From the NCBI GenBank assembly GCA_903813345.2, contig CAIIXF020000010.1, forward strand, positions 11,911,181 to 11,975,180: a stretch of DNA of 64,000 bases, written 5' to 3'. Within the stretch, counting starts at the first letter, position 1, and the number at the start of each line of letters is the position of its first letter. The notes beneath the pieces are model-generated. The model was not told the DNA's origin. It worked only from the letters and a program-made list of their open reading frames with translations, and ran no database searches. This DNA is from Owenia fusiformis (Eukaryota > Annelida > Polychaeta > Sabellida > Oweniidae). Below are positions 1 through 64,000 of this stretch, in pieces. The position numbers and the translations under genes are program-made.

Positions 1-138
1 ATCCTTATTATTTATGAAGAAGGAACTGAAAATAACGTGAAATGATTAATTGTCAAGCCGTGGTGCCAAATCACATTCAAAACCTCAAAAAACATTTTAT
101 TTAGATTTTCTGTATTAAGTTATTCATTTTAATTTCAG

Positions 139-320
139 CTTGTCCATCCTCTTGTGGCACGCAGGGTTGCTTTTATGATAGTAATACGAATAGGAAGACA
201 TGCTGTTCAAAAGATTGTCGTGGCGGCTGTACTGGTCCATTGGCAAGACAGTGTAAAGCATGTGTCAAGTTTATCCATCAAGGCGTATGTGTCCCTCGCT
301 GTCCACCCCACACTTTGATT
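139..320 (+). CDS. INSR: INSR exon: Cys-rich (furin-like) region, first part
   Basis: It follows a TTTCAG acceptor and ends at a GTAAGT donor. Sixty residues carry 14 cysteines in furin-like spacing ([17 protein letters not shown]). The exon enters in phase 1, so one base of its first codon lies in an upstream exon outside the window. Confidence 0.93.
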
Positions 321-3300
321 GTAAGTAAAGATTTCTAACTTCAAAGTAACCTTTCCCAAAAAGGTAACTGATTAAAAGAGAGAGAAGTGGGTACAGGATC
401 TTGTTTGTATTTTTCTTTTCGCCATATTTTGGTGAGCAATACCTCATGTTAATGAACCATAATATGTGGGCCTAATTAAGGATACTACATGTACTGTGTC
501 CTAAAGTCTGAGAAATCCTTTTGCACTTACAGTATAGAGATAGACGCTGCATATCAAAAGAGGAGTGTAAGGATCCTTACCTGAGAGGTCATGACAAGAA
601 GAGGAACTTTAAAATCTTCAAAAATGAAAAGGAAGAGGGCTTGTGTCTTCCGGAATGTCCAAGTGGCTATATGGACGATCCCAAGGACTCGCACAAGTGT
701 GTGGCTTGCAAGTCATCTTGCCCAAAAGGTATGTACACACATTTTATTTGAAAAAATCCCTAGATTATTTAGTTTCACATTATTTTTTATAATATTTTAT
801 CAAAGCATTAGAATCAACAACAGCTTATTGGCTTAACTCTAATTATATTGATATTTGGTCATATTCTAAAATGAGAAAATTTTTGGGAAAATTTGAAATG
901 TTGAATCATTGCAAATGTGTTTGTTGGAATTATCCAATAACATGTTTTTATCTCACATTTGTAATTGTGTTTCGTAACTTGTACATACTTCGAATAAATA
1001 ATTTAGCATTTAAAGCATCGTTGATATTATATATTGCAATCATAACAGTAATATTGCACATGCATATGAAATACTGGTCAAAATATTACCTCTTTGTGAA
1101 ACTTAAGACAAATTTCACATTTGCATATTATTGTTAGAATAAAACTAAGTTCCTTCCTATCATTCTTGAACTGATACCCTTATAACATTGATTTATTACA
1201 TGGCAATGAACTCAAAGAAAATTCATACAAACAAGCCGTATATATCGATTAATATAACAACCTCTATTTAGACCCAGAACTTTGTTTACTTATTATCGAA
1301 TAACGCTCTTGGATTTCTATTCAATTCTATTTTCACTGGAAATTTGCCATTGTAGACAATAGAAATTTTGTAAACATTTGCATTTCGGTATTAGCTTTTC
1401 TTTTGTTATTGAGGGAGTTATTGAGGGATAGATGGCGTCATTTTGTTGTTTTAGTCGGTTATAATTGAGCATGATTCTCAGTTGTTGAAGTAAGCTTTTT
1501 TCGTTCACCTTTAATATCAGATGATTTATTATTAGTTAATTTATCATTGTCAGGTTGCGTCTAAGATCGGTCTTTCTCAAGTATCCTATAATTGGATGCA
1601 TTTTATACTTCCTGTTTTCCTCATGAATCGGAAGTCGCAAATTTGAAGGTGATGAAAATAGCGAAGAAATTATTTACTTATTAATGTTATCATGAAAGTA
1701 ATGGTTTACGAATGCGAACAAATTGAAGATCAGTTCTTTAATGAGTTTTAATGAAGTCTTGATTAAAGGGAGTATACTGAACGTTTTAAGTAGACATAGG
1801 GTTGAAGGTGTGAAATCTTTGCTCAAGTGATTAAAGCTAAGCTTGTATTCGCAAATGCAACTAACGCCTGTGTGCTACCGGATTAACCTACTATTTCACG
1901 ACCAACTCATTTAAATGGAATGAATGGAATAGTGACAGGTACTATTCATATTTAAATGAAATAGTAGGTTAATCCGGTAGCCGGCAGGTGTTAGTTGCAT
2001 TTGCGAATACAAGCTTAGTGTTGATATTTGATATTTAAGAGGCGATATAATGATATCATATGAAATGAATTGATGTTGGGTTTATCCCATGATTGAAATC
2101 AAAAATTTAAAAAAACTTTAAGAAAAAACTTAAAAACTAAAAATTCAAATCATACAGATATGTGGCTAATAAATGATATCCGCCTCATATGGGGCTGAAA
2201 GAATATCACATTCATCTCCATAATATCAAAAACATCACTCACTGTTATTGTACATGCAGGTATTTGTGGGATATCCATTTTGAGGAATATTGTTTTTATC
2301 TATGAGGTGATATTGATATCTGCACGAGAGAGCAAAGCGAACGAGTGCATATATCAATATCACCGAGTAGATTAAAATGATATTCTGAAAAAATCATAGG
2401 ATGTTTTTATTATCCTACACTTACAAGGAGTGTACTAAATGAATAATATCATTGCAAAATGAATTTCATGCCAAATAGAGTCAATTTGGCGGGAAATCAA
2501 CAAAAGAGTATATCGTCACAGTATCCTCCGCATATTGTGTTTTCCGGAGTATATCGTCACAATATCCTCCACATATTGGTTTTCCAGAGTATATCGTGGC
2601 GATATCCTCCGGTTATTCATTTTGCCAATAGATATAGGAATATAGGAATATCCTATGGTTTTGAAAAAATATCATTTATATCCATGAGTGGATATTGATA
2701 TCTTCATGACTGAGCACAAACCATCGAAACCATTGAATATCTTTTTTTTTGTCACCATCGAATATCACTTTTGAAACCAACGAATATCACTTTTTAATAA
2801 GTGATATTCGATGATTTGAAAGTGATATTTGATGGTTTGGGAATTTTTTGCTAAAATGTGATATCTTGATCCGCATATGAAATATCATGTCTTCATGTGA
2901 TATTCGTGAAATTCCCAAACCATCTATATCCTTTTAACCATGGAGTAAAACACCATAATTGTGGAACTTCAATGTCTTGTTCTGTTTCAGTTTGCCAAGC
3001 TTCGTGGATAACCAGTGTGTCTTCTGCAGAGAAACTGAAAGGCTGTACCATCATCAATGGATCTTTAGAACTCCAGATTACAAGTGAAGGAGGAGGTATG
3101 CTACTAATTAACATAATTCCATTCGATTATTGCAGACATTCAAATACTGAATAAGTTCTCTTAGATTACAAAGAAAAAGAGTGTACTTTTCATCTAATCA
3201 TGTGATATTTTTTTAATCAAAAACAATTAAAATGTGTTCAGTTAAAATTGAATTTTAATTTTTTCTTCATGATTTTAAAACATAATGTTTATGGGGATTC

Positions 3301-6300
3301 TAACTGGGATCATATTTCAACAAAATTGATTTTTAAAGTTGATGGACAGTTTCTAAAATCACATTTATTATGTAATTTCAAATACATGTAATGCTTTATT
3401 ACCTTATTAGGAAGTATGGGCTCGGAACTTGAAAAGAGTCTTGGAAAAATTGAGAGAGTGACGCACTACGTCAAAATTATACGCTCCTATGCTCTGATGT
3501 CTCTCAGCTTCTTGAAGAGCTTGAAACAAATAGATGGTGTCAGTCTAGAAAATGAAGAAAATGGGTATGATTCACACCAGTCTCGGATATTTCGAATTTT
3601 TTACAATTTTGATCTATTTATATTTCCTGGTTATAAATGCATGCACAAATATATGCCATTCCCCAAAAAGTTTAGATTGATTTTCTGGTTGTTTAATATT
3701 TTTAATCCAAATTAGACAATTTGCGCCGTATTGGAGATTGTTTCAGGGGATTTGGAATGATAATTGTCTCATTATCATATCATCTGACAAAAGGCAATAT
3801 GAATGAAAAACATCTTGCAAAATTAAAAAAAAAAGAAATTTTTTTGTCAGCTGCTTATGGAACACCTATACCTTAGTAATCTAGTCGTAATTTGAAGGAA
3901 GATGTTTGTCTATTTAAGATTCTTAGTTTATTACTAAATGAAGACATAATGAATTACAGCCTATATTAAAATAAATAAGTTTTGAAAATCACATTTTAAC
4001 ATGTGTTATTTTCTTACATGTAGGTACGCACTTTACCTGCTTGACAATGAGAATCTACAAGAGATTTGGGATATTGAGACACATCCAAAACTAGAAATCA
4101 AGCATGGCAAAGTCTTCTTCCATTCCAATCGAAAACTTTGCCATAGTAAGATATTAACATTCCTGAATGACTCTGTTATAATGGACCCTAGAGTAAAGAA
4201 GAGCCACGACACCAACGACATCTCGGATAAATCCAACGGCGATCAGAACACATGTGAGTTCGAGAATTAAAAAGCGATGTTAATACATAATATCATTTTT
4301 TCAGGTCAGACACAATCATAATCATTCTTTGCAGAATATTATTTCAGTATTGAGGCATTAATACCCTAATATCCATCTGAATATTTCATCTGAGATCATT
4401 TAAATAATCTTAAAATTCTTGAACTTTCTTATATTTCTTTGTATCAATTGACTGTTCTATTACATTACGTTTAATCATGTTTAATATATCATCTACTTAA
4501 CCCATATAAAAGTTTTAAACATTTGCAAGTTTTCAAATTTCTACAAATCTTTAACGTACATTTCTATGTCCCCACTACATTGTATGGGGATATATTGTTG
4601 GCCTAAGTCTGTATGTATGTCTGAACAACATTTTGCGTAGTTCACCATTTAACAGAAACAATTACAACTTTATTTCAACTCCTCGTCTTCGATGTTTTCT
4701 TTAAATCTTTTAAAACCCAGTTGATTCAAGAACCAAGATCCCTGCACCGCATTTTGAATGATTGAATAGCCTTTGCTTTATCATGGTTTCTTTTAATGTA
4801 TTATGATGAATTAGTCTTTTATTTCAAAATTAAATGAATCTAATGTAAATCTGACAGTTTTTAAGAATGAATTTATAGAGCTGATTGACTTTTGGGTGGC
4901 CATCTTTTTTTGGTGGCCATTTTTTGATAAATCTCGTCATCACCATTGATGTAAAACCATAATGCCTTATGTTTCTGTTTGATGGTGTGATTTATTTCAT
5001 GTCATTTGCCTTCTTGAGTTTATGAAAGAAAGTTTGACAGTGGGCTCAAGCCTATTTATGGAGACTAATAAATGATTATCCAAAGGTGGAGGAAACATAT
5101 TGTACACTATGTGTCCATGTATAGATTTGTATGAAGTTACAATAGCCTAGATTTTGAAAGATGAATTCATTAATTATGTAATCTAAAATCCAATTTTAAT
5201 TTTACATTTTTGCATTTTTCCCGTTTTTGTTTTTAACAACTGAGAGAATTAAAGAGCACCATTATTCAGCACCATCTATTTCTGGAGCGGTTATGGTTTT
5301 TGTTCACATATCACAATAGTGCCATTAATGTAGGGAAAGCCTTTTAACACACCCATATCATATTTTTCCTTTTGGTTATATATGTTTTTTCATAATATGA
5401 TGCTCGTTTGTTTCTTGTGGAAGTTGTGTTTGGGATGGTTTTTAAACTACATTACTAACTCTTGGAGAGTACATACTGTTTAGCAGCATCAGTAGGTATA
5501 GCTTAGGAAATGTCCATTTTGTGTTTTTTTGGTAATAATTTGGTAATTCTTTTTCTTTTCAAGTATTTAGTAGCTTTTTTGTTCATTCATTCAGAATTCA
5601 GGTATCTCATGGAAATCATAATCAATACTGTATGAAGCCTGGGTTCATTTAGTCACCGCATGGTAGAGAGATGCATTTCCACCATGAATGTTAGTTCGGG
5701 ACCCGTATTCATACACTTCTAAAAATTCACACTTAGTAGGATGTGAATACTTCCAGTCTATCCTGTATTACCATTGTCTTTGATCATAAGGAAAAGGGGC
5801 AAATTTTGAGATCGTGTCTTGTAGATTGCCTCTGTAGGTTTATGCTGAATATTAATTGTTTGGAAATTATTCCCTATCCAGGATTACTCACTTCTTATAT
5901 TTGGTGAACCTTTTTATGAATAGATTTCACAGGTATTTGAAATCATGAAGGAAAAATGTAAATTGAGCCCTATGTCTTTGAGCCCTATATGCTTCTAACT
6001 AAACTCCAGGTTTTTTTCTTCTAAAATGCCTGTTTTTAATGCTTTATAGTATTGTAAATTAGCAATGCATGGACGCTTCTTTTTAATGATAGGCTTCAAG
6101 TCACTGTTCATACTTGTCATGAATACCACATTGCTCAATTTAATGTTTCAAAGCTCACTGCTAGTGGCCGACAGCTCACAGTTTATGACATCACGCTCAT
6201 TGTTACTGACAAAAAGTTCACTGTTTCTAATATTGCCCATTATTAGTGGCCTATAATTTACTGTTATGGTGTCACACTAACCGCTAGTGACATCAAGTTT

Positions 6301-9300
6301 ACTATTAATTGCATCACGCTCATTGTTAATAAAATCAAGCTCACTGCTATTAGGCCTCAAGCTCCTGTTTATGGCCTAAAGCTCCTTTTTATATGATATC
6401 AAGCTCACTGAAGTATTGGTCTCAAGCTCCTTGATATGTAACATCAAGTTCCATGTTATATGACCTTGAGTTCATTTTGATATTTCCCAATCTGTTATGT
6501 AATTTCAAGATTTCGTTGATATCACCTATTTATTTCTACAATTTCAGTTTCATAAAGTTACAGTATAAAGCAAACATGGATGTAGTTACTGTATTTCATA
6601 GTTTATATTTGTAATTTCCTCCTAAACTAATTATTCATCAAGCAATAACAAAACTTCAGTTGATCTGTTAATTTCCATTTGTTCTAAAAAGATTCTGAAA
6701 TCGAGCCATTTTCAGATTCCTTTATTGAATTCAGTCTTTTTGCAAGTTTTTGCATATATATTTGCAGATATTTTTTCTAGTTTATATACGAGTTTATATG
6801 GAATTATTTTTTTCTTGATTTAGAAAGTATCAGTGATGCAGTAATAGCAGTAGTTGATGTGATGTTTTATGATATTTTTTCTGTCAAATTGCTTAATATT
6901 TTATTCGTGGTGCTGCTGATAAATCGTTGCATTGATTTTTCTGCATGTATTTCAATATAGGCTGAAACGGAAGATATTTCTGCTAGATATATAATGTTGT
7001 GACATTTAAATTGGATTATGAACTAAGAGAATTGAACCCTTGAATGTTATTAAAACTATAAGCATGGGGACTAAATCATTCATTGATTATGTCTTTAGCA
7101 TGCTAAATTAAGTTTCTGTATTATTTTGCTCGAATGGATCACTGACCAGATTTTATTAACGATAACCCATGCATTTGGGCTTCAAATGTCTTGGGGTTGT
7201 ATTTTTTCGAAAAAGTGTCCGGGACCCTTTCTCGAAAATGTTTCAAGGGGCTGTTTAACAAAAATTAGTTAATGTTCTATGATATCACAGGGTAACTAAG
7301 CAGGTGTTGTTGTATGTTTAATTTGCCTGTGATGTAACCTTGGTAACGGTTGTGATGTAATCTGTGCAGGTTCTGTCACTCAGCTGATAGTGAATGTATC
7401 AAGAGTTGCGAACTCAACAGCCATCTTGGAGTGGAATGCCTTTGATCCCCCTGACTCAAGGGAACTACTGAGTTATGGGGTATTTTATAGAGAAGCGTGA
7501 GTATTAGCTAATAGAAGGGCAGTCTTGGGCCTGTTGCTTCTGTGATCCTAGACTACGGGCCCTTGTTGGTTGTGTATAGGCAGCTGTTCTCTTAATATGT
7601 GAATCCTCTCACTATATACAGCTGTTGGTACATCGTGAACTGCAGCTGTAATGGCAGAAACGAGAGTAATCTGTACACCTATACATATAGAGCGCTTATA
7701 TGATGCAAAATATTGTAAAAATTCACTTTTTATCTGCATGTTGGTTTTATATGGTGAGAAGGTTTATCAATTATGTTCTTTATGTGTGTTGAGCATGCTT
7801 CGCTTTTCTATTACTTAACTTGTAAACTGGAGTAGGTGTCCCACTTTCTTATCTTCCAAATGAATGTAACCATGGTTAAAACACTCGCATCATAAGATAT
7901 AAACCAATCAAAATACCCCATTTGGGCTTGTTTTACTTTGTTGATATGGTAACTAAATTACATCATCATACCAAAAACAAATAGCTGACCAGTTACCATA
8001 AATAGAGATATTGTCTTGGGTGTTTATATCTATTGACTTGAGTTGTTTTATCATTGGTTACCATGCTTATACTAACTTTTTGCATTCGGCACTGCTGTCC
8101 CCCCAACCAAGATCCTCGCCCCTCCTATAATAATCATACCCTTGAGGGAGTTACAGGATCTTGTGTAGGGTTTAGTTAAGCAACTATAGGGCTAATTGGG
8201 GTGATGTAAATTACATGTATATACTTTAAAGCAATGATTTTAAAAATGATAAACCTATCATGTAATTTACTGGTGTGATTATCTAACCCAGCGCTATGCA
8301 AATGCCGTCCATGTTACTAGAGGCTTCACAAACATTCTCTAAGGTATTCATGCATAGCATTATAACAGCAGCATAATCTTGATGATAAAGCAGCTGCAAA
8401 TCCCCCCCCCTCCCACTTCACTGGTCTGTACCAATGTCACCAGGTAATTGATGTATCTCTATATGAACGTTGTCTTATTATTTCTCCCCTCAAAGGCGTC
8501 TTAAGCAAGTTAAAGGTACAAGTAACTGCAGTGATGACCGTGGCGGCGACTATCATGTGGAACCAATTCAAAATTGCTGACATGAGAGAACTTCTCAGCT
8601 ATGGGCTATTTTATCGGGAGGCGTAAGTATTTTATAGAGCGTTATCCTCAGTTCCACATCTTTCCACCAGAGTTCATAAACTAATACTTCTACTCATCTC
8701 ACGTCATGTGATGTCATCCATCGATGCATTGTTATATGACATCATTGTTTTGTTACATACACAAAATATTGCCACGTTATCTCATGATTTAAAAAATCAC
8801 TTTGTTATAGTTTTTGTCACATTTTCTCAAAATATGAGGACATTTGATGTCAATTTTCAAAAAAAATTAAAAAGATTTTCTCGATGTAGTGTGGTTTTAA
8901 TTACAGAAAGTTTAACGGACTCATCAAGAAGATGTTCTCCATTTTTGTCTTCTTGTAGCTTAGCACCTTAAATTCAACATTGTAGCCACCAAGGAAACAT
9001 TTAGCAATACCAATAGAAAGTATTTACTATTTAATTCAGGCCTGTAGCCTTTCTTTTAAAATCATGCAGTTTTTCAACATTCTGAGCACTTTTCACATGA
9101 TTTTTTTCCCCAAACTGTCAGAAAGCTCCCTCCCCGTTGGCAAATTCCCGGCTAAAACCCCCCTTAGTAAAACCGCCCCCCCCCCAAGTAAATCCTGGCT
9201 ACAGGCCTGTAAATATTCTTGGTTTTAGCTAGGTATAATTGATTTTACCAATCTTCGTTCTTCACCTGTAACATGTCACAGGTGTTATGTACATACATTG

Positions 9301-12300
9301 GACAATTTTTTCATCAATTTCACTCCAGATCGAAAGTTCAGCTCAAATAGATCCGTACTATTTTATTCTTCATACCCAGTACTAACAAAAGCCAACCCCT
9401 GTTTTCTTTCTTATTGCTATAGTAGTTAGAATACAGTATATTTCTTAATCTTATCCGCATTTACATTACTATAAAATAATTAAATGCTTGTATAGTAGAA
9501 GTGAATTCACAAACATTAATTCCTTGTTGATTTGTGACAGACACATTAATATGGCTTAACACATTGTAAACAAAAGTTCTGTATATGTAAACAAAACTTC
9601 TAATTGTGAGTCCTTTCAAGTTAAATGTTCTCAAGATTTCTAAACTGTTCACATAGTCTTTGTGGTTCACATAGTGATTGTAGTCCTTATAGTTCCATGT
9701 TAGTTATTGTATATATAATTTACAGCACAGCTGTTTATAAGATGCACATACGAGATTTTAGTGATAATTTTTTGATAGTATAATAGAGGGATGGCTTTTC
9801 AAAACAGGTGAACCTATGTTCTGTGCAAGGCCACCACTTTGATATCGTCCCTTCATTACTGCTAATTTGTATTTGTGAAAATAAACATCAATTTGATATA
9901 GTCCCTTCACCACTGCTAACATGCATTAGTGAAGATTAGCATATCATTTTGATAAAGTCCATTCACCACTGCTAATTTGCATTAGTGAAAATAAAGATAT
10001 CAATTTGATAAAGTCCATTCACCTCTGCTATTTGCATTAGGGAAAATAACCATATCAATTTGATACAATCCCTTCACTCTAGTCCCACTCAAAGTACACA
10101 TTTTAAATCAGGGGGTTAACTCCAGAGTTCAAAGATGACATAATGCTTATAATGTAAATCTGTATTGAGATGACGTATGTCTCTGATTGCCAAAATTGAA
10201 AAACAAAAATTTTCTAATAACGTTTCGAATAATATAATGTTAATTCCTGGCGTGTTAACCAACATCATAGCTTGTTATTTCAAATCAAGATAAAGAAAGA
10301 GTAAATAATATGCTTACATTGGTTAAAACATCACAACAACGCGTTATATTAAAAAACTAACTGGTGAGAGTTTGCACAAACGAAGGTTGTACACAAGAAA
10401 CGTAATATGTCAGTCATCGCAAGAGCCCTGGGGGTTTCCCCGTCTTCATATTAAATACAACAATTATTTTCAACTCATGCTCGCTATGGACTACCTGGAA
10501 AATAGTACATGCATTGAAACCTAATGCTTAATGCTTTTGCTTATGATATGCTTTTAATTAATGAGTAAATGCTTAATTCACACACATTAATTGCAAGTAG
10601 ACTAATTGTTTAATTTGTTTCAGAGATATGACCAGAAGTTTTTAAATATTTTTGAATATATTGACCGATTCTTACTTTTCAGTCTTACCAATTTTTCTGC
10701 TCTGGGATTGTGTGAATTGAGGTCTAAGCTTTGAATGCTCATAGATTAATTCATTATGGTGCTTTATAAGGGGATGGTTTTCAAAATTCTACTGAAATTT
10801 GTATGGCTGCTTTGTGCCTGGAATTTGTCATATATGAATAAAGTCCTATGTAATTAAAGGTACATTTGCGCTTGTTGGAATCAAACATTAGACCTTGGGG
10901 GAGAAATTATTTTCAAAAAGCAGCATATTAAAGTTTAATATATTATAAGTTATTGAATGATTTGAAGTGCAATATAGGATATATTCAGCTCGAGAAATTC
11001 TATATTGGAACGAGAAAAAGTTTTAGGGTCCCATATTAAAGAAATTTATATTCAGTTTGAGATACTATGGGGAAATTCAAGTGATGGGGCAAAAACAGTC
11101 CCACCATCAAGATCTATAAAAAAATTCCAGCACAGCCTCAATTGCATTATAACAGAAGCAGTCAATACCATTCGCAAGCATGTTTTATTGACACATTAAA
11201 TAACATAATCATTGCTAGACATTAGACTTGTGAAATTCCAATGATTTAAACGCATTAAGGGCAACATTTGAAAGGCAAAACTAAAACATAAAAGATACAA
11301 GCAAATGAACTTACAAATAGTGAAGTTAACAAATGTTTTCTCTCAAAAATGTTTTTATTATCACTATGTAGGTCCTTTTTGCTTGATATTTGTTAGTTTA
11401 TTTGAGGCATGCATGGTCATTAGACATTATCACAGTATATTCTACCATGTATACAATGTATGTACATATGTATTTGCATGCACAACATTGTACATAGGGT
11501 TACTTTGTAGATATTCATCACAGTAATAAGGTTATGCATCATTGCATCAATGATATTTTTATTTGTTCAATTTAAATTTCATGCATATCATTAGGATGCT
11601 CACGTTTTTATTATTTTTTATTTAACGACTATTCTTTTTTAGAATTGTAATGATTCACATTATGCCATTTCATGTTATGTATTGTATTGTACTGTATTAT
11701 ACATACATTACTGTACCATTGTGTTATGGTATATTCCATGTTTAGCCCAATTAGATTTTTAAATACTTTCCATCAACCACTTTCAGGCCATTTAAGAATA
11801 TATCAAGGTACAGTGGGAGAGATGCCTGTGGATCAGAGGTGTAAGTATATTTCATTAACAAATCTTGAAAATATCAGGAAATTGTTCCTCATGAATTGTA
11901 TCTACAGTACATGTATTTACTAGGCTAAAAGTTAAGTTTTTATCATACCTTAGAAGTACCATATAGTCATCAAATTGGCATTCATCTCACTTTTCTTGTC
12001 TGCTCATTTCGAAACAAACTGTTATGTACATGTAGATTGATTTGAAATTGTCAGTGTGTATTTTTTATTTGAATATCTTGAACTTATTTGAATTTGGGAA
12101 TACTGGTAAAATTTAAGGCAGCCTGATTTTTGTGCACAATTTTTGTTCATTTTGAACTCCTATTATGAGTACAAATGATGTAATGTTAACTATAATTGAA
12201 ATACCTCTTGATGGATTTGGTTTATAAATGAATATTTCTTGTATGTTGTTTTGACGGAATGTGCAAATGAGGAACAGTTTCAGAAACCATTTTGTTTGGT

Positions 12301-15300
12301 GGATTTTGATACTTTGTAGAGTTAGTCTTTTTTTGTAATGTATGTAAATTCAGTTTGAATTTCCCTGTTGACTAACTGCCTTAATAATTTATTGATTTGA
12401 CGTTTTTAGTTGGAATATCAAAGACCAGGAAGTGACACAGGGTAACAATATTGTGTTCCTCCTTGTTGAGCTGAAGCCCTGGACTCAGTACGCCCTCTAT
12501 GTGAAGACATACTCAATCCGATCAGCAACAAATGGCGCTATTAGTGACATCATTTACTTCACAACTAAACCTGATACGCCCTCCTCTCCCCAAAATCTCG
12601 ATGTCCACAGCCGACAGAGAGAGTTGAAACTAACTTGGGAGAAGCCAGAGAGACCTAATGGCAATGTGACGACGTACAAGATCTACTATGTTAAGAGGAG
12701 GATTAACAAAGCTGAATATGACCTCAGAAATTACTGTGAGAATAGTAAGTGGCTAGTGCGTAATAGTTGTTGGTTAATTTACAATACTTCATGAAAAAAT
12801 TTCTGAAAAAGTCATTCATTGGCTTGTGGAGTTTATATCCAAATAAGACTCAGTTTTATATTTCGTATATAATACAGATTCCCTCGAAACATATGGTATA
12901 TGGGCTATGATAGCTCATAATAACCCCCTCAAACATAGGGTATATGGGCTATAATAGCTCATAATAACCCCCTCAAACATAAGGTATATGGGCTATGATT
13001 GCTCATAATAACCCCTCAAACATAAGGTATATGGGCTATGATAGCTCATAATAACCCACTCAAACGTAAGGTATATGGGCTATAATAGCTCATAATACCC
13101 CCCTCAAACATAAGGTATATGGGCTATGATAGCTCATAATAATCCCCTCAAACATAAGGTATATGGGCTATAATAGCTCATAATAACCCCCTCAAACATA
13201 AGGTATATGGGCTATGATGGCTCATAATAACCCCTCAAACATAAGGTATGTGGGCTATGATGGCTCATAATAACCCCCTCAAACATAAGGTATATGGGCT
13301 ATGATAGCTCATAATAACCCCCTCAAACGTAAGGTATATGGGCTATGATAGGTCATAATATCCCCCTCAAACATAAGGTATATGGGCTATGATAGCTCAT
13401 AATAACCCCCTCAAACATAAGGTATGTGGGCTATGATGGCTCATAATAACCCCCTCAAACATAAGGTATATGGGCTATGATAGCTCATAATTGCCCCCTC
13501 AAACATAAGGTATATGGGCTATGATAGCTCATAATAACCCCCTCAAACATAGGGTATATGGGCTATGATAGCTCATAATTGCCCCCTCAAACATAAGGTA
13601 TTTGGGCTATGATAGCTCATAATGTTTTGTAACCAAGTGTAAGGCGTGAGTGGGAACACGATTTAATATAAGATTACCATTGTATAGGAAATTAGGAGGA
13701 TTTAGTTTAGGAATTGAAATTTGTACCTATTAATAAAATTATGACCACTATGTCAGAGATTCTTATAAAGCACCCTGTAGGATCAATATGCTGTGATTCT
13801 TCATGAGCCCCCCCCCCCCTCCCAAAAAACATGATGCATGTATGAATGTGTCTGGAAATACAAAGAGATATAAGAACCCCCATATAGACCTTCGCTTGTG
13901 AGCACCGAAAACTTGGAAAAACACATTGAAGTCTAATGATGAAACTTATGTTACTGAAAAATAATAGAATGCATGTTCAAATCCAGAGAAAATGGTCCAA
14001 ATGCTCATAACTAATATATGTGTATTGCAGAACTGCGGCCAACAAAGCCTGATCAAGATGATGAGGAAGTCATTGAGGGAGAAGAGACAAACAAGACCAT
14101 GATAGATGAGAACTGCTGTTCTTGTGAGCCTGATGAGAAAACGGAAAAACGTGACAAAGCAGATGAAGATCGTGCGATGCGGATAAATCTGGAGAATTAC
14201 ATACATGATCAAGTCTACAAGCCACGGTTTGTCTTTGATTCAGCTTATTTGTTAAACTTCCTGTTTTATGTCTGGTTATTTGTGTTAAACAAGTACTGAA
14301 CCAACAAATAACTGTGATTCAAGTATTGAACCAACAAGTATTTCACAATAACTATGCCATAATTACAAACTGTTGCTCACTCCTCTCAGTTGAAAGTATT
14401 GAATTCAGTGAGTGAAAAGGATAATTCTGTAGGACTACAAAAGAATTACAAAATGACCCACATGTGAATTGTTATATATCAGGACCCTTCTATTTGCTTG
14501 AAATTATTCATAGTGCAAAACTTTGTACAAAACTTGTACAAAGAAAATAGACAGAATGACACTCATACTACCTTTAATAAGGGCTGGAACTTTTATTGAA
14601 AGTACCTCCATTTGTTCTACATGTATTTTTCAATTTGCCTGTTCAGGAATTCAAAGGAAACATCTGAGGGCAATGCAAGACATCTATTCCTCACATTTTT
14701 AAGAAGCATACATTGGATCATAAAAATACTAGTTTTACTCCCATTAAAGTAGAATGATGACAGCCATCGTAATTAAACCAATTTCATTTAACTTGCATGA
14801 AAATAAAATGACAGCCTTCATAATAAGACCAGTTCCATTCAACTCACATGAAAGTAGAATGATGACAGCAATCATAATTAGACCACTTTCATTCAACTCA
14901 CATGAAAGTAGAATGATGACAGCTATCATAATTAGACCAGTTTCATTCAACTCACTTGAAAGTATAATGATGACAGCTATCATAATTAGACCAGTTCCTT
15001 TCAACTCACATGAAAGTAAAATGATGACAGCCATCATAATTAGACCAGTTTCATTCAACTCACTTGAAAGTATAATGATGACAGGTATTATAATTAGACC
15101 AGTTCCATTCAACTCACATGAAAGTAAAATGATGACAGCCATCATAATTAGACCAGTTTCATTCAACTCACTTGCAAGTATAATGATGACAGCTATCATA
15201 ATTAGACCAGTTCCATTCAACTCACATGAAAGTAAAATGATGACAGCCATCATTATTAGACCACTTTCATTCAACTCGCATGAAAGTAGAATGATGACAG

Positions 15301-18300
15301 CTATCATAATTAGACTCCTTTCATTCAACTCACTTGCAAGTATAATGATGACAGCTATCATAATTAGACCAGTTTCATTCAACTCACTTGCAAGTATAAT
15401 GATGACAGCTATCATAATTAGACCAGTTCCATTCAACTCACATGAAAGTAAAATGATGACAGCCATCATTATTAGACCACTTTCATTCAACTCGCATGAA
15501 AGTAGAATGATGACAGCTATCATAATTAGACTCCTTTCATTCAACTCACTTGAAAGTATAATGATGACAGCTATCATAATTAGACCAGTTTTATTCAACT
15601 CGCATGAAAGTAGAATGATGACAGCCATCATGATAAGATCAGTTTAATTCAACTCGCATGAAAGTAAAATGATGGCAGCCATCATAATTAGACCTTTTTT
15701 CATTCAACTCTCATGAAGGTAGAATGATGACAGCCATCATAATTAGACCTTTTTTCATTCAACTCTCATGAAAGTAGAATGACAGCCATCATAATTAGAC
15801 CAGTTTCAACTTGCAAGTAGAATGATAACAGCCATCATAATGAGACCAGTTTCATTCAACTCGCATTAAACTAGATTGATGACAGCCATCATAATAAGAC
15901 CAGTTTTATTCGCATTTCAACTCGCATGAACTATGATAACCATCATAATTAGACCAGTTTCAAATCATACTAAAGAGTTGAAATTATTTTCATTGTAGAT
16001 ATGAGGCTCAACATTATAACACCATCTATATTGAGTGGTACGGTAACTTGAGGCACGTTTTATGGCTAAGATAGTTAATGAAAGAGATTTATAAGAAATG
16101 CTTAAATATTCCTGTCTAAACAACATCCTAAAATTTTCCTGGCAATGTCCCTTGGAATTTATGGTATAAAGATACAGACCAACATTTGTTTAGAATCTTG
16201 ATATTTATTTAAGGATTCATTGGCCTTATTATGTAAGCAATTTATTATTAAAGAATTGGTGTTGGTCTGTTTCTTTATTTTAAGCCAACCAATTTGTCTC
16301 CAGTGGTGTCATACCTGCTTTGACCATTAACATAAAATGAGATGTGGAGAAAGTATATACCATTTTCTTAATGCCTCCGTCACATTTGCTTTAGTAGCCA
16401 TTGGGCATTTTATCGATTTTGGGAGACTATGGCTACTGTATCCTAGCCATAGAGCATATGTGACTGAGACATTAGTGGTATATAGGAGACATCTGCATAC
16501 TATTGAAGTATTGATTGATGAATGCAAAACAGCGAAAGGACACTCTATGTATTGTCCATATTGTCATTTTCATTATTAACTTTTATGGCAAACGATTTAA
16601 CGGATTTAGTTACCATTGTTTCCTCATATGGATATCTTAAACTGATTACTTTTCGACATGGTGGGTAACTACAAAAAATCTTATCAGTGAATCCTGCCTA
16701 TGTGTTTTCAGCCAAATAAGCTTCATGATTCGTGTTTTTTCATGTTAGGTTAACTATAAGGTAGCAGTATCCTGAATGAGGTTCAGGATATTGGAATTAT
16801 CCCGAGGTGTATATCTGCCTACCCAGCCGGCACATAAAGCTATATCCTGCCCCCTGATGAAAATATATTTATTTATAAACCTCAAACACGTCCAAGTATG
16901 GGATAAAGTATTGATATTCCTCTCACGCGTGCAATGTTGTTCACCCCTCGTCTTATTCGTTGTATTACTATATATACATTATCATAGGTTTCAGTCAAAA
17001 ACAAAGGAACTCCTACTCAATTAGACATGGAACTTGCTGAAATTACCTTGTAATATATGATTATGCCATAATAAGAATTAATTAATCAGATATTTCTTTT
17101 GTATAATGGGCTACAAATAAATGTTTGAGTTTAGGTATAAAGTTAAGTACCGCATTTGCTATAACATAATGATGCTATGTGTGTTATTTATATACCCTTA
17201 TATACTTGCTAGTAAAAGGTGGATCGGGTGTCCAATAATTTGCATAAGTGCTATTGTTGTTACCCCCGTCCTCCTTGGCTCATCTGAAGTGCAGAACGAA
17301 GCATTGGGTTCATTTACCATTTGAACAAATCCGGGTTCAATAATATGTAGGCTCCAATAGGAAGTTACCAGTTTCACCACCAGGTGGCTAACTCGGATGA
17401 GATAATATCTGTAAAGAGAGTTACAATTTCATTTAGAAGTTCCAAGTTCATTTATAACTTTTGAAACCACATTTTCAGATTTAATTTCAAATATCATATT
17501 TAAAATATATGATATAACTCTCATATAGTCCATTTTCATGGGTCCTCCTTTTTGTCCAAAACCCATTGGGTCTAAAACCATATGGTCTGAATTCCAATGA
17601 TCTGAAAGAACTTGTAAAAAACTCAATTGGTCCATTTATTATTTCATTCTATTCAAGTTTCTTTTATACTATTACCAGATGATATGGATATACTGGATAT
17701 ACCTCGCTGTACCATAGAAAAAGAAACATTTTACATTATGTAGTTTTGAGTTTGTTTTTGGACCATTAGATTTCCAACCAGTGGGATTTAGACCAATGGG
17801 ATTTATATATTATTTTCTTAAATAGCCCTAACCCTTACCCGACCCATCTTGCTTGCTAGTATTGTCTTGTATTCTTTTTAGGTTGTAATTTGAAAGAGAA
17901 CTTTGGTGACTTTTTAATCTATGAAAATGTTTTATTTTCATTACATGATTTTCCTCCACTTAACAGCATGGAGAGTAAAAAATCAGAATATAAAATAGAA
18001 ACACTAATTTCTAAGAATTCAGTAAATGTATTCCACATCTTCTATTGCAGGCCTGACTCAGAATTGATAGGCGATGGATTTGAGGACCTCCAACCAAGAC
18101 CAGAGGATCCAAATGAGGGAATAATGAAACGATCAGCCCTTATGAGAAATGTTCCATCAAATGCTCACAAAGCACAAGCAAGCAGAGAAAGACGATCTCC
18201 TCCAAGAGTACTTGATGCTCCTTTGCCAAGGACAAGAGATACAAGAGCTCTAGATGCGGCTTTGGCAGACCTTGCTATGAACGAGGACCAACCAGAAGTG

Positions 18301-21300
18301 AACTACACAGTTGGGGAGAGAAATGGAACAGATGTTAATGTCACAGAGGATGAGGAAGAAGAAGATGAAGAAATTCATTTATCAGCAGAGGTCCATAACA
18401 AGGAGGAGGTCTACTTAACCAACCTAGAGGCCTTCACTGAATACAATATACAGGTACTGAATACAATGTTCATGTACTGATTACAATATACATGTACTGA
18501 ACACACACAATAATCATATACCAACCATGCTCAGGTACTGAATACAATACATGAACTGAATACAATAAACATACTGAACTCAATGTACAGATACAATGTC
18601 AAGAAGACGTTGAATACATTTGCAGGCCCGTAGCCAGGATTTGCCAAGGGGGGTTCAGCTTTCAAAAATTTCCAGGGGGGGTTCACATTTGACAATTTTG
18701 GCCCAAATATGGTGAAAATCACTTAAGAAGTGCTCAAAATGGTGAAAAACTGCATGATTTTGAAAGAATTTTTGGCCAGGGGGGGGAACCCTGCGAACCC
18801 CCTTTGGCTACGGGCCTGATATGCATATACTGAATACAATATGCAGAGATATGCAGAATTGTGTACAGAATACAGTTAATGACCAGTGATTGTTTGCAGG
18901 TAATGGCATGTCACGATTATGATGTGGAGGAGAGACGCCAGCTGTGTAGTCACCGTGCTATAATAACAGGAAGGACTCTTCCATCAGGTAAGACACGTTG
19001 TAGCCATATTAGGGTGTGGGGGGGGGGTACTACCTATTCTACAGGACAGGAGACTATTCGAGACTAAGTGCCATAATGGCTTTAAATCTACTACTTGTCA
19101 ATATTAAGTCATTGACCAAGTTGCCATTTTGGTTTCCAGTTTATACTGAATAATTATTACTTTCTGTAACGTATGTAATGTTCTGATGTCAGCACATATC
19201 ATTTTTATTTGTTTAATTTTGATAAGTATTTGATTAAAGAATTAAATTGGAGTTTATGACATATCAATAAAAACAGCTTAGTCAGTTCCACTAGAAATGA
19301 GTTGCATTCCATGGAACTCTAGAGGAACTGGTCTTCTAAATTAGTGACCTAAGATTCTTTTCTAGTAGGAACTATGTCAATCTCAAAACCAAGCGAGGGA
19401 CCTCGTGAAATTAGACATTTTAGGAATATCAACAGTCCCTTATGCATGAGGTGTATAAGTTTTTACGTGACCACAAGAAGTAGTGACAAATTGTTTAGTC
19501 TCCAACTTTTTGTGGATGGTGTTCGGCTGTTGGTGTTCAGCTGTCAGCATTTCGGGTTTGACGTCTGTAACAAATTCTTACAACTTTCAATAACTTGTGG
19601 AGACATAATTTCATGTTAATTCCTTGTCTGAATTTGGGTTAACAAATGTACTCTTATTTCAGCCACTGGTGATTTGATTGAAGTATCCAATGTTACATAT
19701 GACAATGTGTCTACTGGCGAGGTGAAAATAAAGTGGCTTGACCCTGTAGCTCCAAATGGTCTGATCGTCACATATGACGTTCGCTACAAAAAAGCAGATG
19801 TAAGTTGATCAGACAAGCTGTGTTAAGTGCAGAAATTTGATTTAAGATTCTGAATTTCAAAATCCTGTAAAAAATATTTTGCGCAATTTCTGGATTGTGG
19901 CATCATATTAGTGAATCACCTTGATTCACCGGGTTTCAGTTCCTCCAACTTCACCTTGATATCTCTTGTATATAATTCTATTCCCATTTAAAGCTGTTTA
20001 TATTACTTCAACATTTGTTCATTTGACTTGTAGATCCGGGAAGAGATCAAATGTATACCACACAAGGTATATCGGAAAATGAATGGAACTATACTGAGTG
20101 GCTTGAATCCTGGAAACTGGTCATTCCAAATCCGTGCATCCTCCCTTGCAGGCTTCGGCAACTGGACACCCATGTTTTATGTGCATGTCAAAGATAGGGG
20201 TGGTAAGTTTACACATGTTTACCTTGTTTTAATGTCCAAAATTACAGAATGTATTTTTTCAGCTCTTTTGTGGTGATATACGAGTACAAAGATTTTTAGG
20301 TATTTTATTCCATAATTATATCCACAGCCAACAGAATTCATTTACTTTTGATTTGAAGGATTATTTACGTTAAGTAAATTGTAACATTCTAGAACAAAAC
20401 AATTCTGTATTTTCCTTTTTATGTATTAAACTTGCACATCACCCTTGAATGCAATCTTGGGTTGTTCCGGGGTCAACTGTAAGATTTTGAGCTATGATGA
20501 AATAATATACGATGGTGAACTAATGGAGCAAATCTTGCGTACAAATACTCAAGATAAATGTGTCATTATGCTTTGATATTACGCAGGAATCTAATTTATG
20601 ACCACGCCAACTTAATATTAGATCATAATAATCTTGTTGGCTGTATAAAAATGTAAAAAATTGCGTTTTGAGGCCACGTGCAGGTTTAATCGTCATATGT
20701 GTTAACCTTTGTTTGTGTTAACCTTCGTATGTGTTAACCTTCATATGTGTTGACCTTATATTACTAGGTGGTACCACATATATGGCTGAGGGCATAATTG
20801 CAGCCATAGTAGCCAGCGTTGCTGTGTTCATAGTTGTGGTTATCCTGGGGAGTGTCTGGTACATTGCCAAGCGTCGCTTCAATAATAACATTCCTGATGG
20901 GATCCTTTATGCCTCTGTCAATCCTGAGTATATGAGTGCCCAAGATGGTGAGTGCATGGTCAGACTATAGGACAAAGGGGTGTAATGTCGACGTGTGGGG
21001 TAATGTCGACATAATAGACGGGGTAACTTCGACAATTATGTATTAGAAGTAGAATTTCCGTTTTCCGCCATGTTTGATTTCTGGAAAAATTAAAATCTCG
21101 CGAGATCTCGATCCATGCGAGAAAAAAAACATGGCTTCACCCTAGATCGGAAATTAGAGCAAATAAACAACAAGGTGTCGAAGTTACCCCACATGTCGAA
21201 GTTACTCCAAAATGGTGTCGACGTTACACCCCTTCGCCCTAGCTGTGAACCAATTAAAAATGTTCTCTAACACAATGAAATATATATTTTATATTCTGTC

Positions 21301-24300
21301 TTGTTAGATGTCACAAATGTAAAGATAATGAAATTCAATCGATTTTTTTTTGTGGATTAAAAAAAGTTTGTTAGAAATGGGATTTTATCCTCAAAAATGG
21401 GGACCATAATTTTTTAGTTTTACACCGGACTCTTTTTCACTTATTAGGTTTTTAATTATTGTTCTCTTGCATGTGTGCATCAATTTTATTTTTATTATTC
21501 AGTTTATGTCCCTGATGAATGGGAAGTGCTAAGAGAAAAGATTAACATCACTCGTGAGCTGGGCCAGGGGTCATTTGGTATGGTATATGAGGGTGTTGCC
21601 AAAGATATTGTGCCTGGCCAGGGCAGTGTAAAAGTAGCAATTAAGGTAAGTAAAAACTATTTTTTATTCAACTGGCTCAACTGAAATAGCCCTCATTGAA
21701 TTACTTTCTCCGGAATAGCTCTCATTGAATTAAATTCTCTGGAATAGCCCTCATTGAATAATATTCCCTGAAAATATCCTCACTTCCACTTACTTTCACT
21801 TGAAAAGCCCTCATTGATGTGGTAATATTTTATTCTGATAAAATGGTTCATGAAATAGCTCTTGAAATTATCTTTTCTGTAAAGTATTTTAACAATCAAC
21901 TGAAAATCAGTCCTTTTAGTATATCCTTGAAATAGCCCTTGTGTTTTATTCTGTCACCCCTACAAGTGGCAACATATTATTATATTCTCCAACTTTTTTG
22001 TGGATGATGTTCGGTGTCTGGCTTTTGTGTAACAAATGGTAGGTGGTGACATTTTGCATGTTAATGCCTTGTTGTGAAAGGAAATAGCCCTCACTGAAAC
22101 AGAATTTTGGTATGGAAATCCAAGACGTGCAGTTATCATTAATAAATACAACAAGTCTAGTGTCTAAATATTATTTCTTCCAGACTGTAAATGAGAATGC
22201 TACTATAAGAGACCGTGTGGAGTTCTTAAATGAGGCTTCAGTGATGAAAGCATTCAACTGTAACCATGTAGTCAGGTTGTTAGGTGTCGTCTCCAAGGGG
22301 CAGCCAACTCTAGTCATAATGGAATTGATGGGCAAGGGAGACTTAAAAAATTATTTAAGAATGCATCGTCCAGATGCCGAGGTAAATACCACTTTGGTTT
22401 AGTAAGTTAAGCTTATGTCTATAAATAAGGTTTACCATATTTGCCTTTATGAAATTTATGGAAACAAAGAAACAATTTTGACAAAGTAATTAAATGTTTT
22501 TAAAGAGATAAAATAAATCCGACCCTGCTTTAGCAATGGGACGCCTGAAGGTTGAATATTACTTAATATATCCTATAGATTTATTTGATAGCAACCATAA
22601 CTCTACCCGAGTTTCATAATCTTTGTAGAAACTTTGCTGTTTTAGTTACAATACTTGAAGGTACATTATGTTAAATTTTGAAGACAATTGGTGCATATTT
22701 AAAAAAAATACCAGCACCAGTTCTGTTACTTTTGGAACACCCTGTATCATAACAATTACTGTTACTACTGGAACACCCTGTATTGTAACTAAATACATTT
22801 ATGTTTTTATGATGAGTGATCTCACCAGCTATAAAGCAAGTGGGTGCTTCACCCATTTGAGGTTTTTATTAAGATAAGCTTGCACCAACTTGATAACCTA
22901 TTTGCACCTAGATGATATTTAGAAAGATCATTACAAATAAGAGAGAACTCTAATGTATGTTTCTAAATAATGCATGTTCTGATATTAGTATGTTTTGCCT
23001 TCAGGATAACATAGGCAATCCTCCACCATCATTAAAAAGAATTCTACAAATGGCGATTGAAATCGCAGATGGCATGGGATATCTAGCCGCCAAAAAATAT
23101 GTACATCGAGATCTCGCAGCTAGAAACTGCATGGTCTCTGAGAATCTCGTGGTCAAAATTGGAGGTGAGAGTTAAGATTATGTAGTTTTCAATGCAGTTC
23201 ATCAAAAATACATACTGTATGACAAATTACACCAACGAATTGATTACATAATCAAAATCTATTATAAACAGTTTGCTCCAATTTTAAAGAATTTGCAAGG
23301 CCAATATGATTTATTTTTATTTGATCACATTTGAATCATGTTTAAAATCATGCATCTACTAATATAGTGACAAATATTTTTCATTTCAGATTTTGGTATG
23401 ACGCGAGATATTTATGAAACAGATTATTACCGTAAAGGAGGTAAAGGGCTATTACCAGTCAGGTGGATGGCCCCAGAGTCTTTATATGATGGAAAATTTA
23501 CAAATATGTCCGATGTTTGGTAAGTGAAGTCTCAAATGAATACATTAACGTTTAAGCTATGGGGTACAAAGATGTTAATATGTTTAATGGTGAAGACCAA
23601 AACCCAAGATATCAGGAATATGGTCAAATTGCAATATTAAAGTTCAAATGACAGCCCAGTTGAGCATATTTCATGATTTTGAAATAATGTCATGAATTTA
23701 GGCCATATTCTATAATTCCTATGGAAATGAAATTGTGCATATTTTTTGCAGTTACGAAATAACCCCATGTAATATAGGAACCTATTATACAGCAAGGATA
23801 AATTGCTTTGTTTGTGATGTATTTTGACAAAAAAGCTTTGTAACAAAGTATTTAATGCTTGTTTAACACCTTATAGAAATCCTTTGTTAAATAGCTTTTT
23901 GTCAAAATGCTTCGAAAGGAAGCAATTCAATCTGCTGTGGAAATCTAACCATAAAATGATACAATTTTGTTTAATGTAGAAGTAACTTTTGTATTCTTTG
24001 TATTTGCTACGATTGTGAACGATTATGAACCTCTTTGTGGACAATACAAATTAGCCCATGTTTCTAGGTCATATGGTGTTGTGCTATGGGAGATGGCTAC
24101 CTTAGCTGCCCAGCCCTATCAAGGCCTGGCCAATGAAGAGGTCCTAAAGTTTGTTATAGATGGGCACGTAATGGAACCCCCTGATGGCTGCCCCAGGAAA
24201 CTGTGAGTTGATTCTTTTTGTATTATTTCAAAAAGGCGCAACAATGACGAGGGTTCTTACCAGCCCTCATGGATTTGGACACTATGTTAAATCTTTAATA

Positions 24301-25227
24301 ACTTACATAATTGATCAGATACCTGTTTTTAAGGATTGTAGGGAAATTGGCCTGCTTTTTGTTGTTGGAAAGATTGCCTCGTAAAGTTTATATTTCTATT
24401 CATTGTTGCCTTTAACTTTTATAGGAGGATATTTGCATACATATTATACATAACATAACACCTTAAGAGACGTAAAGGTTATTTATTGAAAGTTTGAACG
24501 TAAAAGAATCATTCATTGGTTTTATATTTACAAATTGAATATAGCATGCATAAATGTTTTGATTGTACTGTACATTAAGTACATGTATTTTATTTGTGTT
24601 TCCAGTTATGACATAATGTCCATGTGCTGGAGATTTTCAGCGAAAAGTCGACCAACATTTTTAGACTTAATAGAAATCCTACTACCAGATGTAGATGAAA
24701 GTTTCCAAAAGACGTCGTACTATTATAGCGAAGAAAACAGCGATTATCTAAATAATCCACGCATTAGAAACGATGACGTTAATGTCAGTATGAGTAGTTT
24801 TGATGATGTGGACAAATCTGGAGAAGATGAAGACATTGGGGATGAACTTGGTACCCCAAGGACACATAGCGCTGGAGATCTTGATGTAGAAATTCACACA
24901 AAGGGAGAGGGAGCTCCACTGAGGGGTTCTAATCCACATAAAACAAACCCATATACGAACTCTCCAAAGCGTCGTAGTAACCCTGGTACTCCCAAGTTCA
25001 TGAATGGGGGCCATGGCAGTGACTCAAATGAATCAAGGGGAGATAGTAATTCTAGCGCAGCTGAGCGTATCCCTCTACATGAGACCAGTAGTTTCAGTAG
25101 CAGTGCAGTGGACTCAAATGAAGGGAGCAAAGAGAGCAGTAAGAGTGACAGCAGTAACTGCTCAGGGCGGAACGGCCTTGTGAACGGTCATGCAACACTT
25201 TACTATCCGCAGTCGACCAATTGCTAA
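139..25227 (+). CDS. INSR: Insulin/IGF-type receptor tyrosine kinase, 3' part of gene (5' exons outside window)
   Basis: Joined exons: 139-320, 533-728, 2991-3095, 3411-3564, 4024-4253, 7370-7496 (or 8496-8622), 11787-11840, 12410-12744, 14031-14226, 18051-18453, 18900-18987, 19663-19799, 20034-20202, 20768-20947, 21503-21645, 22184-22381, 23005-23164, 23390-23519, 24068-24202, 24606-25227. All junctions are GT-AG and phase-consistent, giving 1313 residues from the first full codon. Order: Cys-rich region, L2, FnIII-1 to -3 with an insert domain (CCSC triple-Cys motif), alpha-CT segment, furin site RERR/S, transmembrane helix, juxtamembrane NPEY, kinase ([21 protein letters not shown], activation-loop YETDYY) and a Ser-rich tail. 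Family knowledge: this is a disulphide-linked cell-surface dimer that binds insulin-like peptides and phosphorylates IRS/Shc adaptors. Signal peptide and L1 are missing because the window starts inside the gene. The sequence does not separate an insulin from an IGF receptor; invertebrates usually have one ancestral type. Confidence 0.97.
533..728 (+). CDS. INSR: INSR exon: Cys-rich region, second part
   Basis: It continues in phase 0 from the previous exon and reads through [10 protein letters not shown] and [10 protein letters not shown], the end of the furin-like repeats. The central stretch is lysine-rich ([14 protein letters not shown]), more basic than in vertebrates. The donor is GTATGT, leaving one base. 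Confidence 0.93.
1837..2018. repeat. Fold-back (inverted-repeat) element, 182 bp
   Basis: The left end CTAAGCTTGTATTCGCAAAT is the reverse complement of the right end at 1999-2018. The arms match for about 65 bp, through ACCGGATTAACCTACTATTTCA. The centre is an AT-rich loop. It looks like a small non-autonomous DNA element; I could not define a target-site duplication. Confidence 0.75.
2506..2626. repeat. Three-copy ~40 bp tandem repeat
   Basis: The core GAGTATATCGTCACAATATC occurs three times at about 40 bp spacing (2506, 2547, 2587), each followed by CTCC and a T-rich run. It is part of a wider field of ATATC palindromes. Confidence 0.7.
2991..3095 (+). CDS. INSR: INSR exon: end of Cys-rich region and start of L2
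   Basis: Acceptor TGTTTCAG, donor GTATGC, phase 1 to phase 1. It reads [20 protein letters not shown] then [10 protein letters not shown], the typical first strand of the L2 leucine-rich domain (human has GCTVINGSL). Confidence 0.92.
3411..3564 (+). CDS. INSR: INSR exon: L2 domain, middle
   Basis: It reads [20 protein letters not shown] then [17 protein letters not shown], a close match to the L2 helix-strand repeats of insulin receptors. Phase 1 in, phase 2 out, donor GTATGA. Confidence 0.93.
4024..4253 (+). CDS. INSR: INSR exon: L2 domain, end
   Basis: It reads [17 protein letters not shown], then [16 protein letters not shown], and ends at NGDQNT plus the first base of a Cys codon. The donor GTGAGT (4254) splits that Cys codon, and both downstream alternative exons (7370 and 8496) complete it to Cys. 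Confidence 0.93.
4254..7369 (+). other. Long INSR intron
   Basis: No coding exon recognised in 3.1 kb. It is AT-rich, with a degenerate tandem region at 6095-6480. Otherwise I see nothing assignable. Confidence 0.6.
6095..6480. repeat. Degenerate ~35 bp tandem repeat (CAAGCTCACTG core)
   Basis: The core TCAAGCTCACTG and variants (AAGCTCCTTT, CAAGTTCC) recurs about every 30-38 bp, roughly ten times, with much divergence. This is an old minisatellite within the intron. Confidence 0.55.
7370..7496 (+). CDS. INSR: INSR alternative exon 6a: start of FnIII-1 (canonical-looking copy)
   Basis: 127 nt, acceptor TGTGCAG, donor GTGAGT, phase 1 in and phase 0-minus-1 out (leaves GC). It completes the shared Cys codon and reads [20 protein letters not shown] then [22 protein letters not shown]. 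It aligns without gaps to the human segment that ends WPPDFRDLLGFMLFYKEA. It carries the PPD turn found in vertebrates, so it is probably the ancestral or constitutive version. A copy of identical length lies 999 bp downstream. Confidence 0.93.
8496..8622 (+). CDS. INSR: INSR alternative exon 6b: duplicated FnIII-1 exon, probably mutually exclusive with 6a
   Basis: 127 nt, the same length and phase as 6a. Acceptor TTTCTCCCCTCAAAG, donor GTAAGT. It completes the same split Cys codon and reads [20 protein letters not shown] then [22 protein letters not shown], with no stop. About 20 of 41 full residues match 6a with no gap; the second half is nearly identical (RELLSYG, FYRE) and the first half is diverged. 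Splicing 6a to 6b shifts the frame and meets TGA at 8578-8580, so only one copy can be used per productive mRNA. It could instead be a decaying duplicate, but intact frame, length and both splice sites argue against that. Expression is not shown. Confidence 0.8.
9037..9209 (-). mobile_element. Diverged copy of the CAGGCCCGTAGCC TIR element
   Basis: It begins CAGGCCTGTAGCC and ends GGCTACAGGCCTG. Its interior matches the reverse strand of the 18.6 kb copy (AAAATCATGCAGTTTTTCA). Flanking 5-mers TAATT and TAAAT differ at one base, consistent with a decayed 5 bp target-site duplication. Confidence 0.75.
9829..10080. repeat. ~61 bp tandem repeat, about four copies
   Basis: Repeating block: TTTGATATAGTCCCTTCACC, CACTGCTAATTTGCATTAGTG, AAAATAA. 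Four diverged copies lie within the receptor intron. Confidence 0.75.
11787..11840 (+). CDS. INSR: INSR micro-exon: FnIII-1 inter-chain cysteine loop
   Basis: 54 nt, acceptor TTTCAG, donor GTAAGT. It reads [22 protein letters not shown] matches the human loop whose Cys forms the alpha-alpha disulphide. NIS is a possible N-glycosylation site. Phase 2 in and out. Confidence 0.92.
12410..12744 (+). CDS. INSR: INSR exon: rest of FnIII-1 and start of FnIII-2
   Basis: It reads [13 protein letters not shown], then [15 protein letters not shown] and [20 protein letters not shown], closing FnIII-1. FnIII-2 opens with [20 protein letters not shown]. Donor GTAAGT, one base carried over. Confidence 0.94.
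12881..13623. repeat. 44 bp minisatellite, 17 copies
   Basis: Period 44 bp, measured from GGGCTATGATAGCTCATAAT spacing. Seventeen occurrences of GGGCTAT lie within the intron after the FnIII-2 exon. The core GCTATGATAGC is a near palindrome. Copies differ by only a few bases, suggesting recent expansion. Confidence 0.95.
14031..14226 (+). CDS. INSR: INSR exon: insert domain of alpha chain and alpha-CT helix
   Basis: It contains NCCSCEP, matching the triple-Cys motif of alpha-alpha disulphides, in an acidic linker. It ends [15 protein letters not shown], which aligns with the human alpha-CT insulin-binding helix (FEDYLHNVVFVPR): Tyr and His are kept, and the key Phe is replaced by Tyr. Donor GTTTGT. 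Confidence 0.92.
14745..15960. repeat. 54 bp minisatellite, ~22 copies, open on both strands
   Basis: Period 54 bp, core AATGATGACAGCTATCATAA then TTAGACCAGTTTCATTCAAC. Because 54 is divisible by three and the unit lacks stops in one frame of each strand, long ORFs appear (14754-15647 plus, 14744-15631 minus). These translate to simple 18-residue repeats and lie inside an intron, so they are not called as genes. Units alternate between CACATGAAAG and CACTTGAAAG/CACTTGCAAG types. Confidence 0.95.
16372..16474. mobile_element. Short Harbinger-like MITE, diverged
   Basis: The left end TGCCTCCGTCACAT mirrors the right end ATGTGACTGAGACA. TTA/TAA trinucleotides flank both ends. Related ends occur at 32450-32632 and 60775-60914. 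Confidence 0.5.
18051..18453 (+). CDS. INSR: INSR exon: furin cleavage site and start of beta chain
   Basis: It reads [10 protein letters not shown], then a long linker to RERR/S at 18184-18195, the expected furin site splitting alpha and beta chains. A second basic pair (MKRS) lies 22 residues earlier. The beta chain then runs through an acidic stretch (EDEEEEDEE) to [15 protein letters not shown], the FnIII-2 strand. The acidic insert is longer than in vertebrate receptors. The donor GTACTG is not optimal, and a repeat begins at the exon end. Confidence 0.92.
18440..18600. repeat. ~20 bp repeat seeded by exon 3' end
   Basis: The last coding bases ACTGAATACAATATACAG recur down the intron as degenerate copies (TGAATACAAT with TGTACTGA spacers), and again at 18828-18875 before the next acceptor. 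CAGGTACTGAATACAA, an exact copy of the exon/intron junction, recurs at about 18532. Confidence 0.7.
18623..18818 (+). mobile_element. CAGGCCCGTAGCC TIR element, copy in INSR intron
   Basis: TIR CAGGCCCGTAGCCA at the left and TGGCTACGGGCCTG at the right, 196 bp, with G-runs next to both ends. The interior is shared with 31672-31880 and 53333-53537. Flanking 5-mers ATTTG and ATATG differ at one base. There is no coding capacity. Confidence 0.9.
18900..18987 (+). CDS. INSR: INSR exon: end of FnIII-2
   Basis: 88 nt reading [20 protein letters not shown] then IITGRTLPS. It aligns with human [20 protein letters not shown]; both Cys are kept. Acceptor TTTGCAG, donor GTAAGA. Confidence 0.92.
19663..19799 (+). 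CDS. INSR: INSR exon: FnIII-3, first half
   Basis: It reads [20 protein letters not shown], the classic FnIII Trp and PNGLI turn of the receptor's third FnIII domain. Acceptor TTATTTCAG, donor GTAAGT, ends on a codon boundary. Confidence 0.93.
20034..20202 (+). CDS. INSR: INSR exon: FnIII-3, second half
   Basis: It reads [20 protein letters not shown] then [12 protein letters not shown], matching [21 protein letters not shown] of human INSR. Donor GTAAGT. Confidence 0.94.
20768..20947 (+). CDS. INSR: INSR exon: transmembrane and juxtamembrane region
   Basis: A hydrophobic helix ([20 protein letters not shown]) is followed by basic stop-transfer KRR and then [13 protein letters not shown] is the known PTB-domain docking motif for IRS and Shc. 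Acceptor ACTAG, donor GTGAGT. Confidence 0.95.
20968..21241. mobile_element. Fold-back MITE with GTCGAC-rich ends
   Basis: The ends TAGGACAAAGGGGTGTAATG and its near reverse complement (CGTTACACCCCTTCGCCCTA) frame about 274 bp. GTCGACATTAC-type and GTCGAAGTTACCCC motifs repeat subterminally in opposite orientation on the two sides. A CGCGAGATCTCG palindrome lies in the middle. It starts only 20 bp after the transmembrane exon's donor. Confidence 0.8.
21503..21645 (+). CDS. INSR: INSR exon: kinase N-lobe, P-loop and ATP-binding lysine
   Basis: It reads [20 protein letters not shown], then [11 protein letters not shown] (glycine loop) and ends VKVAIK, where the final Lys is the ATP-anchoring residue. 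It ends exactly on a codon. Confidence 0.97.
21685..21945. repeat. Degenerate ~34 bp tandem repeat
   Basis: GAAATAGCCCTCATTGAAT and variants recur about seven times, with diverged spacers. It lies entirely in the intron after the P-loop exon; a lone copy is at 22081. Confidence 0.65.
22184..22381 (+). CDS. INSR: INSR exon: kinase N-lobe, alpha-C helix to hinge
   Basis: It contains [14 protein letters not shown] (alpha-C Glu), [20 protein letters not shown] (hinge) and GDLKNYLR. 66 codons, phase 0 on both sides, acceptor TTCTTCCAG, donor GTAAAT. Confidence 0.96.
23005..23164 (+). CDS. INSR: INSR exon: kinase catalytic loop
   Basis: It reads [20 protein letters not shown] then AARNCMV, the tyrosine-kinase catalytic loop with its catalytic Asp, and ends KIG before DFG. 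Donor GTGAGA, phase 1. Confidence 0.97.
23390..23519 (+). CDS. INSR: INSR exon: DFG and activation loop
   Basis: It completes [20 protein letters not shown], with the three activation-loop tyrosines spaced as in human INSR, then [11 protein letters not shown]. Donor GTAAGT splits a Trp codon. Confidence 0.97.
23822..23914. repeat. Short imperfect inverted repeat
   Basis: TTGACAAAAAAGCTTTGTAA is mirrored by TTAAATAGCTTTTTGTCAAA about 50 bp on. A small fold-back in the intron between activation-loop and C-lobe exons. Confidence 0.5.
24068..24202 (+). CDS. INSR: INSR exon: kinase C-lobe
   Basis: It reads [20 protein letters not shown] then [12 protein letters not shown], typical of the insulin-receptor C-lobe. 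The acceptor TTTCTAG restores the split Trp; donor GTGAGT. Confidence 0.96.
24606..25227 (+). CDS. INSR: INSR last coding exon: kinase end and cytoplasmic tail
   Basis: It completes the C-lobe ([20 protein letters not shown]) and continues as a tail of about 170 residues rich in Ser, Asn and Gly. [10 protein letters not shown] follows the kinase. The position equivalent to human YTHM (a p85 SH2 motif) reads YTNS at 24952-24963, a YxN pattern instead, shortly before FMNGG. The TAA stop is followed directly by TGA. No YxxM motif is seen in the tail. Confidence 0.96.
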
Positions 25228-26816
25228 TGAGGCTATTATAAGTTGTAAAGCTGTGGTCAAATTATAAAGCAGTATTATGGCACAGAGGAAGAACTACACT
25301 AAACGTGCATAGTTTTCTATATCCACCAAAAACCTGCCACCAAGGAATAGGTGGCGCCTCACGAGCATGGGGCTGTGGCCTAGTGACTCCCCCTAGTGAG
25401 GTTGAGCGAACTACTACAGCAAGCATATGTGTAGACTGGGTTTAACCAATCCCAGGGCACTTCCAATGCAAATGTCACACAAACTGTACGCAATGCACTT
25501 AAAACGTCAACCATGTACTCAAACTGTACGCATTGAACTTAAAAGTGTTTCAGATATCCTTCACACTGCATGTAATGCAAGTACTTTGTACAAGCGATAT
25601 ACTTCCAAAGTGTCTATGTATAATACACGCAGAACAATGCGAAATATCTGTATACATGTACATTCAATTGTAAATGTATACAATGTTGTATATTGTGTAT
25701 TTGAGAAGGTAACACCAAACATACACTTTTCTCAAAGAGAGAGCGATTATACATACAAACTACATGTAAAAGCATGAGGAAACCCGATTAGTGGTCGAAG
25801 AATTGATATTAATGAATTTTGTAGATACTCTTACGGGAATTATGCCTCCATCATGTATCATTCTTAGAGATATTTTAGTGATTATAAGATTCAAACTGAT
25901 GTTAAATAGAATTAATGTTTTCATGACCTGAATATATGTATATACTTCAAGTACTGTACTGTATAGCTACTGTATTTTAGTCTTGAGTTTTGTACATTGG
26001 ACCTAGCACTGGCTTGTATTTATCATGAATGTAAAATTGAAGCTTGAAATTAAGGGTGCCAATAATTAAAGAATCAGCTGGCAAAGATGAGAAATTATAT
26101 TTTTAGTTCCATAAAATGCTGAAAGGTGGAGCTGGTCAAGTAACAGTGCCCTCTGTGCAATTATTAACCCTCTCTATAGTGCAATATTTTAACTATAATT
26201 GTCAAGATAGGATATTCATCATTTTATTGGAAATATTAATCATAATTCTATCCTTTATTATTCAATTTTAACAGTCTATAGCACATTTTGAAGCTTAGAG
26301 AATTCCCAACAAGAAGTTTTCTTTGTGTTTTCTCATGTATTTAATATTTATTTTAGAAGCAATTAGAAATTGAACTTATATCTAATTTTAGAGTAAATTA
26401 CATGTAGTTCTCTCTTTGTACACTGTGATACTTATAAAAGCAGCAAAGTAGATATGATATGACTACTATGATGGTGAATGAGATATACACTAAAATGTGA
26501 TTAAAGTGCCATTTTAAATTGCTTTTAATATAAATATGGAATATTATTCTGACAAATTGAAGGAGCCGTCATTAGAGATTATCTAAGCTTTAAAAAGCCA
26601 GAGATATGACATGATTCTCAAATGGCTGTAATGAGTACTATTATGTTATACCATTTCTTCAGCTCTTTATGGATTTAGTTTAAAATGTATAAAATGTACT
26701 TATGAGATCCTGTAGACATTGCAGTTTAACAATTAATTGCAAAAATCATATATTATTCCAACTTAAGAAATGTTCATAATCAAGAGAAATGTTCATAATC
26801 AAGAAACATTAAAACT

Positions 26817-26847
<31 letters not shown>

Positions 26848-27340
26848 ATCATAAGTGCATACACAGAATACCTCGTATCAGAAATAGTCACATGGTTTAT
26901 CTGTGGCATAGAATTTCCAATCCAAGTACAAAGTACCATATTCTGCCTATTCAACACACAAGAATTTTAACCGAATGAAAAGTTTGTGTTTGAGCCGGTA
27001 GAGAAAATATGGTAACGTGCTTAGAGAAGTAATTTAATATGTACACCTCAGGTAGTTCCAATGAGCTAGCTCTGATTTATGGGCTTTATTTATGGGTAAA
27101 TTATTGTAGGACCATTTTATGGTCCTGTTTACAGTACACTGCAGAGTAATTCCTCGGACAGAATTCCTGTCTCCCCCTCCCCCAGCCAAGAAAGATGATA
27201 TATACTCCCAGTCATTCATCCTCTTCACCTCATTCACATCTACACTGACACCCATTCTGCCTGACAGGGTACAATTAAACCTGTTAAATTGTACACCACT
27301 TGATGCGAACATTTTTTTCTCAGCCTCAATTTTGTTATCT
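25228..27340 (+). other. INSR 3' flank, likely 3' UTR
   Basis: No gene seen. An ATTAAA variant polyadenylation hexamer lies at 26065-26070, and an ATT microsatellite at about 26820-26843. The first canonical AATAAA I find on this strand is at 28177-28182, so the UTR may be short with a variant signal or about 3 kb long. Transcript ends cannot be set from sequence. Confidence 0.5.
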
Positions 27341-27343
27341 TTC

Positions 27344-27618
27344 AATGTCTCACATTCTAAGAACACCTTGAAATGTGACTCACATTCTAAGAAAACCTTG
27401 AAATGTAACTCACATTCTAAGAACACCTTGAAATGTGACTCGCATTGTAAGAACACCTTGAGATGTGACTCACATTTCAAGAAAACCTTGTAATGTGACT
27501 CACATTCTAAGAAAACCTTGTAATGTGACTCACATTCTAAGAACACCTTGAAATGTGACCCACATTCTAAGAACACCTTGAAATGTAACTCACATTCTAA
27601 GAAAACCTTGAGATGTGA
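27344..27618. repeat. 30 bp minisatellite, ~9 copies
   Basis: The unit CTCACATTCTAAGAACACCT with TGAAATGTGA has period 30. As a multiple of three it opens reading frames on both strands (27034-27576 minus, 27119-27493 plus); these are artefacts of the repeat. Confidence 0.92.
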
Positions 27619-28032
27619 ACACTTGCTAATCCGAACACTGCCAGTTCCAGTTGTGTTTGGATTAGACAGGTTTTACTGTACACAAAAGCAATCAGTGTTT
27701 CTTCCCTTAAGTTTAATTCACATTATTTATGACTTGTTTGTACTATTAATTGAATACCTATCTATTTACATTTCTGATTATTTAAGGAAGTGATTATAGC
27801 ACTTCAATGTGCTTATATATAACATTCGATGTAAGAAACCAAATGCTGACATATTTGACCCTGTTTTCTAAACATATGTACAGCAAGATAAACATGTAAA
27901 ACTGGGAACAAGTTATTTTTTATTTATTTGGTTTTGCCTGAGTATAAAGGCATAGAAAGGGGCACAGATTTGTATGGGATAAAACTAATGTGGAAAACAT
28001 TAAGAATATCTCTAAATCTGTTAATCCAACTT

Positions 28033-28166
28033 GGATTAAATATCATCCTCCGAACACAGGCCTCCAGAACTCGTACCTCCTTCTTCTTTACTTCTTCCTC
28101 TTTCTTGGAAGAAGGAAGGAACGTAGTCGATGATATCTGGAGCCCTGCGTTGGGAGGATGATTAAA
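28033..28166. mobile_element. Small palindromic MITE
   Basis: ATTAAATATCATCCTCC at the left mirrors GGAGGATGATTAAATATG at the right. Inside, CTTCTTCCTC and GAAGGAAGGA also pair, so nearly the whole 130 bp could fold into a hairpin. AATAAA lies just beyond its right end. Confidence 0.7.
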
Positions 28167-28725
28167 TATGTGCTTTAATAAATATTATACAAGTGCTTTA
28201 AAGTGATCCGTTACAAACTCTGACCTTAAAACTCCATTTTTAAAATCAGTTAAATTTGCAATTTGCACCATTAATATACTTTGATATGAAATTTTTATGT
28301 TCATGTGCATTGTGCCTGCATCTTATAAATACATCCAGTGCTAATTGAGCAGTTTTTCAAATTGCAATATCTACTGAAAAGAAGATCTGTATGAATGTTT
28401 GTTTATTGATGGTGCAAGTTATCGATTGTCTGAATTTTTATGTATTTTAGGATCAGAGTTAGAGACCGCGCCATTAAAATCCTAATTATGTGTAGGAGAT
28501 GTGCTTTAATTAATATTAGATATATTAGTAACTATGTGTTCCTGATCAAATTATTTCTCAAATTGAATTATTTTCAGAGACAATGTATGACACATTTTAG
28601 TCGTATCACAACATTTTCCACCAAATTGGAAAAGTTTTTTTTATTATTATTATTATGATATGTTATATTGAATTAGTCTCCAAAGAGGCTGTTGTGTACA
28701 GATATTGTCAAAAATTGTGGTAAAA

Positions 28726-28985
28726 TTTTCTACAATACAAGTGTCCTCTGAACACAATGTGGTACAATATAAGTGTTCCCTGAGCATAATATGGTACGAA
28801 TATAAGTGTTCACTTAGCACAATGTGGTACGATATAAGTGTTCTCTGTGGTACAATATAAGTGTTCCCTGAGCACAATGTGGTACAATATGAGTGTTCTC
28901 TGAGCACAGTGTGCTACCAATATAAGTGTTCACTGAACACAATGTGGTACTATGTAAGTGTTCTCTGAGCACAATGTGGTGCATA
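28726..28985. repeat. ~32 bp minisatellite, ~8 copies
   Basis: Core AATATAAGTGTTCTCTGAGC then ACAATGTGGTAC, about eight copies with small indels. A minus-strand ORF (28653-28907) is a by-product. Confidence 0.88.
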
Positions 28986-29339
28986 TATTGATTGACCTGT
29001 AAGATATGTACAGATAAAATATAAATTAGTGAATAAATGAAACCTCATGTATAAATTATTACATAGTATTTGTGTTTCATGAGTTAAAATGGAGAGAAAT
29101 GTTATCCGAGGATCGTGAAACGTTCTTTATTTTTAAGTCCAAGACCAATGTAAGCATTACCCCAGTAAAAATGCCTTGAAATCAGAATTTAGAAAATAAA
29201 CCTTTGCAAATGATTCTTAAAATGCCAAAAGAACAACATTATGAGTCAGATTATTTTGGTATGTCGACATCTAATGTCATTTGGTGATAAAAGGAACATA
29301 ACATATCTCGTAATGGATTAATTAACCCTTTCCTGCCCA

Positions 29340-30490
29340 ATCAAACCGATTGGCTCAAAAGTCATTTCACAAGCCCACCTTAATGATTCAGGTCTCAAAA
29401 GTTATTCAACAAGCCCACCTTAATGATTCAGGTCTCAAATGTTATTCAACAAGCCCACCTTAATGATTCAGGTCTCAAAAGTTATTCAACAAGCCCACCT
29501 TAATGATTCAGGTCTCAAAAGTTATTCAACAAGCCCACCTTAATGATCCAGGTCTCAAAAGTCATTTCACAAGCCCACCTTAATGATTCAGGTCTCAAAA
29601 GTTATTCAACAAGCCCACCTTAATGATTCAGGTCTCAAATGTTATTCAACAAGCCCACCTTAATGATTCAGGTCTCAAAAGTTATTCAACAAGCCCACCT
29701 TAATGATTCAGGTCTCAAAAGTTATTCAACAAGCCCACCTTAATGATTCAGGTCTCAAAAGTTATTCAACAAGCCCACCTTAATGATCCAGGTCTCAAAA
29801 GTCATTTCACAAGCCCACCTTAATGATTCAGGTCTCAAAAAGTATTCAACAAGCCCACCTTAATGATTCAGGTCTCAAAAGTTATTCAACAAGCCCACCT
29901 TGATTCAGGTCTCAAAAGTTATTCAACAAGCCCACCTTAATGATTCAGGTCTCAAAACTTATTCAACAAGCCCACCTTAATGATCCAGGTCTCAAAAGTC
30001 ATTTCACAAGCCCACCTTAATGATTCAGGTCTCAAAAGTCATTTCACAAGCCCACCTTAATGATTTGGGTCTCAAAAGTCATTTCACAAGCCCACCTTAT
30101 TGATCCAGGTCTCAAAAGTCATTTCACAGGCCCACTTTAATGATCCAGGTCTCAAAAGTCATTTCTCAAGCCCACCTTAATGATTCAGGTCTCAAAAGTC
30201 ATTTCACAAGCCCACCTTAATGATTCAGGTCTCAAAAGTTATTCAACAAGCCCACCTTAATGATTCGGGTCTCAAAAGTAATTTCATATTCCCACCTTAA
30301 TGATTCGGGTCTCAAAAGTCATTTCCCAAGCCCACCATTATGTTTCAGGTCTCAAAAGTCATTTCACAAGCCCACCTAATGATTCAGGTCTCAAAAGTTA
30401 TTCATCAAGCCCACTTCAATGATGCAAGTGTCAAAGATCATTCATCAAAGTCCACTTTAATGATATGAGTCTCAAAAGTCATTCAACAAG
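29340..30490. repeat. 40 bp satellite-like array, ~28 copies, with higher-order pattern
   Basis: The unit GGTCTCAAAAGTTATTCAAC plus AAGCCCACCTTAATGATTCA has period 40. Two unit types differ in the middle (GTTATTCAAC and GTCATTTCAC). Up to about 30000 they occur in blocks: one GTCATTTCAC unit followed by four or five GTTATTCAAC units, closing with GATCCA. After 30000 the pattern breaks down and copies diverge. Confidence 0.95.
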
Positions 30491-31671
30491 GCTTTGGAAC
30501 ATCTTAATTTGAAATTATTGCGAACAATTACATTTTTGGAGCACTGATGTATCGTAAACTCGAGTTTATAGAAATCTTTCAAGATGATGTGGGAATGACT
30601 ACACTTTTGGAATTTAAAGGTAAAACATTCTAGGGGCTGTGCCACAGTGAGCACTAGCACTATACCCTTTGTCTATATGATTCACAGGTAAACATAAATC
30701 CAAGTGCTGACTGGACTGTGTACAGTAAACAGATGCTGCACAACTTCCATCAGTGATCAGTGAAGTCGTGGGCTTTACTTTCAAGAGATTCATTCTTCAA
30801 GATGGGCTCGCTGTCCCAGCTCATGGAATAAAACTAAATACCCTTTGACCAAGGATGTACATATTTGTAGAATGACAAAACTATAGGATACTAAATTAAA
30901 TGTTGTATATTTACTTTAGAAGTTAGAGTCATGTGATGTCATGATAAAAAGACATCCATGTCATTATATACAGTCATCCAGGAGTTGAAATGAGATCTTT
31001 ACTATGGAGATGTCAGCTACATACTAGAGATGTCAGCTTTATACCACAGATGTCAGCTATATATACATGATTCAGCAACAGGGTACTCACAAGATTACCT
31101 AATTTATTACATAATCAATCAATGTGAAATTGATATCCTGATTATGAAAAATGACAAAACAAGTAATAATGAATGATATCAAGATATTGAGCAGGAAGTG
31201 TTCATAAATAAAGTGAAGATCAATCAATATTAGCTTTAAGATTTACTCAAAATGCCAACTTTAGATATATGTAAAATCAAGATAATAATGGGCTACAAAA
31301 AATAATCAATTTCTTCTTCAGCAAAAAATCTTTAACGCACTACAAGGAACTCATCAAAATTGACCTTACTAATCAAAACTGAACAGAAAACAAGAAACAT
31401 TTGTCAATGAGTTAATGACCACTTTCTGGACATCATTAGTCCCTGTCAGTGCCAATAGTTGATTGATCACAAGAAGCTTTTTGCAGAGACATGATAATTA
31501 AACATGTTTTTGTTTATGTTCTGAAGGAATTCTTTAAAAACAAGAGACATGATTTTTCACATGGAGTTATAAATGAACTCAAAACTGAATATTACTATTG
31601 TAATTCTGAATTCCTCACATTATTGAAAAATACTAAAACACATAGCTACAGGCATTTGTATATAGTAGTGT
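30491..31671. other. Intergenic, no feature seen
   Basis: About 1.2 kb of AT-rich DNA. A short triplicate of AGATGTCAGCT occurs at 31007-31058. No coding signal. Confidence 0.5.
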
Positions 31672-31880
31672 CAGGCCCGTAGCCAGGATTTGCTAAGGGG
31701 GGGGGGCTCAGTTTTCAAACATTTCCAGGGGGGTTCACATTTGACAAATTTGGCCCAAATATGGCTAAAATCACAAGAGAAGTGCTCAAAATGGTGAAAA
31801 ACTGCATGATTTTGAAAGAATTTTTGGCCAGGGGGGGTTCGCCCGAACCCTGCGAACCCCCCCCCCTGGCTACGGGCCTG
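31672..31880 (+). mobile_element. CAGGCCCGTAGCC TIR element with perfect 5 bp target duplication
   Basis: 209 bp with TIR CAGGCCCGTAGCCAGGATTT at left and GGCTACGGGCCTG at right. AGTGT flanks both ends (31667-31671 and 31881-31885). A reading frame across it is not coding. Confidence 0.92.
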
Positions 31881-32222
31881 AGTGTCTACCATGAATCTTT
31901 TCTTAACTCTGTAATATATTCTGACTATGAATGACTAACTGGTCAAAGTGGTTTAGTCTTCCTTATGTAAATATTGCATTTGAAGTTTCAACTATAAGTA
32001 AGTGATTTTCAAATGTTCAACTGAAAGCTGAGCCTGTTTGCATCAATGCTACATTTATAAGACATGTATTTTAGATACTCCTGTCTTTACAATGTGAGTA
32101 TGTCCCTTGTTGGTAGCTTATCATGACGAATGTTCCAGAAACCATATATACAATCTCCTCAATGTCTATTTACAAATAGGCTTGGTTGCCATAGTAACTA
32201 AGAAGTTGCCATAGTAATCATG

Positions 32223-33076
32223 CTACCGTCTCTTCTGTGTGCTGATGTATAGCACTGGAAATAGAAAACACATACAATGAATAATACAAAATGCAAATAA
32301 TGTGACAAATCATACATGTATGCAAAAAGAGCTCACTTAGATGACTAGACTGACTTTACAGCAATTTGGTTGGTAGGAAGGGTTCTAGAGGTGTCAGAAT
32401 GGAGCTCTGGGTAAATCTCAATATCCATCCGTAAATAATGGTCCCTTAAGCCTCAGGCACATTTGGTCTTCGGCAGCTGTATGACAGCTGTACAGTGGCC
32501 ATAGCTTCAAAAAATCAATATAGAAAATCTACATCATACTGCTTATCCCTATATTTTATGAGCTGCACATTTCTCTCGATTTTGGGAAACTACAGCCGCC
32601 GTATGGTTGCCGTGAATCAAATGTGACTGAAATATTATTTATGTTTCTTACCATTGTTTCCCCTGATGAAAGCGTCACCATATTTGTTCTTCAGTTGTCC
32701 ATTCACATATTCTTCTGTCTGTTCTAGCGCAATGTTCATGTAACCATCAAGACATGCAAGGACACCTATAATCAAATGTTTCTTTGTCTTGACACATTCG
32801 AGATACCATCTGTACAAAATTAGCATGTTCCTTGTTAAGCTACTTATGTTGAGTCCTAATGCTGGCAAAATCATTAGATTAGATATATGAAAGATCAAAA
32901 AATAAATTCTTATTTAAAGAGTTTACACAAAGTTGAGGACTTGTGAAGGTAATCATGTTGAACATGATACTGCGAACTGCTTACCTCTATAATCAACTCC
33001 AGAGTTTAACTTGACGACTACTGGTCGACCAATGATCTGTTTGAGAAAGTCACTTGGTGTTTTCCTACTCATTTTT
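32223..33076 (-). CDS. LSM6: LSm6 (U6 snRNA-associated Sm-like protein)
   Basis: Coding exons 32985-33072 (ATG at 33072), 32652-32765 and 32223-32254 (stop TAG) join in phase with GT-AG borders to give 77 residues. The protein runs MSRKTPSDFLKQIIGRPVVV, then VKLNSGVDYRGVLACLDGYM, NIALEQTEEY, GDAFIRGNN and VLYISTQKRR. This is almost the same as vertebrate LSM6 (about 80 residues), with both Sm motifs. Known role: one of seven subunits of the LSm2-8 ring on U6 snRNA in the nucleus and LSm1-7 in cytoplasmic mRNA decay. The start is set by the conserved N-terminus. A TTTATTTCAG acceptor lies four bases before ATG, so a non-coding 5' exon exists upstream. Confidence 0.97.
32450..32632. mobile_element. 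Diverged Harbinger-like MITE relic in LSM6 intron
   Basis: Ends resemble those at 16372 and 60775 (GCCTCAGGCACATTTG at left, CAAATGTGACTGAA at right), with a shared interior GATTTTGGGAAACTACAGCC. It lies between LSM6 coding exons 2 and 3. Confidence 0.4.
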
Positions 33077-33785
33077 CTGAAATAAAGATAGAAGATTTAC
33101 AATGCAAAACAAGTAAGATGGAACTAATTGTTGTACTTTCTGAATCTAACATGTATGTGTAGACCCACTCTTTGTAGATGTATTAACAGTTTTTTGTGAC
33201 TATTTATAGATCAAAGTCTATTGAGGTCAGCAGTTTTTTGTCAGACAGCAGGGGACTTATGTTAGGGTCTGATAAATTGATAGAAAAAGTCTAAATGAGG
33301 GAGCAAATGTCAACCACAAGATATGCTTTTAGGTTCAACAGATTCATTGCTTCTGACTGAAGAGTAATGATAGAATTTAGAATTTATTTCGAAGCACACA
33401 TATTTCGAAGTGTGATATATATGGAATTTGTGTGAAAAGACCGAACGGAATGTTTTTCACTTTTTTCGACATTCGTTTTTTATCGTTTCGGCATTTTTAA
33501 ACAAATCTTTATTTATATCAACATAATGCGCGATTTGCGTGACATTTTATCATACACGCAAAATTGATGGGTGATTTCATTTTTTCCAGCAAATCCGTAA
33601 TAACGCCTAATGCGGTATGGTTGACAGGGCAGTATTCAGATGATTGGGTTTCGGACCAATGGAAGTGGGACCAGCAGAATTTGGATGATTGGTTTTGGAC
33701 CAATAAGATTAGGACCATCGAGATTTGGACGATTGGGTTTCAGATCAATGGGATTCGGATCACTGGGAATATGGGTTGACATTAC

Positions 33786-34234
33786 TAGTGTTGTCGCGAT
33801 TAATCGATACATCGCGATATACATCGCCAAAGCTGATTCTGGCGATGCATCGATGTCTGAAACAAAACATCGATGTTTTTAAAAAAAATTAATTTGCTAA
33901 AAATCACCCTTTCTTATCTTATTTTGACGCAAATCGCTTACCTTTCTCATGTCTTATTTCATTTTCCAATGTTTTCTGATATTCTTTCGCTTTAAAACTG
34001 TTTTAGCTAGTCGAAATGAACCATTAATCTAAAAAAATTACTTTACTTTCATTTCACCCTTACTAGAAGTTCCCGGATGTACCGGATGTTCGGTATTTTA
34101 GTGCATTATCGTTCGGTATTTCAGTGCACTTTTCTCGGACTTTTTCGCGATGTACATCGCGATGTGCATCGATGTTTACTACTGAAAATTGCCGATGCAT
34201 CGATGTACGATTATGGCACATCGCGACAACACTA
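33786..34234. mobile_element. hAT-type non-autonomous element, 449 bp
   Basis: The ends TAGTGTTGTCGCGAT and ATCGCGACAACACTA-like (TCGCGACAACACTA) are inverted repeats. An exact 8 bp duplication GACATTAC flanks it (33778-33785 and 34235-34242). CATCGATG and CATCGCGATG palindromes cluster near both ends. 8 bp duplications are typical of hAT transposons. No transposase is encoded. It lies in the predicted LSM6 5' intron. Confidence 0.93.
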
Positions 34235-34624
34235 GACATTACTCACTTCGAGAGCCATGTTAGATTTTGCCAAATAGCTTTCGCAGGAAGTAAGGTTGAC
34301 ATCGATTGAGAAACCATTGTAACAGACAAATAAACATTTGGAATATTCTAATGATTACTTTGAAACAATAATAAAACAACTAACTGTCGCTATTACCGTG
34401 AATAGTATAATCAAAATTGGTTTATCATATTGGATCAACACAAGTATACATGAGCGGGCGATAATATGTTAGGATAATAAATGCCCCCACAATCGTAGTT
34501 ATCTGATTCTAGCTGCACCAACCAATATATCCCAAGATATTCCTTTAGACATTCTCTGTCATTATAGAATGTTATACAGTTTCAAATAACCTGCATTTTT
34601 AAAAAATATACAAAATAGACTTAC

Positions 34625-34663
34625 GATTTTTGTTTTAGTTAAATGGCAGAATGCGCATGCGTA
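34625..34663 (-). promoter_or_regulatory. Probable LSM6 promoter and non-coding first exon (NRF1-like site)
   Basis: TGCGCATGCGTA at 34652-34663 is one base from the palindromic NRF1 consensus, common in housekeeping promoters. On the minus strand, about 27 bases on, a GTAAGTC donor starts at 34624, which could join to the 33076 acceptor. No other promoter signal was recognised; transcription start is inferred. Confidence 0.4.
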
Positions 34664-35049
34664 ATTGAATCTGTTCTTCAGGAAAATTTGAACTGCAACG
34701 CGATATAGCGAAACGCAACACAATCTTGCCAGATTCTTGAATGGCTTGAATGCAAAGGCTTGAATCAATGTATCTATATCTACATCAATCTCAGAAGTGC
34801 AATTAGAAAAAGAAACAATAAGGATCAAGCATGCTTGGTTCCTTATGATTGCAATCTCTGGATTGTGGCATGAAGGTCAGTGAGCGGCCCATGGTGATTC
34901 TGATTGTGACAGGGTTTTGATTAGGTCATGGCCCATGATTAGGTAGACAACGTTAAACTTAGTCCTGGGCCTCATTCCTTATCTGACATATCTCATGGCC
35001 CCGACAAGAAAGAAACATCAGAATAATAAAGAGTTGAGTTGAGATATGA

Positions 35050-35706
35050 AAATGGCATGAGAAGGGTAGTATTGATTGTGACATGATGATTAGGGATTAA
35101 TTAGAGTAATTCTGCACAAGTCATGAGAAGTGTAGTATTGATTGTGACATGATGATTAGGGATTAATTAGAGTGATTCTGCACAAGTCATGAGAAGTGTA
35201 GTATTGATTGTGACATGATGATTAGGGATTAATTAGAGTGATTCTGCACAAGTCATGAGTAGTGTAGTATTGTTTGTGACATGATGATTAGGGATGAATT
35301 AGAGTGATTCTGCGCAAGTCATGAGAAGTGTAGTATTGTTTGTGACATGATGATTAGGGATGAATTAGAGTGATTCTGCGCAAGTCATGAGAAGTGTAGT
35401 ATTGTTTGTGACATGATGATTAGGGATGAATTAGAGTGATTCTGCGCAAGTCATGAGAAGTGTAGTATTGTTTGTGACATGATGATTAGGGATGAATTAG
35501 AGTGATTCTGCGCAAGTCATGAGAAGTGTAGTATTGTTTGTGACATGATGATTAGGGATTAATTAGAGTGATTCTGCGCAAGTCATGAGAAGTGTAGTAT
35601 TGATTGTGACATGATGATTAGGGATTAATTAGAGTGATTCTGCGCAAGTCATGAGAAGTGTAGTATTGATTGTGACATGATGATTAGGGATTAATTAGAG
35701 TGATGA
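35050..35706. repeat. 66 bp minisatellite, ~10 copies
   Basis: The unit GTCATGAGAAGTGTAGTATT, then GTGACATGATGATTAGGGAT and AATTAGAGTGATTCTG has period 66. Central copies share three linked variants (GTTTGTGAC, GGATGAATTAG, CTGCGCAAG), which outer copies mostly lack. Confidence 0.95.
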
Positions 35707-37834
35707 TGTACAAGTGATGTTATTTGTGGACTGATGATCATAACATCTTTTGTGACAGTGATTGTCAACAAGTTGCATTGTCGGGTCAATAGGGGGGGGG
35801 GGAGAGAATGCAGTTTTTTGAGTGGGGTGTAGTTAGATATATTGCTTTTTTGTGCCTGATCATTTGTCATTCCTTTGAGAAAACTGGCCTTTTTGAACAA
35901 TGGGACTCAATTATTGTTAAATAGAGCCACATTTTAAAGAGAGGAATCAATTCCCCAAACCCTGGTTTTTGGATGTGTAAGTGAGAGTGATTACTACACA
36001 ATCAGTGACATTGATTACGATAGTCAAAGTCTATATTTGTGTATGTCAAATCCTTTCAAAGACCCTTTGCATTCGTTTGACTTCACTTCTTAAAAGAGAG
36101 CTTCGTAGTTTAACTAGACTCTGCACGCAGGGTTACTGTGTGATGATTTTAAAGGATTTCAATTTGATCAAGTCATCATCCTTACAGCATTGAATTATAT
36201 ATCGATTGCCTATGTCTTTTTGAAATTTAAAATATTTCATCTAGGAATAATCCCAAAAGAAGAATGATAATGGTATCACATTTCAATTGTATGCATGCAT
36301 ATTGTATAGTCTATAGTGTAGTGTTACTCAGATTTACATTCCAATTAGATTTAAGAATAATGTGAGTTATTTGATATGACTGATAGACTAGTGTAATATA
36401 AATGTGATGGACTTTTTAATATGCATGGCATTCAAACTGTTTAGGTACAATGGATTAACCGAAAATGGGTTGTTTGAGTACTCATTGCATATAATATGTA
36501 TTAATAACTACTGATAACTAATATTCAAAGTAAAGCAGAAATAAAAAAAGTTTCAAACATATAGATATGTTCTAATCTTGCACGAGGGACTCAGTATTAA
36601 ATGTTTTTGATATAACTAGAGGGTTTGTTTCAGATTTTTGAAGTACATGGAGTCTCCACTTTTTACCTATCTAGTGCTGCCATCTATTATCAATATGCAT
36701 GAAGATCATTTTAGTATAGGCCTACAGTGTAATCTCACATGATTGTGTTTGGAATTGTGTTACGTTTCAAAATCTTGGAATCTACGCGCATATCTCACTT
36801 TAATTCATAGAACATGGGTTGGTTTGATGTCTTGCTTGATGGAGAGAAAAATATTAGCATAATATACGCCATAATGTGGGAGGATTCTAAACGATCAGGT
36901 GAACAAGCTAAAACTTCTTTGAACCTAATACTGTAGTAAACATTCTTCAAGTTGGACTATGGGGACAAAGATATAACTTTATTTTGTGATATTCTATCAA
37001 GAAATTAGAAAACAAACAACTGAGTTACAGTATTTTCATTACAGGTTTTATTTTAATCCAAACTTTGAAATGTGTCAATGTCTGCAAGGAATACATGTAT
37101 ATATAGTATTACATCACAAGTCTTCTATGTTCTTTATACTTCAGTCAAAGATTCTTATCTTAAAATATTTGATCGCTTGGTTCAAAAATATAAAGAATCA
37201 AATTTAGAGTTTTAATTAAGATATCAATTTGCTTTATATGACACACATAAATACTGAATTTAATATATGTTCTTTCCATTAAGCACTACCACAAAGAATA
37301 ATTTATCTTAGGAATGGATTTATGAATTGGTAACTTGCATTGACAAAATAACTTGCATTGATAAAATAACTTGCATATGTGCATTATCTGGTTGAGAACT
37401 ATGTTACTGTGACTACTATACATAGGTTTATAATATGTACATATAAAAGTATACATGTGATATACATACGTAATATCAAGTTACAAAATATCTTTTTACA
37501 ATATTTACATTTTGTACATTATCCTAACATACACATGATATAATACCTCGATATGTTTCCTTAATATCATATATAAAATAAAATCGTAATATAGGAATGT
37601 TTTCCTTGATATGTTGAATTTGGTATCTCCCAAAACCCTAATCATTATTCCTAACACATAAAGCACTAACACATTCATAAGACAAAAAACACAAAAATGC
37701 CTGTACCACCTTTACATATCTCAGTTTTCATAGCACAAATATCCTTTCATAGAAAATGATATTTCCACATCTCCTTTCATAGAAAATGATATTTCCATAA
37801 TTGTTTTGTGTTGAAGTCTTCAATCACAAAATTG
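35707..37834. other. Intergenic, no feature seen
   Basis: AT-rich, with a G-run near 35790. No coding exon or RNA gene recognised. Confidence 0.5.
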
Positions 37835-38290
37835 TAGAATACTCTGCAATACATTGTACAATACATTGCAATATATAACTTTTATTGACATATAGTATCA
37901 TGATTGCAATACATTGTACAATACACTGCAATGAACTGTACAATAAATTGCAATATATAACTTTTATTGACATATAGTATCATAACATGCAATACATTGT
38001 ACAATACACTGTAATACACTGTACAATACATTGCAATATATTACTTTTATTGACATATAGTATCATAACATGCAATACATTGTACAATACACTGCAATGC
38101 ACTGTACAATACATTGCAATATATAACTTTTATTGACATATAGTATCATAACATGCAATACATTGTACAATACACTGTAATACACTGTACAATACATTGC
38201 AATATATAACTTTTATTGACATATAGTATCATAACATGCAATACATTGTACAATAATCTGCAATACATTGCACAATACACTGCAATGCAA
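37835..38290. repeat. ~82 bp tandem repeat of nested CAATACATTGTA motifs
   Basis: Five blocks share ATATATAACTTTTATTGACA then TATAGTATCAT. Between them are variable numbers of the 10-11 bp subunit GCAATACATTGTACAATACA, which is itself palindromic. It is a two-level repeat. Confidence 0.85.
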
Positions 38291-38389
38291 TTACAATTAC
38301 TAAAATGCTAGTCTAAAGTATTTGAATATTTACATACCTCACTGGTAATCTTTCATTTGTGATCATGACCATTTTTTCTTATGTAGCCA

Positions 38390-38572
38390 TGATCATAATA
38401 TGCAAACATCATCATATGTAATCATTATCACATGCAACCATTATATCTAGTCAAGTTCATATGCAAACATTATCATATATAGTGATCATGATATGCAAAC
38501 ATCATCATATGTAATCATTATCACATGCAACCATTCTATCTAGTCAGGTTCATATGCAAACATTATCATATA
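38390..38572. repeat. 92 bp tandem repeat, left half (2 copies)
   Basis: Unit TGATCATGATATGCAAACAT, then CATCATATGTAATCATTATC and TAGTCAGGTTCATATGCAAA. Two copies here and two more at 39626-39813, separated by the element at 38573. Confidence 0.9.
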
Positions 38573-39625
38573 CAAGGGGCGATCCATATATTCTGATAAA
38601 AATGCTCTCATTTTGTGATTTTTCCACATATCCCTCTCATTTTTTCAGAAAATGTAGATTATGTAATTACACATACAATGCTAAAATATTATAGCTGTAT
38701 CTTTAATTATCAATGAGATAAGGCTGCCATGGTAAGCTGTATTAAGGGTAGGCAGGTCAATTTAATTATAACATATAAATATCAAAATTACTTGTTATTT
38801 TAATTATTTTAAAGCATGCTGAAATCATGCATTTTTTCTAAAAAAGTTTGGTATTGTTACTTGTTGTTTGTTGCTAAACAAATGTTTATATGTGCTCACT
38901 ATAACATCACAACAAATCACAATAGCATTATAGGACAGAATGGGCCAATTGACATTACATGTTATGAGACACACCAAAAATCAAATTGTCAGATTAGGTT
39001 AATGTGGCTGATGCAGAGTGTCATATTAACGGATACATTAGGGAATACCATTAGATTTGATTTTCTTTCAAGAATAAGTAAGAGGACACTGTCAGAGACA
39101 TACATGGACTCATAAAGTGCATGGGCAAGGTGTTATATCTGCATAAAGAATATATAGGTAGTATTGTAAAGAGGAAAGCATGGTCACTGTTGAAGATCAT
39201 CCGCAACTGGTTGCAAGAAGAGCTTGCGGACAGAGAATAACACTACGATAAATTGAGATGTATACTTATGAAAAGATAGCTATCCCACTGTATAAATTAT
39301 CAAACAAGGGCAACAGGGGTATGGAACAGATCAATGAATAGTTGACAATAACTGGAAGATGCGTTTGATCTGCTTAAAATAGGTACCGAGGAATGATTAA
39401 ATTAACATATTTATCTATTTTAGACGTTATAATTTAACTGACCTGCCTACCCTAAATACAGGTTACCATGGCAACCTTATTTCAAAATTAATTTAAGATA
39501 CAGCTAAAATATTTTAGCATCGTATGTGTAATTACATAATGTACATGTTCTGAAAAAATGAAAAGGATATGTGAAAAAATCACAAAATGAGAGCATTTTT
39601 ATCAGAATATATGGATCGCCCCTTG
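38573..39625. mobile_element. 1.05 kb TIR element inserted in the 92 bp array (TA target duplication)
   Basis: The ends CAAGGGGCGATCCATATATT and its reverse complement begin terminal inverted repeats of about 200 bp. Comparing the broken repeat unit with intact ones shows that removing the element plus one TA restores the expected sequence, so the target duplication is TA. That points to a Tc1/mariner-like mechanism. The interior has only a 99-residue frame (38816-39115) with no recognisable domain, so it looks non-autonomous. Confidence 0.9.
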
Positions 39626-39813
39626 TATAGAGATCATGATATGCAAACATCATCATATGTAATCGTTATCACATGCCACCATTCTATCTAGTCAGGTTCA
39701 TATGCAAACATTATGATATAGTGATCATGATATGCAAACATCATCATATGTAATCATTATCACATGCAACCATTCTATCTAGTCAGGTTCATATGCAAAC
39801 ATTATCATATATA
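39626..39813. repeat. 92 bp tandem repeat, right half (2 copies)
   Basis: It continues the array interrupted by the 1.05 kb element; the first unit starts with the duplicated TA. Confidence 0.9.
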
Positions 39814-41354
39814 CTGATGAGCATTATGCATTCATTATTATCATATGCAATCATTATCAACTGGATCATGACCATATATACATGATGTAATCATGATCAT
39901 ATGAAAAGATGATGAAAATCATTATCATACTATTTACTATTGTGTGAGCATTGTGCACAAAGAAATGCTGTTTTTGCATGAACATTAAGCAAAAGTTCAT
40001 CATTAGTTAGCGCTAATCAAGTTCATTCAATATCAATGATTACATGCAAACAAAATGTTATGCTATATGCACGCTTATATACTGTATATTACAACATAAT
40101 TAACTTCATTTTTGATGTCAAGAAATCAAACACATTGTACACAAAGAATCAAAAACCAAGAATCTTGGATTAAGTTCTGCCAAGATGAGAAATTTTAGCA
40201 ATTTTGTAACAACATAGTTGTACATGTACAGTATGTTAATTAAAGCAAGGTTAAACACTTAAAGGTCCCATTTAAAGTTAAATAATATTTTAAAATATAT
40301 AAGGATGTTTTTTAAAGTGGCAGCAAAGAACAGAGAATGTACAACAGAGAATGTACAATAGAAAATGTACAATATAGAATGTACAATGTGGAAGCAAAGT
40401 TCAAAAAGTATATCAGTTTTTCTCTTACTCTGTCTTAGAACTCAGATATGTAATCAAATATAAAAGGATTGAAGATTTAGGTTTGACGGGGGTCAACACT
40501 TTAAAAAAGAATATTGATACAGAACCTTATCAAAGGAAAAAAGGTAATCAAAGAATTATTATCAAATCAATTTGGACTATGTGACTGTTGGAATTCTTAA
40601 AAAACAGGCATGTCATGGATCGATATAAGCAAAAATATTTACAAATTTTTGAGTAATTCTCAATTTGCCTGTAGTGTCTTGGCCCTTTAAAAAAAGAGGA
40701 ATTGAAATAGCCAGCAAGTATGAATTAAATTTAACACAAAAAATTACCCATAAACGTGGGACTATTTAGGCCTTTGAACTCACTTGTGGCTGAATCAACT
40801 ATTTCAAACCCAACATCTCACATTCATGCAAGAACTCCAACACAGTGTTTCATTCTTACATTATAAGGACAAGCAGACATTTTAAGCAGATGTTTGTGAT
40901 CAGTTTGTATAATGGACTATCTATATATTTTTATCTACAGTACAAATTATTTGTTTGCATATTATAGCACCCTTATATAGAGCCCCGATGGCTCCGTACA
41001 GTCATAAACTTAATATTTTACACATTTGGTATATTGCTTCTTGATACTGGTATGTATGTTGTTAACATACATTTTTAATACAAACACACGTAACAATATT
41101 ATGGTACTGAGCCTGTGATGCAAATAGTCACCAGGCTATTTTGAAAAATGATTTTCCTACAATGTATTTCCAATCATATTGTGTCATTTCTTATTCATTT
41201 TGATGCTTTCACGCAATGATAAACTTACAATACAAAAGCTTAAATTTTAGTTGGTATTTTTTTAGGAAATCTTTGGAATGACACGTTGCATCACAACCGT
41301 TTATGTCATGTCCAGGCTACTGCATTATATACCCGCCATACTTCAACACATTGG
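39814..41354. other. Intergenic, no gene seen
   Basis: A small tandem of GAATGTACAA lies at 40330-40390. The rest shows no coding signal. Confidence 0.5.
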
Positions 41355-41360
41355 TTTATT
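41355..41360 (-). terminator. Poly(A) signal AATAAA for distal last exon of membrane-protein gene
   Basis: TTTATT on the plus strand is AATAAA on the minus strand, about 150 bases past the stop at 41512. It is the nearest canonical signal to the distal terminal exon. Confidence 0.5.
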
Positions 41361-41511
41361 CAACTTGTTGAATGGCTCCTTGAATCTGTTTAGGTACAAT
41401 GTCTACAAATCACAATCTCTATGTCTTATACATAGTCCATGCAACCTGTTCACTGTGCATTGTTTCTCTGTATTCACTCGCCAGTCCTTTTGCTGACTCA
41501 ATATTTCAAGT

Positions 41512-41936
41512 CTAAAATTTAGTATCACCATGTGGTACTGCATACCCGTTACTGTGCTTAAGTGAACCATTTGAGCCGTTAGAGAGAGTGCTCTCTGTGT
41601 AGTCAACAGGGGGGTCAGGTTGTTTTTCATCATATCCATCAATATAAGCTTCATTTTCATAAATCTGCTCAGTTGTGTGGTTCATGCTTTCTTGGCCAGT
41701 CTCTACTCCATTGCCCATTGGGTGAATGTCTACATAAACTGGTCCTACTTTGTCGTAGAGGCTGCTGCGGTTTTCTGCAAGCTTTTTAAGACGGGCTTCG
41801 TTGTCTTCCATGCGTTTACGTTTGCAAGCTGGTGATGCTGCCCAGATGACACCGATGATCACCAAAGTGAGAACGATCGCTAAGACAGCAGCAAGGACAA
41901 TAATCCACCAGTTATCTTTGACCCATTCTTCGATAC
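41512..41936 (-). CDS. Distal alternative last exon (TM helix and 100-residue tail A)
   Basis: Acceptor CTATTTTCAG; needs one carried base. It reads IEEWVKDNWW, then IIVLAAVLAIVLTLVIIGVI, then WAASPACKRKRMEDNEARLK. The tail has several Tyr motifs (SSLYDKVGPVYVDIH, EQIYENEAYIDGY) and ends GDTKF. YENE fits a Grb2-type YxN site. Stop TAG at 41512. Confidence 0.88.
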
Positions 41937-44900
41937 CTGAAAATAGAAGAAATTTAATGATTATAACTGGTAAACTACTTGTCAGTCAAGAATAATATTT
42001 TTGTAAAGGTTTTACTTATTCATGATGGTCTCTATCATTATAGATTTTTTGTGGCCTTTCATTCAAAAACATTCCGGGGGTGCATGTTTGACAACCTGGC
42101 CCAAAATCACTTGAAAAAATGTTCAGAATTTTGGCCCAAACTCTAATAAGGTAAATAAGCATTTTCAAATTTTGTTATATCAAGAAATGAGGGAGTTACC
42201 ATCGTGCAATTAAGTTATTTTTATCACAACAATAGACACTTTGACACAATCCCTAAACTAAAAATATTTATGATACATGTTTTCCGTTAATTCCGCTTGT
42301 GATTCTCAATTACCGGTATACATGGACTTATATACAATGGTACACACATACAACATCACATAAAATGTCTGATACAGGAAAGTATTTCAGATTGCTTCAA
42401 ATGGAGGAAATCTGAAAAAATGCTATAAAGACAATCAAATTTATTCTTGTGTTAAGTTAAACCAGAATTTTTGTTTTTGCAAAGGAGTGGTATCGATATG
42501 GAGGACTTTTTGAACAAACATTTCTCTTAAACCAGTTACAAAAAAATCTAAAAATTTAACACATCGTCAATTTAATGGTCATCTTTCGAACGGTAACAAT
42601 ATAATTTGAAAAATATATATATATACTTTCAGAAAACACATCAAACACTTGTTTTGTTCTTGGTATCATGTTTCCAGAGTGAAACGAAATATCTTTCCAA
42701 ACCTCATTAGAACAAAACGACATAAACACAACATGTTTAGGTCTCTCAATATTGTAATTGTACAAAGAAAATGTTGGTTGATTTTAAAAAAGTATCTTGT
42801 TAATGAAATAAAAGGTTTATCTTGATTTTTATCTATTTTTGGGGGATTTTGTTTTAATTTTTTGAATACTTTTTAAAATCAACCAAAAATTCCTTTGTAT
42901 AACTATAATATTGAGAGGTCTAAAAACATGTTGTATATATGCTATTTTGTTTTAACAAGGTTCAGAAAGACATTTTATTTCATTCTCAAGAATTGGTAGA
43001 AAGGAGCAAAAACAATTGCACTAAAAAAAAGTTAACAAAAACAGTTATATAAAATATTTCTAAATAATTTCCACATTATATTGTTGTCAATCAGTCAACA
43101 TTACATAAAATACCGTGTTTTTTACAGAATGTTTTCAATGATTGGTTTAAGAGAAAAACATTGTTGAATTCAGTTCTCCATATCGATACCACTCCTTTAA
43201 CCAATTCTTTCTATAATCTAAAGGGAAAAATAGAAAATTAAAGAAGGACATGAGAGTAATTTTGGCATCAATTTACATAAAGTGATCACAAAAATTTCAT
43301 AACCTAACCTAACCATAATCAAAATCTAGTATAATAAAAAAAGTAAGGTAATCTATTTCGAAGTGGAAATATTAGGTACGTGTGCACTCCACCATAACAT
43401 ACATAGTAAGTGCCAAGCATTTAATATAAAAAGAAGCAACATTCAAAAGCTATAAAAAAAGAAAATACAAAAAAAGAAAATCGAGATGATGTCACTATAT
43501 CTGTATCAACATCAATAGAGTGTATAAGACTGAGAAGAAGATGTTTAATTGTGTAGAGAAGCTAAAGCATGCAGATTGTTATAAACCAACTTACATCGGT
43601 TATTAAAGCATTATTAGATTGCAGAATTATCTAGTATCTATGTAAAACCTCAGGTTGTTTATTAAGTGTCCAGTTCTGAGCATAATCCTGTTGAGACATA
43701 GGATAGAAATGCTCTTCTGGTGTGTCATGAGTCACCACATCATTGTAGTAATTGAGTTTATCCTCAGTGGTGGTTGTTGAAGGAGAAGCGATAGGTTTTG
43801 GCTTGCGACATGAGGGGTGTATCGCCCATACACTCCCAACTATTAACAGTGTTAAAACTATGGCAAGTACACCGACTAAGATAAGTATCCAGCCACTTTC
43901 CGCCAACCACGAAGCTGGAAAAAATAATGGTGTTAGAGAAGTGCGATTTGGTTATAGTGCAAAGAAGCAATGTGTTGATGATGTTATGGCTAAATGGTAG
44001 CCCTGAAATAATTGTACCTTATCTATATCCATTAAGCAATAAAGCAATGTATGCTATGTATCAGAAGTGAGTGTAGAATGGCTGTTAAATGTTTATATAT
44101 AGGTTCAAGGGCGTTTTTATTAAAACAAGTATTACATTCTTTAAGATGTTGCTATAATAAATATGAACTCTTAAAAAATTCAGAAAGCGTAATATTTAGT
44201 GTCTTTGTTAAAAGTCAGATACATGTGATATCCATTACATTCTTTATTAGACGTGATAAAATACTAAAACACCATAACTGTTTGTACTGTTAAGACAACA
44301 AAAAACTACTGAATTTGAAAGGAAAGTTATAAGTGACCTTTAAAATGACATCCAGTGTTATTGACAAAGTGAACATAAAATTTCTAAAAGTAAGCAAACT
44401 AAGCTCTGGTTGTGGTGACATTTATCAAACTATTGCATGGTAAACAGATAAGAACTTTTAAAGGGTTGTATAGGTATTTTATCCAAAAATCATAGTTAAA
44501 TGAAAATTGTAATATTTGAATTTGCTATAAAAATTCTAGATCTATACCAAATCTATTTGTATTTGCTAAATAAAGGGAGCTAATAGAAACAAATTGGAGT
44601 TTTACATAATTCTTGATATTAGACAGCCTCCTCTTGTGATGTCACTTGTTAAAGTGTTCGAACATCATGAAAGAGTAAATGAAAACAAAGATGGGAGGGC
44701 AAATAAATAAATAAATAAACAAATAAATAACTGGTAAACACATAACAAAAACACATAATCTGAAAAGCTAGAAACAACTTCAATGATAACTGAATTGTTG
44801 AAATGTATAGTTAGTACAAAAGCTGGTGATTTAAGCTGGTGATTTTTCTGTAACGTTTGTTTCATCCTATCATGCACTTTTAAGTCAGACCCTATATGTG

Positions 44901-47900
44901 TGACACATTCTTGTGGGTTCTCAGTTTAAGTTCATATGTGCATTCAACATACACTATATTCATGTGTTTTTATTGAATTGAATATAGCCAATATATGGGG
45001 CTTCAATAGAGAATAGTCAAAAGGTTGAAAACGTCAAGCTAGAAGATACTGGAAATCATAATATATGATAGCATGTTGGGTAAAAATCATCAGAACTATA
45101 AGCTTTTCACATATTTCCAATTTAGACTCAGATATGGGAAATAATTCCCATTTTTTCAATCTCCAGGAGAAAAACTAAACATGGGTGATTATGTATTTAA
45201 GGCAACTAAGATCAAGCAAACATTATATATACCCATGTAAATGTATACACATAAGAGTATGAAGCACATGAATGTACAATAGGTACAAACACACATACAA
45301 TAAAGTATACAATAAACTAAACATCTACAATAAATTGGCTACTGGGTTATGAAGTGATGGGATCTATGTGTGTGGAAGCTTTAAAAGCGATATGTGATCT
45401 CTGTCTAGTTATAAAGAGGTAAGCAGACTCTTTGAGTCGAGTCCTCCTACCCTCTGTTTGTTTATCAGTTTTCCCATCATCAACTACGGGCTTTGTTGTA
45501 GTTGTAGCTGACATCGTAGATTTTGCTGAAAACCCACCAAAACACAACTGGTTGTACTCTTATTGTTGAGAGGGGGTTCCATGGCAACAAGATAAATCAT
45601 ATGGGTTATACCATCCATGCATGGTTCCCTTCCTTCCTTCAACCATGAAACACATATGACGCAAGGCTTGCCTCAAATCATGCAGAAACTCAAAAAGATT
45701 CAGATTAAGTACCTTTGTTGGCCCCGCAGTAAACACGTGTGATATTGTTTCCTTGACACTAGATTAATAACACTGTCATGTTATACTCTTACATTTAAGT
45801 GTAATATTGTCATTAGAGATGAATTCAAAAATTACAGGTAAAAATACCATTTCCGTTTCTGAAGCTTATAATAGGAGATACTTCATTTCAACAGAGGAAA
45901 AAAGTAAAATACCATTAACTTACTCTGAGTCTGGGGGCTTGGATTACTATCTGTGGTTTCATTTTTTGGTGTGGTAGCCTCTGTGGGAGCTGGTGTGGTT
46001 GTAGTTGTTGTGGTGGTAGTTGTGGTGGTGGTTCGCATTGGAATTGCTTCTCCACATGTTGAATTTTCTGAAAATTAATATATAGGTAATAACTCTATTT
46101 TAAGTAATTAACTTTATCCTCTAAGTGAGGCCTCTCTGTTTTATATGGAATGGAGCAAGTATGTCTCTGAGTTACATTAATAACATAACATAATTAATGA
46201 TGACTTCAAAACTAGTTATATGTGCTGTATTGCTACAAATGTTTAGGACAACAAATTATATTCATCAATAGCCTAGCTTGATTAACACCAATAGGATTAA
46301 TTTCTTGCAACATTCCCTTCTATGGAAATTTCTACATCCACTGTTGTAGTTGTAACCATGGAAATCATGGTAACCATGGTGATGTGATAATCAAAACAAC
46401 AATTAAATTAAATGATACGATTTTGAAATATCTTGTTATATGGGAATGAGTTAGGATATTCAACATACCTGTACTATAACTTGCATCGATTGCAAACTTC
46501 ATGTAAATTCGTTGTTCAGCTTTGAATTCTAAAGTTGCACCAATATCCAAAACAGTCCCTGCAGTCTCTGTGCGATACTTAACATTTGCTGAAGCCATAG
46601 AGACAAAGTCCCATCCGATACTATTGCCCATGATGGCTAAACGGTCCCCTCGTTTTACCAAAGTGCAGTTATGATCAAACACAATCTGGAATGACGTGAA
46701 ATATGTGAGTTTCAAATTCCATAATCAATGCATTTAGCACTTATAGACCTTACAAATGTATATATAACTTTCCAAGGCTGTTTCAAGAACTGATATTTGG
46801 AAGGTTAAAATCCCAAGGGGTTTCATGTGTAGTAAGAATATTGACCAAAATATGTTACTTGAAAAGTTATATTCACAGAGGTATATATACATAAGTTTCT
46901 TCACACTAATTTTTTAAAATCTTCATTTTTGATAAAGAATTTACTTTTTGCACTTTAGAAAATGTTGGAGTTTTATTTTAGTGTAAACATAATGTTACTT
47001 CAAAACGACAAAACAAATCAACTGAGGAAAACATTTTAGATTTTTTCAGTAAGAGTTTAAAAATATTTACATAACCTTTTCACATACGTACATGTTCTAG
47101 TGAGTCTTTGCTTTTAGGTGTAAACTTTCTCTGATCTATTAGTGTGTAGTTTGCTCCATTTGGCCGGAATACCTAAATTGATAGAAAATATTACTAAATT
47201 AAGATGATAAATAAAATAAAATAACATAAACAAACATCTTTTAAACGATGCATACATTGTTTCAAAGCCGGGACTAAGTCAATGGAATTTATATTAACCC
47301 TGAATGGATGGGAACCTCTACATCAAATGCCCCACGCTCAATACCTTTTTCCAGAAGCCTATGATATATTTCATGTCATAGTTATAAAACATCTTATTAC
47401 ATTCACACTGTTTTATTGTTTTCAATATCAGTGTTTATCTACATAATTACTGATCTCACAATTTAACTTACCATAAAGAACACAGGGTCCGTTTTTTTAA
47501 AGTACGCTGTCACAGAGTTCCATATTCCATCTCCAAATTCCCAATCATCAAAGAGAAATACATAATTGTCATCTGTAAGTTCTCTCTCTACAGGGTAAAC
47601 TTCTCTGCCAATAAATATTGTCTCTCCTGTAAAAACAATTTATATGTTACAGTGGCAATGGATACTAGAGAGTGTAGAATGTTGAAAGCAAATATTTTAA
47701 AAATAATACTAATGTTTTTACAATCCAAATTTGTATCTGAGATATCTGATTAAATTTAGATTCCATTGTACTATTGAGGATCCAGAAATTTCCCAAATCA
47801 TTAGAAAATAGGAAAAAATATGACAGTGAAGAATATAAAATTGTGAAATCTTTGGGAAACTTAAAACCTCAACTTATCTCTATACTTCCTTAAAAGTACA

Positions 47901-48093
47901 TTTGTACATGTGAAATTGTATCTATAACAACAGTGTCTTCTTTCAGAATGAATCATAGAAGAGATCAATTAACTGCAATATTAAATCAGACACTTCACTG
48001 ATTAATGATTACAAAATCAACTTACCAAAAACTGCTCCAATACTAGCCAGTAACAGAACTGCAGCATGCACGTTTGATGGAGCCATTTTTACT
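41512..48093 (-). CDS. Unrecognised single-pass membrane protein with alternative TM/tail exons
   Basis: Exons (minus, in order): 48026-48086 (ATG at 48086; acceptor leaves it at 48093), 47472-47626, 47092-47172, 46469-46685, 45924-46067, optional 45451-45525, then either 43631-43914 or 41512-41936. All phases agree. Products are 360 residues (distal end) or 313 (proximal end), plus 25 with the optional exon. Residues 1-21 are a signal peptide (VHAAVLLLASIGAVFG). About 150 ectodomain residues follow, with DDWEFGDGIWNSVTAYFKKT and VKRGDRLAIMGNSIGWDFVS. They carry two Cys and four N-glycosylation motifs (NYT, NCT, NST, NET). Then come a run of 13 Thr in a mucin-like stalk, a TM helix and a cytoplasmic tail. 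I do not recognise the family; a surface receptor or adhesion role is inference. Confidence 0.88.
42060..42140. mobile_element. Fragment of the CAGGCCCGTAGCC element
   Basis: Interior sequence (GGGGGTGCATGTTTGACAA, GGCCCAAAATCACTTG) resembles the element's G-run and TTTGACAATTTTGGCCC region, without ends. A decayed relic in the intron before the distal last exon. Confidence 0.45.
42481..43198. mobile_element. ~718 bp fold-back element
   Basis: AAAGGAGTGGTATCGATATG at the left is the reverse complement of the right end at 43179-43198. Imperfect pairing continues inward for about 300 bp on each side (TTTCTCTTAAACCA, ATGTTTAGGTCTCTCAATAT, GATTTTAAAAAGTAT), so the two arms meet near 42820. No coding capacity. 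It lies between the two alternative last exons. Confidence 0.88.
43631..43914 (-). CDS. Proximal alternative last exon (TM helix and tail B)
   Basis: Acceptor TTTTTTCCAG, same phase as the distal exon. It reads SWLAESGW, then ILILVGVLAIVLTLLIVGSV, then WAIHPSCRKPKP, clearly homologous to the distal exon's helix (shared LAIVLTL, WA, P, C). The tail is shorter and different (LNYYNDVVTHDTPEEHFYPM), ending LHRY. YYN also fits a YxN site. Stop TAG at 43631. Using it requires its own poly(A) site upstream of the distal exon, which I could not place. Confidence 0.87.
43915..45450 (-). other. Intron before alternative last exons
   Basis: It holds an AAAT microsatellite at 44700-44733. No third transmembrane exon was found. 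Confidence 0.5.
45451..45525 (-). CDS. Optional 75 nt stalk exon (Thr/Lys/Asp-rich)
   Basis: Acceptor GGGTTTTCAG, donor GTAGGA. Phase 1 on both sides, length divisible by three, no stop. It reads KSTMSATTTTKPVVDDGKTD then KQTE, which extends the Thr-rich stalk. Frame works with or without it, so it may be a cassette exon. The donor is weaker than those of neighbouring exons. Confidence 0.65.
45924..46067 (-). CDS. Thr-rich stalk exon of membrane-protein gene
   Basis: It reads NSTCGEAIPMR, then 13 Thr in a row from mixed ACC/ACA/ACT codons, then PAPTEATTPKNETTDSNPSP. A mucin-like, probably O-glycosylated spacer. The near-repeat DNA could vary in length between individuals. Confidence 0.87.
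46469..46685 (-). CDS. Ectodomain exon 4 of membrane-protein gene
   Basis: It reads IVFDHNCTLVKRGDRLAIMG, then NSIGWDFVSMASANVKYRTE and FKAEQRIYMKFAIDASYSTG. Alternating hydrophobic residues suggest beta strands. Phase 0 in, one base out, donor GTATGT. Confidence 0.88.
47092..47172 (-). CDS. Ectodomain exon 3 of membrane-protein gene
   Basis: 27 codons, phase 0 both sides, reading VFRPNGANYTLIDQRKFTPK then SKDSLEH. A GTACGT donor must be used; the GTATGT four bases further would cause a stop in the next exon. Confidence 0.85.
47472..47626 (-). CDS. Ectodomain exon 2 of membrane-protein gene
   Basis: It reads ETIFIGREVYPVERELTDDN, then YVFLFDDWEFGDGIWNSVTA and YFKKTDPVFFM. Acceptor TTTTTACAG, donor GTAAGT. 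Confidence 0.88.
48026..48093 (-). CDS. Signal-peptide exon of membrane-protein gene
   Basis: ATG at 48086, seven bases after a TTTGCAG acceptor, in a GTAAAAATGG context. It encodes a signal peptide with a hydrophobic AAVLLLASIGAVFG core. The acceptor implies at least one upstream non-coding exon, not located. Confidence 0.87.
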
Positions 48094-49264
48094 CTGCAAA
48101 TACAAAAATATCCTTTTAAACAATGTGAACCGCAAACAATTTGTCTTGAGAATCTACTGAAACAAAAGATCATAAAATCTGTCCCATGACCTGTTGAAAA
48201 TCCACTGTCTCAGTGAAACAAGACTGATGGACTTTTTGATTATTTCTGAAAGAAAAACAATGTATAAGGTCATATACTAATAATTACTGCAGACAATATG
48301 TTGACGGAGAGCTTTGTACTTTGAGTTCTGTTTTCCCACCTCCCAGTCCAAGGATAGAGTGAATGAATCATATCTGTAAGTGTATCATATACAAGAAAAC
48401 CACCCTATTTTAATCGATTGTCTCTAATGAAGGAAGGTTTAACCTAATCTTGTTACATCAGCATCAGTCTAATATACATCCATTAATAAAATATTGTATA
48501 AAAGGGTCACAAATCCATGAAATGAAATCAAAACTAATCTGTAATAAGACTTAAGATGCTTTAATATATAATCTAAAATCCATCTTTACAACAAACAAAT
48601 TCCAAAACTTTGAATCAATTCTTATATACAAGTTATCAAAGAAACAATATTTAATATTTCCAATACAATATGTTTCCATGGTGAACTTAAGGTTATATTA
48701 GTTATTCTCTTTCAGCATACAGCTGTGGTATGGCACTGTACACATCCGTTATTTATAGAAAAAATATTGCAATAATAACTCACAAATATTTTTATATACA
48801 TATATGGACATTTTCTACATCTGATATCGATGTTGTTAGTTTTGAACGAAAATTTCAGATTCACTACCTTAATTCTTATAAATTACTACACATGAATATG
48901 ATTTTATTCTAGGGAATGGTTTCACTTATATTTCCCCATTAAAAGGTCATTTCTGTTATATGATAAACATGTCATTAATTGTATCTGTATCAATCTACCA
49001 AGATTCAACCTAAATTTTACACATACTGCATCATTTGGTTACATTAGTTCAATACAAAGCTTCATAAATAATTGATAGTTGTTCCCTTTCATTCAATATT
49101 AATAAATGAAATTATGAAACACAACAACATTGAGATCAATGATGTTTAGGATCATGTATAACTGAGGCTTGTTGAAAGAATCGATTCCTTTTAACAGACA
49201 GTACACGATGACCTTTAATCTTGAAATGGAACTTAATATGAAATGTTTTGCAATCAAATACATG

Positions 49265-49570
49265 CTTTTTGGTTTTTAACAATAAGTACCTTTTGGTTTT
49301 TAACAATAAGTTCCTTTCAGTTTTTAATAATAAGTGCCTTTCGATCTTTTACAATTGGTGCCTTTTGGTCTTTAACAATAAGTCCCTTCTGGTCTCTGAC
49401 AGTAAGTGCCTTTTGGTTTTAAACAATAAGTGCCTTTCGGTTTTTAACAATGAGTGCCTTTTGGTCTTTAACAATTGGTGCCTTCAGTTTTTAACAATAA
49501 GTGCCTTTTGATCTTTAACAATTGGTGCCTTTTGGTTTTTAGCAATGAGTACCTTTTGGTGTTAAACAAC
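49265..49570. repeat. 24 bp minisatellite, ~13 copies
   Basis: Unit CTTTTGGTTTTTAACAATAA then GTGC, period 24, a multiple of three, hence an 87-residue artefactual frame. Copies carry frequent transitions. Confidence 0.9.
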
Positions 49571-52500
49571 TATGTTCAGATCTAATTGTCCTTTTATTGT
49601 TATATAACCCAGTTATTTCTCAGATATACTTATATTTTCGACCACACCTACCTTGAATCAATTCAAAACTACGCCTAAATGTTAATCCTACTTAGAAGTG
49701 TAGCATACATGCAAGCATGATATACATAAAAGTTTTTTAAAGGTAGCATAATTTTATTTACTGACATTGCTTACAATCTTAACAAGTTTACGAAAATAGA
49801 TCCATATAAAATAACATTATGAATAACTCAAGCTATGAATTTTGTTGACTATAAAGAGTCAAAGCCACTCTTTTTCATAAATTGTGTAGAAGTGCGTAGA
49901 CATTCATTGATTTACCTCATTATATTATGATGTTGTCAACGTAACTAATGTGTCACGATCTCAGAGAACTAAGAAATAAATACGGCACTGTGTCTGACAT
50001 GAATAACGTTTAATAAGTGTTGGCGAGAAACTTTTCAAAATTAAATATATAGTTAGGAACCTGTTGAATGTACATTTTTATGAAACATGCCACTACAAAC
50101 TTTTAGTAATATTTTAAGTGAGAGTGTTTGAACAGTGTTTAAAAGACTCAATGAACTTAAAAATTGCAGACAGACTTAATGTAAACCTGAGGTAACATTC
50201 TTTATCAACTGGTCAAAGAATAAAACAAAATGTTAAACTGAAGTCAAATAAAAAAAAGAAAAAAAAAGAACATGCAGTGATATCAGCTTTCATATTCCCT
50301 AAAATATCAGATGTAACAAAAAATTGAAATAAAATCCGAAATTGAATTGTGCTCTGTATGTATTATTATCATTTAAAAAATTTTAAAACAACAAACAGAA
50401 CATTGCAGAACGAGTGCCTCCGATAAAATAAAAAGTATAACTCCAAGAGATATACACAATAATGCTTGTATTGTATGTATTGCTAATATGTGAATGAATG
50501 TCATCATTAAAAATATTCTTAATAATGTACATAATAAAAAATCACCCCTATAATAATAATAATAGATTATCACCCGAGCAAGTAATAAAGTCAGAATCAA
50601 TATTATGGAATATATAAAACAGTTATTTAAATAAATGATACAAGTGGTCAACTTACAGTTCATGTACATAAATATTTGATGCCAAGATAGTGGGGAGACA
50701 GACGCCAAATGTGATGCAGAAAAACAAGTAATCTTAAAACCCCAAAGTTTACTTAGTTTTACACTCTCCCCTTGATATGATTGGCATGAATAAATATTTC
50801 ATAATTTGTGAACACACATACATAAAGAATATGAAGCTAACCTTGTACTTATTGTAACTTGTCTATTTTCTATTACGATTTGATTATAAATGAAGTCACT
50901 TGATTTATCTTTTTATACCTCTCCCCACCTTATACATTCTTTATAATGAATAATGTATCTGAGTCAGGATTTGTCACATGATGGATTTTGGTTGAGATCT
51001 CTGTGGGAGCAAATATGTCTACATCGCCATGCCATATTTATAAAGTCTTAACTTTGTGGTTTTACGGTACAGATACTTTCTTTAGAGATTTCTTTTTTTA
51101 ATGAGAAATATGTCAAACTTTTATACCAAAACAGAAAAAGGATCCTTAAAGGACATTTCACGATAATACTGTTCTAAAAACAACATTTCTCTTTGTAAAA
51201 AATCTTTGGTAATCAAATATTTCACCTCTGTGTCAAAGCAAGTCAACATAACCAAGATCTATTTCAAGATTTTAAAAACACAATTTAGTTGAAATATGAT
51301 CGTATATTGACTGATGCATTGATTAACTGAATCTGAAAGTTCAAATAACCAAGACAATATGCACCATAAAAATGATGATTTTATCTCTAAAAAGGTTAGA
51401 CATCAGTCCAATGCGCATTAATCATACACTTGTTGAGGAAACTAATAACTAGGGACATTCACGAGTCCATATACTTTTACTTTTTTCTTAAAGTCATTTT
51501 GCCCATTTATAAACAATTTTTACCTTCGGGTCTTAAAAAACTGAAATTAGATATAACAATCTGCCATGTCAAAAACACATTCCCTGAGATTGGTATTTTT
51601 TATGATTGTATGAGGGTGATCTATGAGCCGATTTGACTTTGTGAATATTTTTAGAATCGCCAAAAGGTAACGTTTCAAGTGATAACATTATTGAGTTCTA
51701 AGAATTAATTTACTTTAATTTGTTTTGAATATATGGACTATTGCCAAAATGGACCTCCTTTTATCTTGGAATTTCAAGGTATGAAGTTATCACTGAAAAT
51801 TAAACTGATATGTGATAATATTCATAATATTATATTATTACCACCTTGCCGGTCCAGTTCTAGGGGTTTTAGTGGCCCTTTGGCCCTCGGTCCAATATTT
51901 CACTATATTGCATGCCCTTCAAAATGACGTTATTGTACTATTAATATGCTTTAACTATACACAGGGAATAAACATCAGAAATGGCTCTACCCATTCTAAT
52001 ACTCATCACATCTTTCTGTCTTCAACCAGAAATATGCATACTAGTGTGAAGCTATTAGAAGGCCATGATTTCTCATGATGGGCTATACCTGTTAAATCTT
52101 TTAAATGTCCCTTGTATAATTATATTATTAAGGATTAAGTTGAATTGAAAGTATCTCCTCCCTATAGCTAATAATATGTAATCCAATCATATTCATTCAG
52201 AACTCACCCTCAATATCACTGTCACAGCTTTTGATCCAAACACATATGTATTTGTCAGAAGATGTTAATGCAGTCCGAATATACAGTATAATCAACTTGC
52301 TCAAATGAACATCTACCTTAATGGGGGTTATTTTAAGATCCTTACCCTTATCTACTTATGAACCAGGATCACTATATACATCAATAATATTTAAAATAGA
52401 ACAACAATTGTTGCATGATGGATAAAGATACTTCCCATTGAGTGAAAGGACATTTGCCAAAAAGATTGTATCACTAAAATGATCATGGTGTTATGCAAAG

Positions 52501-53160
52501 AATGACAATGACATTCGAGCTAATTATGTACCAATGAAGCCAAAGCAATAGAGCTCGCCAAGAAAACATGTCCATAACATTCAGCAAAACACATTCAAAT
52601 ACAATGTATGTTGAGTCTTTATTTCTTGATCTGGATCTCCCACAAGGTCACATGGGGGTCACAAGGTCATGCAACACTACTGATAAAAGCATTCTGATTT
52701 AGTCATTTAGTCATCAACATGCAAGTGCCACACCCAAGATACAGATACCCTGTTTGATGCTATGACACCCTGTGTAACATGATAATGATGTCCAGAAACC
52801 ACATGAAACCATTAAGCATAACATTCCAAATGTAATCATAAGTGTCACCATATACCCTTGGCAAGGTCTTGGTGATCAATTTCATCCACACTCTTTATAT
52901 AACTAAAAAATCTCTTGAACACCTCAGCCATTCTGAGTCTGTCATTCCTACAAGAAGATTTCAAGTCCATCTGAACATATAAGGTGAAGCGAACATTATG
53001 CAAAGCTATCTGAATGCATACTTGTTTACTAATTTGATTTTCACACCTTGGAAATCCAAGATGATCTGTATGGTTGAATGCCACACTGTAGTAACTGCTC
53101 CTAGTAAGAGGGGAGTGTACTTAGTTAAGTGAACTCAGGGTAAAGCTTCATATATTGAAG

Positions 53161-53276
53161 TGGTTGTGAGAGGGTTTATGGTGAAGTGGTTGGGAGAAGG
53201 ATTATGGTGAAGTGATTGGGTTTATGGTGAAGTGGTTGGGAAAAGGTTTATGGTGAAGTGATTGGGTTTATGGTGA
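53161..53276. repeat. Short GGTTTATGGTGAAGTG repeat, ~5 copies
   Basis: GTTTATGGTGAAGTGATTGG and GTGGTTGGGA(G/A)AAGG versions alternate, about 20-27 bp apart. Confidence 0.8.
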
Positions 53277-53332
53277 CATAAAAATGAGCTAAAAACAACA
53301 GAATCTGTTTTCAATCAAAACTCCTACCACAT

Positions 53333-53537
53333 CAGGCCAGTAGCCAGGGGGGGTTCGCAGGGTTCGGGCGAACCCCCCCCTGGCCAAAAATTCTTTCAAA
53401 ATCATGCAGTTTTTCACCATTTTGAGCACTTTTCAAGTGATTTTAGCCATATTTGAGCCAAAATTGCCAAATGTGAACCCCCCCTGGAAATTTTTGAAAA
53501 CTGAACCCCCCCTTGGCAAATCCTGGCTACGGGCCTG
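53333..53537 (-). mobile_element. CAGGCCCGTAGCC TIR element, reverse copy with 5 bp duplication
   Basis: It runs opposite to the 18.6 and 31.7 kb copies: CAGGCCAGTAGCCAGG at left, TCCTGGCTACGGGCCTG at right. CACAT flanks both ends (53328-53332 and 53538-53542). Confidence 0.92.
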
Positions 53538-56500
53538 CACATGGAGAGGATCTGACAACAAAATAATGAGGAATCTGAAGACTCAATTCAACAAACTGAA
53601 AAACTATTAAAGCCATGAGGTTGGGAGTGACACAAATTGAAAACTGTTATTTTCAAAGTGTTGATGACACAACTGAGCATAAAGAAGGTAAAATAAATTT
53701 CCGTGAGTTTCCATAATTTAATCTGGAAAGCTTAATTTTCCCAATAGCCATTGTTAGTCAACATCTGACAATAGAAATGAATCCATTTACGCAATTAACC
53801 ATTGCCATGGTAGCAATTACTAGATTAAAACATTTGTTTGGATTAATGTGACGTTCATGTCCAGAGTCAGTAGATGTATTGTAACATTCACGTCCACAGT
53901 TTGTCGATGCCTCCAATTGTTGTATCGCCCTGTATTGAGTCATTGAGGAATCGGCTAATAGCAATGAACATATTGAATTATTTATTACCTGGATAATAAT
54001 GTTGATTATTGTTCAGTGTAAACTAGGGTAATCCATGCAATAATCTGAAATATATGGGATGAATTAGTGTAAAATGAAACATGTTGCATAAGGAGTAGAT
54101 GAAGGTAGATATTTGTTAAAGGTTCTGATTTGTATGTGCGTTATAATGCATGATGCTGCTAGAGTACTTGAATACCCTGAGTGTCCAAGTACTAGAGTGG
54201 ATGACAATTTCTTTTAAAAAGGCAAGAGCAAATTAATTAAAGGGTAATAGGCTACAGTACATTTACTTGGAATGACCTACTTGTTTAATCAGATTTGAAA
54301 ACTTCCCCAAGAATATAATTTAAGAGAAAGTACTTGGATCCAACAACAAACTTTGTCCCACAACACAATATCCCTAATAAAAAGCATTTTGGGCTTACAA
54401 ACCTTCTTTGTGATCTGAGCCTCACCCAAAAAATCTTTGAATACTCTTCAAAGGCATTGAGGGCATTTAACAGAGCAATCTACATTACCTTCTTAAAAAG
54501 CCATTCATAAAATTATGAACATAAACAAAGGAATCAAACCACAAAAAATCCTCACTACCCAAGAATAACATGCAATCCTGTCTATTAACCCGTAAAATTA
54601 ACACATTGCATTTAAATATTTAAAATATTTAAAATGTCCAGTACATCCATGTATAGATTGGGATCTATGAGTTAAACATAGACCTAATGACAGACATGCT
54701 AAATTGGTTCAGTTGATCAAGCATTTGTTCATGCAGCTTGAAAATAGCAAAGGGTGTTGACAATATAATTTACAGTATCCGGAGATGAGTTAAAGCAAAA
54801 ACTGATCAGATAGAGGCAGAATCCCTTCACTATAGAATAAACAAAAAAACTCACAATAGGTTTTCTTCCTTTAGAAGGGGATACTGAATGGATGTGACTA
54901 GTGTACCATCAAATAACTTGAACAAACCAAAAAAACAAAGAAACTTTACTTTGGATGAAGGAAACTTACTCTTAATATGAACATCCAAAACATTAACTGC
55001 CTATTAATGGATAGTGTAAATATCAATGTTTCATCCTCAAGGAAACCTATAAAATGAAGGATCTGACCTCCCTGCCCATCTTTGTTAGAAATTATCAAAC
55101 ATTGGAATTACATTATATCAAATGATTTTCTTTAACAAAACCCTGTCCCTTATAAAAGTATTTTCATGAAAAAAGCACAATGCCTTTTTACCTTAAAACC
55201 TTCCTAAACTAAAAACACTGAAAAAATAAAAACATTTTTCTTGATTATCACGTTTACCTTGACTATATGTGTTGAGGCAATAGGTTGTGTCAGGTTGTAA
55301 CCTCATATGTACTCATTCCAAATAAATGCACAGCTCACATCACCATATAGAGAAAAGTTGCCTTATACTTATGTCAATGGACTGAATGATCCAGAAATAA
55401 CCTATATTAAACCTGACTAGAGATCCAAAGGTGTATTAATTATTGTTAAATCTCATGCTATAGTTGTTCACTTCAGTCGTCCAGGCTTTATTGATCTTAA
55501 GATCCATATGGCCAGGTTTATAGGTTTTTCAATAATATCTAAACTATCTGTTTCAGCATGTACAGATGAAATCAATTGGAGATTACAATGGAGAGGAGTA
55601 ACATACTGCATTACATATTACATAACACAACATATCTAGAGGATATATTGTTCATTTGAAACTCAAATCAAAATTGTTTTGCATGCATATCATTAGTAAT
55701 TTATTCATTTAAATGTGGTAACATGTCCTTCATTCTCATAAGGGATGGTAGGCGAAATTATAACCCTCAGCAACAAAGGCATCTCTTTCAACCACCCCCC
55801 TCCCATCTGCCATGATTCATCATATATGAAAATTCATTTTGATTCATTGGGTGGTAAGACAAATTGAAAACGACTATAGAATTCAAATGTAAGGGAAATA
55901 ACCTATTGTTCTTCGATTGGATTAAATAGTAATATAAGACAGAGAAAATTCAACACTTCGTAATACATTTATTGATTGTGTTAATGAGTTAAAATCATTC
56001 TAGGGCTCTTTAAGTATACCTTGATTGTGTACATGGAAAACTGGCTATTATTCTATTCCATTTAAATGGCATACATGCCAAAATCACCTGGTCAGTAATA
56101 AATTAAGTTTTGCTGTATCCCATTGAAAGAGCAGAAATGAAAATGTCAAATGGGCTAATGACCAGTGGCCACTAATATTAAATATGACTGTTTCATTTCA
56201 TTTGCTTCTTTTGTTTAAAAAATTCCACTTTCAAATAATTCACAGATCTTCTATTGGTAAATATGGAATGGAGACTGTTAATATATTTGATAAATGTTCA
56301 CCATCCTCAGTCCATCATCTGTTTCAATGAATAGCAGCAGTTTTATCAAAGAAATTTCGCAAGCGTCACACCAAAGAAGATGTTCAAAAGGTGAATAATA
56401 TGGGGTCACCTGTCTCTATGGGGAGTGTCTCACATTGATTCAAGTTTGATCTATTTCAAAACAATTAAAAACAGTCATGCATTTTTGAAATCTTTACACC

Positions 56501-57422
56501 CCGTTTCCTTATTAATTGATAGGTGTGAAACATGCTTCCTAATTACTGAAATCGGAACATAAAATTCCTAGTTGAAATGAGTCACTACTGTAGATTGCAA
56601 ATGTTTAAATATTTCTTAGAATTTAATTAATTTCAGCCCAGGTGATTTAAACCCATGAAGTATTCATGGTTGTTAATAGCAACAAACTGGCTTAATTATT
56701 CTATGAATGGATGTATGTATATCCCTTGTATTTCCCACATATTGAGAAATCAATTTAATCAGACTTTAAATATTGCATCTACTATGTATTTCATTAATCC
56801 TATGTACTGTACAGCATGAGAACTGAGATGTATTTACTTATACATAGTACTATTAAATTAACATCAACTGTGCTCTTTAACATTTACTGAATGCTCTCTG
56901 TTTAAATGAGAATGAATTATGTGTATGAAAATTCTAATGTAAAACCTAGATAATGTTTAACCTTATACAAGGTATCACGTGTAAAATGTCACTACCTGCC
57001 AATTGTTACAGACACCAAACACCAACCACATAATGTCAAACACCAACCATTGAATACCACCCAAAAAGGACGACAACAATATGACACCACTTTTGGATGG
57101 TGACATGACAGTGAAAGATAAAACTAAAACAACCTATTGAGGTATAAACAGGGGAGTGGTCATCGAGAATCATCAAAATGATTGAAAGCAAATATTTTGT
57201 TTAAATATTTTTGACAAGCCATTCTGTAAACACACATGACTATTGTAACCTTATTTGACTAGGGACTTAAAGTTCTTGAGGCATGAATTACAGCACATCT
57301 CTTTATGTTGACATTCAAGGGCTTTATATGACATTTACACAGTGATGTATTTACAAAATATATCTTATGATTATGTATGAACTTAACTGATCTAGAACTA
57401 CAAGTAAAGTGTTTAGTCTTTC
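53538..57422. other. Intergenic, no feature seen
   Basis: About 3.9 kb, AT-rich, with no coding exon, RNA gene or repeat array that I can support. Confidence 0.5.
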
Positions 57423-58081
57423 TTCATAACATTGTGACCATTGCTTCATAACATTGTGACCATTGTTTCATAACATTGTGACCATTGGTTCATAACATTG
57501 TGACCATTGTTTCATAACATTGTGACCATTGGTTCATAACATTGTGACCATTGCTTCATAACATTGTGACCATTGTTTCATAACATAGTGACCATTGGTT
57601 CATAACATTGTGACCATTGCTTCATAGCATTGTGACCATTGCTTCATAACATTGTGACCATTGCTTCATAACATTGTGACCATTGCTTCATAACATTGTG
57701 ACCATTGCTTCATAGCATTGTGACCATTGCTTCATAACATTGTGTCCATTGCTTCATAACATTGTGTCCATTGCTTCATAACATTGTGACCATTGCTTCA
57801 TAGCATTGTGACCATTGCTTCATAACATTGTGACCATTGGTTCATAACATTGTGACCATTGCTTCATAGCATTGTGACCATTGCTTCATAACATTGTGTC
57901 CATTGCTTCATAACATTGTGACCATTGCTTCATAACATTGTGACCATTGCTTCATAACATTGTGACCATTGCTTCATAGCATTGTGACCATTGCTTCATA
58001 GCATTGTGACCATTGCTTCATAACATTGTGACCATTGCTTCATAGCATTGTGACCATTGCTTCATAACATTGTGACCATTG
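57423..58081. repeat. 22 bp minisatellite, ~30 copies
   Basis: Unit TTCATAACATTGTGACCATT plus GC (or GT, GG), period 22. Copies are highly uniform, with recurring variants (TCATAGCATTG, GTGTCCATT). Longest unit count in the window. Confidence 0.97.
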
Positions 58082-59396
58082 TGAAGTAGATAGAATGAGG
58101 GAGTAGTGACTATAAGATGATTTTCCAAACAGGTGTCTTAACAAATATTCAAAAGTACTTATATTCAAATGTTCGATTTTGTTTACTATACTTGACTGAT
58201 ACAAATTTAGAATCTATTTAATCCATAGACTAAATATTGAGAATATCAGAATGAAAAAAAACTTAGAAACAACTTCAAAAGATTATCTCCAAAACATATA
58301 CATTACATATACACTACTAAGTGACAGGTCAAACAGATATCATTTTATAATATCTAACTAATTATAGGAATTAATAAGCAACTACAATCAACAAAATTTG
58401 AAGTAAACATAATATTGTGATGCCAAATTCTTGTTCACCCAGACTTGACATCTAGCACCTCATGTCAGAGAAGGAACTGTTCCTAAACACTAGAGACATT
58501 CTACCTAACATTGGTTATCACTTGGGATCATAAAGCTCTCTCTCCAAGGTATTACAATGTTCTCAGATCAGATATCAAAGTTATAATTCTATACAGGTAT
58601 CACGAGGAAAGTTGTTATCAAGTTCCAACATTTACCATTACTAATAAGCTAAAGATGACAAAAGTAAATGACATTTCTGTTATTGTGTTAAATCCCTATA
58701 AAGGTGTGTCAAGGATCAACATTTTACTGTTCATGTTAAATAATAAGCTGGTCTAAATGTAAACTAATCGAGTAGTGGTTACGGGCGTGTGGGCCTCTGC
58801 TATATGTCTTAATCCACTCCATGTTTCATCTTCTCTATTCGATCAAAGAAATTATAGAAAGAGGGGGAGGGAGACAAAGATTTGATGATGACTGCTATTG
58901 TACAAAGGACTGTATTGCTAGTTCACGGTTAGAACAAGGTGGCGATGACACAGTTGTTTCAGACAGACTACAAGGAGGAGATCGCCCTACATTTCATAAA
59001 TCAATATTAACTATGAATAAAATCAATACGAAACAAAACATCATGGACAGCTCATTAGTCGTGTTGTTGTTGCGATAATCCTATCAACAAGCATGGTTTA
59101 TGACGCAGAACATTTCCATAATAATACCTAAGTAAAGAAAATATGAAATATATCATTATTGTTGAGCTGAGGAATGAGCTAAAGAAGTCTCATTATTGTG
59201 TTGTTCATCCATGGGTCTTTTAAGTTGGTGGGCAGAATCATCAATCTGAAGTTGGAAGTTTATTTACATACATGCCAAAGATAAATTAGCAATAAGCAAG
59301 ATTATATCAATATTACAACAGTTCATAATAGGATTCTTCTAATTCATCAATACATTTCATTTACACTTTATTGATCAATATCCTGATAGTTTCTGT
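58082..59396. other. Intergenic, no feature seen
   Basis: Reading frames at 58511 and 58821 lack family resemblance and coding-like context. Nothing else seen. Confidence 0.45.
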
Positions 59397-59816
59397 TAAG
59401 GACAGGGTGCATGTTGGGAAATTTTCTGCATTCCTCAATTGAGTCACATGTTATTTTTCAAACATGAATAACTCCTTCCCCACATTGTCTACATCTTCCA
59501 AGTTTGCACAAAGAATGCACTTCTGTGCCTAGAAAAGCCTTGTGAGAAGGTTTGTTTTGTAAAATGTATAAAAAATGAGAAAATTCAGTGAAAAAAATTT
59601 CTGAAAATTTTCTGATTTTTTTCACTGAATTTTCTTGTTTTTTATACACTTTATCAAAACATTCTTCTCACAAGTCTTTTCTAGGCACATAAGTGCACTC
59701 TTTGTGCAAAACTGGAAGATATAGACAATGAAGGAAAGGAGTGATTCTTGTTTGAAAAATAACATGTGACTCAATTGAGGAATGCAGAAAATTTCCCAAC
59801 ATGCACCCTGTCCTTA
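59397..59816. mobile_element. 420 bp near-perfect fold-back MITE
   Basis: TAAGGACAGGGTGCATGTTG at left and its reverse complement at right. The arms pair over nearly their whole length (about 205 bp) around a centre near 59600 (CAGTGAAAAAAATTTCTGAA). TA at both ends could be a 2 bp target duplication. High arm identity suggests recent origin. Confidence 0.92.
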
Positions 59817-60774
59817 ATGATAACACATAAGAAAATAAAGGTAACTCACCTATAACAGATGATAATGTGTTGTCTTATGATGACACGGATGATATGTCAC
59901 TTGTCGTATCCACTTGCAGTATGTAATCTCGATCAGCTGTTTTGTGATATTTACGATTGTCTCTTTACTTCAAAATCCTTAGCTTCTTTCACTGAACACT
60001 ATAACTTCAAATATTCAATTCAAAATTCAAATATGACTTCAGATATTCAATTCCTTGTGGTTTTGTGTCCAATCTAATATCTCCAACAAATGTTCAGAAA
60101 TGTTTGTTATCCAAGTTGCTTCAGGTTAGGTGTGTTCACTTTGCTCACTTCTTGTTTTCTTTACTTCTTCAAGTTCATAAAATCTTATTTATATAAGCTG
60201 CTATATTCATTTCCTATATGACTCATAAGTCCCCAGTTTGTACTTTGGCTGTAAGATAATTCTGGATTGAAATGTTTTACATGTAACTCATATGCATCTT
60301 CGCTTGAATGGCCACCGCATAAAAAGATGAGCCTCCTCAATGATTCATATTTCACAGGTAATTCACTACTAAGTATCCCTGCACATTGAATGTAGGCAGT
60401 CTCTTTTTTATGTGTAGCTTTAAATATTGAATGGCCAGTCATTCAGAACCAAACAATATGCATTCCACAATATGAATCAACTGAAGGCATGCAAGCTGAT
60501 TACTGATTAGCCTATTTAGTGTTAATACCTTCAAACAGGTAAAGCTTGATTGCAAAATCATGCAAATGAGTTTGTGAATATTGTTTGTTCTGATGCTTAT
60601 CACCAGTTAATGCCTATATGACTTTGAGGCCAGTAGTGCTACTGTGAATTTATTTGAAGTAATAACATTCATGTCACATGTCAAAGTAATATGGGTATTA
60701 CCAGTTTCACTCAACTCAACTTCAAGTCCTCCATCAAGCCTGTTTGTAACCCCTCCCCCACTATCATCCACTAA

Positions 60775-60914
60775 TGCCTGGGTCACATTTGCTCCGATCC
60801 ATCCGCCGGAACCCGGCCGACTGAGTGTTTTGTTCAATATTGTATTCAATTTTGAACAAAATACTCAATCGGCCGGGTGCCGTAGTGAAAATCGGAGCAA
60901 ATGTGACCAAGGCA
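60775..60914. mobile_element. 140 bp Harbinger-like MITE
   Basis: Ends TGCCTGGGTCACATTTGCTC and its reverse complement (with small differences), flanked by TAA on both sides. Inside, CGGCCGACTGAGTGTTTTGT pairs with ACAAAATACTCAATCGGCCG. 3 bp TWA duplications are typical of PIF/Harbinger elements. Confidence 0.8.
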
Positions 60915-61575
60915 TAACATACGAACCTAGACTCTGAAAAGGGAGACAGATATTGTGGGGGGGGAGACATGGACTTGATGTAAGAATCTGAGTAAGAATA
61001 CAGAACATTATAATACAAACTAATAATAAACTTATAAAATTGTGTCTGAAACTCGTAGAAGTTTCAATTCGATAATGGGGTGATTTTACAACAAGGTTTT
61101 TGTGATAATTTGTTATTAATAATTCATGTAATTAAAACATAACGAAAACACTTTTATAATCACAAGTATTAGTTGGCAGTTTTTACAAATAGAAGACATA
61201 CTGTTAAACCAGTGTATTCCTTCAGTCATATGAATATGAAATACCTTGATGAATCAAGATGTATAGAAGAACAAATTTTCTAATTTGTTAATTTAACTCA
61301 TAGGGTCAGCCAAACTCAGTTCCTGTTCCCGGGGCCTGTCCCCTTTTCATTGCTCTCTAAAGAATGTATAAGAAACTGAAAGAAGAAGAAGGAAGTATCA
61401 ATAACGCTACCTGAGGGATTAGTAACACAAAAATACTGTCATTCTCTAACTTTCACAATCATAAAGGGAGGGAGGGGGGGGGGCCTTACCATCTATTTAG
61501 CCACTCTTAATTTAATTAAAGGCAGAATCAGATCTATGGGGTTGACAAAAATTCAAGCAACATGTACAATTGACC

Positions 61576-62491
61576 CACATGCTATCTATTGCAAGACTTA
61601 CGCCTGGCGTAACCGTCACCATGTTATTTAGTGTTTTTTAAGTAGCGCAAGGATCCTGCCATGACCGTGGTAGTGTTATCGCGTAAGCCTGGTATAACCG
61701 TGACAATGCTGTATTATATTGCAACGTCTGTCATGACCGCGGTAATGTTAAAGCCCCGTATGACCGTGACAATGGTTGCAAGGCCTGCCATGACCGTGGT
61801 AATGTTGAGGCCTGATACGACCGTGACAATGCTTGTAAAGCCTGCCATGACCGTGACAATGCTGTATTATATTACCGTATATAGTATGACCGTCATAATG
61901 ATTGAAAGGCCTGTCATGACCGTGAGAATGTTAAAGCCTGTCATGACCGTGGTAAGGTTAAAGCCTGATATGACCGTGACAATAGTTGCAGGGCCTCTCA
62001 TGACCGTGGTTGTATTTAAAGTAGCATGAGAACACCGTAATGACAATTTTTCTTCGTGTTTAACTACCTTAAATATGTAAATAAAGACTACTAAAAATGT
62101 GTATTAATTTCACAACGAAACCCTAATTTTTAACTCATAAATAATTTGCGAACAAATATATCTCTACTATCATTCAAGGAGGTTCGATTCGAAAGCACAT
62201 ACTTTCTATAATGATCAATTAATAAGCCTTTATCCATAAAAAATACTAACAGCAACGGGTGAAACATGAAGGTCATCAATGTCATATAAATGTTACGGCC
62301 GCGCCAGGCTTACACGATTATACTACCACGGTCATGACAGGCATTGCAATATAATACAGCATTGTCGCGGTTATACCAGGCTTTCACGATTACATTATCA
62401 CGGTCATGGCAGGATCCTTGCGCTACTTAAAAAACACTAAATAACATGGTGACGGTTACGCCAGGCGTTAGTCTTGCAACAGATAGGGTCT
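61576..62491. mobile_element. Possible Mutator-like non-autonomous element with internal minisatellite
   Basis: Long inverted repeats of about 190 bp run from CTATCTATTGCAAGAC inward (ACGCCTGGCGTAACCGTCAC, AAGTAGCGCAAGGATCCTGC) to matching right arms. CAATTGACC occurs as a direct repeat on both sides (61567-61575 and 62492-62500), a 9 bp duplication as in MULEs. Left of centre, a ~30 bp repeat built on GCCTGTCATGACCGTGGTAA expands the arm sequence; the frame at 61661-62029 is a by-product. The outermost few bases of the two arms do not match well. Confidence 0.75.
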
Positions 62492-62525
62492 CAATTGACC
62501 TACCACTCTATTCCTTACAATCTCA

Positions 62526-62812
62526 GGCCTGTCAACTGTCCCGCAATTTGCGTATTTGTCACGCATTTGCTGAAAAATTTGAAGTCACGCCAGTTTTTTT
62601 TGCGTGACAGAAAATGTCACGCAAAATACGCATTTTACCTGGTAATTGTAAAGCAAAAAATATTTCTGTAGAAATTTTTTCGAAATATGTTTACGATACG
62701 GTAAAAATACGAACGCCGGAAAAAAACGAACGCAATTTGTTCGGATTTGTCACGCGAATTCTGTATGTGTCACGCATGTTCATTGGAAATTTTTCGTACA
62801 GCCCTGCAATCT
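62526..62812. repeat. CACGCAAA-rich palindromic repeat
   Basis: GTCACGC occurs repeatedly in both orientations (TTTGCGTGACAGAAAATGTC then ACGCAAAATACGCA). Probably a fragment of a mobile element; ends were not resolved. Confidence 0.5.
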
Positions 62813-64000
62813 CAATGGTAACCATTCTTATAGAAAAATAATACATTATTGTAAAAATCTTTAGTTTTCCTGAAATAAAGTGTGCACTTTGGGAATTTTT
62901 AGAAAATAGGCATGAATAGGAATCACATAAGCCAGAAATTTTCTAAAATTGAAATGATTTTTAGTTAGGCTGCTCGCTAAATCTGATTCTCTCTTTAATA
63001 CATGCCTGTATTCCAAGACCCAAATGTTAACTGTAAATTCTACCCTCTGACATGTCTGAGTGTAGACACTGGCCTTTCCTAGAAAACAAGGGACCTGACA
63101 AAATTAATCATGAAGTTTTCTTGAAAATTTCTGACCGAACAATTCTTGATTCTGTATGGACTCTTAGTAAAATTTATCATTAATCAATTGTTAATGTCAC
63201 ATTGGTAATTAAGCCACTCCTTCGAAAATAATAAAAATCAAGCCCCACTTGCTGGACACGATGGACAAGTACTGGTTCTTTATATGAACCTGTACCTTCC
63301 CCATTTTCCTTTTCACATTATTTTAATCAAGTTCAATATTCACCAAACAATGAATGAAAACTGAAAAACACCTGCCAGAAAATTCATACACTACATTGAG
63401 TTGTTACATGTATAATTGTGGTTATATGACAACATTACATAAATTATTAAACTTGTGGTTCACATAGACATGCAGATGAATAATACAGATTTATAACATA
63501 CAAGACACATTCCATTTTGACTCAAGACTACGGAAGGAAACAGGCTATAAATTATTTCTATCATTTGAAAAAATAAAAGGTACTATGATATCATACAAAA
63601 GTCATGATACATGACAATTTGCAGTTGTTTCCATTCATATTGTGGGAATGAGTTGATGCTAACTTTTCTATTTCAAAATGATTTCAGTTTTATGCAAAGC
63701 TATAGTACATTTATTCAACTGAGCTACAGGTATGTATTCATAATCTATTGTGTACATATATACATTGGCCATCTCATATATTCACCTTGTTTCATCTGGC
63801 AAAGTACATTTTCAATTATCTAAGAATGAGAAGTGAAGCCATGAAAATCCAATGGGGAAATTTTCGTGTAATGAGCCTAAAGATTTATGCCCCCCCCCCC
63901 TCCGTAAGTCATGTAAGTTGGACCCTGAAAAAATGGGGCCCAGAATCTGGTCCTCCCCAAACTGGGCAATTTAGTCTGACATGACTGGGCATTAATTTTT
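62813..64000. other. Intergenic to window end, no gene seen
   Basis: A C-run at 63890 starts a GC-richer stretch that may be the edge of another repeat. No coding exon supported. Confidence 0.45.

Follow-up and report, generated by a model that had tools for sequence, protein, structure and literature searches.

The insulin receptor gene and its paired exons

The window analyzed here is the 64,000-nucleotide stretch C10:11911181-11975180 of the 498 Mb Owenia fusiformis assembly. It carries most of an insulin receptor gene, the first exons of which are located upstream of the window. Joining 20 coding exons at GT-AG signals gives a translation identical to residues 220-1532 of the deposited Owenia fusiformis protein P0002. 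This protein matches the Pfam domains Recep_L, Furin-like, fn3 and kinase, in agreement with the insulin receptor family layout of L1-CR-L2, FnIII and a tyrosine kinase. The first segment of FnIII-1 is present in the gene in two versions, designated exons 6a and 6b (Table 1), and P0002 contains 6a only. All 19 introns inside the window have GT-AG ends for either isoform. P0002 presumably derives from the published Owenia annotation, which is described as built from RNA-seq, transcript assemblies and ab initio gene models (PMC9977687). A second Owenia form of P0002 was not returned by our searches, and the P0002 cluster has a single member.

Table 1 Features of the insulin receptor gene around the exon 6a/6b pair (window positions).
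Feature	Position	Strand	Basis
Insulin receptor coding exons inside the window, 20 per isoform	139..25227	+	gene model
Upstream constitutive exon (end of L2), terminating with the first base of the Cys codon common to both versions	4024..4253	+	gene model
Exon 6a, first FnIII-1 segment, version in P0002	7370..7496	+	spliced model equals P0002; aligns to INSR/IGF1R FnIII-1
Intron separating 6a from 6b, 999 nt, GT-AG	7497..8495	+	gene model
6b acceptor CTCAAAG, weakest acceptor among the exons of the gene in the window	8489..8495	+	leave-one-out matrix
Exon 6b, the other version of this FnIII-1 segment	8496..8622	+	length, phase, 22/43 identity, profile E 3.7e-11; aligns to INSR/IGF1R FnIII-1
TGA read if 6a and 6b are both included	8578..8580	+	frame check
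Downstream constitutive exon, accepting either 6a or 6b	11787..11840	+	gene model
Next exon (remaining FnIII-1, FnIII-2 start); stop site for a transcript with neither 6a nor 6b	12410..12744	+	gene model

Searches of the 498 Mb assembly with Recep_L and P0002 revealed no second insulin-type receptor locus. Recep_L matched twice on the receptor gene and three times on one region of C7, while P0002 gave 34 matches (31 of the 242 candidates were scored). Outside the receptor gene these matches were restricted to the kinase part, with the exception of a weak one that starts before it (866-1180, 30%, 2.3e-7, on C9). The assembly contains at least one insulin-like peptide gene, with two matching pieces on C11. 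The window also contains long tandem repeat arrays at 12881-13623, 14737-15911, 27349-27618, 29354-30490, 35056-35704 and 57422-58081 (periods 44, 54, 30, 40, 66 and 22, respectively), of which the former two lie within receptor introns. A pair of similar stretches near 18626-18818 and 31675-31882, bounded by inverted GGCCCGTAGCCAGGA / GGCTACGGGCCTG ends, resembles, by eye, a short mobile element.

A first-pass annotation of the sequence had proposed that 6a and 6b are mutually exclusive exons, and its anatomical claims were borne out except for the acceptor of 6b (see below). Both exons are 127 nt long, they share the same phase at a distance of 999 bp, and their 43 residues align without a gap, 22 of them (about half) being identical. 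Exon 7 of human INSR likewise has a length of 127 nt. Each of the two completes the Cys codon T|GN that is left split by the exon ending at 4253, and each terminates in GC|, which forms an Ala codon with the following exon. The frame logic was likewise as proposed: joint inclusion of 6a and 6b brings a TGA into frame, and skipping of both shifts the frame, so that translation ends within the exon at 12410-12744. Because inclusion of both or neither results in a premature stop, only one of the two at a time gives a full receptor. A mutually exclusive pair within FnIII-1 of this insulin-type receptor is supported by the anatomy, by the frame logic and by the coding constraint described below.

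The pair stands out from its surroundings. Between positions 4260 and 11700 there are 22 stretches of 127 nt bordered by AG and GT, five of which are stop-free in frame, and only 6a and 6b look like receptor exons by eye. When a profile built on this exon in 56 other receptors was compared with all six-frame stop-to-stop fragments of the window, 6a was found at 1.6e-13 and 6b at 3.7e-11, with the next fragment at 0.23 or worse. A tblastn search of the whole protein against the window gave no second match with E < 0.1 for any other receptor exon, the FnIII-2 and FnIII-3 exons cross-matching at E 0.10 and 0.12. In the 498 Mb assembly, 6b matched only itself and 6a at E <= 0.001. It is thus hardly credible that 6b is an assembly artefact or a misplaced piece of another receptor gene: nothing specific speaks for this, 6b is single-copy, a further gene sharing its flanks did not turn up, and the divergence between 6a and 6b is far too large for haplotypes.

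Coding constraint and origin of exon 6b

The two exons differ at 58 of 127 nucleotides, corresponding to a dN of 0.46 by NG86 with dS undefined (the synonymous sites are saturated). Identity at codon positions 1, 2 and 3 is 23/42, 31/43 and 15/42, and the codon differences comprise 13 silent and 21 replacing ones. Placing 58 random changes on 6a in 20,000 simulated trials left on average 11.3 and at most 19 identical residues, compared to the 22 found in the real pair, and introduced a stop in 91% of the trials. The last 14 whole codons contain 6 silent differences, 2 replacing differences and 6 identical codons, and due to this excess of silent changes the high identity of that part looks like selection and not recent gene conversion. 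At 14 positions with a majority residue among the 56 other receptors, 6a has kept 13 and 6b 12. Over its 127 nt 6b carries neither indel nor stop, and its splice dinucleotides and its GTAAGT donor are intact. It is clear from this comparison of sequences that 6b was under coding constraint in the past.

The 56 receptors used for comparison were hand-picked from 227 others (P0003-P0229), omitting most vertebrates and some arthropods and nematodes. Of these, 31 are closer to 6a, 12 are closer to 6b and 13 are equally close to both; Lineus is closer to 6b (18 vs 13 identities) and Haliotis to 6a (22 vs 18). In a tree of 43 columns and 30 rows picked from 58, 6a and 6b pair together with values of 89/87, below the starred level, and the branch of 6b is longer than that of 6a (0.9 vs 0.33). 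Because 6a joins 6b and the branch of 6b is the longer one, we favour, with weak support, a duplication that took place in the lineage of Owenia and left 6b as the derived copy. An ancient, pre-annelid origin of 6b was unsupported, as the two versions join each other and the affinities of Lineus and Haliotis conflict.

Splice isoforms of single genes are hidden in our protein collection because it was clustered at 90%, and in five neighbouring oyster/mussel cluster pairs we saw no divergence peculiar to the exon 6 segment. A parallel was found in two models of insulin-like peptide receptors from Ptychodera flava, P0012 and P0086, which are 87% identical overall but share only 21 of 39 residues in the exon 6 segment, whereas the flanks are almost the same (148/150 before and 76/80 after). 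The segment ties for the lowest 39-residue window across the ectodomain of the two proteins. This is a single case, consisting, unlike in Owenia, of two gene models, and they also differ in the later ectodomain (about 75-80% identical, with an insert) and in the membrane region (60%). Both models sit on contigs of equal listed size, and they may represent tandem genes that diverged at the same exon or, alternatively, models in each of which another member of an exon pair was chosen. The annelid Ridgeia piscesae has a receptor-like protein, P0227, with L, furin-like and fn3 domains and no kinase Pfam match, resembling either a decoy receptor or an incomplete model.

Splice sites and exon choice

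Splice sites were scored with a small matrix built from the other exons of the gene in a leave-one-out fashion. The good donors claimed in the first-pass annotation, GTGAGT of 6a and GTAAGT of 6b, scored 5.2 and 6.6, within the span of -2.8 to 11.9 seen for the 18 other donors. Its claim of good acceptors holds for 6a with a score of 4.2 but fails for 6b, which at -0.6 is below all 19 others (2.8 to 8.9). The base at position -3 of the acceptor is A in 6b (AAG), compared to C in 13 (CAG) and T in 6 (TAG) of the 19 others. This weak acceptor fits a regulated or minor exon equally well as a failing one. Weak splice sites of 6a were ruled out by the same analysis, its two scores being ordinary.

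RNA pairing of the docking/selector type was analyzed by comparing the introns 4254-7369, 7497-8495 and 8623-11786. For pairings involving the middle intron the best helices were within the range of 20 shuffles (32.0 vs a null mean of 31.0, and 30.0 vs 31.5). The sole score just above the shuffles (42.0 vs a maximum of 40.5) belongs to a pairing between positions 4817 and 10743, and since it links both outer introns it gives no account of exon choice and was rejected as a selector. Local folding gave z-values of -1.6 around 6a and +1.0 around 6b. An RBFOX motif at 7735, between the two exons, was discarded as a candidate regulator because the density of the motif in the window, 0.5 per kb, is at chance level. 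Taken as structural causes of exclusivity, neither a short intron (999 nt), nor a U2/U12 mismatch (GT-AG throughout), nor RNA pairing (none above shuffles with the middle intron) was seen in the gene, and to our knowledge such a cause is not required in every mutually exclusive pair.

Ligand contacts and the proposed role of the exon pair

The exon 6 segment corresponds to residues 468-510 of human INSR, as judged from alignments to PDB sequences, with residue 12 of the 6a piece aligned to INSR 479 and residue 20 of the 6b piece to INSR 487. Fourteen receptor residues are listed for site 2 of INSR, and Tyr477, Arg479, Ser481, Asp483, Lys484, Leu486 and Arg488 fall within the segment; the same source assigns Pro495, Phe497 and Arg498 to site 1b, describes salt bridges to alpha-CT from Asp496, Arg498 and Asp499, and reports K484E and L552A as the most defective site-2 mutants (PMC6721835). 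For the fly insulin receptor, too, ligand binding on FnIII-1 is described, at a site 2', and its site 1b' contacts Asp846 and Arg848 are the equivalents of Asp496 and Arg498 (PMC10560217). Much of the ligand contact made by FnIII-1 in human INSR would correspond to exon 6, a point that goes beyond the earlier reading of the locus.

Human contact positions were placed on 6a and 6b through alignment alone. At the site-2 positions (in the order 477, 479, 481, 483, 484, 486 and 488) the residues of 6a/6b are V/V, R/A, A/M, S/V, T/A, I/T and E/M. The site-1b positions are P/A, S/M and R/R, so that two of three differ, and the alpha-CT bridge positions (D/D, R/R and E/E) show no difference. The two versions differ at 6 of 7 site-2 positions compared to 15 of 36 elsewhere, a marginal enrichment (p = 0.046, unadjusted), and positions at the surface are variable anyway. 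Two N-X-S/T sequons are present in 6a, at positions equivalent to 476 and 482, and 6b contains none. A sequon somewhere in the exon is found in 30 of the 56 other receptors, with 20 cases at 474, a single case at 476 and no case at 482. 6a may therefore bear sugar beside site 2 where 6b would not.

It appears likely to us that the Owenia insulin receptor gene has, in 6a and 6b, a mutually exclusive pair of exons derived from a tandem duplication, and that both are used. In the mechanism we propose, exactly one of them would be spliced in to give the full receptor, and transcripts with both or none would run into a premature stop and presumably be cleared by nonsense-mediated decay. Either version keeps the family-typical residues and those positions which form bonds to alpha-CT in human, while the swap would alter most of the site-2 positions and two of the three at site 1b, and sequons are present in 6a alone. 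Such a switch would most likely tune how insulin-like peptides are bound, be it in affinity, in ligand preference or in site-2 occupancy. We infer that 6b is used in mRNA and regulated by tissue or stage. Two versions of the receptor are probably made from the gene, and they may differ in how they sense insulin-like hormones; that the switch retunes ligand binding as such is, in our estimate, close to an even bet.

A different reading of the same data is that 6b is a former alternative exon, recently fallen out of use and dead or nearly so, its sequence still intact and its weak acceptor no longer selected. The AAG acceptor, the longer branch of 6b and its absence from the deposited protein P0002 would fit. 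We nevertheless consider this unlikely, because 127 nt have persisted free of indels and stops in spite of saturated synonymous divergence, with splice dinucleotides and GTAAGT donor in place and 12 of 14 family-majority residues kept. The stops caused by joint inclusion (TGA at 8578-8580) and, early on, by double skipping could also suggest that 6b serves chiefly as a poison exon that lowers the receptor level, the 6b protein being of little importance. A poison exon has no need of a conserved protein sequence, yet 6b is strongly constrained and has receptor-like residues, which makes this role very unlikely.

It is also conceivable, if rather unlikely, that the pair is real and alternatively spliced but ligand-neutral, affecting only stability, trafficking or dimer contacts. 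The marginal site-2 enrichment leaves room for this, and FnIII-1 is reported to touch L2 of the other monomer as well (PMC2577065); against it, the segment in human INSR contains half of the listed site-2 contacts together with the site-1b loop. Returning to a used, mutually exclusive pair, we note a broader and speculative extension to which we give only a small chance: the first FnIII-1 exon could be a diversification module of insulin receptors, exploited in Owenia by swapping exons and in Ptychodera flava through copies of the receptor that have come to differ at this exon. A single Owenia gene would then provide two site-2 surfaces, a glycan-bearing one with 6a and a bare one with 6b, and splicing would determine the kind of insulin-like peptide, or the number per dimer, that activates the receptor.

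In working principle the nearest relative of the Owenia pair would appear to be the IgIII b/c choice of FGFR1-3, where a receptor tyrosine kinase likewise includes one of two exons in a ligand-binding domain of the ectodomain (PMC3238399) and the variants are reported to differ in their ligand-binding spectrum (PMC3238399). FGFR is however another receptor family with an Ig instead of an FnIII domain, and the splicing and ligand effects demonstrated there are presumed for Owenia. Mammalian INSR exon 11 also gives ectodomain splice isoforms (IR-A/IR-B) with altered IGF affinity (PMC2577065), but it is described as a skipped cassette near the alpha-chain C-terminus and a mammalian acquisition (PMC2577065), involving no duplicated pair; the Owenia exons, located at the FnIII-1 start, are not of this type. 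Invertebrate isoforms are reported from C. elegans, namely DAF-2c with daf-2 exon 11.5 (PMC4876481) and the truncated DAF-2B (PMC7041946). The former is a cassette placed like INSR exon 11 and the latter a truncation, and neither swaps an FnIII-1 segment. In the open-licence PMC literature, among the matches listed, we found no recognisable description of an alternative FnIII-1 exon in any insulin receptor, in line with what the first-pass annotation had stated.

The role of the second insulin-binding site in natural receptors is still debated. If our reading is true, the Owenia pair is a natural switch of site-2 and site-1b positions with the remaining receptor held constant, and since a single gene supplies both versions, the test is already in place. 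This would also mean that an insulin receptor has been diversified in the FGFR fashion, undescribed in the literature searched (matches listed), and that splicing control enters the growth signalling of an annelid used for studies of life-cycle evolution.

Elsewhere in the same gene, the donor at 14226 (ACG|GTTTGT; exon 14031-14226, intron 14227-18050) is the second weakest of 18, the weakest being the one at 18453 (CAG|GTACTG). The exon ending at 14226 apparently terminates in the alpha-CT segment, near the position of INSR exon 11 and daf-2 exon 11.5.
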